DNA of 64,000 bases from Haematobia irritans (Eukaryota > Arthropoda > Insecta > Diptera > Muscidae): the NCBI RefSeq assembly GCF_050003625.1, contig NC_134398.1, forward strand, positions 110,068,171 to 110,132,170. Direction: 5' to 3'. The notes beneath the pieces are model-generated. The model made no database searches and was not told the DNA's origin. It saw nothing but the letters and a program-made list of their open reading frames with translations. Shown piece after piece: positions 1 through 64,000 of this stretch. Every line of letters starts with the position of its first letter. Positions within the stretch are counted from its first letter, which is position 1. The position numbers and the translations under genes are program-made.

Positions 1-687
1 AGCTACAATGCTAATTCTACTCCCTGTGCAAAATTTCAACTAAATCGGAGCAAAAAATTGGCCTCTGTGGTCATATGAGTGTAAATCGGGCGAAAGCTAT
101 ATATGGGAGCTATATCTATCTGATAATCTGAACCGATTTCAACCAAATTTGACACGCATAGCTATAATGCTAATTCTACTCCCTGTGCAAAATTTCAACT
201 AAATTGAAGGAAAAAATTGGGCTCTGTGGGCAAATGAGTGTAAATCGGGCGAAAGCTATATATGGAAGCTATATCTAAATCTGAACCGATTTGGATGATA
301 TTTTGCAAGTTTTTTGAGACTCATAAAATATTGGGATGTACGGAATTTGAGGAAGATCGGTTGATATACACGCCAATTATGACCAGATCGGTGAAAAATA
401 TATATGGCAGCTATATCTAAATCTGAACCGATTTTTTCCAAAATCAATAGGGATCGTCTTTGAGCCGAAACAGGACCCCATACCAAATTTTAGGACAATC
501 GGACTGAAACTGCGAGCTGTACTTTGCACACAAAAATACATCAACAGACAGACAGACGGACATCGCTAAATCGACTCAGAATTTAATTCTAAGACTAAAC
601 GATGGGTCTCAGACTTTTCCTTCTTGGCGTTACATACAAATGCACAAACTTATTATACCCTGTACCACAGTAGTGGTGAAGGGTATA
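1..687 (+). repeat. satellite unit 1 (left-truncated by window edge)
   Basis: The unit begins inside 153-bp C monomers, then has a D monomer from about 255, block A, a short (GACA)n run at about 543-566 and the hairpin at 654-687. Ten bases normally present between the microsatellite and the hairpin (GATCGGTATA region) are missing near 595. No coding content is visible. Confidence 0.9.
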
Positions 688-3600
688 CAAATATGGGAAA
701 CATTTAAATCTGGAGCAATTTTAAGAAAACTTCGCAAAAGTTTATTTATGATTTATCGCTCGATATATATACATTAGAAGTTTAAGAAAATTAGAGTCAT
801 TTTTACAACTTTTCCACTAAGCAGTGGCGATTTTACAAGGAAAATGTTGGTATTTTGACCATTTTTGTCGAAATCAGAAAAACATATATATGGGAGCTAT
901 ATATAAATCTGAACCGATTTCAACCAAATTTGGCACGCATAGCTACAATGCTAATTCTACTCCCTGTGCAAAATTTCAACTAAATCGGAGCAAAAAATTG
1001 GCCTCTGTGGTCATATGAGTGTAAATCGGGCGAAAGCTATATATGGGAGCTATATCTAAATCTGAACCGATTTCATCCAAATTTGGCACGCATAGCAACA
1101 ATGCTAAGTATACTCCCTGTGCAAAATTTCAACTAAATCGGAGCAAAAAATTGGCCTCTGTGGGCAAATGAGTGTAAATCGGGCGAAAGCTATATATGGG
1201 AGCTATATCTAAATCTGAACCGATTTGGATGATATTTTGCAAGTTTTTCGAGACTTATAAAATATTGGGATGTACGGAATTTGAGGAAGATCGGTTGATA
1301 TACACGCCAATTATGACCAGATCGGTGAAAAATATATATGGCAAATCTGAACCGATTTCAACCAAATTTGGCACGCATAGCAACAATGCTAATTCTACTC
1401 CCTGTGCCAAATTTCAACTAAATCGGAGTTAAAAATTGGACTCTGTGGTCATATGAGTGTAAATCGGGCGAAAGCTATATATGGGAGCTATATCTAAATC
1501 TGAACCGATTTCAACCAAATTTGGCACGCATAGCTACAATGCTAATTCTACTCCCTGTGCAAAATTTCAACTAAATCGGAGCAAAAAATTGGCCTCTGTG
1601 GTCATATGAGTGTAAATCGGGCGAAAGCTATATATGGGAGCTATATCTAAATCTGAACCGATTTCAACCAAATTTGGTACGCATAGCTACAATGCTAATT
1701 ATACTCCCTGTGCGGAATTTCAACTAAATCGGAGCAAAAAATTGGCCTCTGTGGTCATATGGGTGTAAATCGGGCGAAAGCTATATATGGGAGCTATATC
1801 TAAATCTGAACCGATTTCAACCAAATTTGGCACGCATAGCTACAATGCTAATTCTACTCCCTGTGCAAAATTTAAACTAAATCGGAGCAAAAAATTGGCC
1901 TCTGTGGTCATATGACTGTAAATCGGGCGACACGCATAGCTACAATGCTAATTCTACCCCCTGTGTAAAATTTCAACTAAATCGGAGCAAAAAATTGGCC
2001 TCTGTGGTCATTTGAGTGTAAATCGGGCGAAAGCTATATATGGGAGCTATATCTAAATCTGAACCGATTTCAACTAAATTTGACACGCATAGCTACAATG
2101 CTAATTCTACTCCCTGTACAAAATTTCAACTAAATCGGAGCAAAAAATTGGCCTCTGTGGGCAAATGAGTGTAAATCGGGCGAAAGCTATATATGGGAGC
2201 TAAATCTAAATCTGAACCGATTTCCACCAAATTTGACACGCATAGCTATAATGCTAATTCTACTCCCTGTGCAAAATTTCAACTAAATCGGAGCTAAAAA
2301 TTGGCCTCTGTGGACAAAGGAGTGTAAATCGGGCGAAAGCTATATATGGGAGCTATATCTAAATCTGAACCGATTTCAACCAAATTTGGCACTCATAGCT
2401 ACAATGCTAATTCTACTCCCTGTGCAAAATTTAAACTAAATCGGAGCAAAAAATTGGCCTCTGTGGTCATATGAGTGTAAATCGGGCGAAAGCTATATAT
2501 GGGAGCTATATCTAAATCTGAACCGATTTCAACCAAATTTGGTACGCATAGCTACAATGCTAATTATACTCCCTGTGCGAAATTTCAACTAAATCGGAGC
2601 AAAAAATTGGCCTCTGTGGTCATATGAGTGTAAATCGGGCGAAAGCTATATATGGGAGCTATATCTAAATCTGAACCGATTTCAACCAAATTTGGCACGC
2701 ATAGCTACAATGCTAATTCTACTCCCTGTGCAAAATTTCAACTAAATCGGAGCAAAAAATTGGCCTCTGTGGTCATATGAGTGTAAATCGGGCGAAAGCT
2801 ATATATGGGAGCTATATCTAAATCTGAACCGATTTCAACCAAATTTGACACGCATAGCTACAATGCTAATTCTACCCCCTGTGTAAAATTTCAACTAAAT
2901 CGGAGCAAAAAATTGGCCTCTGTGGTCATTTGAGTGTAAATCGGGCGAAAGCTATATATGGGAGCTATATCTAAATCTGAACCGATTTCAACCAAATTTT
3001 ACACGCATAGCTACAATGCTAATTCTACTCCCTGTACAAAATTTCAACTAAATCGGAGCAAAAAATTGGCCTCCGTGGGCAAATGAGTGTAAATCGGGCG
3101 AAAGCTATATATGGGAGCTAAATCTAAATCTGAACCGATTTCCACCAAATTTGACACGCATAGCTATAATGCTAATTCTACTCCCTGTGCAAAATTTCAA
3201 CTAAATCGGAGCAAAAAATTGGCCTCTGTGGACAAAGGAGTGTAAATCGGGCGAAAGCTATATATGGGAGCTATATCTAAATCTGAACCGATTCCAACCA
3301 AATTTGGCACTCATAGCTACAATGCTCATTCTACTCCCTGTGCAAAATTTCAACTAAATCGGAGCAAAAATTTGGCCTCTGTGGTTATTTGAGTGTAAAT
3401 CGGTTGAAAGTTATATATGGGAGCTATATCTAAATCTGAACCGATTTCAACCAAATTTGACACGCATAGCTATAATGCTAATTCTACTCCCTGTGCAAAA
3501 TTTCAACTAAATCGGAGCAAAAAATTGGCCTCTGTGGACAAAGGAGTGTAAATCGGGCGAAAGCTATATATGGGAGCTATATCTAAATCTGAACCGATTT

Positions 3601-4026
3601 GGATGATATTTTGCAAGTTTTTCGAGACTCATAAAATATTGGGATGTACGGAATTTGAGGAAGATCGGTTGATATACACGCCAATTATGACCAGATCGGT
3701 GAAAAATATATATGGCAGCTATATCTAAATCTGAACAGATTTTTTCCAAAATCAATAGGGATCGTCTGTGAGCCGAAACAGGACCCCATACCAAATTTTA
3801 GAACAATCGGACTAAAACTGCGAGCTGTACTTTGCACACAAAAATACATCAACAGACAGACAGACGGACAGACAGACAGACAGACGGACATCGCTAAATC
3901 GACTCAGAATTTAATTCTAAGACGATCGGTATACTAAACGATGGGTCTCAGACTTTTCCTTCTTGGCGTTACATACAAATGCACAAACTTACTATACCCT
4001 GTACCACAGTAGTGGTGAAGGGTATA
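688..4026 (+). repeat. satellite unit 2, longest monomer array
   Basis: At 3,339 bp this is the longest unit. It starts with a B1 leader (688 to about 880) and holds roughly 17 C monomers. A D-like monomer at about 1196-1340 is fused directly back to a C monomer by loss of 10 bp after GGCA. A shortened monomer junction lies near 1930. The normal D monomer (from about 3565), block A, (GACA)n at 3853-3892 and the hairpin at 3993-4026 follow. Successive GGGCGAAAGC landmarks at 1466, 1619 and 1772 set the monomer period at 153 bp. Confidence 0.9.
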
Positions 4027-6368
4027 AAAATATGGGAAACATTTAAATCTGGAGCAATTTTAAGAAAACTTCGCAAAAGTTTATTTATGATTTATCGCTC
4101 GATATATATGTATTAGAAGTTTAGGAAAATTAGAGTCATTTTTACAACTTTTCCACTAAGCAGTGGCGATTTTACAAGGAAAATGTTGGTATTTTGACCA
4201 TTTTTGTCGAAATCAGAAAAACATATATATGGGAGCTATATCTAAATCTGAACCGATTTCAACCAAATTTGGCACGCATAGCTACAATGCTAATTCTACT
4301 CCCTGTGCAAAATTTCAACTAAATCGGAGCAAAAAATTGGCCTCTGTGGTCATATGAGTGTAAATCGGGCGAAAGCTATATATGGGAGCTATATCTAAAT
4401 CTGAACCGATTTCAACCAAATTTGGTACGCATAGCTACAATGCTAATTATACTCCCTGTGCGGAATTTCAACTAAATCGGAGCAAAAAATTGGCCTCTGT
4501 GGTCATATGAGTGTAAATCGGGCGAAAGCTATATATGGGAGCTATATCTAAATCTGAATCGATTTCAACCAAATTTGGCACGCATACCTACAATGCTAAT
4601 TCTACTCCCTGTGCAAAATTTCAACTAAATCGGCGCAAAAAATTGGCCTCTGTGGTCATATGACTGTAAATCGGGCGAAAGCTATATATGGGAGCTATAT
4701 CTAAATCTGAACCGATTTCAACCAAATTTGACACGCATAGCTACAATGCTAATTCTACCCCCTGTGTAAAATTTCAACTAAATCGGAGCAAAAAATTGGC
4801 CTCTGTGGTCATTTGAGTGTAAATCGGGCGAAAGCTATATATGGGAGCTATATCTAAATCTGAACCGATTTCAACTAAATTTGACACGCATAGCTACAAT
4901 GCTAATTCTACTCCCTGTACAAAATTTCAACTAAATCGGAGCAAAAAATTGGCCTCTGTGGGCAAATGAGTGTAAATCGGGCGAAAGCTATATATGGGAG
5001 CTAAATCTAAATCTGAACCGATTTCCACCAAATTTGACACTCATAGCTATAATGCTAATTCTACTCCCTGTGCAAAATTTCAACTAAATCGGAGCTAAAA
5101 ATTGGCCTCTGTGGACAAAGGAGTGTAAATCGGGCGAAAGCTATATATGGGAGCTATATCTAAATTTGAACCGATTTCAACCAAATTTGGCACTCATAGC
5201 TACAATGCTCATTCTACTCTCTGTGCAAAATTTCAACTAAATCGGAGCAAAAATTTGGCCTCTGTGGTTATTTGAGTGTAAATCGGTTGAAAGTTATATA
5301 TGGGAGCTATATCTAAATCTAAACCGATTTCAACCAAATTTGACACGCATAGCTATAATGCTAATTCTACTCCCTGTGCAAAATTTCAACTAAATCGGAG
5401 CAAAAAATTGGCCTCTGTGGACAAAGGAGTGTAAATCGGGCGAAAGCTATATATGGGAGCTAAATCTAAATCTGAACCGATTTCCACCAAATTTGACACG
5501 CATAGCTATAATGCTAATTCTACTCCCTGTGCAAAATTTCAACTAAATCGGAGCAAAAAATTGGCCTCTGTGGACAAAGGAGTGTAAATCGGGCGAAAGC
5601 TATATATGGGAGCTATATCTAAATCTGAACCGATTTCAACCAAATTTGGCACTCATAGCTACAATGCTCATTCTACTCCCTGTGCAAAATTTCAACTAAA
5701 TCGGAGCAAAAATTTGGCCTCTGTGGTTATTTGAGTGTAAATCGGTTGAAAGTTATATATGGGAGCTATATCTAAATCTGAACCGATTTCAACCAAATTT
5801 GACACGCATAGCTATAATGCTAATTCTACTCCCTGTGCAAAATTTCAACTAAATCGGAGCAAAAAATTGGCCTCTGTGGACAAAGGAGTGTAAATCGGGC
5901 GAAAGCTATATATGGGAGCTATATCTAAATCTGAACCGATTTGGATGATATTTTGCAAGTTTTTCGAGACTCATAAAATATTGGGATGTACGGAATTTGA
6001 GGAAGATCGGTTGATATACACGCCAATTATGACCAGATCGGTGAAAAATATATATGGCAGCTATATCTAAATCTGAACAGATTTTTTCCAAAATCAATAG
6101 GGATCGTCTGTGAGCCGAAACAGGACCCCATACCAAATTTTAGAACAATCGGACTAAAACTGCGAGCTGTACTTTGCACACAAAAATACATCAACAGACA
6201 GACAGACGGACAGACAGACAGACAGACGGACATCGCTAAATCGACTCAGAATTTAATTCTAAGACGATCGGTATACTAAACGATGGGTCTCAGACTTTTC
6301 CTTCTTGGCGTTACATACAAATGCACAAACTTACTATACCCTGTACCACAGTAGTGGTGAAGGGTATA
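4027..6368 (+). repeat. satellite unit 3 (B1, about 11 C monomers)
   Basis: The unit is 2,342 bp long, with a B1 leader, about 11 C monomers, D from about 5907, (GACA)n at about 6195-6234 and the hairpin at 6335-6368. It is nearly identical to unit 4 except that it is 459 bp longer, exactly three 153-bp monomers. Confidence 0.9.
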
Positions 6369-8251
6369 AAAATATGGGAAACATTTAAATCTGGAGCAAT
6401 TTTAAGAAAACTTCGCAAAAGTTTATTTATGATTTATCGCTCGATATATATGTATTAGAAGTTTAGGAAAATTAGAGTCATTTTTACAACTTTTCCACTA
6501 AGCAGTGGCGATTTTACAAGGAAAATGTTGGTATTTTGACCATTTTTGTCGAAATCAGAAAAACATATATATGGGAGCTATATCTAAATCTGAACCGATT
6601 TCAACCAAATTTGGCACGCATAGCTACAATGCTAATTCTACTCCCTGTGCAAAATTTCAACTAAATCGGAGCAAAAAATTGGCCTCTGTGGTCATATGAG
6701 TGTAAATCGGGCGAAAGCTATATATGGGAGCTATATCTAAATCTGAACCGATTTCAACCAAATTTGGTACGCATAGCTACAATGCTAATTATACTCCCTG
6801 TGCGGAATTTCAACTAAATCGGAGCAAAAAATTGGCCTCTGTGGTCATATGAGTGTAAATCGGGCGAAAGCTATATATGGGAGCTATATCTAAATCTGAA
6901 CCGATTTCAACCAAATTTGGCACGCATACCTACAATGCTAATTCTACTCCCTGTGCAAAATTTCAACTAAATCGGCGCAAAAAATTGGCCTCTGTGGTCA
7001 TATGACTGTAAATCGGGCGAAAGCTATATATGGGAGCTATATCTAAATCTGAACCGATTTCAACCAAATTTGACACGCATAGCTACAATGCTAATTCTAC
7101 CCCCTGTGTAAAATTTCAACTAAATCGGAGCAAAAAATTGGCCTCTGTGGTCATTTGAGTGTAAATCGGGCGAAAGCTATATATGGGAGCTATATCTAAA
7201 TCTGAACCGATTTCAACTAAATTTGACACGCATAGCTACAATGCTAATTCTACTCCCTGTACAAAATTTCAACTAAATCGGAGCAAAAAATTGGCCTCTG
7301 TGGGCAAATGAGTGTAAATCGGGCGAAAGCTATATATTGGAGCTAAATCTAAATCTGAACCGATTTCCACCAAATTTGACACTCATAGCTATAATGCTAA
7401 TTCTACTCCCTGTGCAAAATTTCAACTAAATCGGAGCTAAAAATTGGCCTCTGTGGACAAAGGAGTGTAAATCGGGCGAAAGCTATATATGGGAGCTATA
7501 TCTAAATCTGAACCGATTTCAACCAAATTTGGCACTCATAGCTACAATGCTCATTCTACTCCCTGTGCAAAATTTCAACTAAATCGGAGCAAAAATTTGG
7601 CCTCTGTGGTTATTTGAGTGTAAATCGGTTGAAAGTTATATATGGGAGCTATATCTAAATCTAAACCGATTTCAACCAAATTTGACACGCATAGCTATAA
7701 TGCTAATTCTACTCCCTGTGCAAAATTTCAACTAAATCGGAGCAAAAAATTGGCCTCTGTGGACAAAGGAGTGTAAATCGGGCGAAAGCTATATATGGGA
7801 GCTATATCTAAATCTGAACCGATTTGGATGATATTTTGCAAGTTTTTCGAGACTCATAAAATATTGGGATGTACGGAATTTGAGGAAGATCGGTTGATAT
7901 ACACGCCAATTATGACCAGATCGGTGAAAAATATATATGGCAGCTATATCTAAATCTGAACAGATTTTTTCCAAAATCAATAGGGATCGTCTTTGAGCCG
8001 AAACAGGACCCCATACCAAATTTTAGAACAATCGGACTAAAACTGCGAGCTGTACTTTGCACACAAAAATACATCAACAGACAGACAGACGGACAGACAG
8101 ACAGACAGACGGACATCGCTAAATCGACTCAGAATTTAATTCTAAGACGATCGGTATACTAAACGATGGGTCTCAGACTTTTCCTTCTTGGCGTTACATA
8201 CAAATGCACAAACTTACTATACCCTGTACCACAGTAGTGGTGAAGGGTATA
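6369..8251 (+). repeat. satellite unit 4 (B1, about 8 C monomers)
   Basis: The unit is 1,883 bp long, with a B1 leader, about 8 C monomers, D from about 7790, (GACA)n at about 8078-8116 and the hairpin at 8218-8251. It is a close copy of unit 3 with three fewer monomers. Confidence 0.9.
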
Positions 8252-9894
8252 AAAATATGGGAAACATTTAAATCTGGAGCAATTTTAAGAAAACTTCGCA
8301 AAAGTTTATTTATGATTTATCGCTCGATATATATGTATTAGAAGTTTAGGAAAATTAGAGTCATTTTTACAACTTTTCCACTAAGCAGTGGCGATTTTAC
8401 AAGGAAAATGTTGGTATTTTGACCATTTTTGTCGAAATCAGAAAAACATATATATGGGAGCTATATCTAAATCTGAACCGATTTCAACCAAATTTGGCAC
8501 GCATAGCTACAATGCTAATTCTACTCCCTGTGCAAAATTTCAACTAAATCGGAGCAAAAAATTGGCCTCTGTGGTCATATGAGTGTAAATCGGGCGAAAG
8601 CTATATATGGGAGCTATATCTAAATCTGAACCGATTTCAACCAAATTTGGTACGCATAGCTACAATGCTAATTATACTCCCTGTGCGAAATTTCAACTAA
8701 ATCGGAGCAAAAAATTGGCCTCTGTGGTCATATGAGTGTAAATCGGGCGAAAGCTATATATGGGAGCTATATCTAAATCTGAACCGATTTCAACCAAATT
8801 TGGCACGCATAGCTACAATGCTAATTCTACTCCCTGTGCAAAATTTCAACTAAATCGGAGCAAAAAATTGGCCTCTGTGGTCATATGAGTGTAAATCGGG
8901 CGAAAGCTATATATGGGAGCTATATCTAAATCTGAACAGATTTCAACCAAATTTGACACGCATAGCTACAAGGCTAATTCTACTCCCTGTGCAAAATTTC
9001 AACTAAATCGGAGTTAAAAATTGGACTCTGTGGTCATATGAGTGTAAATATCTAAATCTGAACCGATTTCAACCAAATTTGGCACGCATAGCAACAATGC
9101 AAATTCTACTCCCTGTGTAAAATTTCAACTAAATCGGAGTTAAAAATTGGCCTCTGTGGTCATTTGAGTGTAAATCGGGCGAAAGCTATATATGGGAGCT
9201 ATATCTAAATCTGAACAGATTTCAACCAAATTTGACACGCATAGCTACAATGCTAATTCTACTCCCTGTGCAAAATTTCAACTAAATCGGAGCAAAAATT
9301 TGGCCTCTGTGGTTATTTGAGTGTAAATCGGTTGAAAGCTATATATGGGAGCTATATCTAAATCTGAACCGATTTCAACCAAATTTGACACGCAAAGCTA
9401 TAATGCTAATTCTACTCCCTGTGCAAAATTTCAACTAAATCGGAGCAAAAAATTGGACTCTATGGGCAAATGAGTGTAAATCGGGCGAAAGCTATATATA
9501 GAAGCTATATCTAAATCTGAACCGATTTGGCTGATATTTTGCAAGTTTTTCGAGACTCATAAAATATTCGGATGTACGGAATTTGAGAAAGATCGGTTGA
9601 TATACACGGCAATTATGACCAGATCGGTGAAAAATATATATGGCAGCTATATCTAAATCTGAACAGATTTTTTCCAAAATCAGTAGGGATCGTCTTTGAG
9701 CCGAAACAGGACCCTATACCAAATTTTAAGACTTTATCTAAATCTGAACCGATTTCAACCAAATTTGACACGCAAAGCTATAATGCTAATTCTACTCCCT
9801 GTGCAAAATTTCAACTAAATCGGAGCAAAAAATTGGGCTCTGTGGGCAAATGAGTGTAAATCGGGCGAAAGCTATATATGGAAGCTATATCTAA
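8252..9894 (+). repeat. satellite unit 5, broken by retrotransposon
   Basis: A B1 leader, C monomers, a D monomer (from about 9493) and the start of block A are present. Near 9732 block A stops and joins another C monomer, so the microsatellite and hairpin are missing. A shortened monomer junction lies near 9049. The unit ends where the retrotransposon begins; the sequence at 15853 resumes at a hairpin rather than in the same monomer. Confidence 0.85.
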
Positions 9895-9909
9895 ATATAG
9901 CTTCCATAT
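9876..9909. repeat. 15-bp perfect inverted repeat at LINE 5' junction
   Basis: The arms at 9876-9890 and 9895-9909 are exact reverse complements separated by CTAA. The left arm is ordinary satellite (ATATGGAAGCTATAT). The right arm sits where the retrotransposon 5' end should start and is not seen in this orientation elsewhere in the satellite that I read. It may be a snap-back or template-switch scar made when the LINE 5' end was joined. Confidence 0.85.
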
Positions 9910-10009
9910 CAACCGTCGAACTGAACGGACGTGTTTTTTAATAGCGGAGTATTTCATCGTAATAAGTACTTATTACGAATTTCACGTGTGGTGGAAATAA
10001 TAAACCACC
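9910..10009 (+). promoter_or_regulatory. LINE 5' UTR, putative internal promoter
   Basis: About 100 bp of non-satellite sequence precede the ORF1 start. It contains GGACGTG (9927-9933), which resembles the downstream promoter element of TATA-less fly LINEs. Its spacing to a possible initiator (TCA at 9909-9911) is shorter than usual, so the promoter call is weak. The ORF1 ATG lies in a good fly start context (AAACCACCATG). Confidence 0.4.
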
Positions 10010-11233
10010 ATGCAGCGAAATTCAAAGTCATCCACTGGGTTGCTAACTTCAGGGCCCAGTGGACGGGTAACGACTGAAGTTATAAATTTGGGCATCGACC
10101 AAGAGTCAGGCCCAATTAGTCGACCTGTAGACGGGTCGACTGTCGGTGACACTTTGGCAAGTCGAACCTTTTCTAAGGTGACGATATCAAAAGGAGGCAA
10201 TCCCTCTCGAAAGAGATTCAAGGAACGAAGAAATGCTTTGTTTATCCTAAAGAAATTAGGATCAGTCGACCCAAGCACGTTGTCGGCTAAGCAAAGCGAT
10301 TCCTTAAAATGGGCTCAAGGAATTCTTGAAGCTGGAAAAAGGGAACGATCACCGGATGAGCTGCCATCCTCTAAACGGGATCAAAGATCGTTTGCGTCAG
10401 TTGCAAAAGACAGCCTTGTGATGGCTATTATTAATAAAGGGGCATTGGACGGTATAATTCCAAGGCAAAAATGGGGGGAAATTGAGAACGCGATGTCTGG
10501 TGTCTACTCAGAGGTGCGAAAAAAGTTTCCCGGACCAAGTCCTCGACGGCAAGATGCTGGATGGTATCAAGGACGATATAAGTTAATAGCTTTTGCAGAC
10601 CAGAGGTCTATGGATTGCTTTAAAGCTGCATTGATGCTAATTGGTGAAGTTTGGGAAGGAGCCGCTTTGGAGTTAGTCGATAAAAAAGACATACCGGCTA
10701 AACCTAGAGCACATGCATGGATACCGGCAAACCCTCCTGATCCTGAGTCAATACTAGAGAGACTAAAAGAATGTAACCCAGATCTTCCAACCGCCGATTG
10801 GAAGGTTGGTCGTTTGGATGAGGTGGATGGACCAAGACGACATGCGGTGTTTATATTAAACATAGAGTCGCTGCCACATCTAGCCCAGACCCAAGGACGC
10901 GTAAGTTATGGCTTTCATGATATCCATATGAAGGTATACAAAAGCGATCAGCCAAAGGATTCCGAAACGGACAAGCCTCCGGTAGAGTCAGCAGTGGAAA
11001 AATCTCCTAGCGAAGCCGAAGGAGACATAAAACCTGCAGACTATGGCGAAAATCATATGCGGGAAGTTTCTACAGGCTCAAGCCTCACCAAAACTGAACC
11101 GCGGATTGTTGCGAGAGTCACCGAGATCTGTGAAGAGGAAGCCCTTGATGACTCAATTGAAGCGGCTGATGTGACGGTGGTTGAAAATTTGGATGGTTCT
11201 ACGGTTCCTCCAGATAAATCTTCACCATTGTAA
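10010..11233 (+). CDS. LINE ORF1 protein (Gag-like, DUF4780-like)
   Basis: This 407-residue protein is the presumed nucleic-acid-binding ORF1 product that packages the LINE RNA. The N-terminal 115 residues are basic and low in complexity (for example SRKRFKERR). Residues about 130-310 look like the DUF4780 domain found in ORF1 of many insect LINEs: RSFASVAKDSLVMAI, then GWYQGRYKLIAFADQ, WEGAALELVDKKDIP and a closing VSYGFHDIHMKVY. The last 95 residues are acidic and probably disordered. No CCHC zinc knuckles are visible in ORF1. The start was chosen for its Kozak-like context and because it follows the 5' UTR. The stop overlaps the ORF2 start by 41 nt in another frame, suggesting coupled reinitiation. 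No stop or frameshift interrupts it. The domain name is from memory and unverified. Confidence 0.8.
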   Translation: MQRNSKSSTGLLTSGPSGRVTTEVINLGIDQESGPISRPVDGSTVGDTLASRTFSKVTISKGGNPSRKRFKERRNALFILKKLGSVDPSTLSAKQSDSLKWAQGILEAGKRERSPDELPSSKRDQRSFASVAKDSLVMAIINKGALDGIIPRQKWGEIENAMSGVYSEVRKKFPGPSPRRQDAGWYQGRYKLIAFADQRSMDCFKAALMLIGEVWEGAALELVDKKDIPAKPRAHAWIPANPPDPESILERLKECNPDLPTADWKVGRLDEVDGPRRHAVFILNIESLPHLAQTQGRVSYGFHDIHMKVYKSDQPKDSETDKPPVESAVEKSPSEAEGDIKPADYGENHMREVSTGSSLTKTEPRIVARVTEICEEEALDDSIEAADVTVVENLDGSTVPPDKSSPL

Positions 11234-12050
11234 GGCCGCTTGTGCTGCCTTAAAAGTTCTCCTGATGAAAGGAGACATAGATATAGTTCTTATTCAAGAA
11301 CCATACATATATAAGAACAAGATCTGTGAATTAAGCACTCCGGGTTTCAAACTTTTGCATAATACCGGTACCGATATAAATCGAGCATGTATAATTGCTA
11401 AAAACGAACTAAACTTGTTTCTGCTTCCTTCATTGAGCAATGCAGACACTGTCGTAGCCAGTCTAGAGATATCCACATGCAGATATTGGGTATCTTCGGT
11501 CTACATGGGACATGATAGGGAGATGCCACCCTGTGCCGTTAAGACCTTAGTTGAGGAGTCACTAAAAACAAAGACAAAACTCATTATGGGATGCGATGCA
11601 AATGCACATCATAGTATTTGGGGAAGTAGTGATACTAATGCAAGGGGAGAGTCGCTAATAGAGTTTATTTTGCGTACTAACCTGGTAGTTTGCAATAAGG
11701 GAGATGCACCAACCTTCGTCACCAGGAACAGACAAGAGGTTTTGGACGTAACGTTGACCTCTCCGGAACTGAATGATAAGATATCTGAGTGGCAAGTTTT
11801 GAGGGAACATAGCTTCTCAGATCATCGCTACATCAGTTTCAGATTGGCTGTTCGTACTTCAAAGACCATATTTCCGCCAAATGTTAGGAAAGCTGATTGG
11901 AATAGGTATAGGGAATCGTTCAATTCGATGATACCGGAAATGCCGGAGACAAATATGAGCACTGTGCAAGATATCGAACACGCAGTGGAGCGGATTACTA
12001 AGGCCTTCAACATTTCACTGAAAGCTGCTTGCCCTAGAGGAAAGCCAAGG
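11103..12050 (+). repeat. 948-bp tandem duplication, copy 1
   Basis: The duplicated segment spans the last 131 bp of ORF1 and the endonuclease-coding first third of ORF2. Copy 2 follows immediately at 12051-12998, and the two appear identical throughout. The unit is 316 codons, so both copies share one reading frame. The edges share only GG (GCGG|ATTG upstream, AAGGGG|ATTG at the junction), so the join used little microhomology. Complete identity implies a very recent event or an assembly error. Confidence 0.93.
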
Positions 12051-12122
12051 GGATTGTTGCGAGAGTCACCGAGATCTGTGAAGAGGAAGCCCTTGATGAC
12101 TCAATTGAAGCGGCTGATGTGA
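11193..12122 (+). pseudogene. LINE ORF2 fragment, orphan endonuclease
   Basis: This is the 5' part of ORF2 in duplication copy 1. It encodes about 309 residues: an intact AP-type endonuclease (INLHHCKAA, LIQEPY, CDANAHHSIWGS, SDHR) and then about 20 out-of-context residues from the re-entered ORF1 tail, ending at a TGA at 12120. It is the ORF2 start that overlaps ORF1, so normal ORF1-coupled translation would make this truncated protein, with no reverse transcriptase. The ATG at 11193 was chosen because the open frame begins only 12 nt upstream at a non-ATG codon. Confidence 0.85.
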
Positions 12123-12998
12123 CGGTGGTTGAAAATTTGGATGGTTCTACGGTTCCTCCAGATAAATCTTCACCATTGTAAGGCCGCTTGTGCTGCCTTA
12201 AAAGTTCTCCTGATGAAAGGAGACATAGATATAGTTCTTATTCAAGAACCATACATATATAAGAACAAGATCTGTGAATTAAGCACTCCGGGTTTCAAAC
12301 TTTTGCATAATACCGGTACCGATATAAATCGAGCATGTATAATTGCTAAAAACGAACTAAACTTGTTTCTGCTTCCTTCATTGAGCAATGCAGACACTGT
12401 CGTAGCCAGTCTAGAGATATCCACATGCAGATATTGGGTATCTTCGGTCTACATGGGACATGATAGGGAGATGCCACCCTGTGCCGTTAAGACCTTAGTT
12501 GAGGAGTCACTAAAAACAAAGACAAAACTCATTATGGGATGCGATGCAAATGCACATCATAGTATTTGGGGAAGTAGTGATACTAATGCAAGGGGAGAGT
12601 CGCTAATAGAGTTTATTTTGCGTACTAACCTGGTAGTTTGCAATAAGGGAGATGCACCAACCTTCGTCACCAGGAACAGACAAGAGGTTTTGGACGTAAC
12701 GTTGACCTCTCCGGAACTGAATGATAAGATATCTGAGTGGCAAGTTTTGAGGGAACATAGCTTCTCAGATCATCGCTACATCAGTTTCAGATTGGCTGTT
12801 CGTACTTCAAAGACCATATTTCCGCCAAATGTTAGGAAAGCTGATTGGAATAGGTATAGGGAATCGTTCAATTCGATGATACCGGAAATGCCGGAGACAA
12901 ATATGAGCACTGTGCAAGATATCGAACACGCAGTGGAGCGGATTACTAAGGCCTTCAACATTTCACTGAAAGCTGCTTGCCCTAGAGGAAAGCCAAGG
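12051..12998 (+). repeat. 948-bp tandem duplication, copy 2
   Basis: This copy repeats 11103-12050 directly downstream with no difference that I could see. It contains a detached ORF1 tail (to about 12181) and the endonuclease part of the complete ORF2. After 12998 the sequence continues into the linker and reverse transcriptase, whereas copy 1 at the same point re-enters the duplication. Confidence 0.93.
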
Positions 12999-15140
12999 GG
13001 AAAAAATCGGCCGCCATGGTGGACTACGGAGTTAAGTAATATGAGGAAATCCTGCAGGAAGCTCTTTAACAAAGCAAAGTCCACAAGAGCTCCGGAGGAT
13101 TGGGACACTTACAAGATGAATCTGAGAGAATATAAACGAGAACTGAGAAGGTCTCAACAAAACTCTTGGGATGATTACTGTAGCAGTATTGAGAATACGT
13201 CAGAGGCTTCCAGACTACGGAAGGTACTAGCATCCACTAACACCGCTCCAGGTTTCATTAAAACATCGGAGGGAAATTGGACAACGTCCAGTGAGGAGAC
13301 GTTGGAGGTACTTTTGGACACACACTTCCCTGGAAATCAGACGGTTGAACCATGTTCCGGCGGTGTAACAGAGGCTCAGCGATCATTTCCTATCGAGGAA
13401 ATTGTGTCGGAATCTAGAATAAAATGGGCTTTAAATAGCTTTGGACCATTCAAATCCCCCGGACCTGATGGAATTACTCCGGCGGAGTTACAGGCAGTGG
13501 CTGAAAGAGTTATCCCCTGGTTGACGGTGATATATAAACGATGTGTAAACTTAGCATATATTCCAGAAAAGTGGAGGGAAACAAAAGTCGTCTTCATACC
13601 TAAAGTAGGAAAAGCCTCTCACTCGAGTGCGAAGGATTTCCGACCAATCAGCTTATCCTCATTCCTACTTAAGACCCTGGAGAGGATGATAGACATGTAT
13701 CTTAGAACTAGCGTGGATTCAAGTTTGCTCTCGAAACGACAGCATGCATACTCGAAGGGCAGGTCTACTGAGACCGCATTGCATGAACTAGTCAGCTTTA
13801 TTGAAAGCTCACTATCTGTCAAAGAATACACAATCGTGGCGTTTCTAGACATCGAAGGGGCGTTCAATAATGTCCATCCGAGCTCGATATTAAATGGACT
13901 GACAACTCTGAATGTTGATCCAGGTATACTTAGGCTGTTAGGCGAACTTCTAATAAAGAGACGTATTTCAGCCACGCTAGGGCAAGCAAACATACAAAGG
14001 TATGTGAACAGAGGCACTCCCCAAGGAGGAGTTCTATCACCTCTTCTTTGGAATGTTGCTATAAACAACCTTCTGGTTTCCCTAGAAAAAGAAAGGATAA
14101 AAGTGGTGGCATACGCAGATGATGTGGCGCTAGCAGTCAGGGGAAAATTCCCATCCACAATCAGAGATATTATACAGAGAGCTCTCCGGATGACTGAGAA
14201 ATGGGCGAAAGATAATGGTCTTGGTGTGAATCCAGCAAAGACAGAACTAGTCATGTACTGCAAAGATCGTAAAACTCCCACGGTTAGGCCCATTTCCTTA
14301 GGGGGTACTGAAATTCCCTTTGGTGAGTGTGCAAAATACCTTGGCGTTATTTTGGACAGGAAGCTGAATTTTAGGCTTAATATTGAAGAGAGGGCGAGAA
14401 AAGCCACGGTAGCTTTGTACTCGTGCAAAAAGGCAATAGGGAAAAAGTGGGGACTAAAACCAAAAATTGTGCATTGGCTATACACTGCAGTAGTTAGACC
14501 TATAATGCTATATGGTGTTGTAGTCTGGTGGCCGGCACTTCAGAAACCGACTTGTTTAGATAAAGTTCAGCGTATGGCGAGCTTATGTATCTCAGGCGCA
14601 TTTAGTAAGACAGGAACAGACTCCCTTAATGTCATGCTACATCTATTGCCTTTAGACATTTTGGCCAAACAGTCAGCTGCAACAACGGCTGTGCGGTTGC
14701 GCGAGCTGTGGTCGGAAAAAATGTACGGTCATAGTTCGGTCCTCAAAATAATGCCAGATGTGCCTAACGTAGTGGATTATACCCTGGCAAAACCACTTTT
14801 CGACAAAAAGTTTGAAACTCTAATTCCCAACAGTGAGGCGTGGTGTACACAGACCCCGGGGAATAAAAGATATATAGATTTCTACACTGATGGCTCCAAA
14901 TTGAATGGACAAGTGGTGTTCGGAGTATATTCTAAAGATCTGGAAATTCGAATAGCGAAAAGATTACCTAATCACTGTAGTGTTTTTCAGGCTGAAATAT
15001 TAGCAATAAGAGAGGTGGCGAATTGGCTGAGAAGTAATGTTCCAACAAATATTGGCATTAATATATACTCAGACAGTCAACCTGCAATAAAATCCTTGGA
15101 CTCTGTGTTCCTCAATCGACTGCCGCAAATCTCTCAATGA
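12141..15140 (+). CDS. LINE ORF2: endonuclease, reverse transcriptase, partial RNase H
   Basis: The 999-residue open frame encodes the enzyme that nicks the target and copies the LINE RNA. Residues 1 to about 220 are an AP-like endonuclease (INLHHCKAA, LIQEPY, CDANAHHSIWGS, the SFSDHR active-site motif with Asp near residue 210). Reverse transcriptase follows with motif A LDIEGAFNNV (catalytic Asp near 570), motif B RGTPQGGVLSPLLW and motif C YADD (from about residue 658). RNase H begins with FYTDGSK (Asp near 917), QAEILAI and IYSDSQ. It then breaks: after SVFLN the frame reads a few wrong residues to a TGA at 15138. The remaining RNase H and the C-terminal finger continue in another frame. 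The ATG at 12141 is the counterpart of the ORF2 start at 11193, but here it lies behind the duplicated endonuclease instead of next to an intact ORF1. Confidence 0.9.
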   Translation: MVLRFLQINLHHCKAACAALKVLLMKGDIDIVLIQEPYIYKNKICELSTPGFKLLHNTGTDINRACIIAKNELNLFLLPSLSNADTVVASLEISTCRYWVSSVYMGHDREMPPCAVKTLVEESLKTKTKLIMGCDANAHHSIWGSSDTNARGESLIEFILRTNLVVCNKGDAPTFVTRNRQEVLDVTLTSPELNDKISEWQVLREHSFSDHRYISFRLAVRTSKTIFPPNVRKADWNRYRESFNSMIPEMPETNMSTVQDIEHAVERITKAFNISLKAACPRGKPRGKNRPPWWTTELSNMRKSCRKLFNKAKSTRAPEDWDTYKMNLREYKRELRRSQQNSWDDYCSSIENTSEASRLRKVLASTNTAPGFIKTSEGNWTTSSEETLEVLLDTHFPGNQTVEPCSGGVTEAQRSFPIEEIVSESRIKWALNSFGPFKSPGPDGITPAELQAVAERVIPWLTVIYKRCVNLAYIPEKWRETKVVFIPKVGKASHSSAKDFRPISLSSFLLKTLERMIDMYLRTSVDSSLLSKRQHAYSKGRSTETALHELVSFIESSLSVKEYTIVAFLDIEGAFNNVHPSSILNGLTTLNVDPGILRLLGELLIKRRISATLGQANIQRYVNRGTPQGGVLSPLLWNVAINNLLVSLEKERIKVVAYADDVALAVRGKFPSTIRDIIQRALRMTEKWAKDNGLGVNPAKTELVMYCKDRKTPTVRPISLGGTEIPFGECAKYLGVILDRKLNFRLNIEERARKATVALYSCKKAIGKKWGLKPKIVHWLYTAVVRPIMLYGVVVWWPALQKPTCLDKVQRMASLCISGAFSKTGTDSLNVMLHLLPLDILAKQSAATTAVRLRELWSEKMYGHSSVLKIMPDVPNVVDYTLAKPLFDKKFETLIPNSEAWCTQTPGNKRYIDFYTDGSKLNGQVVFGVYSKDLEIRIAKRLPNHCSVFQAEILAIREVANWLRSNVPTNIGINIYSDSQPAIKSLDSVFLNRLPQISQ

Positions 15141-15711
15141 GATGGCTGAGCAGTACAATATTCACCTAATATGGGTGCCTGGCCATAGGAACATACCGGG
15201 GAACTGCGAAGCGGATGAGTTGGCAAGGCTAGGGACTACCTTACATATTCCAGGGGAACTGGAATTTGTTGGTATGCCCCTAGCTACCTGCAAGCTCATG
15301 CTGCGTGAGAAGGCTGTTAGGATGGCAAATGTTCGATGGGAGAATTGCAAGGGTTGTAACGACACCAAGCAAATATGGCCCCATTTCAACTTAAACCGCA
15401 CACTAGATATGCTAATGTTCTCGAGACGTCAGATATCACTCCTGATATCTGCTATAACGGGTCGCTGCCTGATAGGCGATTTTGCAAAAACTATTGGCGC
15501 GAAGTATAATGACTATTGTATGAGCTGTCATGATGCGGAGGAAAAAGAATCAATTAAACACCTCTTGTGTGAGTGTCCTGCATTTTGTGTAAAGCGCAAG
15601 CAACTTTTAGGAGCATATAGCTTCAGATTACTGGCGGATCTGGAAAACGTTAACTTAAGCAGTCTGCTAATGTTTTTGGAACAATCTGGTTGGTTCAACA
15701 AAGAAAAATAA
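15118..15711 (+). pseudogene. LINE ORF2 3' part in shifted frame (RNase H end, Cys/His finger)
   Basis: This open frame continues ORF2 after the frameshift. It reads DCRKSLNEMAEQ, then IHLIWVPGHRNIPGN and CEADELARLGT, which hold the conserved His and last Asp of RNase H. Further on, a CX2CX10HX4C finger (CMSCHDAEEKESIKHLLCEC) sits where LOA/R1-type elements often carry one. The frame is open from about 15118, so the lesion lies near 15110-15120 and is probably a small deletion not divisible by three. The stop is TAA at 15709. An ATG at 15142 could in principle start a separate product, but I regard it as a broken tail of ORF2. Confidence 0.85.
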
Positions 15712-15832
15712 TCAAGAAGGTTCAGCGGTTAAAACTAGAAGTGCCCATATGTAATAGGTACTTTTAGTTAATGTGGTATCACAATGGACTGAATAGTCTA
15801 AGTGAGCCTGAATCTTAATCGGGCTGCCACTT
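15712..15832 (+). other. LINE 3' UTR
   Basis: About 120 bp lie between the ORF2 stop and the terminal pentamer repeats. The last part reads AGTGAGCCTGAATC and then GGGCTGCCACTT, a 3' end type I recall from other fly LINEs of this group; the reverse transcriptase probably recognises it. No polyadenylation signal is evident. Confidence 0.7.
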
Positions 15833-15852
15833 TAACCTAACCTAACCTAACC
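15833..15852 (+). repeat. (TAACC)4 LINE 3' tail
   Basis: Four perfect TAACC units end the retrotransposon in place of a poly(A) tail. The motif is the complement of TTAGG, the common insect telomere repeat. In this position, directly after a LINE 3' UTR, it is best read as the simple-repeat tail of the element, not as a telomere remnant. Confidence 0.9.
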
Positions 15853-17599
15853 TATACCCTGTACCACAGTAGTGGTGAAGGGTATAAATATGCGAAACAT
15901 TTAAATCTGAAGCAATTTTAAGGAAACTTCGCAAAAGTTTATTTATGATTTATCGCTCGATATATATGTATTAGAAGTTTAGGAAAATTAGAGTCATTTT
16001 TACAACTTTTCGAGTAAGCAGTGGCGATTTTACAAGGAAAATGTTGGTATTTTGACCATTTTTGTCGAAATCAGAAAAACATATATATGGGAGCTATATC
16101 TAAATCTGAACCGATTTCAACCAAATTTGGTACGCATAGCTACAATGCTAATTCTACTCCCTGTGCCAAATTTCAACTAAATCGGAGTTAAAAATTGGAC
16201 TCTGTGGTCATATGAGTGTAAATCGGGCGAAAGCTATATATGGGAGATATATCTAAATCTGAACCGATTTCAACCAAATTTGGCAAGCATAGCAACAATG
16301 CAAATTCTACTCCCTGTACAAAATTTCAACTAAATCGGAGTTAAAAATTGGCCTTTGTGGTCATATGAGTGTAAATCGGGCGAATGCTATATATGGGAGC
16401 TATATCTAAATCTGAACCGATTTCAACCAAATTTGGCACGCATAGCTACAATGCTAATTCTACTCCCTGTGCAAAATTTCAACTAAATCGGAGCAAAAAA
16501 TTGGCATCTGTGGTCATATGAGTGTAAATCGGGCGAAAGCTATATATGGGAGCTATATCTAAATCTGAACCGATTTCAACCAAATTTGGTACGCATAGCT
16601 ACAATGCTAATTATACTCCCTGTGCGAAATTTCAACTAAATCGGAGCAAAAAATTGGCCTCTGTGGTTAATATGAGTGTAAATCGGGCGAAAGCTATATA
16701 TGGGAGCTATATCTAAAGCTGAACCGATTTCAACCAAATTTGGCACGCATAGCTACAATGCTCATTCTACTCCCTGTGCAAAATTTCAACTAAATCGGAG
16801 CAAAAAATTGGCCTCTGTGGTCATTTGAGTGTAAATCGGGCGAAAGCTATATATGGGAGCTATATCTAAATCTGAACCGATTTCAACCAAATTTGACACG
16901 CATAGCTACAATGCTAATTCTACTCCCTGTGCAAAATTTCAACTAAATCGGAGCAAAAAATTGGCCTCTGTGGACAAAGGAGTGTAAATCGGGCGAAAGC
17001 TATATATGGGAGCTATATCTAAATCTGAACCGATTTCAACCAAATTTGACACGCATAGCTACAATGCTAATTCTACTCCCTGTGCAAAATTTCAACTAAA
17101 TCGGAGCAAAAAATTGGCCTCTGTGGACAAAGGAGTGTAAATCGGGCGAAAGCTATATATGGGAGCTATATCTAAATCTGAACCGATTTGGATGATATTT
17201 TGCAAGTTTTTCGAGACTCATAAAATATTTGGATGTACGGAATTTGAGGAAGATCGGTTGATATACACGCCAATTATGACCAGATCGGTGAAAAATATAT
17301 ATGGCAGCTATATCTAAATCTGAACAGATTTTTTCCAAAATCAATAGGGATCGTCTGTGAGCCGAAACAGGACCCTATACCAAATTTTAGAACAATCGGA
17401 CTAAAACTGCGAGCTGTACTTTGCACACAAAAATGCATCAACAGACAGACAGACAGACGGACATCGCTCAATCGACTCAGAATTTAATTCTAAGACGATC
17501 GGTATACTAAACGATGGGTCTCAGACTTTTCCTTCTTGGCGTTACATACAAATGCACAAACTTACTATACCCTGTACCACAGTAGTGGGGAAGGGTATA
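15853..17599 (+). repeat. satellite unit 6 with preceding hairpin (B3)
   Basis: The satellite resumes after the LINE exactly at a hairpin (15853-15886). A leader of a third type (B3, with TTTCGAGTAAGC) follows. C monomers, D from about 17155, a short (GACA)n run at about 17449-17462 and a hairpin at 17566-17599 (variant GTGGGGAAG) complete it. Several monomers match those of unit 8 (GGCATCTGTGG, GGTTAATATGAG, TAAAGCTGAACC). Confidence 0.9.
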
Positions 17600-18414
17600 A
17601 AAATATGGGAAACATTTAAATCTGGAGCAATTTTAAGAAAACTTCGCAAAAGTTTATTTATGATTTATCGCTCGATATATATGTATTAGAAGTTTAGGAA
17701 AATTAGAGTCATTTTTACAACTTTTCCACTAAGCAGTGGCGATTTTACAAGGAAAATGTTGGTATTTTGACCATTTTTGTCGAAATCAGAAAAACATATA
17801 TATGGGAGCTATATCTAAATCTGAACCGATTTTAACCAAATTTGGCACGCATAGCAACAATGCTAATTCTACTCCCTGTGCAAAATTTCAACTAAATCGG
17901 AGCAAAAAATTGGCCTCTGTGGTCATATGAGTGTAAATCGGGCGAAAGCTATATATGGGAGCTATATCCAAATCTGAACCGATTTCAACCAAATTTGGTA
18001 CGCATAGCTACAATGCTAATTATACTCCCTGTGCAAAATTTCAACTAAATCGGAGCAAAAAATTGGCCTCTGTGGTCATATGAGTGTAAATCGGGCGAAA
18101 GCTATATATGGCAGCTATATCTAAATCTGAACCGATTTTTTCCAAAATCAATAGGGATCGTCTTTGAGCCGAAACAGGACCCCATACCAAATTTTAGGAC
18201 AATCGGGCTAAAAGTGCGAGCTGTACTTTGCACACAAAAATACATCAACAGAGAGACAGACAGACGGACAGACGGACATCGCTAAATCGACTCAGAATTT
18301 AATTCTAAGACGATCGGTATACTAAACGATGGGTCTCAGACTTTTCCTTCTTGGCGTTACATACAAATGCACAAACTTATTATACCCTGTACCACAGTAG
18401 TGGTGAAGGGTATA
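17600..18414 (+). repeat. satellite unit 7, shortest unit (815 bp, no D)
   Basis: This minimal unit has a B1 leader (about 200 bp), only two C monomers, and then block A directly with no D monomer. The microsatellite at about 18248-18282 begins with a GAGA variant, and the hairpin is at 18381-18414. It defines the fixed part of a unit as about 509 bp. Confidence 0.9.
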
Positions 18415-20129
18415 AAAATATGGGAAACATTTAAATCTGGAGCAATTTTAAGAAAACTTCGCAAAAGTTTATTTATGATTTATCGCTCGATATATATGTA
18501 TTAGAAGTTTAGGAAAATTAGAGTCATTTTTACAACTTTTCCACTAAGCAGTAGCGATTTTACAAGGAAAATGTTGGTATTTTGACCATTTTTGTCGAAA
18601 TCAGAAAAACATATATATGGGAGCTATATCTAAATCTGAACCGATTTCAACCAAATTTGGCACGCTTATCTACAATGCTAATTCTACTCCCTGTGCAAAA
18701 TTTCAACTAAATCGGAGCAAAAAATTGGCCTCTGTGGTCATATGAGTGTAAATCGGGCGAAAGCTATATATGGGAGCTATATCTAAATCTGAACCGATTT
18801 CAACCAAATTTGGCACGCATAGCTACAATGCTAATTATACTCTCTGTGCAAAATTTCAACTAAATCGGAGCAAAAAATTGGCCTCTGTGGTCATTTGAGT
18901 GTAAATCGGGCGAAAGCTATATATGGGAGCTATATCTAAATCTGAACCGATTTCAACCAAATTTGGCACGCATAGCTACAATGCTAATTCTACTCCCTGT
19001 GCAAAATTTCAACTAAATCGGAGCAAAAAATTGGCATCTGTGGTCATATGAGTGTAAATCGGGCGAAAGCTATATATGGGAGCTATATCTAAATCTGAAC
19101 CGATTTCAACCAAATTTGGTACGCATAGCTACAATGCTAATTATACTCCCTGTGCGAAATTTCAACTAAATCGGAGCAAAAAATTGGCCTCTGTGGTTAA
19201 TATGAGTGTAAATCGGGCGAAAGCTATATATGGGAGCTATATCTAAAGCTGAACCGATTTCAACCAAATTTGGCACGCATAGCTACAATGCTCATTCTAC
19301 TCCCTGTGCAAAATTTCAACTAAATCGGAGCAAAAAATTGGCCTCTGTGGTCATTTGAGTGTAAATCGGGCGAAAGCTATATATGGGAGCTATATCTAAA
19401 TCTGAACCGATTTCAACCAAATTTGACACGCATAGCTACAATGCTAATTCTACTCCCTGTGCAAAATTTCAACTAAATCGGAGCAAAAAATTGGCCTCTG
19501 TGGACAAAGGAGTGTAAATCGGGCGAAAGCTATATATGGGAGCTATATCTAAATCTGAACCGATTTCAACCAAATTTGACACGCATAGCTACAATGCTAA
19601 TTCTACTCCCTGTGCAAAATTTCAACTAAATCGGAGCAAAAAATTGGCCTCTGTGGACAAAGGAGTGTAAATCGGGCGAAAGCTATGTATGGGAGCTATA
19701 TCTAAATCTGAACCGATTTGGATGATATTTTGCAAGTTTTTCGAGACTCATAAAATATTTGGATGTACGGAATTTGAGGAAGATCGGTTGATATACACGC
19801 CAATTATGACCAGATCGGTGAAAAATATATATGGCAGCTATATCTAAATCTGAACAGATTTTTTCCAAAATCAATAGGGATCGTCTGTGAGCCGAAACAG
19901 GACCCTATACCAAATTTTAGAACAATCGGACTAAAACTGCGAGCTGTACTTTGCACACAAAAATGCATCAACAGACAGACAGACAGACGGACATCGCTCA
20001 ATCGACTCAGAATTTAATTCTAAGACGATCGGTATACTAAACGATGGGTCTCAGACTTTTCCTTCTTGGCGTTACATACAAATGCACAAACTTACTATAC
20101 CCTGTACCACAGTAGTGGTGAAGGGTATA
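18415..20129 (+). repeat. satellite unit 8 (B1)
   Basis: The unit is 1,715 bp long. Its first monomer carries the marker CACGCTTATC (near 18661), which recurs near 22899 and 24509. D starts at about 19685, (GACA)n is at about 19976-19992 and the hairpin is at 20096-20129. The distal half closely matches unit 6. Confidence 0.9.
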
Positions 20130-21388
20130 AAAATATGGGAAACATTTAAATCTGGAGCAATTTTAAGAAAACTTCGCAAAAGTTTATTTATGATTTATCG
20201 CTCGATATACATGTATTAGAAGTTTAGGAAAATTAGAGTCATTTTTACAACTTTTCCACTAAGCAGTGGCGATTTTACAAGGAAAATGTTGGTATTTTGG
20301 CCATTTTTGTCGAAATCAGAAAAACATATATATGGGACCTATATCTAAATCTGAACCGATTTCAACCAAATTTGGCACGCATAGCTACAATGCTAATTCT
20401 ACTCCCTGTGCAAAATTTCAACTAAATCGGAGCAAAAAATTGGCCTCTGTGGTCATATGAGTGTAAATCGGGCGAAAGCTATATATGGGAGCTATATCTA
20501 AATCTGAACCGATTTCAACCAAATTTGGTACGCATAGCTACAATACTAATTATACTCCCTGTGCGAAATTTCAACTAAATCGGAGCAAAAAATTGGCCTC
20601 TGTGGTCATATGAGTGTAAATCGGGCGAAAGCTATATATGGGAGCTATATCTAAAGCTGAACCGATTTCAACCAAATTTGGCACGCATAGCTACAATGCT
20701 CATTCTACTCCCTGTGCAAAATTTCAACTAAATCGGAGCAAAAAATTGGCCTCTGTGGTCATTTGAGTGTAAATCGGGCGAAAGCTATATATGGGAGCTA
20801 TATCTAAATCTGATCCGATTTCAACCAAATTTGACACGCATAGCTACAATGCTAATTCTACCCCCTGTGCAAAATTTCAACTAAATCGGAGCAAAAAATT
20901 GGCCTCTGTGGACAAAGGAGTGTAAATCGGGCGAAAGCTATATATGGGAGCTATATCTAAATCTGAACCGATTTGGATGATATTTTGCAAGTTTTTCGAG
21001 ACTCATAAAATATTTGTATGTACGGAATTTGAGGAAGATCGGTTGATATACACGCCAATTATGACCAGATCGGTGAAAAATATATATGGCAGCTATATCT
21101 AAATCTGAACAGATTTTTTCCAAAATCAATAGGGATCGTCTGTGAGCCGAAACAGGACCCCGTACCAAATTTTAGAACAATCGGACTAAAACTGCGAGCT
21201 GTACTTTGCACACAAAAATGCATCAACAGACAGACAGACAGACAGACGGACATCGCTCAATCGACTCAGAATTTAATTCTAAGACGATCGGTATACTAAA
21301 CGATGGGTCTCAGACTTTTCCTTCTTGGCGTTACATACAAATGCACAAACTTACTATACCCTGTACCACAGTAGTGGTGAAGGGTATA
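20130..21388 (+). repeat. satellite unit 9 (B1)
   Basis: The unit is 1,259 bp long, with a B1 leader, four C monomers, D from about 20939, (GACA)n at about 21229-21248 and the hairpin at 21355-21388. It is closely similar to unit 10. Confidence 0.9.
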
Positions 21389-22652
21389 AAAATATGGGAA
21401 ACATTTAAATCTGGAGCAATTTTAAGAAAACTTCGCAAAAGTTTATTTATGATTTATCGCTCGATATACATGTATTAGAAGTTTAGGCAAATTAGAGTCA
21501 TTTTTACAACTTTTCCACTAAGCAGTTGCGATTTTACAAGGAAAATGTTGGTATTTTGGCCATTTTTGTCGAAATCAGAAAAACATATATATGGGAGCTA
21601 TATCTAAATCTGAACCGATTTCAACCAAATTTGGCACGCATAGCTACAATGCTAATTCTACTCCCTGTGCAAAATTTCAACTAAATCGGAGCAAAAAATT
21701 GGCATCTGTGGTCATATGAGTGTAAATCGGGCGAAAGCTATATATGGGAGCTATATCTAAATCTGAACCGATTTCAACCAAATTTGGTACGCATAGCTAC
21801 AATGCTAATTATACTCCCTGTGCGAAATTTCAACTAAATCGGAGCAAAAAATTGGCCTCTGTGGTTAATATGAGTGTAAATCGGGCGAAAGCTATATATG
21901 GGAGCTATATCTAAAGCTGAACCGATTTCAACCAAATTTGGCACGCATAGCTACAATGCTCATTCTACTCCCTGTGCAAAATTTCAACTAAATCGGAGCA
22001 AAAAATTGGCCTCTGTGGTCATTTGAGTGTAAATCGGGCGAAAGCTATATATGGGAGCTATATCTAAATCTGAACCGATTTCAACCAAATTTGACACGCA
22101 TAGCTACAATGCTAATTCTACCCCCTGTGCAAAATTTCAACTAAATCGGAGCAAAAAATTGGCCTCTGTGGACAAAGGAGTGTAAATCGGGCGAAAGCTA
22201 TATATGGGAGCTATATCTAAATCTGAACCGATTTGGATGATATTTTGCAAGTTTTTCGAGACTCATAAAATATTTGTATGTACGGAATTTGAGGAAGATC
22301 GGTTGATATAGACGCCAATTATGACCAGATCGGTGAAAAATATATATGGCAGCTATATCTAAATCTGAACCGATTTTTTCCAAAATCAATAGGGATCGTC
22401 TTTGAGCCGAAACAGGACCCCATACCAAATTTTAGGACAATCGGGCTAAAAGTGCGAGCTGTACTTTGCACACAAAAATACATCAACAGAGAGACAGACA
22501 GACGGACAGACGGACATCGCTAAATCCACTCAGAATTTAATTCTAAGACGATCGGTATACTAAACGATGGGTCTCAGACTTTTCCTTCTTGGCGTTACAT
22601 ACAAATGCACAAACTTATTATACCCTGTACCACAGTAGTGGTGAAGGGTATA
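21389..22652 (+). repeat. satellite unit 10 (B1)
   Basis: The unit is 1,264 bp long and close to unit 9, with D from about 22199. Its block A is of the unit 7 type (microsatellite starting GAGAGACA near 22490). The hairpin is at 22619-22652. Confidence 0.9.
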
Positions 22653-24262
22653 AAAATATGGGAAACATTTAAATCTGGAGCAATTTTAAGAAAACTTCGC
22701 AAAAGTTTATTTATGATTTATCGCTCGATATATATGTATTAGAAGTTTAGGAAAATTAGAGTCATTTTTACAACTTTTCCACTAAGCAGTAGCGATTTTA
22801 CAAGGAAAATGTTGGTATTTTGACCATTTTTGTCGAAATCAGAAAAACATATATATGGGAGCTATATCTAAATCTGAACCGATTTCAACCAAATTTGGCA
22901 CGCTTATCTACAATGCTAATTCTACTCCCTGTGCAAAATTTCAACTAAATCGGAGCAAAAAATTGGCCTCTGTGGTCATATGAGTGTAAATCGGGCGAAA
23001 GCTATATATGGGAGCTATATCTAAATCTGAACCGATTTCAACCAAATTTGGCACGCATAGCTACAATGCTAATTATACTCTCTGTGCAAAATTTCAACTA
23101 AATCGGAGCAAAAAATTGGCCTCTGTGGTCATTTGAGTGTAAATCGGGCGAAAGCTATATATGGGAGCTATATCTAAATCTGAACCGATTTCAACCAAAT
23201 TTGGCACGCATAGCTACAATGCTAATTCTACTCCCTGTGCAAAATTTCAACTAAATCGGAGCAAAAAATTGGCATCTGTGGTCATATGAGTGTAAATCGG
23301 GCGAAAGCTATATATGGGAGCTATATCTAAATCTGAACCGATTTCAACCAAATTTGGTACGCACAGCTACAATGCTAATTATACTCCCTGTGCGAAATTT
23401 CAACTAAATCGGAGCAAAAAATTGGCCTCTGTGGTTAATATGAGTGTAAATCGGGCGAAAGCTATATATGGGAGCTATATCTAAAGCTGAACCGATTTCA
23501 ACCAAATTTGGCACGCATAGCTACAATGCTCATTCTACTCCCTGTGCAAAATTTCAACTAAATCGGAGCAAAAAATTGGCCTCTGTGGTCATTTGAGTGT
23601 AAATCGGGCGAAAGCTATATATGGGAGCTATATCTAAATCTGAACCGATTTCAACCAAATTTGACACGCATAGCTACAATGCTAATTCTACTCCCTGTGC
23701 AAAATTTCAACTAAATCGGAGCAAAAAATTGGCCTCTGTGGACAAAGGAGTGTAAATCGGGCGAAAGCTATATATGGGAGCTATATCTAAATCTGAACCG
23801 ATTTGGATGATATTTTGCAAGTTTTTCGAGACTCATAAAATATTTGGATGTACGGAATTTGAGGAAGATCGGTTGATATACACGCCAATTATGACCAGAT
23901 CGGTGAAAAATATATATGGCAGCTATATCTAAATCTGAACAGATTTTTTCCAAAATCAATAGGGATCGTCTGTGAGCCGAAACAGGACCTCATACCAAAT
24001 TTTAGGACAATCGGACTAAAACTGCGAGCTGTACTTTGCACACAAAAATACATCAACAGAGAGACAGACAGACGGACAGACAGACAGACAGACAGACGGA
24101 CAGACAGACAGACAGACAGACGGACATCGCTAAATCGACTCAGAATTTAATTCTAAGACGATCGGTATACTAAACGATGGGTCTCAGACTTTTCCTTCTT
24201 GGCGTTACATACAAATGCACAAACTTATTATACCCTGTACCACAGTAGTGGTGAAGGGTATA
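22653..24262 (+). repeat. satellite unit 11 (B1, longest GACA run)
   Basis: The unit is 1,610 bp long. It repeats the CACGCTTATC-marked monomer order of unit 8. D starts at about 23769. The microsatellite at about 24057-24126 is the longest in the window, with GACA units interrupted by GACG. The hairpin is at 24229-24262. Confidence 0.9.
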
Positions 24263-26131
24263 AAAATATGGGAAACATTTAAATCTGGAGCAATTTTAAG
24301 AAAACTTCGCAAAAGTTTATTTATGATTTATCGCTCGATATATATGTATTAGAAGTTTAGGAAAATTAGAGTCATTTTTACAACTTTTCCACTAAGCAGT
24401 AGCGATTTTACAAGGAAAATGTTGGTATTTTGACCATTTTTGTCGAAATCAGAAAAACATATATATGGGAGCTATATCTAAATCTGAACCGATTTCAACC
24501 AAATTTGGCACGCTTATCTACAATGCTAATTCTACTCCCTGTGCAAAATTTCAACTAAATCGGAGCAAAAAATTGGCCTCTGTGGTCATATGAGTGTAAA
24601 TCGGGCGAAAGCTATATATGGGAGCTATATCTAAATCTGAACCGATTTCAACCAAATTTGGCACGCATAGCTACAATGCTAATTATACTCCCTGTGCAAA
24701 ATTTCAACTAAATCGGAGCAAAAAATTGGCCTCTGTGGTCATTTGAGTGTAAATCGGGCGAAAGCTATATATGGGAGCTATATCTAAATCTGATCCGATT
24801 TCAACCAAATTTGACACGCATAGCTACAATGCTAATTCTACCCCCTGTGCAAAATTTCAACTAAATCGGAGCAAAAAATTGGCCTCTGTGGTCATTTGAG
24901 TGTAAATCGGGCGAAAGCTATATATGGGAGCTATATCTAAATCTGAACCGATTTCAACCAAATTTGACACGCATAGCTACAATGCTAACTCTACTCCCTG
25001 TGCAAAATTTCAACTAAATCAGAGCAAAAATTGGCCTCTGTGGTTATTTGAGTGTAAATCGGTTGAAAGCTATATATGGGAGCTATATCTAAATCTGAAC
25101 CGATTTCAACCAAATTTGGCACGCATAGCTACAATGCTAATTATACTCCCTGTGCAAAATTTCAACTAAATCGGAGCAAAAAATTGGCCTCTGTGGTCAT
25201 TTGAGTGTAAATCGGGCGAAAGCTATATATGGGAGCTATATCTAAATCTGAACCGATTTCAACCAAATTTGACACGCATAGCTACAATGCTAATTCTACC
25301 CCCTGTGCAAAATTTCAACTAAATCGGAGCAACAAATTGGCCTCTGTGGTCATTTGAGTGTAAATCGGGCGAAAGCTATATATGGGAGCTATATCTAAAT
25401 CTGAACCGATTTCAACCAAATTTGACACGCATAGCTACAATGCTAACTCTACTCCCTGTGCAAAATTTCAACTAAATCAGAGCAAAAATTGGCCTCTGTG
25501 GTTATTTGAGTGTAAATCGGTTGAAAGCTATATATAGGAGCTATATCTAAATCTGAACCGATTTCAACCAAATTTGACACGCATAGCTATAATGCTAATT
25601 CTACTCCCTGTGCAAAATTTCAACTAAATCGGAGCAAAAAATTGGGCTCTGTGGGCAAATGAGTGTAAATCGGGCGAAAGCTATATATGGAAGCTATATC
25701 TAAATCTGAACCGATTTGGATGATATTTTGCAAGTTTTTCGAGACACATAAAATATTGGGATGTACGGAATTTGAGGAAGATCGGTTGATATACACGCCA
25801 ATTATGACCAGATCGGTGAAAAATATATATGGCAGCTATATCTAAATCTGAACCGATTTTTTCCAAAATCAATAGGGATCGTCTTTGAGCCGAAACAGGA
25901 CCCCATACCAAATTTTAGGACAATCGGACTAAAACTGCGAGCTGTACTTTGCACACAAAAATACATCAACAGACAGACAGACGGACAGACGGACATCGCT
26001 AAATCGACTCAGAATTTAATTCTAAGACGATCGGTATACTAAACGATGGGTCTCAGACTTTTCCTTCTTGGCGTTACATACAAATGCACAAACTTATTAT
26101 ACCCTGTACCACAGTAGTGGTGAAGGGTATA
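24263..26131 (+). repeat. satellite unit 12 (B1)
   Basis: The unit is 1,869 bp long, with the CACGCTTATC marker near 24509 and C monomers that include a local pair-wise repeat near 24890-25510. D starts at about 25682, (GACA)n is at about 25970-25995 and the hairpin is at 26098-26131. Confidence 0.9.
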
Positions 26132-29046
26132 AAACTATGGGAAACATTTAAATCTGGAGCAATTTTAAGAAAACTTCGCAAAAGTTTATTTATGATTTAT
26201 CGCTCGATATATATACATTAGAAGTTTAGGAAAATTAGAGTCATTATTACAACTTTTCCACTAAGCAGTGGCGATTTTACAAGGAAAATGTTGGTATTTT
26301 GACCATTTTTGTCGAAATCAGAAAAACATATATATGGGAGCTATATCTAAATCTGAACCGATTTCAACCAAACTTGGCACGCATAGCTACAATGCTAATT
26401 CTACTCCCTGTGCAAAATTTCAACTAAATCGGAGCAAAAAATTGGCCTCTGTGGTCATATGAGTGTAAATCGGGCGAAAGCTATATATGGGAGCTATATC
26501 TAAATCTGAACCGATTTCAACCAAATTTGGCACGCATAGCTACAATGCTAAGTATACTCCCTGTTCAAAATTTCAACTAAATCGGAGCAAAAAATTGGCC
26601 TCTGTGGTCATTTGAGTGTAAATCGGGCGAAATCTATATATGGGAGCTATATCTAAATCTGAACCGATTTCAACCAAATTTGACACGCATAGCTAGAATG
26701 CTAATTCTACCCCCTGTGCAAAATTTCAACTAAATCGGATCAAAAAATTGGCCTCTGTGGTCATTTGAGTGTAAATCGGGCGAAAGCTATATATGGGAGC
26801 TATATCTAACTCTGAACCGATTTCCACCAAATTTGACACGCATAACTATAATGCTAATTCTACTCCCTGTGCAAAATTTCAACTAAATCGGAGCAAAAAA
26901 TTGGCCTCTGTGGACAAAGGAGTGTAAATCGGGCGAAAGCTATATATGGGAGCTATATCTAAATCTGAACCGATTTGGATGATATTTTGCAAGTTTTTCG
27001 AGAATTATAAAATATTGGGATGTACGGAATTTGAGGAAGATCGGTTGATATACACGCCAATTATGACCAGATCGGTGAAAAATATATATGGCAAATCTGA
27101 ACCGATTTCAACCAAATTTGGCACACATAGCAACAATGCTAATTCTACTCCCTGTACCAAATTTCAACTAAATCGGAGTTAAAAATTGGACTCTGTGGTC
27201 ATATGAGTGTAAATCGGGCGAAAGCTATATATGGGAGATATATCTAAATCTGAACCGATTTCAACCAAATTTGGCAAGCATAGCAACAATGCAAATTCTA
27301 CTCCCTGTGCAAAATTTCAACTAAATCGGAGTTAAAATTGGCCTTTGTGGTCATATGAGTGTAAATCGGGCGAATGCTATATATGGGAGCAATATCTAAA
27401 TCTGAACCGATTTCAACCAAATTTGGCACTCATAGCTACAATGCTCATTCTACTCCCTGTACAAAATTTCAACTAAATCGGAGCAAAAATTTGGCCTCTG
27501 TGGTTATTTGAGTGTAAATCGGTTGAAAGCTATATATGGGAGCTATATCTAAATCTGAACCGAATTCAACCAAATTTGACACGCATAGCTATAATGCTAA
27601 TTCTACTCCCTGTGCAAAATTTCAACTAAATCGGAGCAAAAAATTGGGCTCTGTGGGCAAATGAGTGTAAATCGGGCGAAAGCTATATATGGAAGCTATA
27701 TCTAAATCTGAACCGATTTCCACCAAATTTGACACGCATAGCTATAATGCTAATTCTACTCCCTGTGCAAAATTTCAACTAAATCGGAGCAAAAAATTGG
27801 CCTCTGTGGACAAAGGAGTGTAAATCGGGCGAAAGCTATATATGGGAGCTATATCTAAATCTGAACCGATTTGGATGATATTTTGCAAGTTTTTCGAGAA
27901 TTATAAAATATTGGGATGTACGGAATTTGAGGAAGATCGGTTGATATACACGCCAATTATGACCAGATCGGTGAAAAATATATATGGCAAATCTGAACCG
28001 ATTTCATTCAAATTTGGCACGCATAGCAACAATGCTAATTCTACTCCCTGTGCCAAATTTCAACTAAGTCGGAGTTAAAAATTGGACTCTGTGGTCATAT
28101 GAGTGTAAATCGGGCGAAAGCTATATATGGGAGATATATCTAAATCTGAACTGATTTCAGCCAAATTTGGCACGCATAGCAACAATGCAAATTCTACTCC
28201 CTGTGCAAAATTTCAACTAAATCGGAGTTAAAAATTGGCCTTTGTGGTCATATGAGTGTAAATCGGGCGAAAGCTATATATGGGAGCAATATCTAAATCT
28301 GAACCGATTTCAACCAAATTTGGCACTCATAGCTACAATGCTCATTCTACTCCCTGTACAAAATTTCAACTAAATCGGAGCAAAAATTTGGCCTCTGTGG
28401 TTATTTGAGTGTAAATCGGTTGAAAGCTATATATGGGAGCTATATCTAAATCTGAACCGATTTCAACCAAATTTGACACGCATAGCTATAATGCTAATTC
28501 TACTCCCTGTGCAAAATTTCAACTAAATCGGAGCAAAAAATTGGGCTCTGTGGGCAAATGAGTGTAAATCGGGCGAAAGCTATATATGGAAGCTATATCT
28601 AAATGTGAACCGATTTGGCTGATATTTTGCAAGTTTTTCGAGACTCATAAAATATTCGGATTTACGGAATTTGAGAAAGATCGGTTGATATACACGGCAA
28701 TTATGACCAGATCGGTGAAAAATATATATGGCAGCTATATCTAAATCTGAACAGATTTTTTCCAAAATCAATAGGGATCGTCTTTGAGCCGAAACAGGAC
28801 CCTATATCAAATTTTAAAACAATCGGACTAAAACTGCGAGCTGTACTTTGCACACAAAAATACATCAACAGACAGACAGACAGACGGACAGACAGACAGG
28901 CAGAAGGACATTGCTAAATCGACTCAGAATTTAATTCTAAGACGATCGGTATACTAAACGATGGGTCTCAGACTTTTCCTTCTTGGCGTTACATACAAAT
29001 GCACAAACTTATTATACCCTTTACCACAGTAGTGGTGAAGGGTATA
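26132..29046 (+). repeat. satellite unit 13 (B1, two fused D/C monomers)
   Basis: The unit is 2,915 bp long. Before the normal D monomer (about 28581) it has two D-like monomers (about 26946-27090 and 27842-27986) that return to C monomers through the same 10-bp loss after GGCA seen in unit 2. (GACA)n is at about 28869-28913. The hairpin at 29013-29046 has CCCTTTACC. Confidence 0.9.
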
Positions 29047-30358
29047 AAAATATGGGAAACATTTAAATCTGAAGCAATCTTAAGGAAACTTCGCAAAAGT
29101 TTATTTATGATTTATCGCTCGATATATATGTATTAGAAGTTTAGGAAAATTAGAGTAATTTTTTCAACTATTCGACTAAGCAGTGGCGATTTTACAAGGA
29201 AAATGTTGGTATTTTGACCATTTTTGTCGAAATCAGAAAAACATATATATGGGAGCTATATCTAAATCTGAACCGATTTCAACCAAATTTGGCACGCATA
29301 GCAACAATGCTAATTCTACTCCCTGTGTAAAATTCCAACTAAATCGGAGCAAAAAATTAGCCTCTGTGGTCATATGAGTGTAAATCGGGCGAAAGCTATA
29401 TATGGGAGCTATATCTAAATCTGAACCGATTTCAACCAAATTTGGCACGCATAGCTACAATGCTCATTCTACTCCATGTGCAAAATTTCAATTAAATCGG
29501 AGTAAAAGATTGGCCTCTGTGGTCATATGAGTGTAAATCGGGCGAAAGCTATAAATGGGAGCTATATCTAAATCTGAACCGATTTCCACCAAATTTGACA
29601 CGCATAGCTATAATGCTAATTCTACTCCCTGTGCAAAATTTCAACTAAATCGGAGCAAAAAATTGGCCTCTGTGGACAAAGGAGTGTAAATCGGGCGAAA
29701 GCTATATATGGGAGCTATATCTAAATCTGAACCGATTTTGATGATATTTTGCAAGTTTTTCGAGACTCATAAAATATTGGGATGTACGGAATTTGAGGAA
29801 GATCGGTTGATATACACGCCAATTATGACCAGATCGGTGAAAAATATATATGGCAGCTATATCTAAATCTGAACCGATTTTTTCCAAAATCAATAGGGAT
29901 CGTCTTTGAGCCGAAACAGGACCCCATACCAAATTTTAGGACAATCGGACTAAAACTGCGAGCTGTACTTTGCACACAAAAATACATCAACAGACAGACA
30001 GACAGACAGACGGACATCGCTAAATCGACTCAGAATTTAATTCGAAGACGATCGGTATACTAAACGATGGGTCTCAGACTTTTCCTTCTTGGCGTTACAT
30101 ACAAATGCACAAACTTATTATACCCTGTACCACAGTAGTGGTGAAGGGTATAAAAATATGGGAAACATTTAAATCTGGAGCAATTTTAAGAAAACTTCGC
30201 AAAAGTTTATTTATGATTTATCGCTCGATATATATGCATTAGAAGTTTAGGAAAATTAGAGTCATTTTTACAACTTTTCCACTAAGCAGTGGCGATTTTA
30301 CAAGGAAAATGTTGGTATTTTGACCATTTTTGTCGAAATCAGAAAAACATATATATGG
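27540..30358 (+). repeat. 2,819-bp higher-order duplication, copy 1
   Basis: The block covers part of unit 13, unit 14 and the start of unit 15. It is repeated immediately at 30359-33177 with almost no differences; one seen is AAAACAATCGG near 28816 against AAGACAATCGG near 31635. Distinctive shared variants include CCGAATTCAACC (27560 and 30379) and ATTCCAACTAAATC. Confidence 0.9.
29047..30152 (+). repeat. satellite unit 14 (B2)
   Basis: The unit is 1,106 bp long. This is the first B2 leader (CTGAAGCAATCTTAAGG, CAACTATTCGACTAAGC). Three C monomers, D from about 29703, (GACA)n at about 29991-30016 and the hairpin at 30119-30152 follow. From here B2 and B1 units mostly alternate. Confidence 0.9.
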
Positions 30359-31865
30359 GAGCTATATCTAAATCTGAACCGAATTCAACCAAATTTGACA
30401 CGCATAGCTATAATGCTAATTCTACTCCCTGTGCAAAATTTCAACTAAATCGGAGCAAAAAATTGGGCTCTGTGGGCAAATGAGTGTAAATCGGGCGAAA
30501 GCTATATATGGAAGCTATATCTAAATCTGAACCGATTTCCACCAAATTTGACACGCATAGCTATAATGCTAATTCTACTCCCTGTGCAAAATTTCAACTA
30601 AATCGGAGCAAAAAATTGGCCTCTGTGGACAAAGGAGTGTAAATCGGGCGAAAGCTATATATGGGAGCTATATCTAAATCTGAACCGATTTGGATGATAT
30701 TTTGCAAGTTTTTCGAGAATTATAAAATATTGGGATGTACGGAATTTGAGGAAGATCGGTTGATATACACGCCAATTATGACCAGATCGGTGAAAAATAT
30801 ATATGGCAAATCTGAACCGATTTCATTCAAATTTGGCACGCATAGCAACAATGCTAATTCTACTCCCTGTGCCAAATTTCAACTAAGTCGGAGTTAAAAA
30901 TTGGACTCTGTGGTCATATGAGTGTAAATCGGGCGAAAGCTATATATGGGAGATATATCTAAATCTGAACTGATTTCAGCCAAATTTGGCACGCATAGCA
31001 ACAATGCAAATTCTACTCCCTGTGCAAAATTTCAACTAAATCGGAGTTAAAAATTGGCCTTTGTGGTCATATGAGTGTAAATCGGGCGAAAGCTATATAT
31101 GGGAGCAATATCTAAATCTGAACCGATTTCAACCAAATTTGGCACTCATAGCTACAATGCTCATTCTACTCCCTGTACAAAATTTCAACTAAATCGGAGC
31201 AAAAATTTGGCCTCTGTGGTTATTTGAGTGTAAATCGGTTGAAAGCTATATATGGGAGCTATATCTAAATCTGAACCGATTTCAACCAAATTTGACACGC
31301 ATAGCTATAATGCTAATTCTACTCCCTGTGCAAAATTTCAACTAAATCGGAGCAAAAAATTGGGCTCTGTGGGCAAATGAGTGTAAATCGGGCGAAAGCT
31401 ATATATGGAAGCTATATCTAAATGTGAACCGATTTGGCTGATATTTTGCAAGTTTTTCGAGACTCATAAAATATTCGGATTTACGGAATTTGAGAAAGAT
31501 CGGTTGATATACACGGCAATTATGACCAGATCGGTGAAAAATATATATGGCAGCTATATCTAAATCTGAACAGATTTTTTCCAAAATCAATAGGGATCGT
31601 CTTTGAGCCGAAACAGGACCCTATATCAAATTTTAAGACAATCGGACTAAAACTGCGAGCTGTACTTTGCACACAAAAATACATCAACAGACAGACAGAC
31701 AGACGGACAGACAGACAGGCAGAAGGACATTGCTAAATCGACTCAGAATTTAATTCTAAGACGATCGGTATACTAAACGATGGGTCTCAGACTTTTCCTT
31801 CTTGGCGTTACATACAAATGCACAAACTTATTATACCCTTTACCACAGTAGTGGTGAAGGGTATA
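30153..31865 (+). repeat. satellite unit 15 (B1)
   Basis: The unit is 1,713 bp long, with a B1 leader, C monomers, one fused D/C monomer at about 30661-30805, then the normal D from about 31400. The hairpin at 31832-31865 has CCCTTTACC, as in unit 13. Confidence 0.9.
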
Positions 31866-33177
31866 AAAATATGGGAAACATTTAAATCTGAAGCAATCTT
31901 AAGGAAACTTCGCAAAAGTTTATTTATGATTTATCGCTCGATATATATGTATTAGAAGTTTAGGAAAATTAGAGTAATTTTTTCAACTATTCGACTAAGC
32001 AGTGGCGATTTTACAAGGAAAATGTTGGTATTTTGACCATTTTTGTCGAAATCAGAAAAACATATATATGGGAGCTATATCTAAATCTGAACCGATTTCA
32101 ACCAAATTTGGCACGCATAGCAACAATGCTAATTCTACTCCCTGTGTAAAATTCCAACTAAATCGGAGCAAAAAATTAGCCTCTGTGGTCATATGAGTGT
32201 AAATCGGGCGAAAGCTATATATGGGAGCTATATCTAAATCTGAACCGATTTCAACCAAATTTGGCACGCATAGCTACAATGCTCATTCTACTCCATGTGC
32301 AAAATTTCAATTAAATCGGAGTAAAAGATTGGCCTCTGTGGTCATATGAGTGTAAATCGGGCGAAAGCTATAAATGGGAGCTATATCTAAATCTGAACCG
32401 ATTTCCACCAAATTTGACACGCATAGCTATAATGCTAATTCTACTCCCTGTGCAAAATTTCAACTAAATCGGAGCAAAAAATTGGCCTCTGTGGACAAAG
32501 GAGTGTAAATCGGGCGAAAGCTATATATGGGAGCTATATCTAAATCTGAACCGATTTTGATGATATTTTGCAAGTTTTTCGAGACTCATAAAATATTGGG
32601 ATGTACGGAATTTGAGGAAGATCGGTTGATATACACGCCAATTATGACCAGATCGGTGAAAAATATATATGGCAGCTATATCTAAATCTGAACCGATTTT
32701 TTCCAAAATCAATAGGGATCGTCTTTGAGCCGAAACAGGACCCCATACCAAATTTTAGGACAATCGGACTAAAACTGCGAGCTGTACTTTGCACACAAAA
32801 ATACATCAACAGACAGACAGACAGACAGACGGACATCGCTAAATCGACTCAGAATTTAATTCGAAGACGATCGGTATACTAAACGATGGGTCTCAGACTT
32901 TTCCTTCTTGGCGTTACATACAAATGCACAAACTTATTATACCCTGTACCACAGTAGTGGTGAAGGGTATAAAAATATGGGAAACATTTAAATCTGGAGC
33001 AATTTTAAGAAAACTTCGCAAAAGTTTATTTATGATTTATCGCTCGATATATATGCATTAGAAGTTTAGGAAAATTAGAGTCATTTTTACAACTTTTCCA
33101 CTAAGCAGTGGCGATTTTACAAGGAAAATGTTGGTATTTTGACCATTTTTGTCGAAATCAGAAAAACATATATATGG
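30359..33177 (+). repeat. 2,819-bp higher-order duplication, copy 2
   Basis: This is the second tandem copy of 27540-30358. Both breakpoints fall inside the ATATATGGG that starts a monomer, as expected for unequal exchange between monomers out of register. Confidence 0.9.
31866..32971 (+). repeat. satellite unit 16 (B2)
   Basis: The unit is 1,106 bp long and is the duplicate of unit 14. D starts at about 32522, (GACA)n is at about 32810-32835 and the hairpin is at 32938-32971. Confidence 0.9.
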
Positions 33178-33941
33178 GAGCTATATCTAAATCTGAACCG
33201 ATTTCAACCAAATTTGACACGCATAGCTAGAATGCTAATTCTACTCCCTGTGCAAAATTTCAACTAAATCGGAGCAAAAAATTGGCCTCTGTGGGCAAAT
33301 GAGTGTAAATCGGGCGAAAGCTATATATGGGAGCTATATCTAAGTCCGAACCGATTTCCACCAAATTTGACACGCATAGCTACAATGCTAATTATACTCC
33401 CTGTGCAAAATTTCAACTAAATCGGAGCAAACAATTGGCCTCTGTGGTCATTTGAGTGTAAATCGGGCGAAAGCTATATATGGGAGCTATATCTAAATCT
33501 GAACCGATTTCAACCAAATTTGACACGCATAGCTACAATGCTAATTCTACCCCCTGTGCAAAATTTCAACTAAATTGGAGCAAAAAATTGGCCTCTGTGG
33601 TCATTTGAGTGTAAATCGGGCGAAAGCTATATATGGGAGCTATATCTAAATCTGAACCGATTTCAACCAAATTTGACACGCATAGCTACAATGCTAATTA
33701 TACTCCCTGTGCAAAATTTCAACAAAATCGGAGCAAAAAAATTCGCATCTGTGGGCCAATGAGTGTAAATGGGGCGAAAACTATATGTGGGAGCTATATC
33801 TAAATCTGAACCGATTTCCACCAAATTTGACTTCCACCAAATCAATAGGGATCGTCTTTGAGCCGAAACAGGACCCTATACCAAATTTTAAGACAATCGG
33901 ACTAAAACTGCGAGCTGTACTTTGCACACAAAAATACATCA

Positions 33942-33945
33942 ACAG
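33942..33945. repeat. target-site duplication ACAG, left
   Basis: ACAG precedes the LTR and is repeated at 34481-34484. Because the target is itself an ACAG microsatellite, the match could be partly accidental. Confidence 0.65.
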
Positions 33946-34380
33946 TGTAATGTGATCATTCACACATCTCATTCATTTTGTTGTTATGCATATAAGATTG
34001 CATGTTAACATTCATAACATATTGTTAACATACGCTGCAACTGCACCTAACATTATTTTGCTTACTATGTTGGTTCATCGACATACTTTGGTATTCGATG
34101 ACTGCATTAACCAACTGACCTATATTATTGCCGTTCTTGTTACTCTTAAATAGAACATTGAACTAAGCAAGAATATGGACAAATGGGTTTAAAGCAGAGC
34201 AATGCTGCGCAGTCAGCATAAATCCAATTGCAACGTAAAAAGTGAAATTAAGAATGAGAAACACATGTGTGTAAGAATGTGTGTAATCCATGACTTATCA
34301 TTGGTCAATACAATTAATGTAAATATGTATTAGTAAATTTAAGATTGGAAAATTGTAAAATAGTTTTAAGAAGAAAATGG

Positions 34381-34387
34381 TATAAAA
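34381..34387 (+). promoter_or_regulatory. LTR TATA box
   Basis: TATAAAA lies about 100 bp from the LTR right end, followed by GAGGGACCTTGAGCCC. This placement fits the U3/R boundary of the solo LTR. Confidence 0.65.
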
Positions 34388-34405
34388 GAGGGACCTTGAG
34401 CCCAC

Positions 34406-34411
34406 AATAAA
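34406..34411 (+). terminator. LTR polyadenylation signal
   Basis: AATAAA occurs 19 bp after the TATA box within the LTR. The short spacing means that the R region would be very short or that cleavage occurs further into the LTR. Confidence 0.5.
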
Positions 34412-34480
34412 CAGAATTGACATAGACACAAAGAAATACACTTGTGTTTTATTTATTCTATCCAGTTCAATTCCATTACA

Positions 34481-34484
34481 ACAG
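34481..34484. repeat. target-site duplication ACAG, right
   Basis: This is the right-hand copy of the 4-bp sequence flanking the solo LTR. It merges into the following (ACAG)n microsatellite. Confidence 0.65.
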
Positions 34485-34659
34485 ACAGACAGACAGACGG
34501 ACAGACAGACAGACAGACGGACATCGCTAAATCGACTCAGAATTTAATTCTAAGACGATCGGTATACTAAACGATGGGTCTCATACTTTTCCTTCTTGGC
34601 GTTACATACAAATGCACAAACTTATTATACCCTGTACCACAGTAGTGGTGAAGGGTATA

Positions 34660-35785
34660 CAAATATGGGAAACATTTAAATCTGAAGCAATCTTAAGGAA
34701 ACTTCGCAAAAGTTTATTTATGATTTATCGCTCGATATATATGTATTAGAAGTTTAGGAAAATTAGAGTCATTTTTACAACTTTTCCACTAAGCAGTGGC
34801 GATTTTACAAGGAAAATGTTGGTATTTTGACCATTTTTGTCGAAATCAGAAAAGCATATATATGGGAGCTATATCTAAATCTGAACCGATTTCAACCAAA
34901 TTTGGCACGCATAGCAACAATGCTAATTCTACTCCCTGTGCAAAATTTCAACTAAATCGGAGCAAAAAATTAGCCTCTGTGGTCATATGAGTGTAAATCG
35001 GGCGAAAGCTATATATGGGAGCTATATCTAAATCTGAACCGATTTCAACCAAATTTGGCACGCATAGCTACAATGCTCATTCTACTCCCTGTGCAAAATT
35101 TCAATTAAATCGGAGTAAAAGATTGGCCTCTGTGGTCATATGAGTGTAAATCGGGCGAAAGCTATAAATGGGAGCTATATCTAAATCTGAACCGATTTCC
35201 ACCAAATTTGACACGCATAGCTATAATGCTAATTCTACTCCCTGTGCAAAATTTCAACTAAATCGGAGCAAAAAATTGGCCTCTGTGGACAAAGGAGTGT
35301 AAATCGGGCGAAAGCTATATATGGGAGCTATATCTAAATCTGAACCGATTTGGATGATATTTTGCAAGTTTTTCGAGACTCATAAAATATTGGGATGTAC
35401 GGAATTTGAGGAAGATCGGTTGATATACACGCCAATTATGACCAGATCGGTGAAAAATATATATGGCAGCTATATCTAAATCTGAACAGATTTTTTCCAA
35501 AATCAATAGGGATCGTCTTTGAGCCGAAACAGGACCCCATACCAAATTTTAGGACAATCCGACTAAAACTGCGAGCTGTTCTTTGCACACAAAAATACAT
35601 CAACAGACAGACAGACGGACAAACAGACAGACAGACAGACAGACGGACATAGCTAAATCGACTCAGAATTTAATTCTAAGACGATCGGTATGCTAAACGA
35701 TGGGTCTCAGACTTTTCCTTCTTGGCGTTACATAAAAATGCACAAACTTATTATACCCTGTACCACAGTAGTGGTGAAGGGTATA
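34660..35785 (+). repeat. satellite unit 18 (B2)
   Basis: The unit is 1,126 bp long, with a B2 leader, three C monomers, D from about 35316, (GACA)n at about 35605-35647 and the hairpin at 35752-35785. It shares GGACATAGCTAAATCG and a CGGTATGCTAAACG variant with unit 21. Confidence 0.9.
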
Positions 35786-37378
35786 AAAATATGGGAAACA
35801 TTTAAATCTGGAGCAATTTTAAGAAAACTTCGCAAAAGTTTATTTATGATTTATCGCTCGATATATATGCATTAGAAGTTTAGGAAAATTAGAGTCATTT
35901 GTACAACTTTTCCACTAAGCAGTGGCGATTTTACAAGGAAAATGTTGGTATTTTGACCATTTTTGTCGAAATCAGAAAAACATATATATGGGAGCTATAT
36001 CTAAATCTGAACCGATTTCAACCAAATTTGGCACGCATAGCTACAATGCTAATTCTACTCCCTGTGCAAAATTTCAACTAAATCGGAGCAAAAAATTGGC
36101 CTCTGTGGTCATATGAGTGTAAATCGGGCGAAAGCTATATATGGGAGCTATATCTAAATCTGAACCGATTTCAACCAAATTTGGCACGCATAGCTACAAT
36201 GCTAAGTATACTCCCTGTGCAAAATTTCAACTAAATCGGAGCAAAAAATTTGCCTCTGTGGTCATTTGAGTGTAAATCGGGCGAAAGCTATATATGGGAG
36301 CTATATCTAAATCTGAACCGATTTCAATAAAATTTGACACGCATAGCTAGAATGCTAATTCTACTTCCTGTGCAAAATTTCAACTAAATCGGAGCAAAAA
36401 ATTGGCCTCTGTGGTAATTTGAGTGTAAATCGGGCGAAAGCTATATATGGGAGCTATATCTAAATCTGAACCGATTTCCACCAATTTTGACACGCATAGC
36501 TATAATGCTAATTCTACTCCCTGTGCAAAATTTCAACTAAATCGGAGCAAAAAATTGGCCTCTGTGGACAAAGGAGTGTAAATCGGGCGAAAGCTATATA
36601 TGGGAGCTATATCTAAATCTGAACCGATTTCAACCAAATTTGACACGCATAGCTACAATGCTAATTCTACTCCCTGTGCAAAATTTCAACTAAATCGGAG
36701 CAAAAAATTGGCCTCTGTGGGCAAATGAGTGTAAATCGGGCGAAAGCTATATATGGGAGCTATATCTAAATCTGAACCGATTTCCACCAAATTTGACACG
36801 CATAGCTATAATGCTAATTCTACTCCCTGTGCAAAATTTCAACTAAATCGGAGCAAAAAATTGGCCTCTGTGGACAAAGGAGTGTAAATCGGGCGAAAGC
36901 TATATATGGGAGCTATATCTAAATCTGAACCGATTTGGATGATATTTTGCAAGTTTTTCGAGACTCATAAAATAATGGGATGTACGGAATTTGAGGAAGA
37001 TCGGTTGATATACACGCCAATTATGACCAGATCGGTGAAAAATATATATGGCAGCTATATCTAAATCTGAACCGATTTTTTCCAAAATCAATAGGGATCG
37101 TCTTTGAGCCGAAACAGGACCCCATACCAAATTTTAGGACAATCGGACTAAAACTGCGAGCTGTACTTTGCACACAAAAATACATCAACAGACAGACAGA
37201 CAGACGGACAGACAGACAGACGGACAGACAGACAGACGGACATCGCTAAATCGACTCAGAATTTAATTCTAAGACGATCGGTATACTAAACGATGGGTCT
37301 CAGACTTTTCCTTCTTGGCGTTACATACAAATGCACAAACTTATTATACCCTGTACCACAGTAGTGGTGAAGGGTATA
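35786..37378 (+). repeat. satellite unit 19 (B1)
   Basis: The unit is 1,593 bp long, with a B1 leader, six C monomers, D from about 36901, a (GACA)n run with GACG interruptions at about 37187-37241 and the hairpin at 37345-37378. Confidence 0.9.
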
Positions 37379-38203
37379 AAAATATGGGAAACATTTAATT
37401 CTGGAGCAATTTTAAGAAAACTGCGCAAAAGTTTATTTATGATTTATCGCTCGATATATATGTTTTAGAAGTTTAGGAAAATTAGAGTCATTTTTACAAC
37501 TTTTCCACTAAGCAGTGGCGATTTTACAAGGAAAATGTTGGTATTTTGACCATTTTTGTCGAAATCAGAAAAACATATATATGGGAGCTATATCTAAATC
37601 TGAACCGATTTCAACCAAATTTGGCACGCATAGCTACAATGCTAATTATACTCCCTGTGCAAAATTTCAACTAAATCGGAGCAAACAATTGGCCTCTGTG
37701 GTCATTTGAGTGTAAATCGGGCGAAAGCTATATATGGGAGCTATATCTAAATCTGAACCGATTTCAACCAAATTTGACACGCATAGCAACAATGCTAATT
37801 ATACTCCCTGTGCAAAATTTCAACTAAATCGGAGCAAAAAATTGGCCTCTATGGTCATTTGAGTGTAAATCGGGCGAAAGCTATATATGGGAGCTATATC
37901 TAAATCTGAACCGATTTCAACCAAATTTGACACGCATAGCTACAATGCTAATTATACTCCCTGTGCAAAATTTCAACTAAATCGGAGCAAAAAAATTCGC
38001 ATCTGTGGGCAAATGAGTGTAAATGGGGCGAAAACTATATATGGGAGCTATATCTAAATCTGAACCGATTTCCACCAAATTTGACTTCCACCAAATCAAT
38101 AGGGATCGTCTTTGAGCCGAAACAGGACCCTATACCAAATTTTAAGACAATCGGACTAAAACTGCGAGCTGTACTTTGCACACAAAAATACATCAACAGA
38201 CAG

Positions 38204-38241
<38 letters not shown>

Positions 38242-38382
38242 GGACATCGCTAAATCGACTCAGAATTTAATTCTAAGACGATCGGTATACTAAACGATGG
38301 GTCTCATACTTTTCCTTCTTGGCGTTACATACAAATGCACAAACTTATTATACCCTGTACCACAGTAGCGGTGAAGGGTATA
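37379..38382 (+). repeat. satellite unit 20 (B1, no D)
   Basis: The unit is 1,004 bp long. It has a B1 leader and C monomers, then the TTTGACTTCCACCAAATC junction near 38088 that skips D. (GACA)n is at about 38198-38244. The hairpin at 38349-38382 has GTAGCGGTG. Confidence 0.9.
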
Positions 38383-39337
38383 CAAATATGGGAAACATTT
38401 AAATCTGAAGCAATCTTAAGGAAACTTCGCAAAAGTTTATTTATGATTTATCGCTCGATATATATGTATTAGAAGTTTAGGAAAATTAGAGTCATTTTTA
38501 CAACTTTTCCACTAAGCAGTGGCGATTTTACAAGGAAAATGTTGGTATTTTGACCATTTTTGTCGAAATCAGAAAAACATATATATGGGAGCTATATCTA
38601 AATCTGAACCGATTTCAACCAACTTTGGCACGCATAGCAACAATGCTAATTCTACTCCCTGTGCAAAATTTCAACTAAATCGGAGCAAAAAATTAGCCTC
38701 TGTGGTCATTTGAGTGTAAATCGGGCGAAAGCTATATATGGGAGCTATATCTAAATCTGAACCGATTTCAACCAAATTTGGCACGCATAGCTACAATGCT
38801 CATTCTACTCCCTGTGCAAAATTTCAATTAAATCGGAGTAAAAGATTGGCCTCTGTGGTCATATGAGTGTAAATCGGGCGAAAGCTATAAATGGGAGCTA
38901 TATCTAAATCTGAACCGATTTCAACCAAATTTGACACGCATAGCTATAATGCTAATTCTACTCCCTGTGCAAAATTTCAACTAAATCGGAGCAAAAAATT
39001 GACCTCTGTGGACAAAGGAGTGTAAATCGGGCGAAAGCTATATATGGGAGCTATATCTAAATCTGAACCGATTTGGATGATATTTTGCAAGTTTTTCGAG
39101 ACTCATAAAATATTGGGATGTACGGAATTTGAGGAAGATCGGTTGATATACACGCCAATTATGACCAGATCGGTGAAAAATATATATGGCAGCTACATCT
39201 AAATCTGAACAGATTTTTTCCAAAATCAATAGGGATCGTCTTTGAGCCGAAACAGGACCCCATACCAAATTTTAGGACAATCCGACTAAAACTGCGAGCT
39301 GTACTTTGCACACAAAAATACATCAACAGACAGACAG

Positions 39338-39375
<38 letters not shown>

Positions 39376-39516
39376 GGACATAGCTAAATCGACTCAGAAT
39401 TTAATTCTAAGACGATCGGTATGCTAAACGATGGGTCTCAGACTTTTCCTTCTTGGCGTTACATAAAAATGCACAAACTTATTATACCCTGTACCACAGT
39501 AGTGGTGAAGGGTATA
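38383..39516 (+). repeat. satellite unit 21 (B2)
   Basis: The unit is 1,134 bp long, with a B2 leader, three C monomers, D from about 39039, (GACA)n at about 39327-39378 and the hairpin at 39483-39516. Confidence 0.9.
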
Positions 39517-39594
39517 CAAATATGGGAAACATTTAAATCTGAAGCAATCTTAAGGAAACTTCGCAAAAGTTTATTTATGATTTATCGCTCGATA

Positions 39595-39596
39595 TA
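39595..39596. repeat. TA target duplication, left of MITE
   Basis: The uninterrupted leader reads CGATATATATG. The MITE splits it so that TA flanks the insertion on both sides (second copy at 39828-39829). Confidence 0.8.
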
Positions 39597-39827
39597 CACA
39601 GTCTCACATAAGTTTACATACCCTTGAGGTTTTTACCTTATAACTAAACATGTTTCTTGTTGTTGTTTATAATCCAGACTAAAAACATCTTCTTGAAAAT
39701 GGACAAATACTTTGTTTTTCAAATTAATTTACAAAATCTAAAGCATATATATGCATATTTTATTATATTTTAATAATTAAAGAAAATACAATTTCTTAAA
39801 CCGTATGTAAACTTGTGTAAGACTGTG
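39597..39827. mobile_element. Tc1/mariner-type MITE, 231 bp
   Basis: The insertion has terminal inverted repeats of about 24 bp with two mismatches. The left end starts CACAGTCTCACATAAG and the right end, reverse-complemented, starts CACAGTCTTACACAAG. The TA target duplication and CAGT-containing ends fit Tc1/mariner. The interior is AT-rich without an ORF, so the element is non-autonomous. Interruption of a satellite leader proves insertion after the satellite unit formed. Confidence 0.88.
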
Positions 39828-40697
39828 TATATGTATTAGAAGTTTAGGAAAATTAGAGTCATTTTTACAACTTTTCCACTAAGCAGTGGCGATTTTACAA
39901 GGAAAATGTTGGTATTTTGACAATTTTTGTCGAAATCAGAAAAACATATATATGGGAGCTATATCTAAATCTGAACCCATTTCAACCAAATTTGGCACGC
40001 ATAGCTACAATGCTAATTCTACTCCCTGTGCAAAATTTCACCTAAATCGGAGCAAAAAATTGGCCTCTGTGGTCATTTGAGTGTAAATCGGGCGAAAGCT
40101 ATATATGGGAGCTATATCTAAATCTGAACCGATTTCAACCAAATTTGACACGCATAGCTACAATGCTAATTCTACCCCCTGTGTAAAATTTCAACTAAAT
40201 CGGAGCAAAAAATTGGCCTCTGTGGTCATTTGAGTGTAAATCGGGCGAAAGCTATATATGGGAGCTATATCTAAATCTGAACCGATTTCAACCAAATTTG
40301 ACACGCATAGCTACAATGCTAATTCTATTTGGGATGTACGGAATTTGAGAAAGATCGGTTGATATACACGGCAATTATGACCAGATCGGTGAAAAATATA
40401 TATGGCAGCTATATCTAAATCTGAACAGATTTTTTCCAAAATCAATAGGGATCGTCTTTGAGCCGAAACAGGACCCTATACCAAATTTTAAGACAATCGG
40501 ACTAAAACTGCGAGATGTACTTTGCACACAAAAATACATCAACAGACAGACAGACGGACAGACAGACAGACGGACAGGCAGACGGACATCGCTAAATCGA
40601 CTCAGAATTTAATTCTAAGACGATCGGTATACTAAACGATGGGTCTCAGACTTTTCCTTCTTGGCGTTACATACAAATGCACAAACTTATTATACCC

Positions 40698-42060
40698 AAA
40701 TTTGGCACGCATAGCTACAATGCTAATTATACACCCTGTGCACAATTTCAACTAAATCGAAATTTCAACTAAATCGGAGAAAAAATTGGCCTCTGTGGTC
40801 ATATGAGTGTAAATCGGGCGAAAGCTATATATGGGAGCTATATCTAAATCTGAACCGATTTCAACCAAATTTGGCACGCATAGCTACAATGCTAATTATA
40901 CTCCCTGTGCAAAATTTCAACTAAATCGGAGCAAAAAATTGGTCTCTGTGGTCATTTGAGTGTAAATCGGGCGAAAGCTATATATGGGAGCTATATCTAA
41001 ATCTGAACCGATTTCAACCAAATTTGACACGCATAGCTACAATGCTAATTCTACTCCCTGTGCAAAATTTCAGCTAAATCGGAGCAAACGATTGGCCTCT
41101 GTGGTCATTTGAGTGTAAATCGGGCGAAAGCTATATATGGGAGCTATATCTAAATCTGAACCGATTTCAACCAAATTTGACACGCATAGCTACAATGCTA
41201 ATTCTACTCCCTGTGCAAAATTTCAACTTAATCGGAGCAAAAATTGGCCTCAGTGGGCAAATGAGTGTAAATCGGGCGAAAGCTATATATGGGAGCTATA
41301 TCTAAATCTGAACCGATTTCCACCAAATTTGACACGCATAGCTATAATGCTAATTCTACTCCCTGTGCAAAATTTCAACTAAATCGGAGCAAAAAAATTG
41401 GTCTCTGTGGACAAAGGAGTGTAAATCGGGCGAAAGCTATATATGGGAGCTATATCTAAATCTGAACCGATTTCCACCAAATTTGACACGCATAGCTATA
41501 ATGCTAATTCTACGCCCTGTGCAAAATTTCAACTAAATCGGAGCAAAAAATTGGTCTCTGTGGACAAAGGTGTGTAAATCGGGCGAAAGCTATATATGGG
41601 AGCTATATCTAAATCTGAACCGATTTGGATGATATTTTGCAAGTTTTTCGAGACTCATAAAATATTTGGATGTTCGGAATTTGAGAAAGATCGGTTGATA
41701 TACACGCCAATTATGACCAGATCGGTGAAAAATATATATGGCAGCTATATCTAAATCTGAACAGATTTTTTCCAAAATCAATAGGGATCGTCTTTGAGCC
41801 GAAACAGGACCCTATACCAAATTTTAAGACAATCGGACTAAAACTGCGAGCTGTACTTTGCACACAAAAATACATCAACAGACAGACAGACGGACAGACG
41901 GACAGACAGACAGACAGACGGACATCGCTAAATCGACTCAGAATTTAATTCTAAGACGATCGGTATACTAAACGATGGGTCTCAGACTTTTCCTTCTTGG
42001 CGTTACATACAAATGCACAAACTTATTATACCCTGTACCACAGTAGTGGTGAAGGGTATA
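40698..42060 (+). repeat. satellite unit 23 (no B leader)
   Basis: The unit begins in a C monomer without a leader because of the deletion that removed the preceding hairpin. A short scrambled repeat of AAATTTCAACTAAATCG lies near 40745-40775. D starts at about 41591, (GACA)n with GACG is at about 41883-41929 and the hairpin is at 42027-42060. Confidence 0.88.
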
Positions 42061-43781
42061 AAAATATGGGAAACATTTAAATCTGGAGCAATTTTAAGAA
42101 AACTTCGCAAAAGTTTATTTATGATTTATCGCTCGATATATATACATTAGAAGTTTAGGAAAATTAGAGTCATTTTTACAACTTTTCCACTAAGCAGTGG
42201 CGATTTTACAAGGAAAATGTTGGTATTTTGTCCATTTTTGTCGAAATCCGAAAAACATATATATGGGAGCTATATCTAAATCTGAACCGATTTCAACCAA
42301 ATTTGGTACGCATAGCTACAATGCTAATTCTACTCCCTGTGCAAAATTTCAACTAAATCGGAGCAAAAAATTGGCCTCTGTGGTCATATGAGTGTAAATC
42401 GGGCGAAAGCTATATATGGGAGCTATATCTAAATCTGAACCGATTTCAACCAAATTTGGCACGCATAGCTACAATGCTAAGTATACTCCCTGTGCAAAAT
42501 TTCAACTAAATCGGAGCAAAAAATTGGCCTCTGTGGTCATTTGAGTGTAAATCGGGCGAAAGCTATATATGGGAGCTATATCTAAATCTGAACCGATTTC
42601 AACCAAATTTGACACGCATAGCTAGAATGCTAATTCTACTCCCTGTGCAAAATTTCAACTAAATCGGAGCAAAAAATTGGCCTCTGTGGGCAAATGAGTG
42701 TAAATCGGGCGAAAGCTATATATGGGAGCTATATCTAAATCTGAACCGATTTCCACCAAATTTGACACGCATAGCTATAATGCTAATTCTACTCCCTGTG
42801 CAAAATTTCAACTAAATCGGAGCAAAAAATTGGCCTCTGTGGACAAAGGAGTGTAAATCGGGCGAATGCTATATATGGGAGCTATATCTAAATCTGAACC
42901 GATTTGGATGATATTTTGCAAGTTTTTCGAGACTCATAAAATATTGGGATGTACGGAATTTGAGGAAGATCGGTTGATATACACGCCAATTATGACCAGA
43001 TCGGTGTAAAATATATATGGCAAATCTGAACCGATTTCAACCAAATTTGGCACGCATAGCAACAATGCTAATTCTACTCCCTGTGCCAAATTGCAACTAA
43101 ATCGGAGTTGAAAATTGGACTCTGTGGTCATATGAGTGTAAATCGGGCGAATGCTATATATGGGAGCTATATCTAAATCTGAACCGATTTCAACCAAATT
43201 TGGCACTCATAGCTACAATGCTCATTCTACTCCCTGTGCAAAATTTCAACTAAATCGGAGCAAAAAATTGGGCTCTGTGGGCAAATGAGTGTAAATCGGG
43301 CGAAAGCTATATATGGAAGCTATATCTAAATCTGAACCGATTTGGCTGATATTTTGCAAGTTTTTCGAGACTCATAAAATATTCGGATGTACGGAATTTG
43401 AGAAAGATCGGTTGATATACACGGCAATTATGACCAGATCGGTGAAAAATATATATGGCAGCTATATCTAAATCTGAACAGATTTTTTCCAAAATCAATA
43501 GGGATCGTCTTTGAGCCGAAACAGGACCCTATACCAAATTTTAAGACAATCGGACTAAAACTGCGAGCTGTACTTTGCACACAAAAATACATCAACAGAC
43601 AGACAGACGGACAGACAGACAGACAGACAGACCGGCAGACGGACATCGCTAAATCGACTCAGAATTTAATTCTAAGACAATCGGTATACTAAACGATGGG
43701 TCTCAGACTTTTCCTTCTTGGCGTTACATACAAATGCACAAACTTATTATACCCTGTACCACAGTAGTGGTGAAGGGTATA
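42061..43781 (+). repeat. satellite unit 24 (B1)
   Basis: The unit is 1,721 bp long, with a B1 leader, C monomers, a fused D/C monomer at about 42877-43020, D from about 43308, (GACA)n at about 43599-43645 and the hairpin at 43748-43781. Confidence 0.9.
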
Positions 43782-44908
43782 AAAATATGGGAAACATTTA
43801 AATCTGAAGCAATCTTAAGGAAACTTCGCAAAAGTTTATTTATGATTTATCGCTCGATATATATGTATTAGAAGTTTAAGAAAATTAGAGTAATTTTTTC
43901 AACTATTCGACTAAGCAGTGGCGATTTTACAAGGAAAATGTTGCTATTTTGACCATTTTTGTCGAAATCAGAAAAACATATATGTGGGAGCTATATCTAA
44001 ATCTGAACCGATTTCAACCAAATTTGGCACGCATAGCAACAATGCTAATTCTACTCCCTGTGCAAAATTCCAACTAAATCGGAGCAAAAAATTAGCCTCT
44101 GTGGTCATATGAGTGTAAATCGGGCGAAAGCTATATATGGGAGCTATATCTAAATCTGAACCGATTTCAACCAAATTTGGCACGCATAGCTACAATGCTA
44201 AGTATACTCCCGGTGCAAAATTTCAACTAAATCGGAGCAAAAAATTGGCCTCTGTGGTTAATATGAGTGTAAATCGGGCGAAAGCTATATATGGGAGCTA
44301 TATCTAAATCTGAACCGATTTCCACCAAATTTGACACGCATAGCTATAATGCTAATTCTACTCCCTGTGCAAAATTTCAACTAAATCGGAGCAAAAAATT
44401 GGCCTCTGTGGACAAAGGAGTGTAAATCGGGCGAAAGCTATATATGGGAGCTATATCTAAATCTGAACCGATTTGGATGATATTTTGCAAGTTTTTCGAG
44501 ACTCATAAAATAATGGGATGTACGGAATTTGAGGAAGATCGGTTGATATACACGCCAATTATGACCAGATCGGTGAAAAATATATATGGCAGCTATATCT
44601 AAATCTGAACCGATTTTTTCCAAAATCAATAGGGATCGTCTTTGAGCCGAAACAGGACCCCATACCAAATTTTAGGACAATCGGACTAAAACTGCGAGCT
44701 GTACTTTGCACACAAAAATACATCAACAGACAGACAGACGGACAGACGGACAGACAGACAGGCAGACGGACATCGCTAAATCGACTCAGAATTTAATTCT
44801 AAGACGATCGGTATACTAAACGATGGGTCTCAGACTTTTCCTTCTTGGCGTTACATACAAATGCACAAACTTATTATACCCTGTACCACAGTAGTGGTGA
44901 AGGGTATA
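43782..44908 (+). repeat. satellite unit 25 (B2)
   Basis: The unit is 1,127 bp long, with a B2 leader, three C monomers, D from about 44439, (GACA)n at about 44728-44769 and the hairpin at 44875-44908. Confidence 0.9.
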
Positions 44909-46927
44909 AAAATATGGGAAACATTTAAATCTGGAGCAATTTTAAGAAAACTTCGCAAAAGTTTATTTATGATTTATCGCTCGATATATATACATTAGAA
45001 GTTTAGGAAAATTAGAGTCATTTTTACAACTTTTCCACTAAGCAGTGGCGATTTTACAAGGAAAATGTTGGTATTTTGTCCATTTTTGTCGAAATCCGAA
45101 AAACATATATATGGGAGCTATATCTAAATCTGAACCGATTTCAACCAAATTAGGCACGCATAGCTACAATGCTAATTCTACTCCCTGTGCAAAATTTCAA
45201 CTAAATCGGAGCAAAAAATTGGCCTCTGTGGTCATATGAGTGTAAATCGGGCGAAAGCTATATATGGGAGCTATATCTAAATCTGAACCGATTTCAACCA
45301 AATTTGGCACGCATAGCTACAATGCTCATTCTACTCCCTGTGCAAAATTTCAACTAAATCGGAGCAAAAAATTGGCCTCTGTGGTCATTTGAGTGTAAAT
45401 CGGGCGAAAGCTATATATGGGAGCTATATCTAAATCTGAACCGATTTCAACCAAATTTGACACGCATAGCTACAATGCTAATTCTACTCCCTGTGCAAAA
45501 TTTCAACTAAATCGGAGCAAAAAATTGGCCTCTGTGGTCATTTGAGTGTAAATCGGGCGAAAGCTATATATGGGAGCTATATATAAATCTGAACCGATTT
45601 CAACCAAATTTGACACGCATAGCTACAATGCTAATTCTACTCCCTGTGCAAAATTTCAACTAAATCGGAGCAAAAAATTGGCCTCTGTGGGCAAATGAGT
45701 GTAAATCGGGCGAAAGCTATATATGGGAGCTATATCTAAATCTGAACCGATTTCCACCAAATTTGACACGCATAGCTATAATGCTAATTCTACTCCCTGT
45801 GCAAAATTTCAACTAAATCGGAGCAAAAAATTGGCCTCTGTGGACAAAGGAGTGTAAATCGGGCGAATGCTATATATGGGAGCTATATCTAAATCTGAAC
45901 CGATTTGGATGATATTTTGCAAGTTTTTCGAGACTCATAAAATATTGGGATGTACGGAATTTGAGAAAGATCGGTTGATATACACGCCAATTATGACCAG
46001 ATCGGTGAAAAATATATATGGCAAATCTGAACCGATTTCAACCAAATTTGGCACGCATAGCAACAATGCTAATTCTACTCCCTGTGCCAAATTTCAACTA
46101 AATCGGAGTTGAAAATTGGACTCTGTGGTCATATGAGTGTAAATCGGGCGAAAGCTATATATGGGAGATATATCTAAATCTGAACCGATTTCAACCAAAT
46201 TTGGCACGCATAGCAACAATGCAAATTCTACTCCCTGTGCAAAATTTCAACTAAATCGGAGTTAAAAATTGGCCTTTGTGGTCATATGAGTGTAAATCGG
46301 GCGAATGCTATATATGGGAGCTATATCTAAATCTGAACCGATTTCAACCAAATTTGGCACTCATAGCTACAATGCTCATTCTACTCCCTGTGCAAAATTT
46401 CAACTAAATCGGAGCAAAAAATTGGGCTCTGTGGGCAAATGAGTGTAAATCGGGCGAAAGCTATATATGGAAGCTATATCTAAATCTGAACCGATTTGGC
46501 TGATATTTTGCAAGTTTTTCGAGACTCATAAAATATTCGGATGTACGGAATTTGAGAAAGATCGGTTGGTATACACGGCAATTATGACCAGATCGGTGAA
46601 AAATATATATGGCAGCTATATCTAAATCTGAACAGATTTTTTCCAAAATCAATAGGGATCGTCTTTGAGCCGAAACAGGACCCTATACCAAATTTTAAGA
46701 CAATCGGACTAAAACTGCGAGCTGTACTTTGCACACAAAAATACATCAACAGACAGACAGACGGACAGACAGACAGACCGGCAGACGGACATCGCTAAAT
46801 CGACTCAGAATTTAATTCTAAGACGATCGGTATACTAAACGATGGGTCTCAGACTTTTCCTTCTTGGCGTTACATACAAATGCACAAACTTATTATACCC
46901 TGTACCACAGTAGTGGTGAAGGGTATA
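44909..46927 (+). repeat. satellite unit 26 (B1)
   Basis: The unit is 2,019 bp long, with a B1 leader, C monomers, a fused D/C monomer at about 45873-46021, D from about 46462, (GACA)n at about 46751-46790 and the hairpin at 46894-46927. Its distal half matches unit 24. Confidence 0.9.
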
Positions 46928-48188
46928 AAAATATGGGAAACATTTAAATCTGAAGCAATCTTAAGGAAACTTCGCAAAAGTTTATTTATGATTTATCGCT
47001 CGATATATATGTATTAGAAGTTTAAGAAAATTAGAGTCATTTTTTCAACTATTCGACTAAGCAGTGGCGATTTTACAAGGAACATGTTGCTATTTTGACC
47101 ATTTTTGTCGAAATCAGAAAAACATATATATGGGAGCTATATCTAAATCTGAACCGATTTCAACCAAATTTGGCACGCATAGCAACAATGCTAATTCTAC
47201 TCCCTGTGCAAAATTCCAACTAAATCGGAGCAAAAAATTAGCCTCTGTGGTCATATGAGTGTAAATCGGGCGAAAGCTATATATGGGAGCTATATCTAAA
47301 TCTGAACCGATTTCAACCAAATTTGGCACGCATAGCTACAATCCTAAGTATACTCCCTGTGCAAAATTTCAACTAAATCGGAGCAAAAAATTGGCCTCTG
47401 TGGTCATTTGAGTGTAAATCGGGCGAAAGCTATATATGGGAGCTATATCTAAATCTGAACCGATTTCAACCAAATTTGGCACGCATAGCTACAATGCTAA
47501 TTATACTCCCTGTGCAAAATTTCAACTAAATCGGAGCAAAAAATTGGCCTCTGTGGTCATTTGAGTGTAAATCGGGCGAAAGCTATATATGGGAGCTATA
47601 TCTAAATCTGAACCGTTTTCAACCAAATTTGACACGCATAGCTACAATGCTAATTCTACTCCCTGTGCAAAATTTCAACTAAATCGGAGCAAAAAATTGG
47701 CCTCTGTGGACAAAGGAGTGTAAATCGGGCGAAAGCTATATATGGGAGCTATATCTAAATCTGAACCGATTTGGATGATATTTTGCAAGTTTTTCGAGAC
47801 TCATAAAATAATGGGAATGAGGAAGATCGGTTGATATACACGCCAATTATGACCAGATCGGTGAAAAATATATATGGCAGCTATATCTAAATCTGAACCG
47901 ATTTTTTCCAAAATCAATAGGGATCGTCTTTGAGCCGAAACAGGACGCCATACCAAATTTTAGGACAATCGGACTAAAACTGCGAGCTGTACTTTGCACA
48001 CAAAAATACTTCAACAGACAGACAGACAGACGGACAGACAGACAGACGGACATCGCTAAATCGACTCAGAATTGAATTCTAAGACGATCGGTATACTAAA
48101 CGATGGGTCTCAGACTTTTCCTTCTTGGCGTTACATACAAATGCACAAACTTATTATACCCTGTACCACAGTAGTGGTGAAGGGTATA
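46928..48188 (+). repeat. satellite unit 27 (B2)
   Basis: The unit is 1,261 bp long, with a B2 leader and four C monomers. The D monomer (from about 47740) has lost about 11 bp (ATGGGAATGAGG). (GACA)n is at about 48016-48051 and the hairpin is at 48155-48188. Confidence 0.9.
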
Positions 48189-49179
48189 AAAATATGGGAA
48201 ACATTTAAATCTGGAGCAATTTTAAGAAAACTTCGCAAAAGTTTATTTATGATTATCGCTCGATATATATGTATTAGAAGTTTAGGAAAATTAGAGTCAT
48301 TTTTACAACTTTTCCACTAAGCAGTGGCGATTTTACAAGGAAAATGTTGGTATTTTGACCATTTTTGTCGAAATCAGAAAAATATATATATGGGAGCTAT
48401 ATCTAAATCTGAACCGATTTCAACCAAATTTGGCACGCATAGCTACAATGCTAATTCTACTCCCTGTGCAAAATTTCAACTAAATCGGAGCAAAAAATTG
48501 GCCTCTGTGGTCATATGAGTGTAAATCGGGCGAAAGCTATATATGGGAGCTATATCTAAATCTGAACCGATTTCCACCAAATTTGACACGCATAGCTATA
48601 ATGCTAATTCTACTCCCTGTGCAAAATTTCAACTAAATCGGAGCAAAAAATTGGCCTCTGTGGACAAAGGAGTGTAAATCGGGCGAAAGCTATATATGGG
48701 AGCTATATCTAAATCTGAACCGATTTCAACCAAATTTGACACGCATAGCTACAATGCTAATTATACTCCCTGTGCAAAATTTCAACTAAATCGGAGCAAC
48801 AAAATTGGCATCTGTGGGCAAATGAGTGTAAATGGGGCGAAAGCTATATATGGGAGCTATATCTAAATCTGAACCGATTTCCACCAAATTTGACTTCCAC
48901 CAAATCAATAGGGATCGTCTTTGAGCCGAAACAGGACCCTATACCAAATTTTAAGACAATCGGACTAAAACTGCGAGCTGTACTTTGCACACAAAAATAC
49001 ATCAACAGACAGACAGACGGACAGACAGACAGACAGGCGGACATCGCTAAATCGACTCAGAATTTAATTCTAAGACGATCGGTATACTAAACGATGGGTC
49101 TCAGACTTTTCCTTCTTGGCGTTACATACAAATGCACAAACTTATTATACCCTGTACCACAGTAGTGGTGAAGGGTATA
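48189..49179 (+). repeat. satellite unit 28 (B1, no D)
   Basis: The unit is 991 bp long. It has a B1 leader and C monomers, then the TTTGACTTCCACCAAATC junction near 48897. (GACA)n is at about 49007-49040 and the hairpin is at 49146-49179. With unit 29 it forms one B1/B2 dimer. Confidence 0.9.
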
Positions 49180-50340
49180 CAAATATGGGAAACATTTAAA
49201 TCTGAAGCAATCTTAAGGAAACTTCGCAAAAGTTTATTTATGATTTATCGCTCGATATATATGTATTAGAAGTTTAAGAAAATTAGAGTCATTTTTTCAA
49301 CTATTCGACTAAGCAGTGGCGATTTTACAAGGAAAATGTTGCTATTTTGACCATTTTTGTCGAAATCAGAAAAACATATATATGGGAGCTATATCTAAAT
49401 CTGAACCGATTTCAACCAAATTTGGCACGCATAGCAACAATGCTAATTCTACTCCCTGTGCAAAATTTCAACTAAATCGGAGCAAAAAATTAGCCTCTGT
49501 GGTCATATGAGTGTAAATCGGGCGAAAGCTATATATGGGAGCTATATCTAAATCTGAACCGATTTCAACCAAATTTGGCACGCATAGTTACAATGCTCAT
49601 TCTACTCCCTGTGCAAAATTTCAATTAAATCGGAGTAAAAGATTGGCCTCTGTGGTCATATGAGTGTAAATCGGGCGAAAGCTATAAATGGGAGCTATAT
49701 CTAAATCTGAACCGATTTCCACCAAATTTGACATGCATAGCTATAATGCTAATTCTACTCCCTGTGCAAAATTTCAACTAAATCGGAGCAAAAAATTGGC
49801 CTCTGTGGACAAAGGAGTGTAAATCGGGCGAAAGCTATATATGGGAGCTATATCTAAATCTGAACCGATTTGGTTGATATTTTGCAAGTTTTTCGAGACT
49901 CATAAAATATTTGGATGTACGGAATTTGAGGAAGATCGGTTGATATACACGCCAATTATGACCAGATAGGTGAAAAATATATATGGCAGCTATATCTAAA
50001 TCTGAACCGATTTTTTCCAAAATCAATAGGGATCGTCTTTGAGCCGAAACAGGACCCCATACCAAATTTTAATAGGGATCGTCTTTGAGCCAAAACAGGA
50101 CCCCATACCAAATTTTAGGACAATCGGACTAAAACTGCGAGCTGTACTTTGCACACAAAAATACATCAACAGATAGACAGACAGACGGACAGACAGACAG
50201 ACGGACATCGCTAAATCGACTCAGAATTTAATTCTAAGACGATCGGTATACTAAACGATGGGTCTCAGACTTTTCCTTCTTGGCGTTACATACAAATGCA
50301 CAAACTTATTATACCCTGTACCACAGTAGTGAAGGGTATA
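49180..50340 (+). repeat. satellite unit 29 (B2, 46-bp duplication)
   Basis: A B2 leader, three C monomers and D from about 49836 are followed by a 46-bp direct duplication in block A (50025-50070 and 50071-50116). (GACA)n is at about 50174-50207. The hairpin at 50310-50340 lacks 3 bp of its right arm. Confidence 0.9.
50025..50116 (+). repeat. 46-bp tandem duplication in block A
   Basis: AATAGGGATCGTCTTTGAGC begins at 50025 and again at 50071. The same duplication with the same breakpoints is present in unit 31 (52177 and 52223), so the two units descend from one duplicated parent. Confidence 0.9.
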
Positions 50341-51331
50341 AAAATATGGGAAACATTTAAATCTGGAGCAATTTTAAGAAAACTTCGCAAAAGTTTATTT
50401 ATGATTATCGCTCGATATATATGTATTAGAAGTTTAGGAAAATTAGAGTCATTTTTACAACTTTTCCACTAAGCAGTGGCGATTTTACAAGGAAAATGTT
50501 GGTATTTTGACCATTTTTGTCGAAATCAGAAAAACATATATATGGGAGCTATATCTAAATCTGAACCGATTTCAACCAAATTTGGCACGCATAGCTACAA
50601 TGCTAATTCTACTCCCTGTGCAAAATTTCAACTAAATCGGAGCAAAAAATTGGCCTCTGTGGTCATATGAGTGTAAATCGGGCGAAAGCTATATATGGGA
50701 GCTATATCTAAATCTGAACCGATTTCAACCAAATTTGGCACGCATAGCTACAATGCTAATTCTACTCCCTGTGCAAAATTTCATCTATATCGGAGCAAAC
50801 AATTGGCCTCTGTGGTCATTTGAGTGTAAATCGGGCGAAAGCTATATATGGGAGCTATATCTAATTCTGAACCGATTTCAACCAAATTTGACACGCATAG
50901 CTACAATGCTAATTATACTCCCTGTGCAAAATTTCAACTAAATCGGAGCAAAAAAATTGGCATCTGTGGGCAAATGAGTGTAAATGGGGCGAAAGCTATA
51001 TATGGGAGCTATATCTAAATCTGAACCGATTTCCACCAAATTTGACTTCCACCAAATCAATAGGGATCGTCTTTGAGCCGAAACATTACCCTATACCAAA
51101 TTTTAAGACAATCGGACTAAAACTGCGAGCTGTACTTTGCACACAAAAATACATCAACAGACAGACAGACGGACAGACAGACAGACAGACGGACATCGCT
51201 AAATCGACTCAGAATTTAATTCTAAGACGATCGGTATACTAAACGATGGGTCTCAGACTTTTCCTTCTTGGCGTTACATACAAATGCACAAACTTATTAT
51301 ACCCTGTACCACAGTAGTGGTGAAGGGTATA
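50341..51331 (+). repeat. satellite unit 30 (B1, no D)
   Basis: The unit is 991 bp long, with a B1 leader, C monomers, the TTTGACTTCCACCAAATC junction near 51049, (GACA)n at about 51159-51192 and the hairpin at 51298-51331. It is a close copy of unit 28. Confidence 0.9.
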
Positions 51332-52447
51332 CAAATATGGGAAACATTTAAATCTGAAGCAATCTTAAGGAAACTTCTCAAAAGTTTATTTATGATTTAT
51401 CGCTCGATATATATGTATTAGAAGTTTAAGAAAATTAGAGTCATTTTTTCAACTATTCGACTAAGCAGTGGCGATTTTACAAGGAAAATGTTGCTATTTT
51501 GACCATTTTTGTCGAAATCAGAAAAACATATATATGGGAGCTATATCTAAATCTGAACCGATTTCAACCAAATTTGGCACGCATAGCAACAATGCTAATT
51601 CTACTCCCTGTGCAAAATTTCAACTAAATCGGAGCAAAAAATTAGCCTCTGTGGTCATATGAGTGTAAATCGGGCGAAAGCTATATATGGGAGCTATATC
51701 TAAATCTGAACCGATTTCAACCAAATTTGGCACGCATAGCTACAATGCTAATTCTACTCCCTGTGCAAAATTTCAATTAAATCGGAGTAAAAGATTGGCC
51801 TCTGTGGTCATATGAGTGTAAATCGGGCGAAAGCTATAAATGGGAGCTATATCTAAATCTGAACCGATCTCCACCAAATTTGACATGCATAGCTATACTG
51901 CTAATTCTACTCCCTGTGCAAAATTTCAACTAAATCGGAGCAAAAAATTGGCCTCTGTGGATATAGGAGTGTAAATCGGGCGAAAGCTATATATGGGAGC
52001 TATATCTAAATCTGAACCGATTTGGATGATATTTTGCAAGTTTTTCGAGACTCATAAAATATTTGGATGTACGGAATTTGAGGAAGATCGGTTGATATAC
52101 ACGCCAATTATGACCAGATAGGTGAAAAATATATATGGCAGCTATATCTAAATCTGAACCGATTTTTTCCAAAATCAATAGGGATCGTCTTTGAGCCGAA
52201 ACAGGACCCCATACCAAATTTTAATAGGGATCGTCTTTGAGCCGAAACAGGATCCCATACCAAATTTATAGGACAATCGGACTAAAACTGCGAGCTGTAC
52301 TTTGCACACTTTGCACAAATCGACTCAGAATTTAATTCTAAGACGATCGGTATACTAAACGATGGGTCTCAGACTTTTCCTTTTTGGCGTTACATACAAA
52401 TGCACAAACTTATTATACCCTGTACCACAGTAGTGGTGAAGGGTATA
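51332..52447 (+). repeat. satellite unit 31 (B2, microsatellite lost)
   Basis: The unit is 1,116 bp long. It has a B2 leader, three C monomers, D from about 51988 and the 46-bp duplication (52177-52268). The (GACA)n microsatellite and its flanks are deleted: TTTGCACACTTTGCACAAATCG bridges the gap near 52306. The hairpin at 52414-52447 is intact. Confidence 0.9.
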
Positions 52448-53285
52448 AAAATATGGGAAACATTTAAATCTGGAGCAATTTTAAGAAAACTTCGCAAAAG
52501 TTTATTTATGATTATCGCTCGATATATATGTATTAGAAATTTAGGAAAATTAGAGTCATTTTTACAACTTTTCCACTAAGCAGTGGCGATTTTACAAGGA
52601 AAATGTTGGTATTTTGACCATTTTTGTCGAAATCAGAAAAACATATATATGGGAGCTATATCTAAATCTGAACCGATTTCAACCAAATTTGGCACGCATA
52701 GCTACAATGCTAATTCTACTACCTGTGCAAAATTTCAACTAAATCGGAGCAAAAAATTGGCCTCTGTGGTCATATGAGTGTAAATCGGGCGAAAGCTATA
52801 TATGGGAGCTATATCTAAATCTGAACCGATTTCAACCAAATTTGGCACGCATAGCTACAATGCTAATTATACTCCCTGTGCAAAATTTCAACTAAATCGG
52901 AGCAAAAAAATTGGCATCTGTGGGCAAATGAGTGTAAATGGGGCGAAAGCTATATATGGGAGCTATATCTAAATCTGAACCGATTTCCACCAAATTTGAC
53001 TTCCACCAAATCAATAGGGATCGTCTTTGAGCCGAAACAGGACCCTATACCAAATTTTAAGACAATCGGACTAAAACTGCGAGCTGTACTTTGCACACAA
53101 AAATACATCAACAGACAGACAGACGGACAGACAGACAGACAGACGGACATCGCTAAATCGACTCAGAATTTAATTCTAAGACGATCGGTATACTAAACGA
53201 TGGGTCTCAGACTTTTCCTTCTTGGCGTTACATACAAATGCACAAACTTATTATACCCTGTACCACAGTAGTGGTGAAGGGTATA
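52448..53285 (+). repeat. satellite unit 32 (B1, no D)
   Basis: The unit is 838 bp long, with a B1 leader, few C monomers, the TTTGACTTCCACCAAATC junction near 53003, (GACA)n at about 53113-53146 and the hairpin at 53252-53285. Confidence 0.9.
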
Positions 53286-54402
53286 AAAATATGGGAAATA
53301 TTTAAATCTGAAGCAATCTTAAGGAAACTTCGCAAAAGTTTATTTATGATTTATCTCTCGATATATATGTATTAGAAGTTTAAGAAAATTAGAGTCATTT
53401 TTTGAACTATTCGACTAAGCATTGACGATTTTACAAGGAAAATGTTGGAATTTTGACCATTTTTGTCGAAATCAGAAAAACATATATATGGGAGCTATAT
53501 CTAAATCTGAACCGATTTCAACCAAATTTGGCACGCATAGCAACAATGCTAATTCTACTCCCTGTGCAAAATTCCAACTAAATCGGAGCAAAAAATTAGC
53601 CTCTGTGGTCATATGAGTGTAAATCGGGCGAAAGCTATATATGGGAGCTATATCTAAATCTGAACCGATTTCAACCAAATTTGGCACGCATAACAACAAT
53701 GCAAATTCTACTCCCTGTGCAAAATTTCAACTAAATCGGAGTTAAAAATTGGCCTCTGTGGTCATATGAGTGTAAATCGGGCGAATGCTATATATGGGAG
53801 CTATATCTAAATCTGAAGCGATTTCAACCAAATTTGACACGCATAGCTATAATGCTAATTCTACTGCCTGTGCAAAATTTCAACTAAATCGGAGCAAAAA
53901 ATTGGGCTCTGTGGGCAAATGAGTGTAAATCGGGCGAAAGCTATATATGGGAGCTATACTAAATCTGAACCGATTTGGCTGATATTTTGCAAGTTTTTCG
54001 AGACTCATAAAATGTTCGGATGTACGGAATTTGAGAAAGATCGGTTGATATACACGCCAATTATGACCAGATAGGTGAAAAATATATATGGCAGCTATAT
54101 CTAAATCTGAACCGATTTTTTCCAAAATCAATAGGGATCGTCTTTGAGCCGAAACAGGACCCCATACCAAATTTTAGGACAATCGGACTAAAAGTGCGAG
54201 CTGTACTTTGCACACAAAAATACATAAACAGACAGACAGACGGACAGACAGACAGACAGACGGACATCGCTAAATCAACTCAGAATTTAATTCTAAGACG
54301 GTCGGTATACTAAACGATGGGTCTCAGACTTTTCCTTCTTGGCGTTACATACAAATGCACAAACTTATTATACCCTGTACCACAGTAGTGGTGAAGATTA
54401 TA
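53286..54402 (+). repeat. satellite unit 33 (B2)
   Basis: The unit is 1,117 bp long, with a B2 leader, three C monomers, D from about 53950 (with one base lost in GCTATACTAAATC), (GACA)n at about 54230-54263 and the hairpin at 54369-54402, whose right arm is damaged (GAAGATTATA). Confidence 0.9.
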
Positions 54403-55786
54403 AAAATATGGGAAACATTTAAATCTGAAGCAATCTTAAGGAAACTTCGCAAAAGTTTATTTATGATTTATCGCTCGATATATATGTATTAGAAGTTTAA
54501 GAAAATTAGAGTCATTTTTTCAACTATTCGACTAAGCAGTGGCGATTTTACAAGGAAAATGTTGCTATTTTGACCATTTTTGTCGAAATCAGAAAAACAT
54601 ATATATGGGAGCTATATCTAAATCTTTGGCACGCATAGCAATAATGCTAATTCTACTCCCTGTGCAAAATTTCAACTAATTTGGAGCAAAAATTGGCCTC
54701 TGTGGTCATATGAGTGTAAATCGGGCGAAAGCTATATATGGGAGCTATATCTAAATCTGAACCGATTTCAACCAAATTTGGCACGCATAGCTACAATGCT
54801 AATTATACTCCCTGTGCAAAATTTCAACTAAATCGGAGCAAAAAATTGGCCTCTGTGGTCATTTGAGTGTAAATCGGGCGAAAGCTATATATGGGAGCTA
54901 TATCTAAATCTGAACCAATTTCAACCAAATTTGACACGCATAGCTACAATGCAAGTTCTACCCCCTGTGCAAAATTTCAACTAAATCGGAGCAAAAAATT
55001 GGCCTCTGTGGTCATTTGAGTGTAAATCGGGCGAAAGCTATATATGGAAGCTATATCTAAATCTGAACCGATTTCAACCAAATTTGACACACATAGCTAC
55101 AATGCTAATTCTACTCCCTGTGCAAAATTTCAACTAAATCGGAGCAAAAAATTGGCCTCTGTGGGCCAATGAGTGTAAATCGGGCGAAAGCTATATATGG
55201 GAGCTATATCTAAATCTGAACCGATTTCCACCAAATTTGACACGCATAGCTATAATGCTGATTCTACTCCCTGTGCAAAATTTCAACTAAATCGGAGCAA
55301 AAAATTGGCCTCTGTGGACAAAGGAGTGTAAATCGGGCGAAAGCTATATATGGGAGCTATATCTAAATCTGAACCGATTTGGATGATATTTTGCAAGTTT
55401 TTCGAGACTCATAAAATATTTGGATGTACGGAATTTGAGGAAGATTGGTTGATATACACGCCAATTATGACCAGATCTGTGAAAAATATATATGGCAGCT
55501 ATATCTAAATCTGAGCCGATTTTTTCCAAAATCAATAGAGATCGTCTTTGAGCCGAAACAGGACCCCATACCAAATTTTAGGACAATCGGACTAAAAGTG
55601 CGAGCTGTACTTTGCACACAAATATACATCAACAGACAGACAGACGGACATCGCTAAATCGACTCAGAATTTAATTCTAAGACGATCGGTATACTAAACG
55701 ATGGGTCTCAGACTTTTCCTTCTTGGCGTTACATACAAATGCACAAACTTATTACACCCTGTACCACAGTAGTGGTGAAGGGTATA
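54403..55786 (+). repeat. satellite unit 34 (B2)
   Basis: The unit is 1,384 bp long. It follows another B2 unit, so the alternation ends here. The first monomer is shortened near 54626 (TAAATCTTTGGCACGC). D starts at about 55345 and the microsatellite is very short (about 55636-55651). The hairpin at 55753-55786 has the variant left arm TACACCCTG. Confidence 0.9.
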
Positions 55787-56107
55787 AATATGCGAAACAT
55801 TTAAATCTGAAGCAATTTTAAGGAAACTTCGCAAAAGTTTATTTATGATTTATCGCTCGATATATATGTATTAGAAGTTTAGGAAAATTAGAGTCATTTT
55901 TACAACTTTTCGAGTAAGCAGTGGCGATTTTACAAGGAAAATGTTGGTATTTTGACCATTTTTGTCGAAATCAGAAAAACATATATATGGGAGCTATATC
56001 TAAATCTGAACCGATTTCAACCAAATTAGGCACGCATAGCAACAATGCTAATTCTACTCCCTGTGCAAAATTTCAACTAAATCGGAGCAAAAAATTAGCC
56101 TCTGTGG
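55787..56107 (+). repeat. satellite unit 35, left part (B3 leader and first C monomer)
   Basis: A B3 leader and part of one C monomer are cut at CTCTGTGG (56100-56107), the target site of the hAT-like element. The same leader type and the same cut recur at 57934-58254. Confidence 0.9.
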
Positions 56108-56376
56108 CATAGGCGGAGCCAGAAATTTTCTCTGGGGGGGGGCTATGCCCCCCCCAGACATCCTTCAGAGTTTTGTCGAAATTTCCGAAGCGATAAATTA
56201 CCCCTATTGATAAAACTATACATCCTCAATTTTATTGCGGTGTTAAAGGCAATATGCAGCAAAATCAATCAAAAACAAAAAAAACTCAATCACAAAAATT
56301 AGTTGTATCAATTAATTTTTTAATTGGCTTTGATGATTGATAATATCATTTTTTTTTGATTGAATACATTTCAATT
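56108..56376 (+). mobile_element. hAT-like element, left end only (duplicate)
   Basis: This is the duplicated left end of the hAT-like element. It begins CATAGGCGGAGCCAG and then has a G-rich/C-rich palindromic stretch around GGGGGCTATGCCCCCC. AT-rich sequence without ORF continues to the start of the nested element. It has no right end of its own because the duplication breaks off inside the nested element. Confidence 0.8.
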
Positions 56377-57474
56377 AAAAACAAGTAAGTAAAATCTAAA
56401 GTCGGGCGGAGCCGACTATATTATACCCTTCACCACTATGTAGACAAACATTTGTGTTACCATCTCAACTACTTAAAATTTGCTGGAAGCTATATAAAGG
56501 TTTGCATTTCCAGATACAAATACTTTTAATGGAAACAATTTTTTGTACTTCTACAAAAACTCTAGAATTAAAATTTAAATCGGCTAACGCCCTGGGATGA
56601 TACACAATGTTAGTAAAAAATATGGGAAATATGAAGCGAGAGAAATTTTAATGCAATTGTACAAAAGAGATTTTTAATTTTTCAGGCGATACATATGTAT
56701 TCGAGATATAGGACAATTAGAGTAATATTTACAATTTTTGCTGCTCAGCAGTGGCGATTTTACAAGGATATTGGTTAGATCTCGCCAAGATATGTGTAGG
56801 GCGACTTGGAGCCTTATTTAAAACTCATCCGTTCTGTGGAAATTTTGGCATTGCAGTGTGTAGGATATGGGGAAATCATCACAGAATTTTGTGTAAACTG
56901 TGAGAATTTTGGCCATATTTGTATTCTCTGTGGAAACTATCCAGTCAATTGGAGGAAAATCCCATTGAAAATGGGTCTAAAATATGAAACAGTCGACCAT
57001 ATTTCCCCAACTCTGGTGTACGTATATATGGGAGCTATATACAATCTGAACCGATTTTGAATAAATTTGACATGTATAGTTAGAATAATAATTCTGCTAT
57101 CTATGCGAAATTTCACGTAAATGGGAGTATAACTTTGGCCCCCCTGGTCATATGAGTGCAAATCGGACGGGAGATATATATGGGAGCCATATCTAAATCT
57201 AAATCGATTTCAACCAAATTTGGCACAATTACCTATACTACTAAACGTACTCCTTGTGCGAAATTTGAAGCAAATCACGGCAAAACCCTGGATTTTGAGG
57301 CCATATAAGTTCAATCGGACGAAAGATATATATGGGAGCTATATCTAAATCTGAACCGATTTCAATCAAGTGTACCAAGCATTGGTAGAATGCCAATTCT
57401 ACCCTCTGTGCAAAATTTCATGAAGATCGGTAGTAAATTTTGGGCTCTGTGGTCATATGAGTCTAAATCGGACG
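56377..57474 (+). mobile_element. Helentron/DINE-like element, 5' part (duplicate)
   Basis: This is the 5' portion of the element described at 58523-60084. It begins AAAAACAAGTAAG, has a small AGTCGG...CCGACT dyad, the inverted-repeat arm TATACCCTTCACCAC at 56422-56436, a leader homologous to satellite block B, and three diverged monomers from about 57026. It switches to ordinary satellite at about 57475. Confidence 0.75.
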
Positions 57475-57933
57475 AAAGCTATATATGGGAGCTATATCTC
57501 AATCTGAACCGATTTGGATGATATTTTGCAAGTTTTTCGAGACTCATAAAATATTTGGATGTACGGAATTTGAGGAAGATCGGTTGATATACACGCCAAT
57601 TATGACCAGATCGGTGAAAAATATATATGGCAGCTATATCTAAATCTGAACAGATTTTTTCCAAAATCAATAGGGATCGTCTGTGAGCCGAAACAGGACC
57701 TCATACCAAATTTTAGGACAATCGGACTAAAACTGCGAGCTGTACTTTGCACACAAAAATACATCAACAGACAGACAGACGGACAGACAGACGGACATCG
57801 CTAAATCGACTCAGAATTTAATTCTAAGACGATCGGTATACTAAACGATGGGTCTCAGACTTTTCCTTCTTGGCGTTACATACAAATGCACAAACTTATT
57901 ACACCCTGTACCACAGTAGTGGTGAAGGGTATA
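57475..57933 (+). repeat. satellite D/A block between duplicate copies
   Basis: An ordinary D monomer, block A, (GACA)n at about 57769-57798 and the hairpin (57900-57933, TACACCC variant) are present. Block A shares GTCTGTGAGCC and GGACCTCATACC with the unit at 61.2-61.6 kb, while the hairpin variant matches the one at 55753. The piece is therefore a mosaic of left- and right-flank satellite. Confidence 0.85.
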
Positions 57934-58254
57934 AATATGCGAAACATTTAAATCTGAAGCAATTTTAAGGAAACTTCGCAAAAGTTTATTTATGATTTAT
58001 CGCTCGATATATATGTATTAGAAGTTTAGGAAAATTAGAGTCATTTTTACAACTTTTCGAGTAAGCAGTGGCGATTTTACAAGGAAAATGTTGGTATTTT
58101 GACCATTTTTGTCGAAATCAGAAAAACATATATATGGGAGCTATATCTAAATCTGAACCGATTTCAACCAAATTAGGCACGCATAGCAACAATGCTAATT
58201 CTACTCCCTGTGCAAAATTTCAACTAAATCGGAGCAAAAAATTAGCCTCTGTGG
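57934..58254 (+). repeat. satellite unit 36, left part (B3), cut by hAT-like insertion
   Basis: A B3 leader and a partial C monomer end at CTCTGTGG (58247-58254), the left target duplication of the hAT-like element. The interrupted monomer resumes at 60845 with the same eight bases. Confidence 0.9.
58247..58254. repeat. 8-bp target duplication CTCTGTGG, left
   Basis: The bases are identical to 60845-60852 and fall at the same place in the satellite monomer (GCCTCTGTGGTCAT). This marks the insertion of the hAT-like element. Confidence 0.88.
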
Positions 58255-58567
58255 CATAGGCGGAGCCAGAAATTTTCTCTGGGGGGGGCTATGCCCCCCC
58301 CAGACATCCTTCAAAATTTTGTCGAAATTTCCGAAGCGATAAATTACCCCTATTGATAAAACTATACATCCTCAATTTTATTGCGGTGTTAAAGGCAATA
58401 TGCAGCAAAATCAATCAAAAACAAAAAAAACTCAATCACAAAAATTAGTTGTATCAATTAATTTTTTAATTGGCTTTGATGATTGATACTATCATTTTTT
58501 TTTGATTGAATACATTTCAATTAAAAACAAGTAAGTAAAATCTAAAGTCGGGCGGAGCCGACTATAT

Positions 58568-58582
58568 TATACCCTTCACCAC
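58568..58582. repeat. 15-bp inverted-repeat arm, left
   Basis: TATACCCTTCACCAC is a perfect reverse complement of 60069-60083. The same arm occurs at 56422-56436 in the duplicate. None of the head-to-tail satellite units has it at its left end. Confidence 0.9.
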
Positions 58583-60049
58583 TATGTAGACAAACATTTG
58601 TGTTACCATCTCAACTACTTAAAATTTGCTGGAAGCTATATAAAGGTTTGCATTTCCAGATACAAATACTTTTAATGGAAACAATTTTTTGTACTTCTAC
58701 AAAAACTCTAGAATTAAAATTTAAATCGGCTAACGCCCTGGGATGATACACAATGTTAGTAAAAAATATGGGAAATATGAAGCGAGAGAAATTTTAATGC
58801 AATTGTACAAAAGAGATTTTTAATTTTTCAGGCGATACATATGTATTCGAGATATAGGACAATTAGAGTAATATTTACAATTTTTGCTGCTCAGCAGTGG
58901 CGATTTTACAAGGATATTGGTTAGATCTCGCCAAGATATGTGTAGGGCGACTTGGAGCCTTATTTAAAACTCATCCGTTCTGTGGAAATTTTGGCATTGC
59001 AGTGTGTAGGATATGGGGAAATCATCACAGAATTTTGTGTAAACTGTGAGAATTTTGGCCATATTTGTATTCTCTGTGGAAACTATCCAGTCAATTGGAG
59101 GAAAATCCCATTGAAAATGGGTCTAAAATATGAAACAGTCGACCATATTTCCCCAACTCTGGTGTACGTATATATGGGAGCTATATACAATCTGAACCGA
59201 TTTTGAATAAATTTGACATGTATAGTTAGAATAATAATTCTGCTATCTATGCGAAATTTCACGTAAATGGGAGTATAACTTTGGCCCCCCTGGTCATATG
59301 AGTGCAAATCGGACGGGAGATATATATGGGAGCCATATCTAAATCTGAATCGATTTCAACCAAATTTGGCACAATTACCTATACTACTAAACGTACTCCT
59401 TGTGCGAAATTTGAAGCAAATCACGGCAAAACCCTGGATTTTGAGGCCATATAAGTTCAATCGGACGAAAGATATATATGGGAGCTATATCTAAATCTGA
59501 ACCGATTTCAATCAAGTGTACCAAGCATTGGTAGAATGCCAATTCTACCCTCTGTGCAAAATTTCATGAAGATCGGTAGTAAATTTTGGGCTCTGTGGTC
59601 ATATGAGTCTAAATCGGACGAAAGATATATATGGGAGCTATATCTAAATCTGAACCGATTTGGCTGATATTTTGCAAGATTTGCGAGATTCATTAAATAT
59701 TTGGATGTACGGTATTTCAAGAAAATTGGTTGATAAACACGCTAACTATGACCACATCGTAGATAATTATATATGGCAGCTATATCTAAATCTGAACCGA
59801 TTTTTTCCAAAACCAATAGCAATTGTCTCTGTCTCAAGAAACGGCCCTATGCCAAATTTGAGGACGATCGGACTTAAATTGCGAGCTGTACTTTGTGCAC
59901 AAAATTACATATACAGACAGACGGACGGACAGACAGACAGACGGACATCGCTAAATCGACTCAGATTTTAATTCTTACCCGATCGGTATACTAAAAGATG
60001 GGTCTATGACCACTATTTCTTGGCGTTATATACAAATGCACAAACTCAT

Positions 60050-60083
60050 TATACCCTGTACCACAGTAGTGGTGAAGGGTATA
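60050..60083. repeat. terminal hairpin of the nested element
   Basis: The stem TATACCCTGTACCAC / GTGGTGAAGGGTATA has a loop of AGTA and two mismatched pairs. The sequence is the same as the hairpin that ends nearly all satellite units, here followed by unrelated hAT sequence. This identifies the hairpin as the element's true 3' end. Confidence 0.88.
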
Positions 60084-60084
60084 A

Positions 60085-60844
60085 TTAATTAGATCAATTA
60101 ATTTCATGGTTGAAGACAAAAAATATTTTATTGTGTGTGGGAGCCGGTTCCACGACACCGCTATAAATAATCAAATAGCAACTTACCATTATTTAATATA
60201 ACAAAAAATAAAAGCATTGCTTTAAGTATGTGTTTGAAAAATATTGTTTGTAATTTATTTTTAATTCAAGACAACAAACATATAATTTTTAAATTTTATT
60301 TAAAATGTGTGTTTTAAAACAGGACTAGAAATCATAAAGCAAAACATAAACTTAATATATTCATCGTGTATAAAAAATACTAAGAATAAAAAATTAAATA
60401 AAAGGCAAAAAATAAATTGAATATTATAAAACGTCTATGTTCGATTAGTTTTTAAAAATTCTCTGAGAACAGAATACAACGAAGCAACTGTCGAGAGCAG
60501 CGGTGCCAACTCTGTGGATTTTTCGTGATTTTGACGATTTTAGATGGTAAATTGGGCATGTGACGATTTATGATTTTAATCAACGTAGTTATAAATTGAC
60601 TATTTTTGAAAATGTGCGTCTCAAGTTTCCTTTTAGTGTTTTTATTACGTGTTTTTAGTTGTAATGTAAATATCAATACTAAAAAATATGCTTAACATAC
60701 TCTCTCTGCCACAATCTTAATTGGATTAAACACATCGCAAAGCTTGAATTAAAATATAAATCAACTGTAGCTTTGATTATTCTGGGGGGGGGGGGGGCAA
60801 GAACTATTCTGGGGGGGGGGGCTATGCCCCTAGCTACGCCAATG
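60085..60844. other. hAT-like element, right interior and end
   Basis: This AT-rich non-satellite stretch has no convincing ORF; the longest frame, 74 codons on the minus strand at 60452-60676, shows no recognisable motif. It ends with two G-runs (about 60785-60797 and 60811-60821), GCTATGCCCC and TAGCTACGCCAATG. Confidence 0.75.
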
Positions 60845-61643
60845 CTCTGTGGTCATATGAGTGTAAATCGGGCGAAAGCTATATATGGGAGCTATATCTA
60901 AATCTGAACCGATTTCAACCAAATTTGGCACGCATAGCTACAATGCTCATTCTACTCCCTGTGCAAAATTTCAATTAAATCGGAGTAAAAGATTGGCCTC
61001 TGTGGTCATATGAGTGTAAATCGGGCGAAAGCTATAAATGGGAGCTATATCTAAATCTGAACCGATTTCCACCAAATTTGACACGCATAGCTATAATGCT
61101 AATTCTACTCCCTGTGCAAAATTTCAACTAAATCGGAGCAAAAAATTGGCCTCTGTGGACAAAGGAGTGTAAATCGGGCGAAAGCTATATATGGGAGCTA
61201 TATCTAAATCTGAACCGATTTGGATGATATTTTGCAAGCTTTTCGAGACTCATAAAATATTTGGATGTACGGAATTTGAGGAAGATCGGTTGATATACAC
61301 GCCAATTATGACCAGATCGGTGAAAAATATATATGGCAGCTATATCTAAATCTGAACAGATTTTTTCCAAAATCAATAGGGATCGTCTGTGAGCCGAAAC
61401 AGGACCTCATACCAAATTTTAGGACAATCGGACTAAAACTGCGAGCTGTACTTTGCACACAAAAATACATCAACAGACAGACAGACGGACAGACAGACAG
61501 ACGGACATCGCTAAATCGACTCAGAATTTAATTCTAAGACGATCGGTATACTAAACGATGGGCCTCAGACTTTTCCTTCTTGGCGTTACATACAAATGCA
61601 CAAACTTATTATACCCTGTACCACAGTAGTGGTGAAGGGTATA
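60845..61643 (+). repeat. satellite unit 36, right part
   Basis: The interrupted C monomer resumes with CTCTGTGG (60845-60852, the right target duplication). More C monomers, D from about 61186, (GACA)n at about 61473-61504 and the hairpin at 61610-61643 follow. Confidence 0.9.
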
Positions 61644-63351
61644 CAAATATAGGAAACATTTAAATCTGAAGCAATCTTAAGGAAACTTCGCAAAAGTTTA
61701 TTTATGATTTATCGCTCGATATATATGTATTAGAAGTTTAAGAAAATTAGAGTCATTTTTTCAACTATTCGACTAAGCAGTGGCGATTTTACAAGGAAAA
61801 TGTTGCAATTTTGACCATTTTTGTCGAAATCAGAAAAACATATATATGGGAGCTATATCTAAATCTGAACCGATTTCAACCAAATTTGGCACGCATAGCA
61901 ACAATGCTAATTCTACTCCCTGTGCGGAATTTCAACTAAATCGGAGCAAAAAATTAGCCTCTGTGGTCATATGAGTGTAAATCGGGCGAAAGCTATATAT
62001 GGGAGCTATATCTAAATCTGAACCGATTTCAACCAAATTTGGCACGCATAGCTACAATGCTCATTCTACTCCCTGTGCAAAATTTCAATTAAATCGGAGT
62101 AAAAGATTGGCCTCTGTGGTCATATGAGTGTAAATCGGGCGAAAGCTATATATGGGAGCTATATCTAAATCTGAACCGATTTCCACCAAATTTGACACGC
62201 ATAGCTATAATGCTAATTCTACTCCCTGTGCAAAATTTCAACTAAATCGGAGCAAGAAATTGGCCTCTGTGGACAAAGGAGTGTAAATCGGGCGAAAGCT
62301 ATATATGGGAGCTATATCTAAATCTGAACCGATTTCAACCAAATTTGGCACGCATAGCTACAATGCTAATTATACTCCTTGTGCGAAATTTCAACTAAAT
62401 CGGAGCAAAAAATTGGCCTCTGTGGTCATATGAGTGTAAATCGGGCGAAAGCTATATATGGGAGCTATATCTAAATCTGAACCGATTTCAACCAAATTTG
62501 GCACGCATAGCTACAATGCTAATTATACTCCCTGTGCAAAATTTCAACTAAATCGGAGCAAAAAATTGGCCTCTGTGGTCATTTGAGTGTAAATCGGGCG
62601 AAAGCTATATATGGGAGCTATATCTAAATCTGAACCGATTTCAACCAAATTTGACACGCATAGCTACAATGCTAATTCTACCCCCTGTGTAAAATTTCAA
62701 CTAAATCGGAGCAAAAAATTGGCTTCTGTGGTCATTTGAGTGTAAATCGGGCGAAAGCTATATATGGGAGCTATATCTAAATCTGAACCGATTTCAACCA
62801 AATTTGACACGCATAGCTACAATGCAAATTCTACTCCCTGTGCAAAATTTCAAATAAATCGGAGCAAAAAATTGGCCTCTGTGGGCAAATGAGTGTAAAT
62901 CGGGCGAAAGCTATATATGGGAGCTATATCTAAATCTGAACCGATTTCCACCAAATTTGACACGCATAGCTACAATGCTAATTCTACTCCCTGTGCAAAA
63001 TTTCAACTAAATCGGAGCAAAAAATTGGCCTCTGTGGTCATTTGAGTGTAAATCGGGCGAAAGCTATATATGGGAGCTATATCTAAATCTGAACCGATTT
63101 GGATGATATTTTGCAAGTTTTTCGAGACTCATAAAATATTTGGATGTACGGAATTTGAGGAAGATCGGTTGATATACACGCCAATTATGACCAGATCGGT
63201 GAAAAATATATATGGCAGCTATATCTAAATCTGAACCGATTTTTTCCAAAATCAATAGGGATCGTCTTTGAGCCGAAACAGGACCCCATACCAAATTTTA
63301 GGACAATCGGACTAAAACTGCGAGCTGTACTTTGCACACAAAAATACATCA

Positions 63352-63382
<31 letters not shown>

Positions 63383-63530
63383 GGCAGACGGACATCGCTA
63401 AATCGACTCAGAATTTAATTCTAAGACGATCGGTATACTAAACGATGGGTCTCAGACTTTTCCTTCTTGGCGTTACATACAAATGCACAAACTTATTATA
63501 CCCTGTACCACAGTAGTGGTGAAGGGTATA
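61644..63530 (+). repeat. satellite unit 37 (B2)
   Basis: The unit is 1,887 bp long, with a B2 leader, about eight C monomers, D from about 63065, (GACA)n at about 63353-63392 and the hairpin at 63497-63530. Confidence 0.9.
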
Positions 63531-64000
63531 AAAATATGGGAAACATTTAAATCTGAAGCAATCTTAAGGAAACTTCGCAAAAGTTTATTTATGATTTATC
63601 GCTCGATATATATGTATTAGAAGTTTAGGAAAATTAGAGTCATTTTTACAACTTTTCCACTAAGCAGTGGCGATTTTACAAGGAAAATGTTGGTATTTTG
63701 ACCATTTTTGTCGAAATCAGAAAAACATATATATGGGAGCTATATCTAAATCTGAACCGATTTCAACCAAATTTGGCACGCATAGCAACAATGCTAATTC
63801 TACTCCCTGTGCAAAATTTCAACTAAATCGGAGCAAAAAATTAGCCTCTGTGGTCATATGAGTGTAAATCGGGCGAAAGCTTTATATGGGAGCTATATCT
63901 AAATCTGAACCGATTTCAACCAAATTTGGCACGCATAGCTACAATGCTCATTCTACTCCCTGTGCAAAATTTCAATTAAATCGGAGTAAAAGATTGGCCT
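63531..64000 (+). repeat. satellite unit 38 (B2, right-truncated by window edge)
   Basis: A B2-type start of leader (CTGAAGCAATCTTAAGG) leads into C monomers that run off the window end. The later part of the leader reads CTTTTCCACTAAGC as in B1, so this leader is a B2/B1 mosaic. Confidence 0.85.

What the first reader, a model, noticed from the sequence alone, without database searches (positions are those of the whole stretch)
58523..60084. Ancestor-like full-length element next to the satellite it appears to have founded
The nested element has every block of the satellite unit in the same order (leader, monomers, D, GACA microsatellite, hairpin). It also has a 5' end missing from the satellite: the AACAAGTAAG start, a dyad and an inverted-repeat arm. 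Its three monomers differ much from each other, whereas satellite monomers are nearly uniform. This suggests that a dispersed element came first and that the tandem satellite was amplified and homogenised from it.
Basis: partly seen in the sequence, partly recalled or inferred. Interest (0 to 1): 0.85.

Follow-up and report, generated by a model that had tools for sequence, protein, structure and literature searches.

The report
Jumping gene that inserts into itself

Summary
The element at 58526-60084 (E2) is real. On the minus strand it reads as a DINE-1/mini-me-type non-autonomous Helentron; the "5' end missing from the satellite" is its canonical 3' end. Dispersed full-length copies exist, but E2 is not the founder. 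In 25 of 30 fetched copies both ends of a hAT-like carrier transposon are visible, and all 25 have an exact 8-bp target duplication: E2 came in as hAT cargo after the array existed. It is 66-85% like the satellite and falls outside it in trees.

The parent is a sister lineage. The array's left edge, 13 kb left of the window, holds a unit with an intact 3' end whose inner block B is identical to four window units. The unit joint matches the right half of an insertion of one element into an A/T tract in block B of another. Such joints are common genome-wide: 2472 left and 4107 right, against 63 inverted. In 8 of 8 nested loci examined, joining the flanks restores block B. Insertion into a polar tract gives head-to-tail pairs. 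Spread from the outer 5' end to the first 3' end, then unequal exchange, would give the array; these steps are inferred. Counts include later copies, and no denominator was obtained.

The parts
58526..60084 (-). E2, full-length DINE-1-like non-autonomous Helentron (canonical 5' end at 60084, 3' end at 58526)
58526..58563 (-). canonical 3' end with stem-loop AGTCGG/CCGACT (6-bp stem)
   Evidence: + strand fold: 42 of 200 shuffles fold as well; - strand: 49 of 200
58566..58584 (-). 3' subterminal inverted repeat, 19 bp, perfect partner at 60067-60085
58585..58762 (-). outer block B; in the window found only here and in E1
58761..58766 (-). A/T tract of block B (A6 on + strand): homologous position of the self-insertion site and of the satellite unit joint
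58763..58921 (-). inner block B ('leader'), homologous to satellite from the first base after the joint
58914..59170 (-). spacer without satellite counterpart
59175..59631 (-). three divergent central monomers (152, 152, 153 bp)
59632..59907 (-). block A2 with 142-bp variant monomer ('D'); right limit approximate
59913..60044 (-). GTCY-type (GACA) microsatellite and core region; right limit approximate
60048..60085 (-). canonical 5' end: subTIR plus its partial inverted repeat (the 'hairpin')
   Evidence: 0 of 200 shuffles fold as well
58255..60844 (.). hAT-like composite transposon carrying E2 as cargo
58247..58254 (.). 8-bp target site duplication CTCTGTGG (left)
60845..60852 (.). 8-bp target site duplication CTCTGTGG (right)
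56380..57934 (-). E1, chimera: E2-type up to 57472, satellite-type from 57479
56108..56379 (.). duplicated left part of the hAT-like element
1..55786 (-). satellite array (units = 5' end to inner block B), interrupted by a LINE at about 9.9-15.85 kb
60853..64000 (-). satellite array, continuation right of the hAT

Best explanation
The satellite descends from a DINE-1-like Helentron lineage with a much-used self-insertion site. Helentrons insert into T-rich DNA without a target duplication, and block B of this family carries a T-tract (A6 in E2, A8 in the edge unit, on the + strand). One element inserts into that tract of another (shown at 8 loci). The tract is polar, so the inserted copy lies in the same direction as its host (direct joints far outnumber inverted ones). 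The pair then has two 5' ends in tandem. If rolling-circle transposition starts at the outer 5' end and stops at the first, inner 3' end, it yields a mobile dimer with two 5' ends and one 3' end; repeats of this and unequal exchange lengthen it into an array of [5' end - core - GACA - monomers - inner block B] units with one 3' end at the edge (inferred). E2 is a divergent relative that sits in a hAT-like transposon, was carried into the array by it, and has since recombined with the satellite to give E1.
For: Array edge: L067:7230 has an intact 3' end and block B running through GTTAGTAAAAAAAATATGGG; its inner block B is identical to 4 window units over 166 columns; the 10 kb between L067 and the window hold seven 5' ends in the same direction and no 3' end. 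Left joints outerB|3' end: 2472 genome-wide, reversed-pattern control 0. Right joints 5' end|innerB: 4107, control 0, with varying A number. Inverted left joints: 63, control 2. In 8 of 8 loci classed as nested, the joined flanks match intact block B (from 194 of 225 to 153 of 157 identical) and the inserts run from 270 to 1470 bp. At least four different 5' ends are joined at the same place in the first 30 loci. 3' ends at unique flanks beside such joints: L067, L072, L074, L090, L094. E2 as hAT cargo: 25 of 25, 24 distinct duplications. Exchange: E1 switch at 57473-57478; exact duplications up to 1564 bp inside the array.
Against: Host copies are alike, so the two flanks of a nested locus need not come from one host copy. 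The window array's own edge has no host outer block B, so the nesting step for this array is inferred from its joint. The rolling-circle joint of 3' to 5' end was not counted. The 3' stem-loop is not stronger than shuffles. The 30 joint loci are the first in the listing (contig C1), not a random sample; only 12 of them show a 3' end.
Confidence: 0.72

Rival explanations
1. Rolling-circle replication of a template that lost its 3' terminator made a concatemer of truncated elements, which inserted as an array (model of Xiong et al. 2016, as told in PMC12628747).
For: Many 5' ends with a single 3' end at the left edge, and an intact TATACCC 5' end at 34 of 35 window joints.
Against: The joint falls in the longest T-tract of E2's block B (inner positions of tracts of 4 or more make up 5.5% of it). 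The complementary left joint is widespread too, and flanks close to an intact block B in 8 of 8 nested loci; a concatemer does not predict these.
Confidence: 0.15
2. One reading: E2 or its close dispersed kin founded the satellite, which was then homogenised.
For: Same block order, complete ends, dispersed copies.
Against: E2 is hAT cargo at 25 of 25 testable loci, only 66-85% like the satellite, outside satellite plus dispersed copies in the tree, with monomers further from the common node than the satellite consensus.
Confidence: 0.04
3. The satellite came first and dispersed copies are pieces of it that were mobilised.
For: Satellite consensus lies near the root of the monomer star; multi-unit pieces are dispersed.
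Against: Dispersed elements carry the 3' end, subTIR and outer block B that satellite units lack, and several 5'-end types join the same site.
Confidence: 0.06

Closest known systems
DINE-1 / mini-me elements, non-autonomous Helentrons (PMC2374699, PMC4067079; Helitron2_Cv of Calliphora, PMC3630058; passages seen)
   Same: 5' subTIR with partial inverted repeat, GTCY microsatellite and core in block A, central repeats, block B, 3' subTIR then stem-loop, T-rich insertion without duplication, no coding
   Different: Here block B is itself a much-used insertion site for the family, and units lacking the 3' end build a long array
DINE-TR1 and its 154-bp repeats in Drosophila (PMC9957191, PMC6922343; passages seen)
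   Same: About 150-bp central repeats of a DINE that expand into satellite-like arrays
   Different: There the central repeats alone are described as expanding; here the unit is the element from its 5' end to inner block B, with 2-14 monomers between successive hairpins in stretches without inserts. Sequence homology could not be tested: no letters at hand
Plant centromeric Helitron arrays (Xiong 2016, seen only through the review PMC12628747)
   Same: Many 5' ends and a single 3' end
   Different: Fly Helentron; the joint is explained by self-insertion at a T-tract
TE dimers by insertion-site preference (McGurk and Barbash, seen only through PMC12628747)
   Same: Repeated insertion at one site gives tandem pairs that can grow
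   Different: The site lies inside the element, so the unit is a truncated element and the direction follows the tract

Membership tests
DINE-1-like Helentron (HINE) | subterminal inverted repeats of at least 11-13 bp | tested here: met
   19 of 19 bp
DINE-1-like Helentron (HINE) | partial inverted repeat beside the 5' subTIR | tested here: met
   fold of 60035-60095 minus, z -4.62, 0 of 200 shuffles
DINE-1-like Helentron (HINE) | GTCY microsatellite in block A, then central repeats, then block B | tested here: met
   order against PMC2374699 section 6; homology of the core itself to DINE-1 was not computed, no published letters held
DINE-1-like Helentron (HINE) | stem-loop downstream of 3' subTIR | tested here: inconclusive
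   6-bp stem at the right place; 42 of 200 shuffles fold as well
DINE-1-like Helentron (HINE) | insertion in T-rich sequence without target duplication | tested here: met
   8 of 8 nested loci: TTAGT with 3-4 A, insert, AAAATATGGG, against an intact A8 tract at the array edge
DINE-1-like Helentron (HINE) | no coding capacity | tested here: met
   longest listed ORF in E2 103 aa; that ORF has no protein match at E 0.001
DINE-1-like Helentron (HINE) | autonomous Rep/helicase partner with the same ends | not tested
   no search made
DINE-TR1 | central repeats of about 150 bp homologous to the Drosophila ones | not testable with these tools
   length fits (153 bp) but no published letters were held
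hAT transposon (carrier) | 8-bp target site duplication | tested here: met
   25 of 25 copies with both ends visible, of 30 fetched
hAT transposon (carrier) | short terminal inverted repeats | tested here: met
   CATAGGCGGAGCCAG / CATTGGCGTAGCTAG, 12 of 15
hAT transposon (carrier) | hAT transposase | not tested
   no autonomous copy sought
Helitron array with many 5' ends and one 3' end | 5' end in each unit, single 3' end at the edge | tested here: met
   (left edge to window; right edge not reached)

The most novel reading that the evidence does not exclude
A Helentron family carries an internal, polar T-tract that makes it its own preferred target. Self-insertion there forces head-to-tail pairs, and stopping at the first 3' end turns pairs into mobile multi-5'-end elements, so satellite seeding is a built-in by-product of its target preference across the whole genome.
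Probability: 0.5. Interest if true: 0.75.

Novelty: new variant of a known kind. Interest (0 to 1): 0.62.

Why it matters
How dispersed transposons turn into tandem satellites is an old question with several drawn models and few caught intermediates. Here proposed intermediates lie in one genome: both insertion joints in thousands of places, nested pairs and multi-5'-end copies with one 3' end at the loci examined, and an array of about 77 kb from its left edge to the end of the window. Each step can be counted and dated. The case also warns that a full-length copy beside a satellite need not be its ancestor: it can be a cousin delivered by another transposon.

Tried and rejected
Rejected: E2 as founder. 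Rejected: divergence between E2 monomers as a sign of ancestry. Rejected: independent Helentron dispersal of the fetched E2 copies (one search read the minus-strand loci in the wrong direction and was redone). Led nowhere: pattern scans of genome contigs and viral contigs (the 36 loci gave only matches of 19-29 bases, best E 0.002); phages and plasmids (no match); Rfam on 55000-62000 (none); protein search with one ORF of E2 (none); motif letters in papers (none). A BLAST self-search with long words gave an empty list by its settings and was replaced by an exact-repeat search. Not obtained: counts of intact block B, of all 3' ends and of the 3'|5' joint (search machine unavailable).

Papers: PMC2374699 (passages, section 6 part 1), PMC4067079, PMC3630058, PMC9957191, PMC6922343, PMC3833285 (passages), PMC12628747 (passages, section 6 part 1). 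Xiong 2016, McGurk and Barbash, and Dias 2015 were not seen; they are cited through these. That a Helentron self-insertion site as satellite seed is not in print rests only on searches (listings of titles and abstract starts) in an open-access library.

Full report
What is there. The window is C2:110068171-110132170 of a 1.17-Gb genome in 181 contigs. The window lies inside a satellite array with inserts. The 5'-terminal hairpin occurs 36 times, E1 and E2 included, in one direction only. Between successive hairpins there are 2 to 14 monomers of 153 bp, leaving out the stretches with inserts.

The element. E2 (58526-60084) has a 19-bp perfect inverted repeat near both ends, a GACA microsatellite, a core, central repeats and no long reading frame. 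On the minus strand the order is 5' subTIR with partial inverted repeat, core, (CCGT)(CTGT)n, A2, central repeats, block B, 3' subTIR, stem-loop, 3' end. That is the order published for DINE-1 (PMC2374699 section 6; compare Helitron2_Cv of Calliphora). The stem-loop is in the right place, but 42 of 200 shuffles fold as well.

E2 compared with the satellite. Block A is 85% alike, monomers 77-81% (means), inner block B 66%. The inner block B homology is beyond chance (0 of 1000 Markov-random sequences) and begins at the satellite joint. E2 has a 257-bp spacer that the satellite lacks. Its monomers are 67-74% alike, satellite monomers 95% (n=175). In a four-branch estimate the satellite consensus lies 0.03 from the common node and E2's monomers 0.13-0.21; it was the shortest branch in 499 of 500 bootstraps, and single satellite monomers have a median of 0.055 (range 0.028-0.128, n=175). 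E2 is thus full-length but not ancestor-like in sequence.

E1. A near-identical copy of the left 1.1 kb of E2 lies at 56380, with the same hAT left flank. It switches to satellite sequence between 57472 and 57479, at the start of the conserved monomer motif. This shows exchange between element and satellite, unless the assembly is at fault. The array also holds exact duplications up to 1564 bp.

How E2 spread. The genome search scored 40 of 7070 candidates and gave 71 matches; 30 loci were fetched, the window's E2 and E1 among them. After orientation, 28 of 30 have the same left flank and 28 of 30 the same right flank, which are those of a hAT-like element. All 25 with both hAT ends visible have an exact 8-bp target duplication, 24 different ones. 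So one Helentron insertion into a hAT-like element was copied around by the hAT. In the window the duplication is CTCTGTGG in a satellite monomer: E2 arrived in an existing array.

The parent lineage. L067, left of the window, holds the array edge. At 7230 there is a 3' end in unique flank, then outer block B, then GTTAGTAAAAAAAATATGGG and inner block B without a break, then block A and the first joint. Its inner block B is identical to four window units. The 10 kb between L067 and the window (L099) hold seven 5' ends in the same direction and no 3' end. So from its left edge to the window this array has many 5' ends and one 3' end. The right edge was not reached: of the right side only 10 kb were fetched (L068).

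The joint. Satellite units join as CCCATATTTT|TATACCC on the canonical strand (23 of 35 window joints exactly so). The exact joint of 32 bases occurs 1075 times in the genome, control 0, mostly dispersed in the 100 places listed. A looser form occurs 4107 times, control 0; 30 of the 100 listed have the window's four-A form and the others fewer or more A or changed letters. In the first 30 loci at least four different 5' ends are joined to the same place.

Self-insertion. Of 15 3' ends found in the 30 joint loci, 8 (in 8 loci) are preceded by outer block B up to TTAGTAAA or TTAGTAAAA. Joining the two flanks restores block B, from 194 of 225 to 153 of 157 positions identical to the edge unit, with inserts of 270 to 1470 bp. 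The left joint occurs 2472 times, control 0; the inverted arrangement 63 times, control 2. A neighbouring array in the other direction (L067 minus) shows the same nested sign, two 3' ends 248 bp apart. Insertion in T-rich DNA without duplication is the published habit of these elements (PMC4067079; PMC2374699); what is striking is the number at one internal tract and the direction bias. All counts include copies made after the insertion, and the number of intact tracts is not known.

From pair to array. Of those 15 3' ends, 7 have unique flanks: three (L071, L080, L086) lie outward of a nested one, as a host's own end should, and four (L072, L074, L090, L094) are the only 3' end seen beside the joint. 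These four and the window's own array fit transposition from the outer 5' end to the first 3' end met, or loss of the rest by unequal exchange. This step is inferred. In the other 18 loci no 3' end was found within the 1.5 kb fetched on each side. Further growth by unequal exchange is supported by E1 and by the internal duplications.

In a tree of 81 inner block B sequences (35 window, 35 dispersed, 10 edge, E2) the window units fall among dispersed copies (13 changes of label; bootstrap range 10-13) and E2 lies outside on a long branch. Dispersed rows were chosen by an exact joint pattern, so they lean towards the satellite, the root was placed on E2, and 44 of 60 inner branches are weakly supported. 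A tree of block A alone also separates E2 from the satellite and puts E1's right half among satellite units.

Known and new. DINE-1 structure, central-repeat satellites (DINE-TR1), Helitron arrays with many 5' ends, and TE dimers by site preference are all in print. I found no report of a Helentron with an internal self-insertion site that seeds truncated tandem units in the searches listed under Tried and rejected. I rate this a new variant of a known kind.

Noticed in passing
window 9900-15850: A LINE with reverse transcriptase (and, by its letters and relatives, endonuclease and RNase H) sits in the satellite. It contains an exact 951-bp repeat (11103-12053 again 948 bp on), which is either very recent or an assembly fault.
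   Followed up: partly
window 28819-30382 and 31638-33201: 1564-bp exact duplication inside the array, the longest found; others of 1287 and 1264 bp mark recent multi-unit copying.
   Followed up: partly
window 50025-50117 and 52177-52267: A 46-bp tandem duplication in block A of two satellite units that share it.
   Followed up: no
L067 1-4440: A second array of the same satellite in the opposite direction, its 3' ends facing that of the window's array, with other DNA in between.
   Followed up: partly
L047-L066: A second class of the hAT-carried Helentron, 1715 bp long in most copies and with about one more monomer; the many near-equal scores suggest a recent burst of the hAT composite.
   Followed up: no
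L071:1238-1507, L077:1224-1507: Very short inserted elements (270-284 bp) that still have a 5' and a 3' end, nested at the same T-tract.
   Followed up: no
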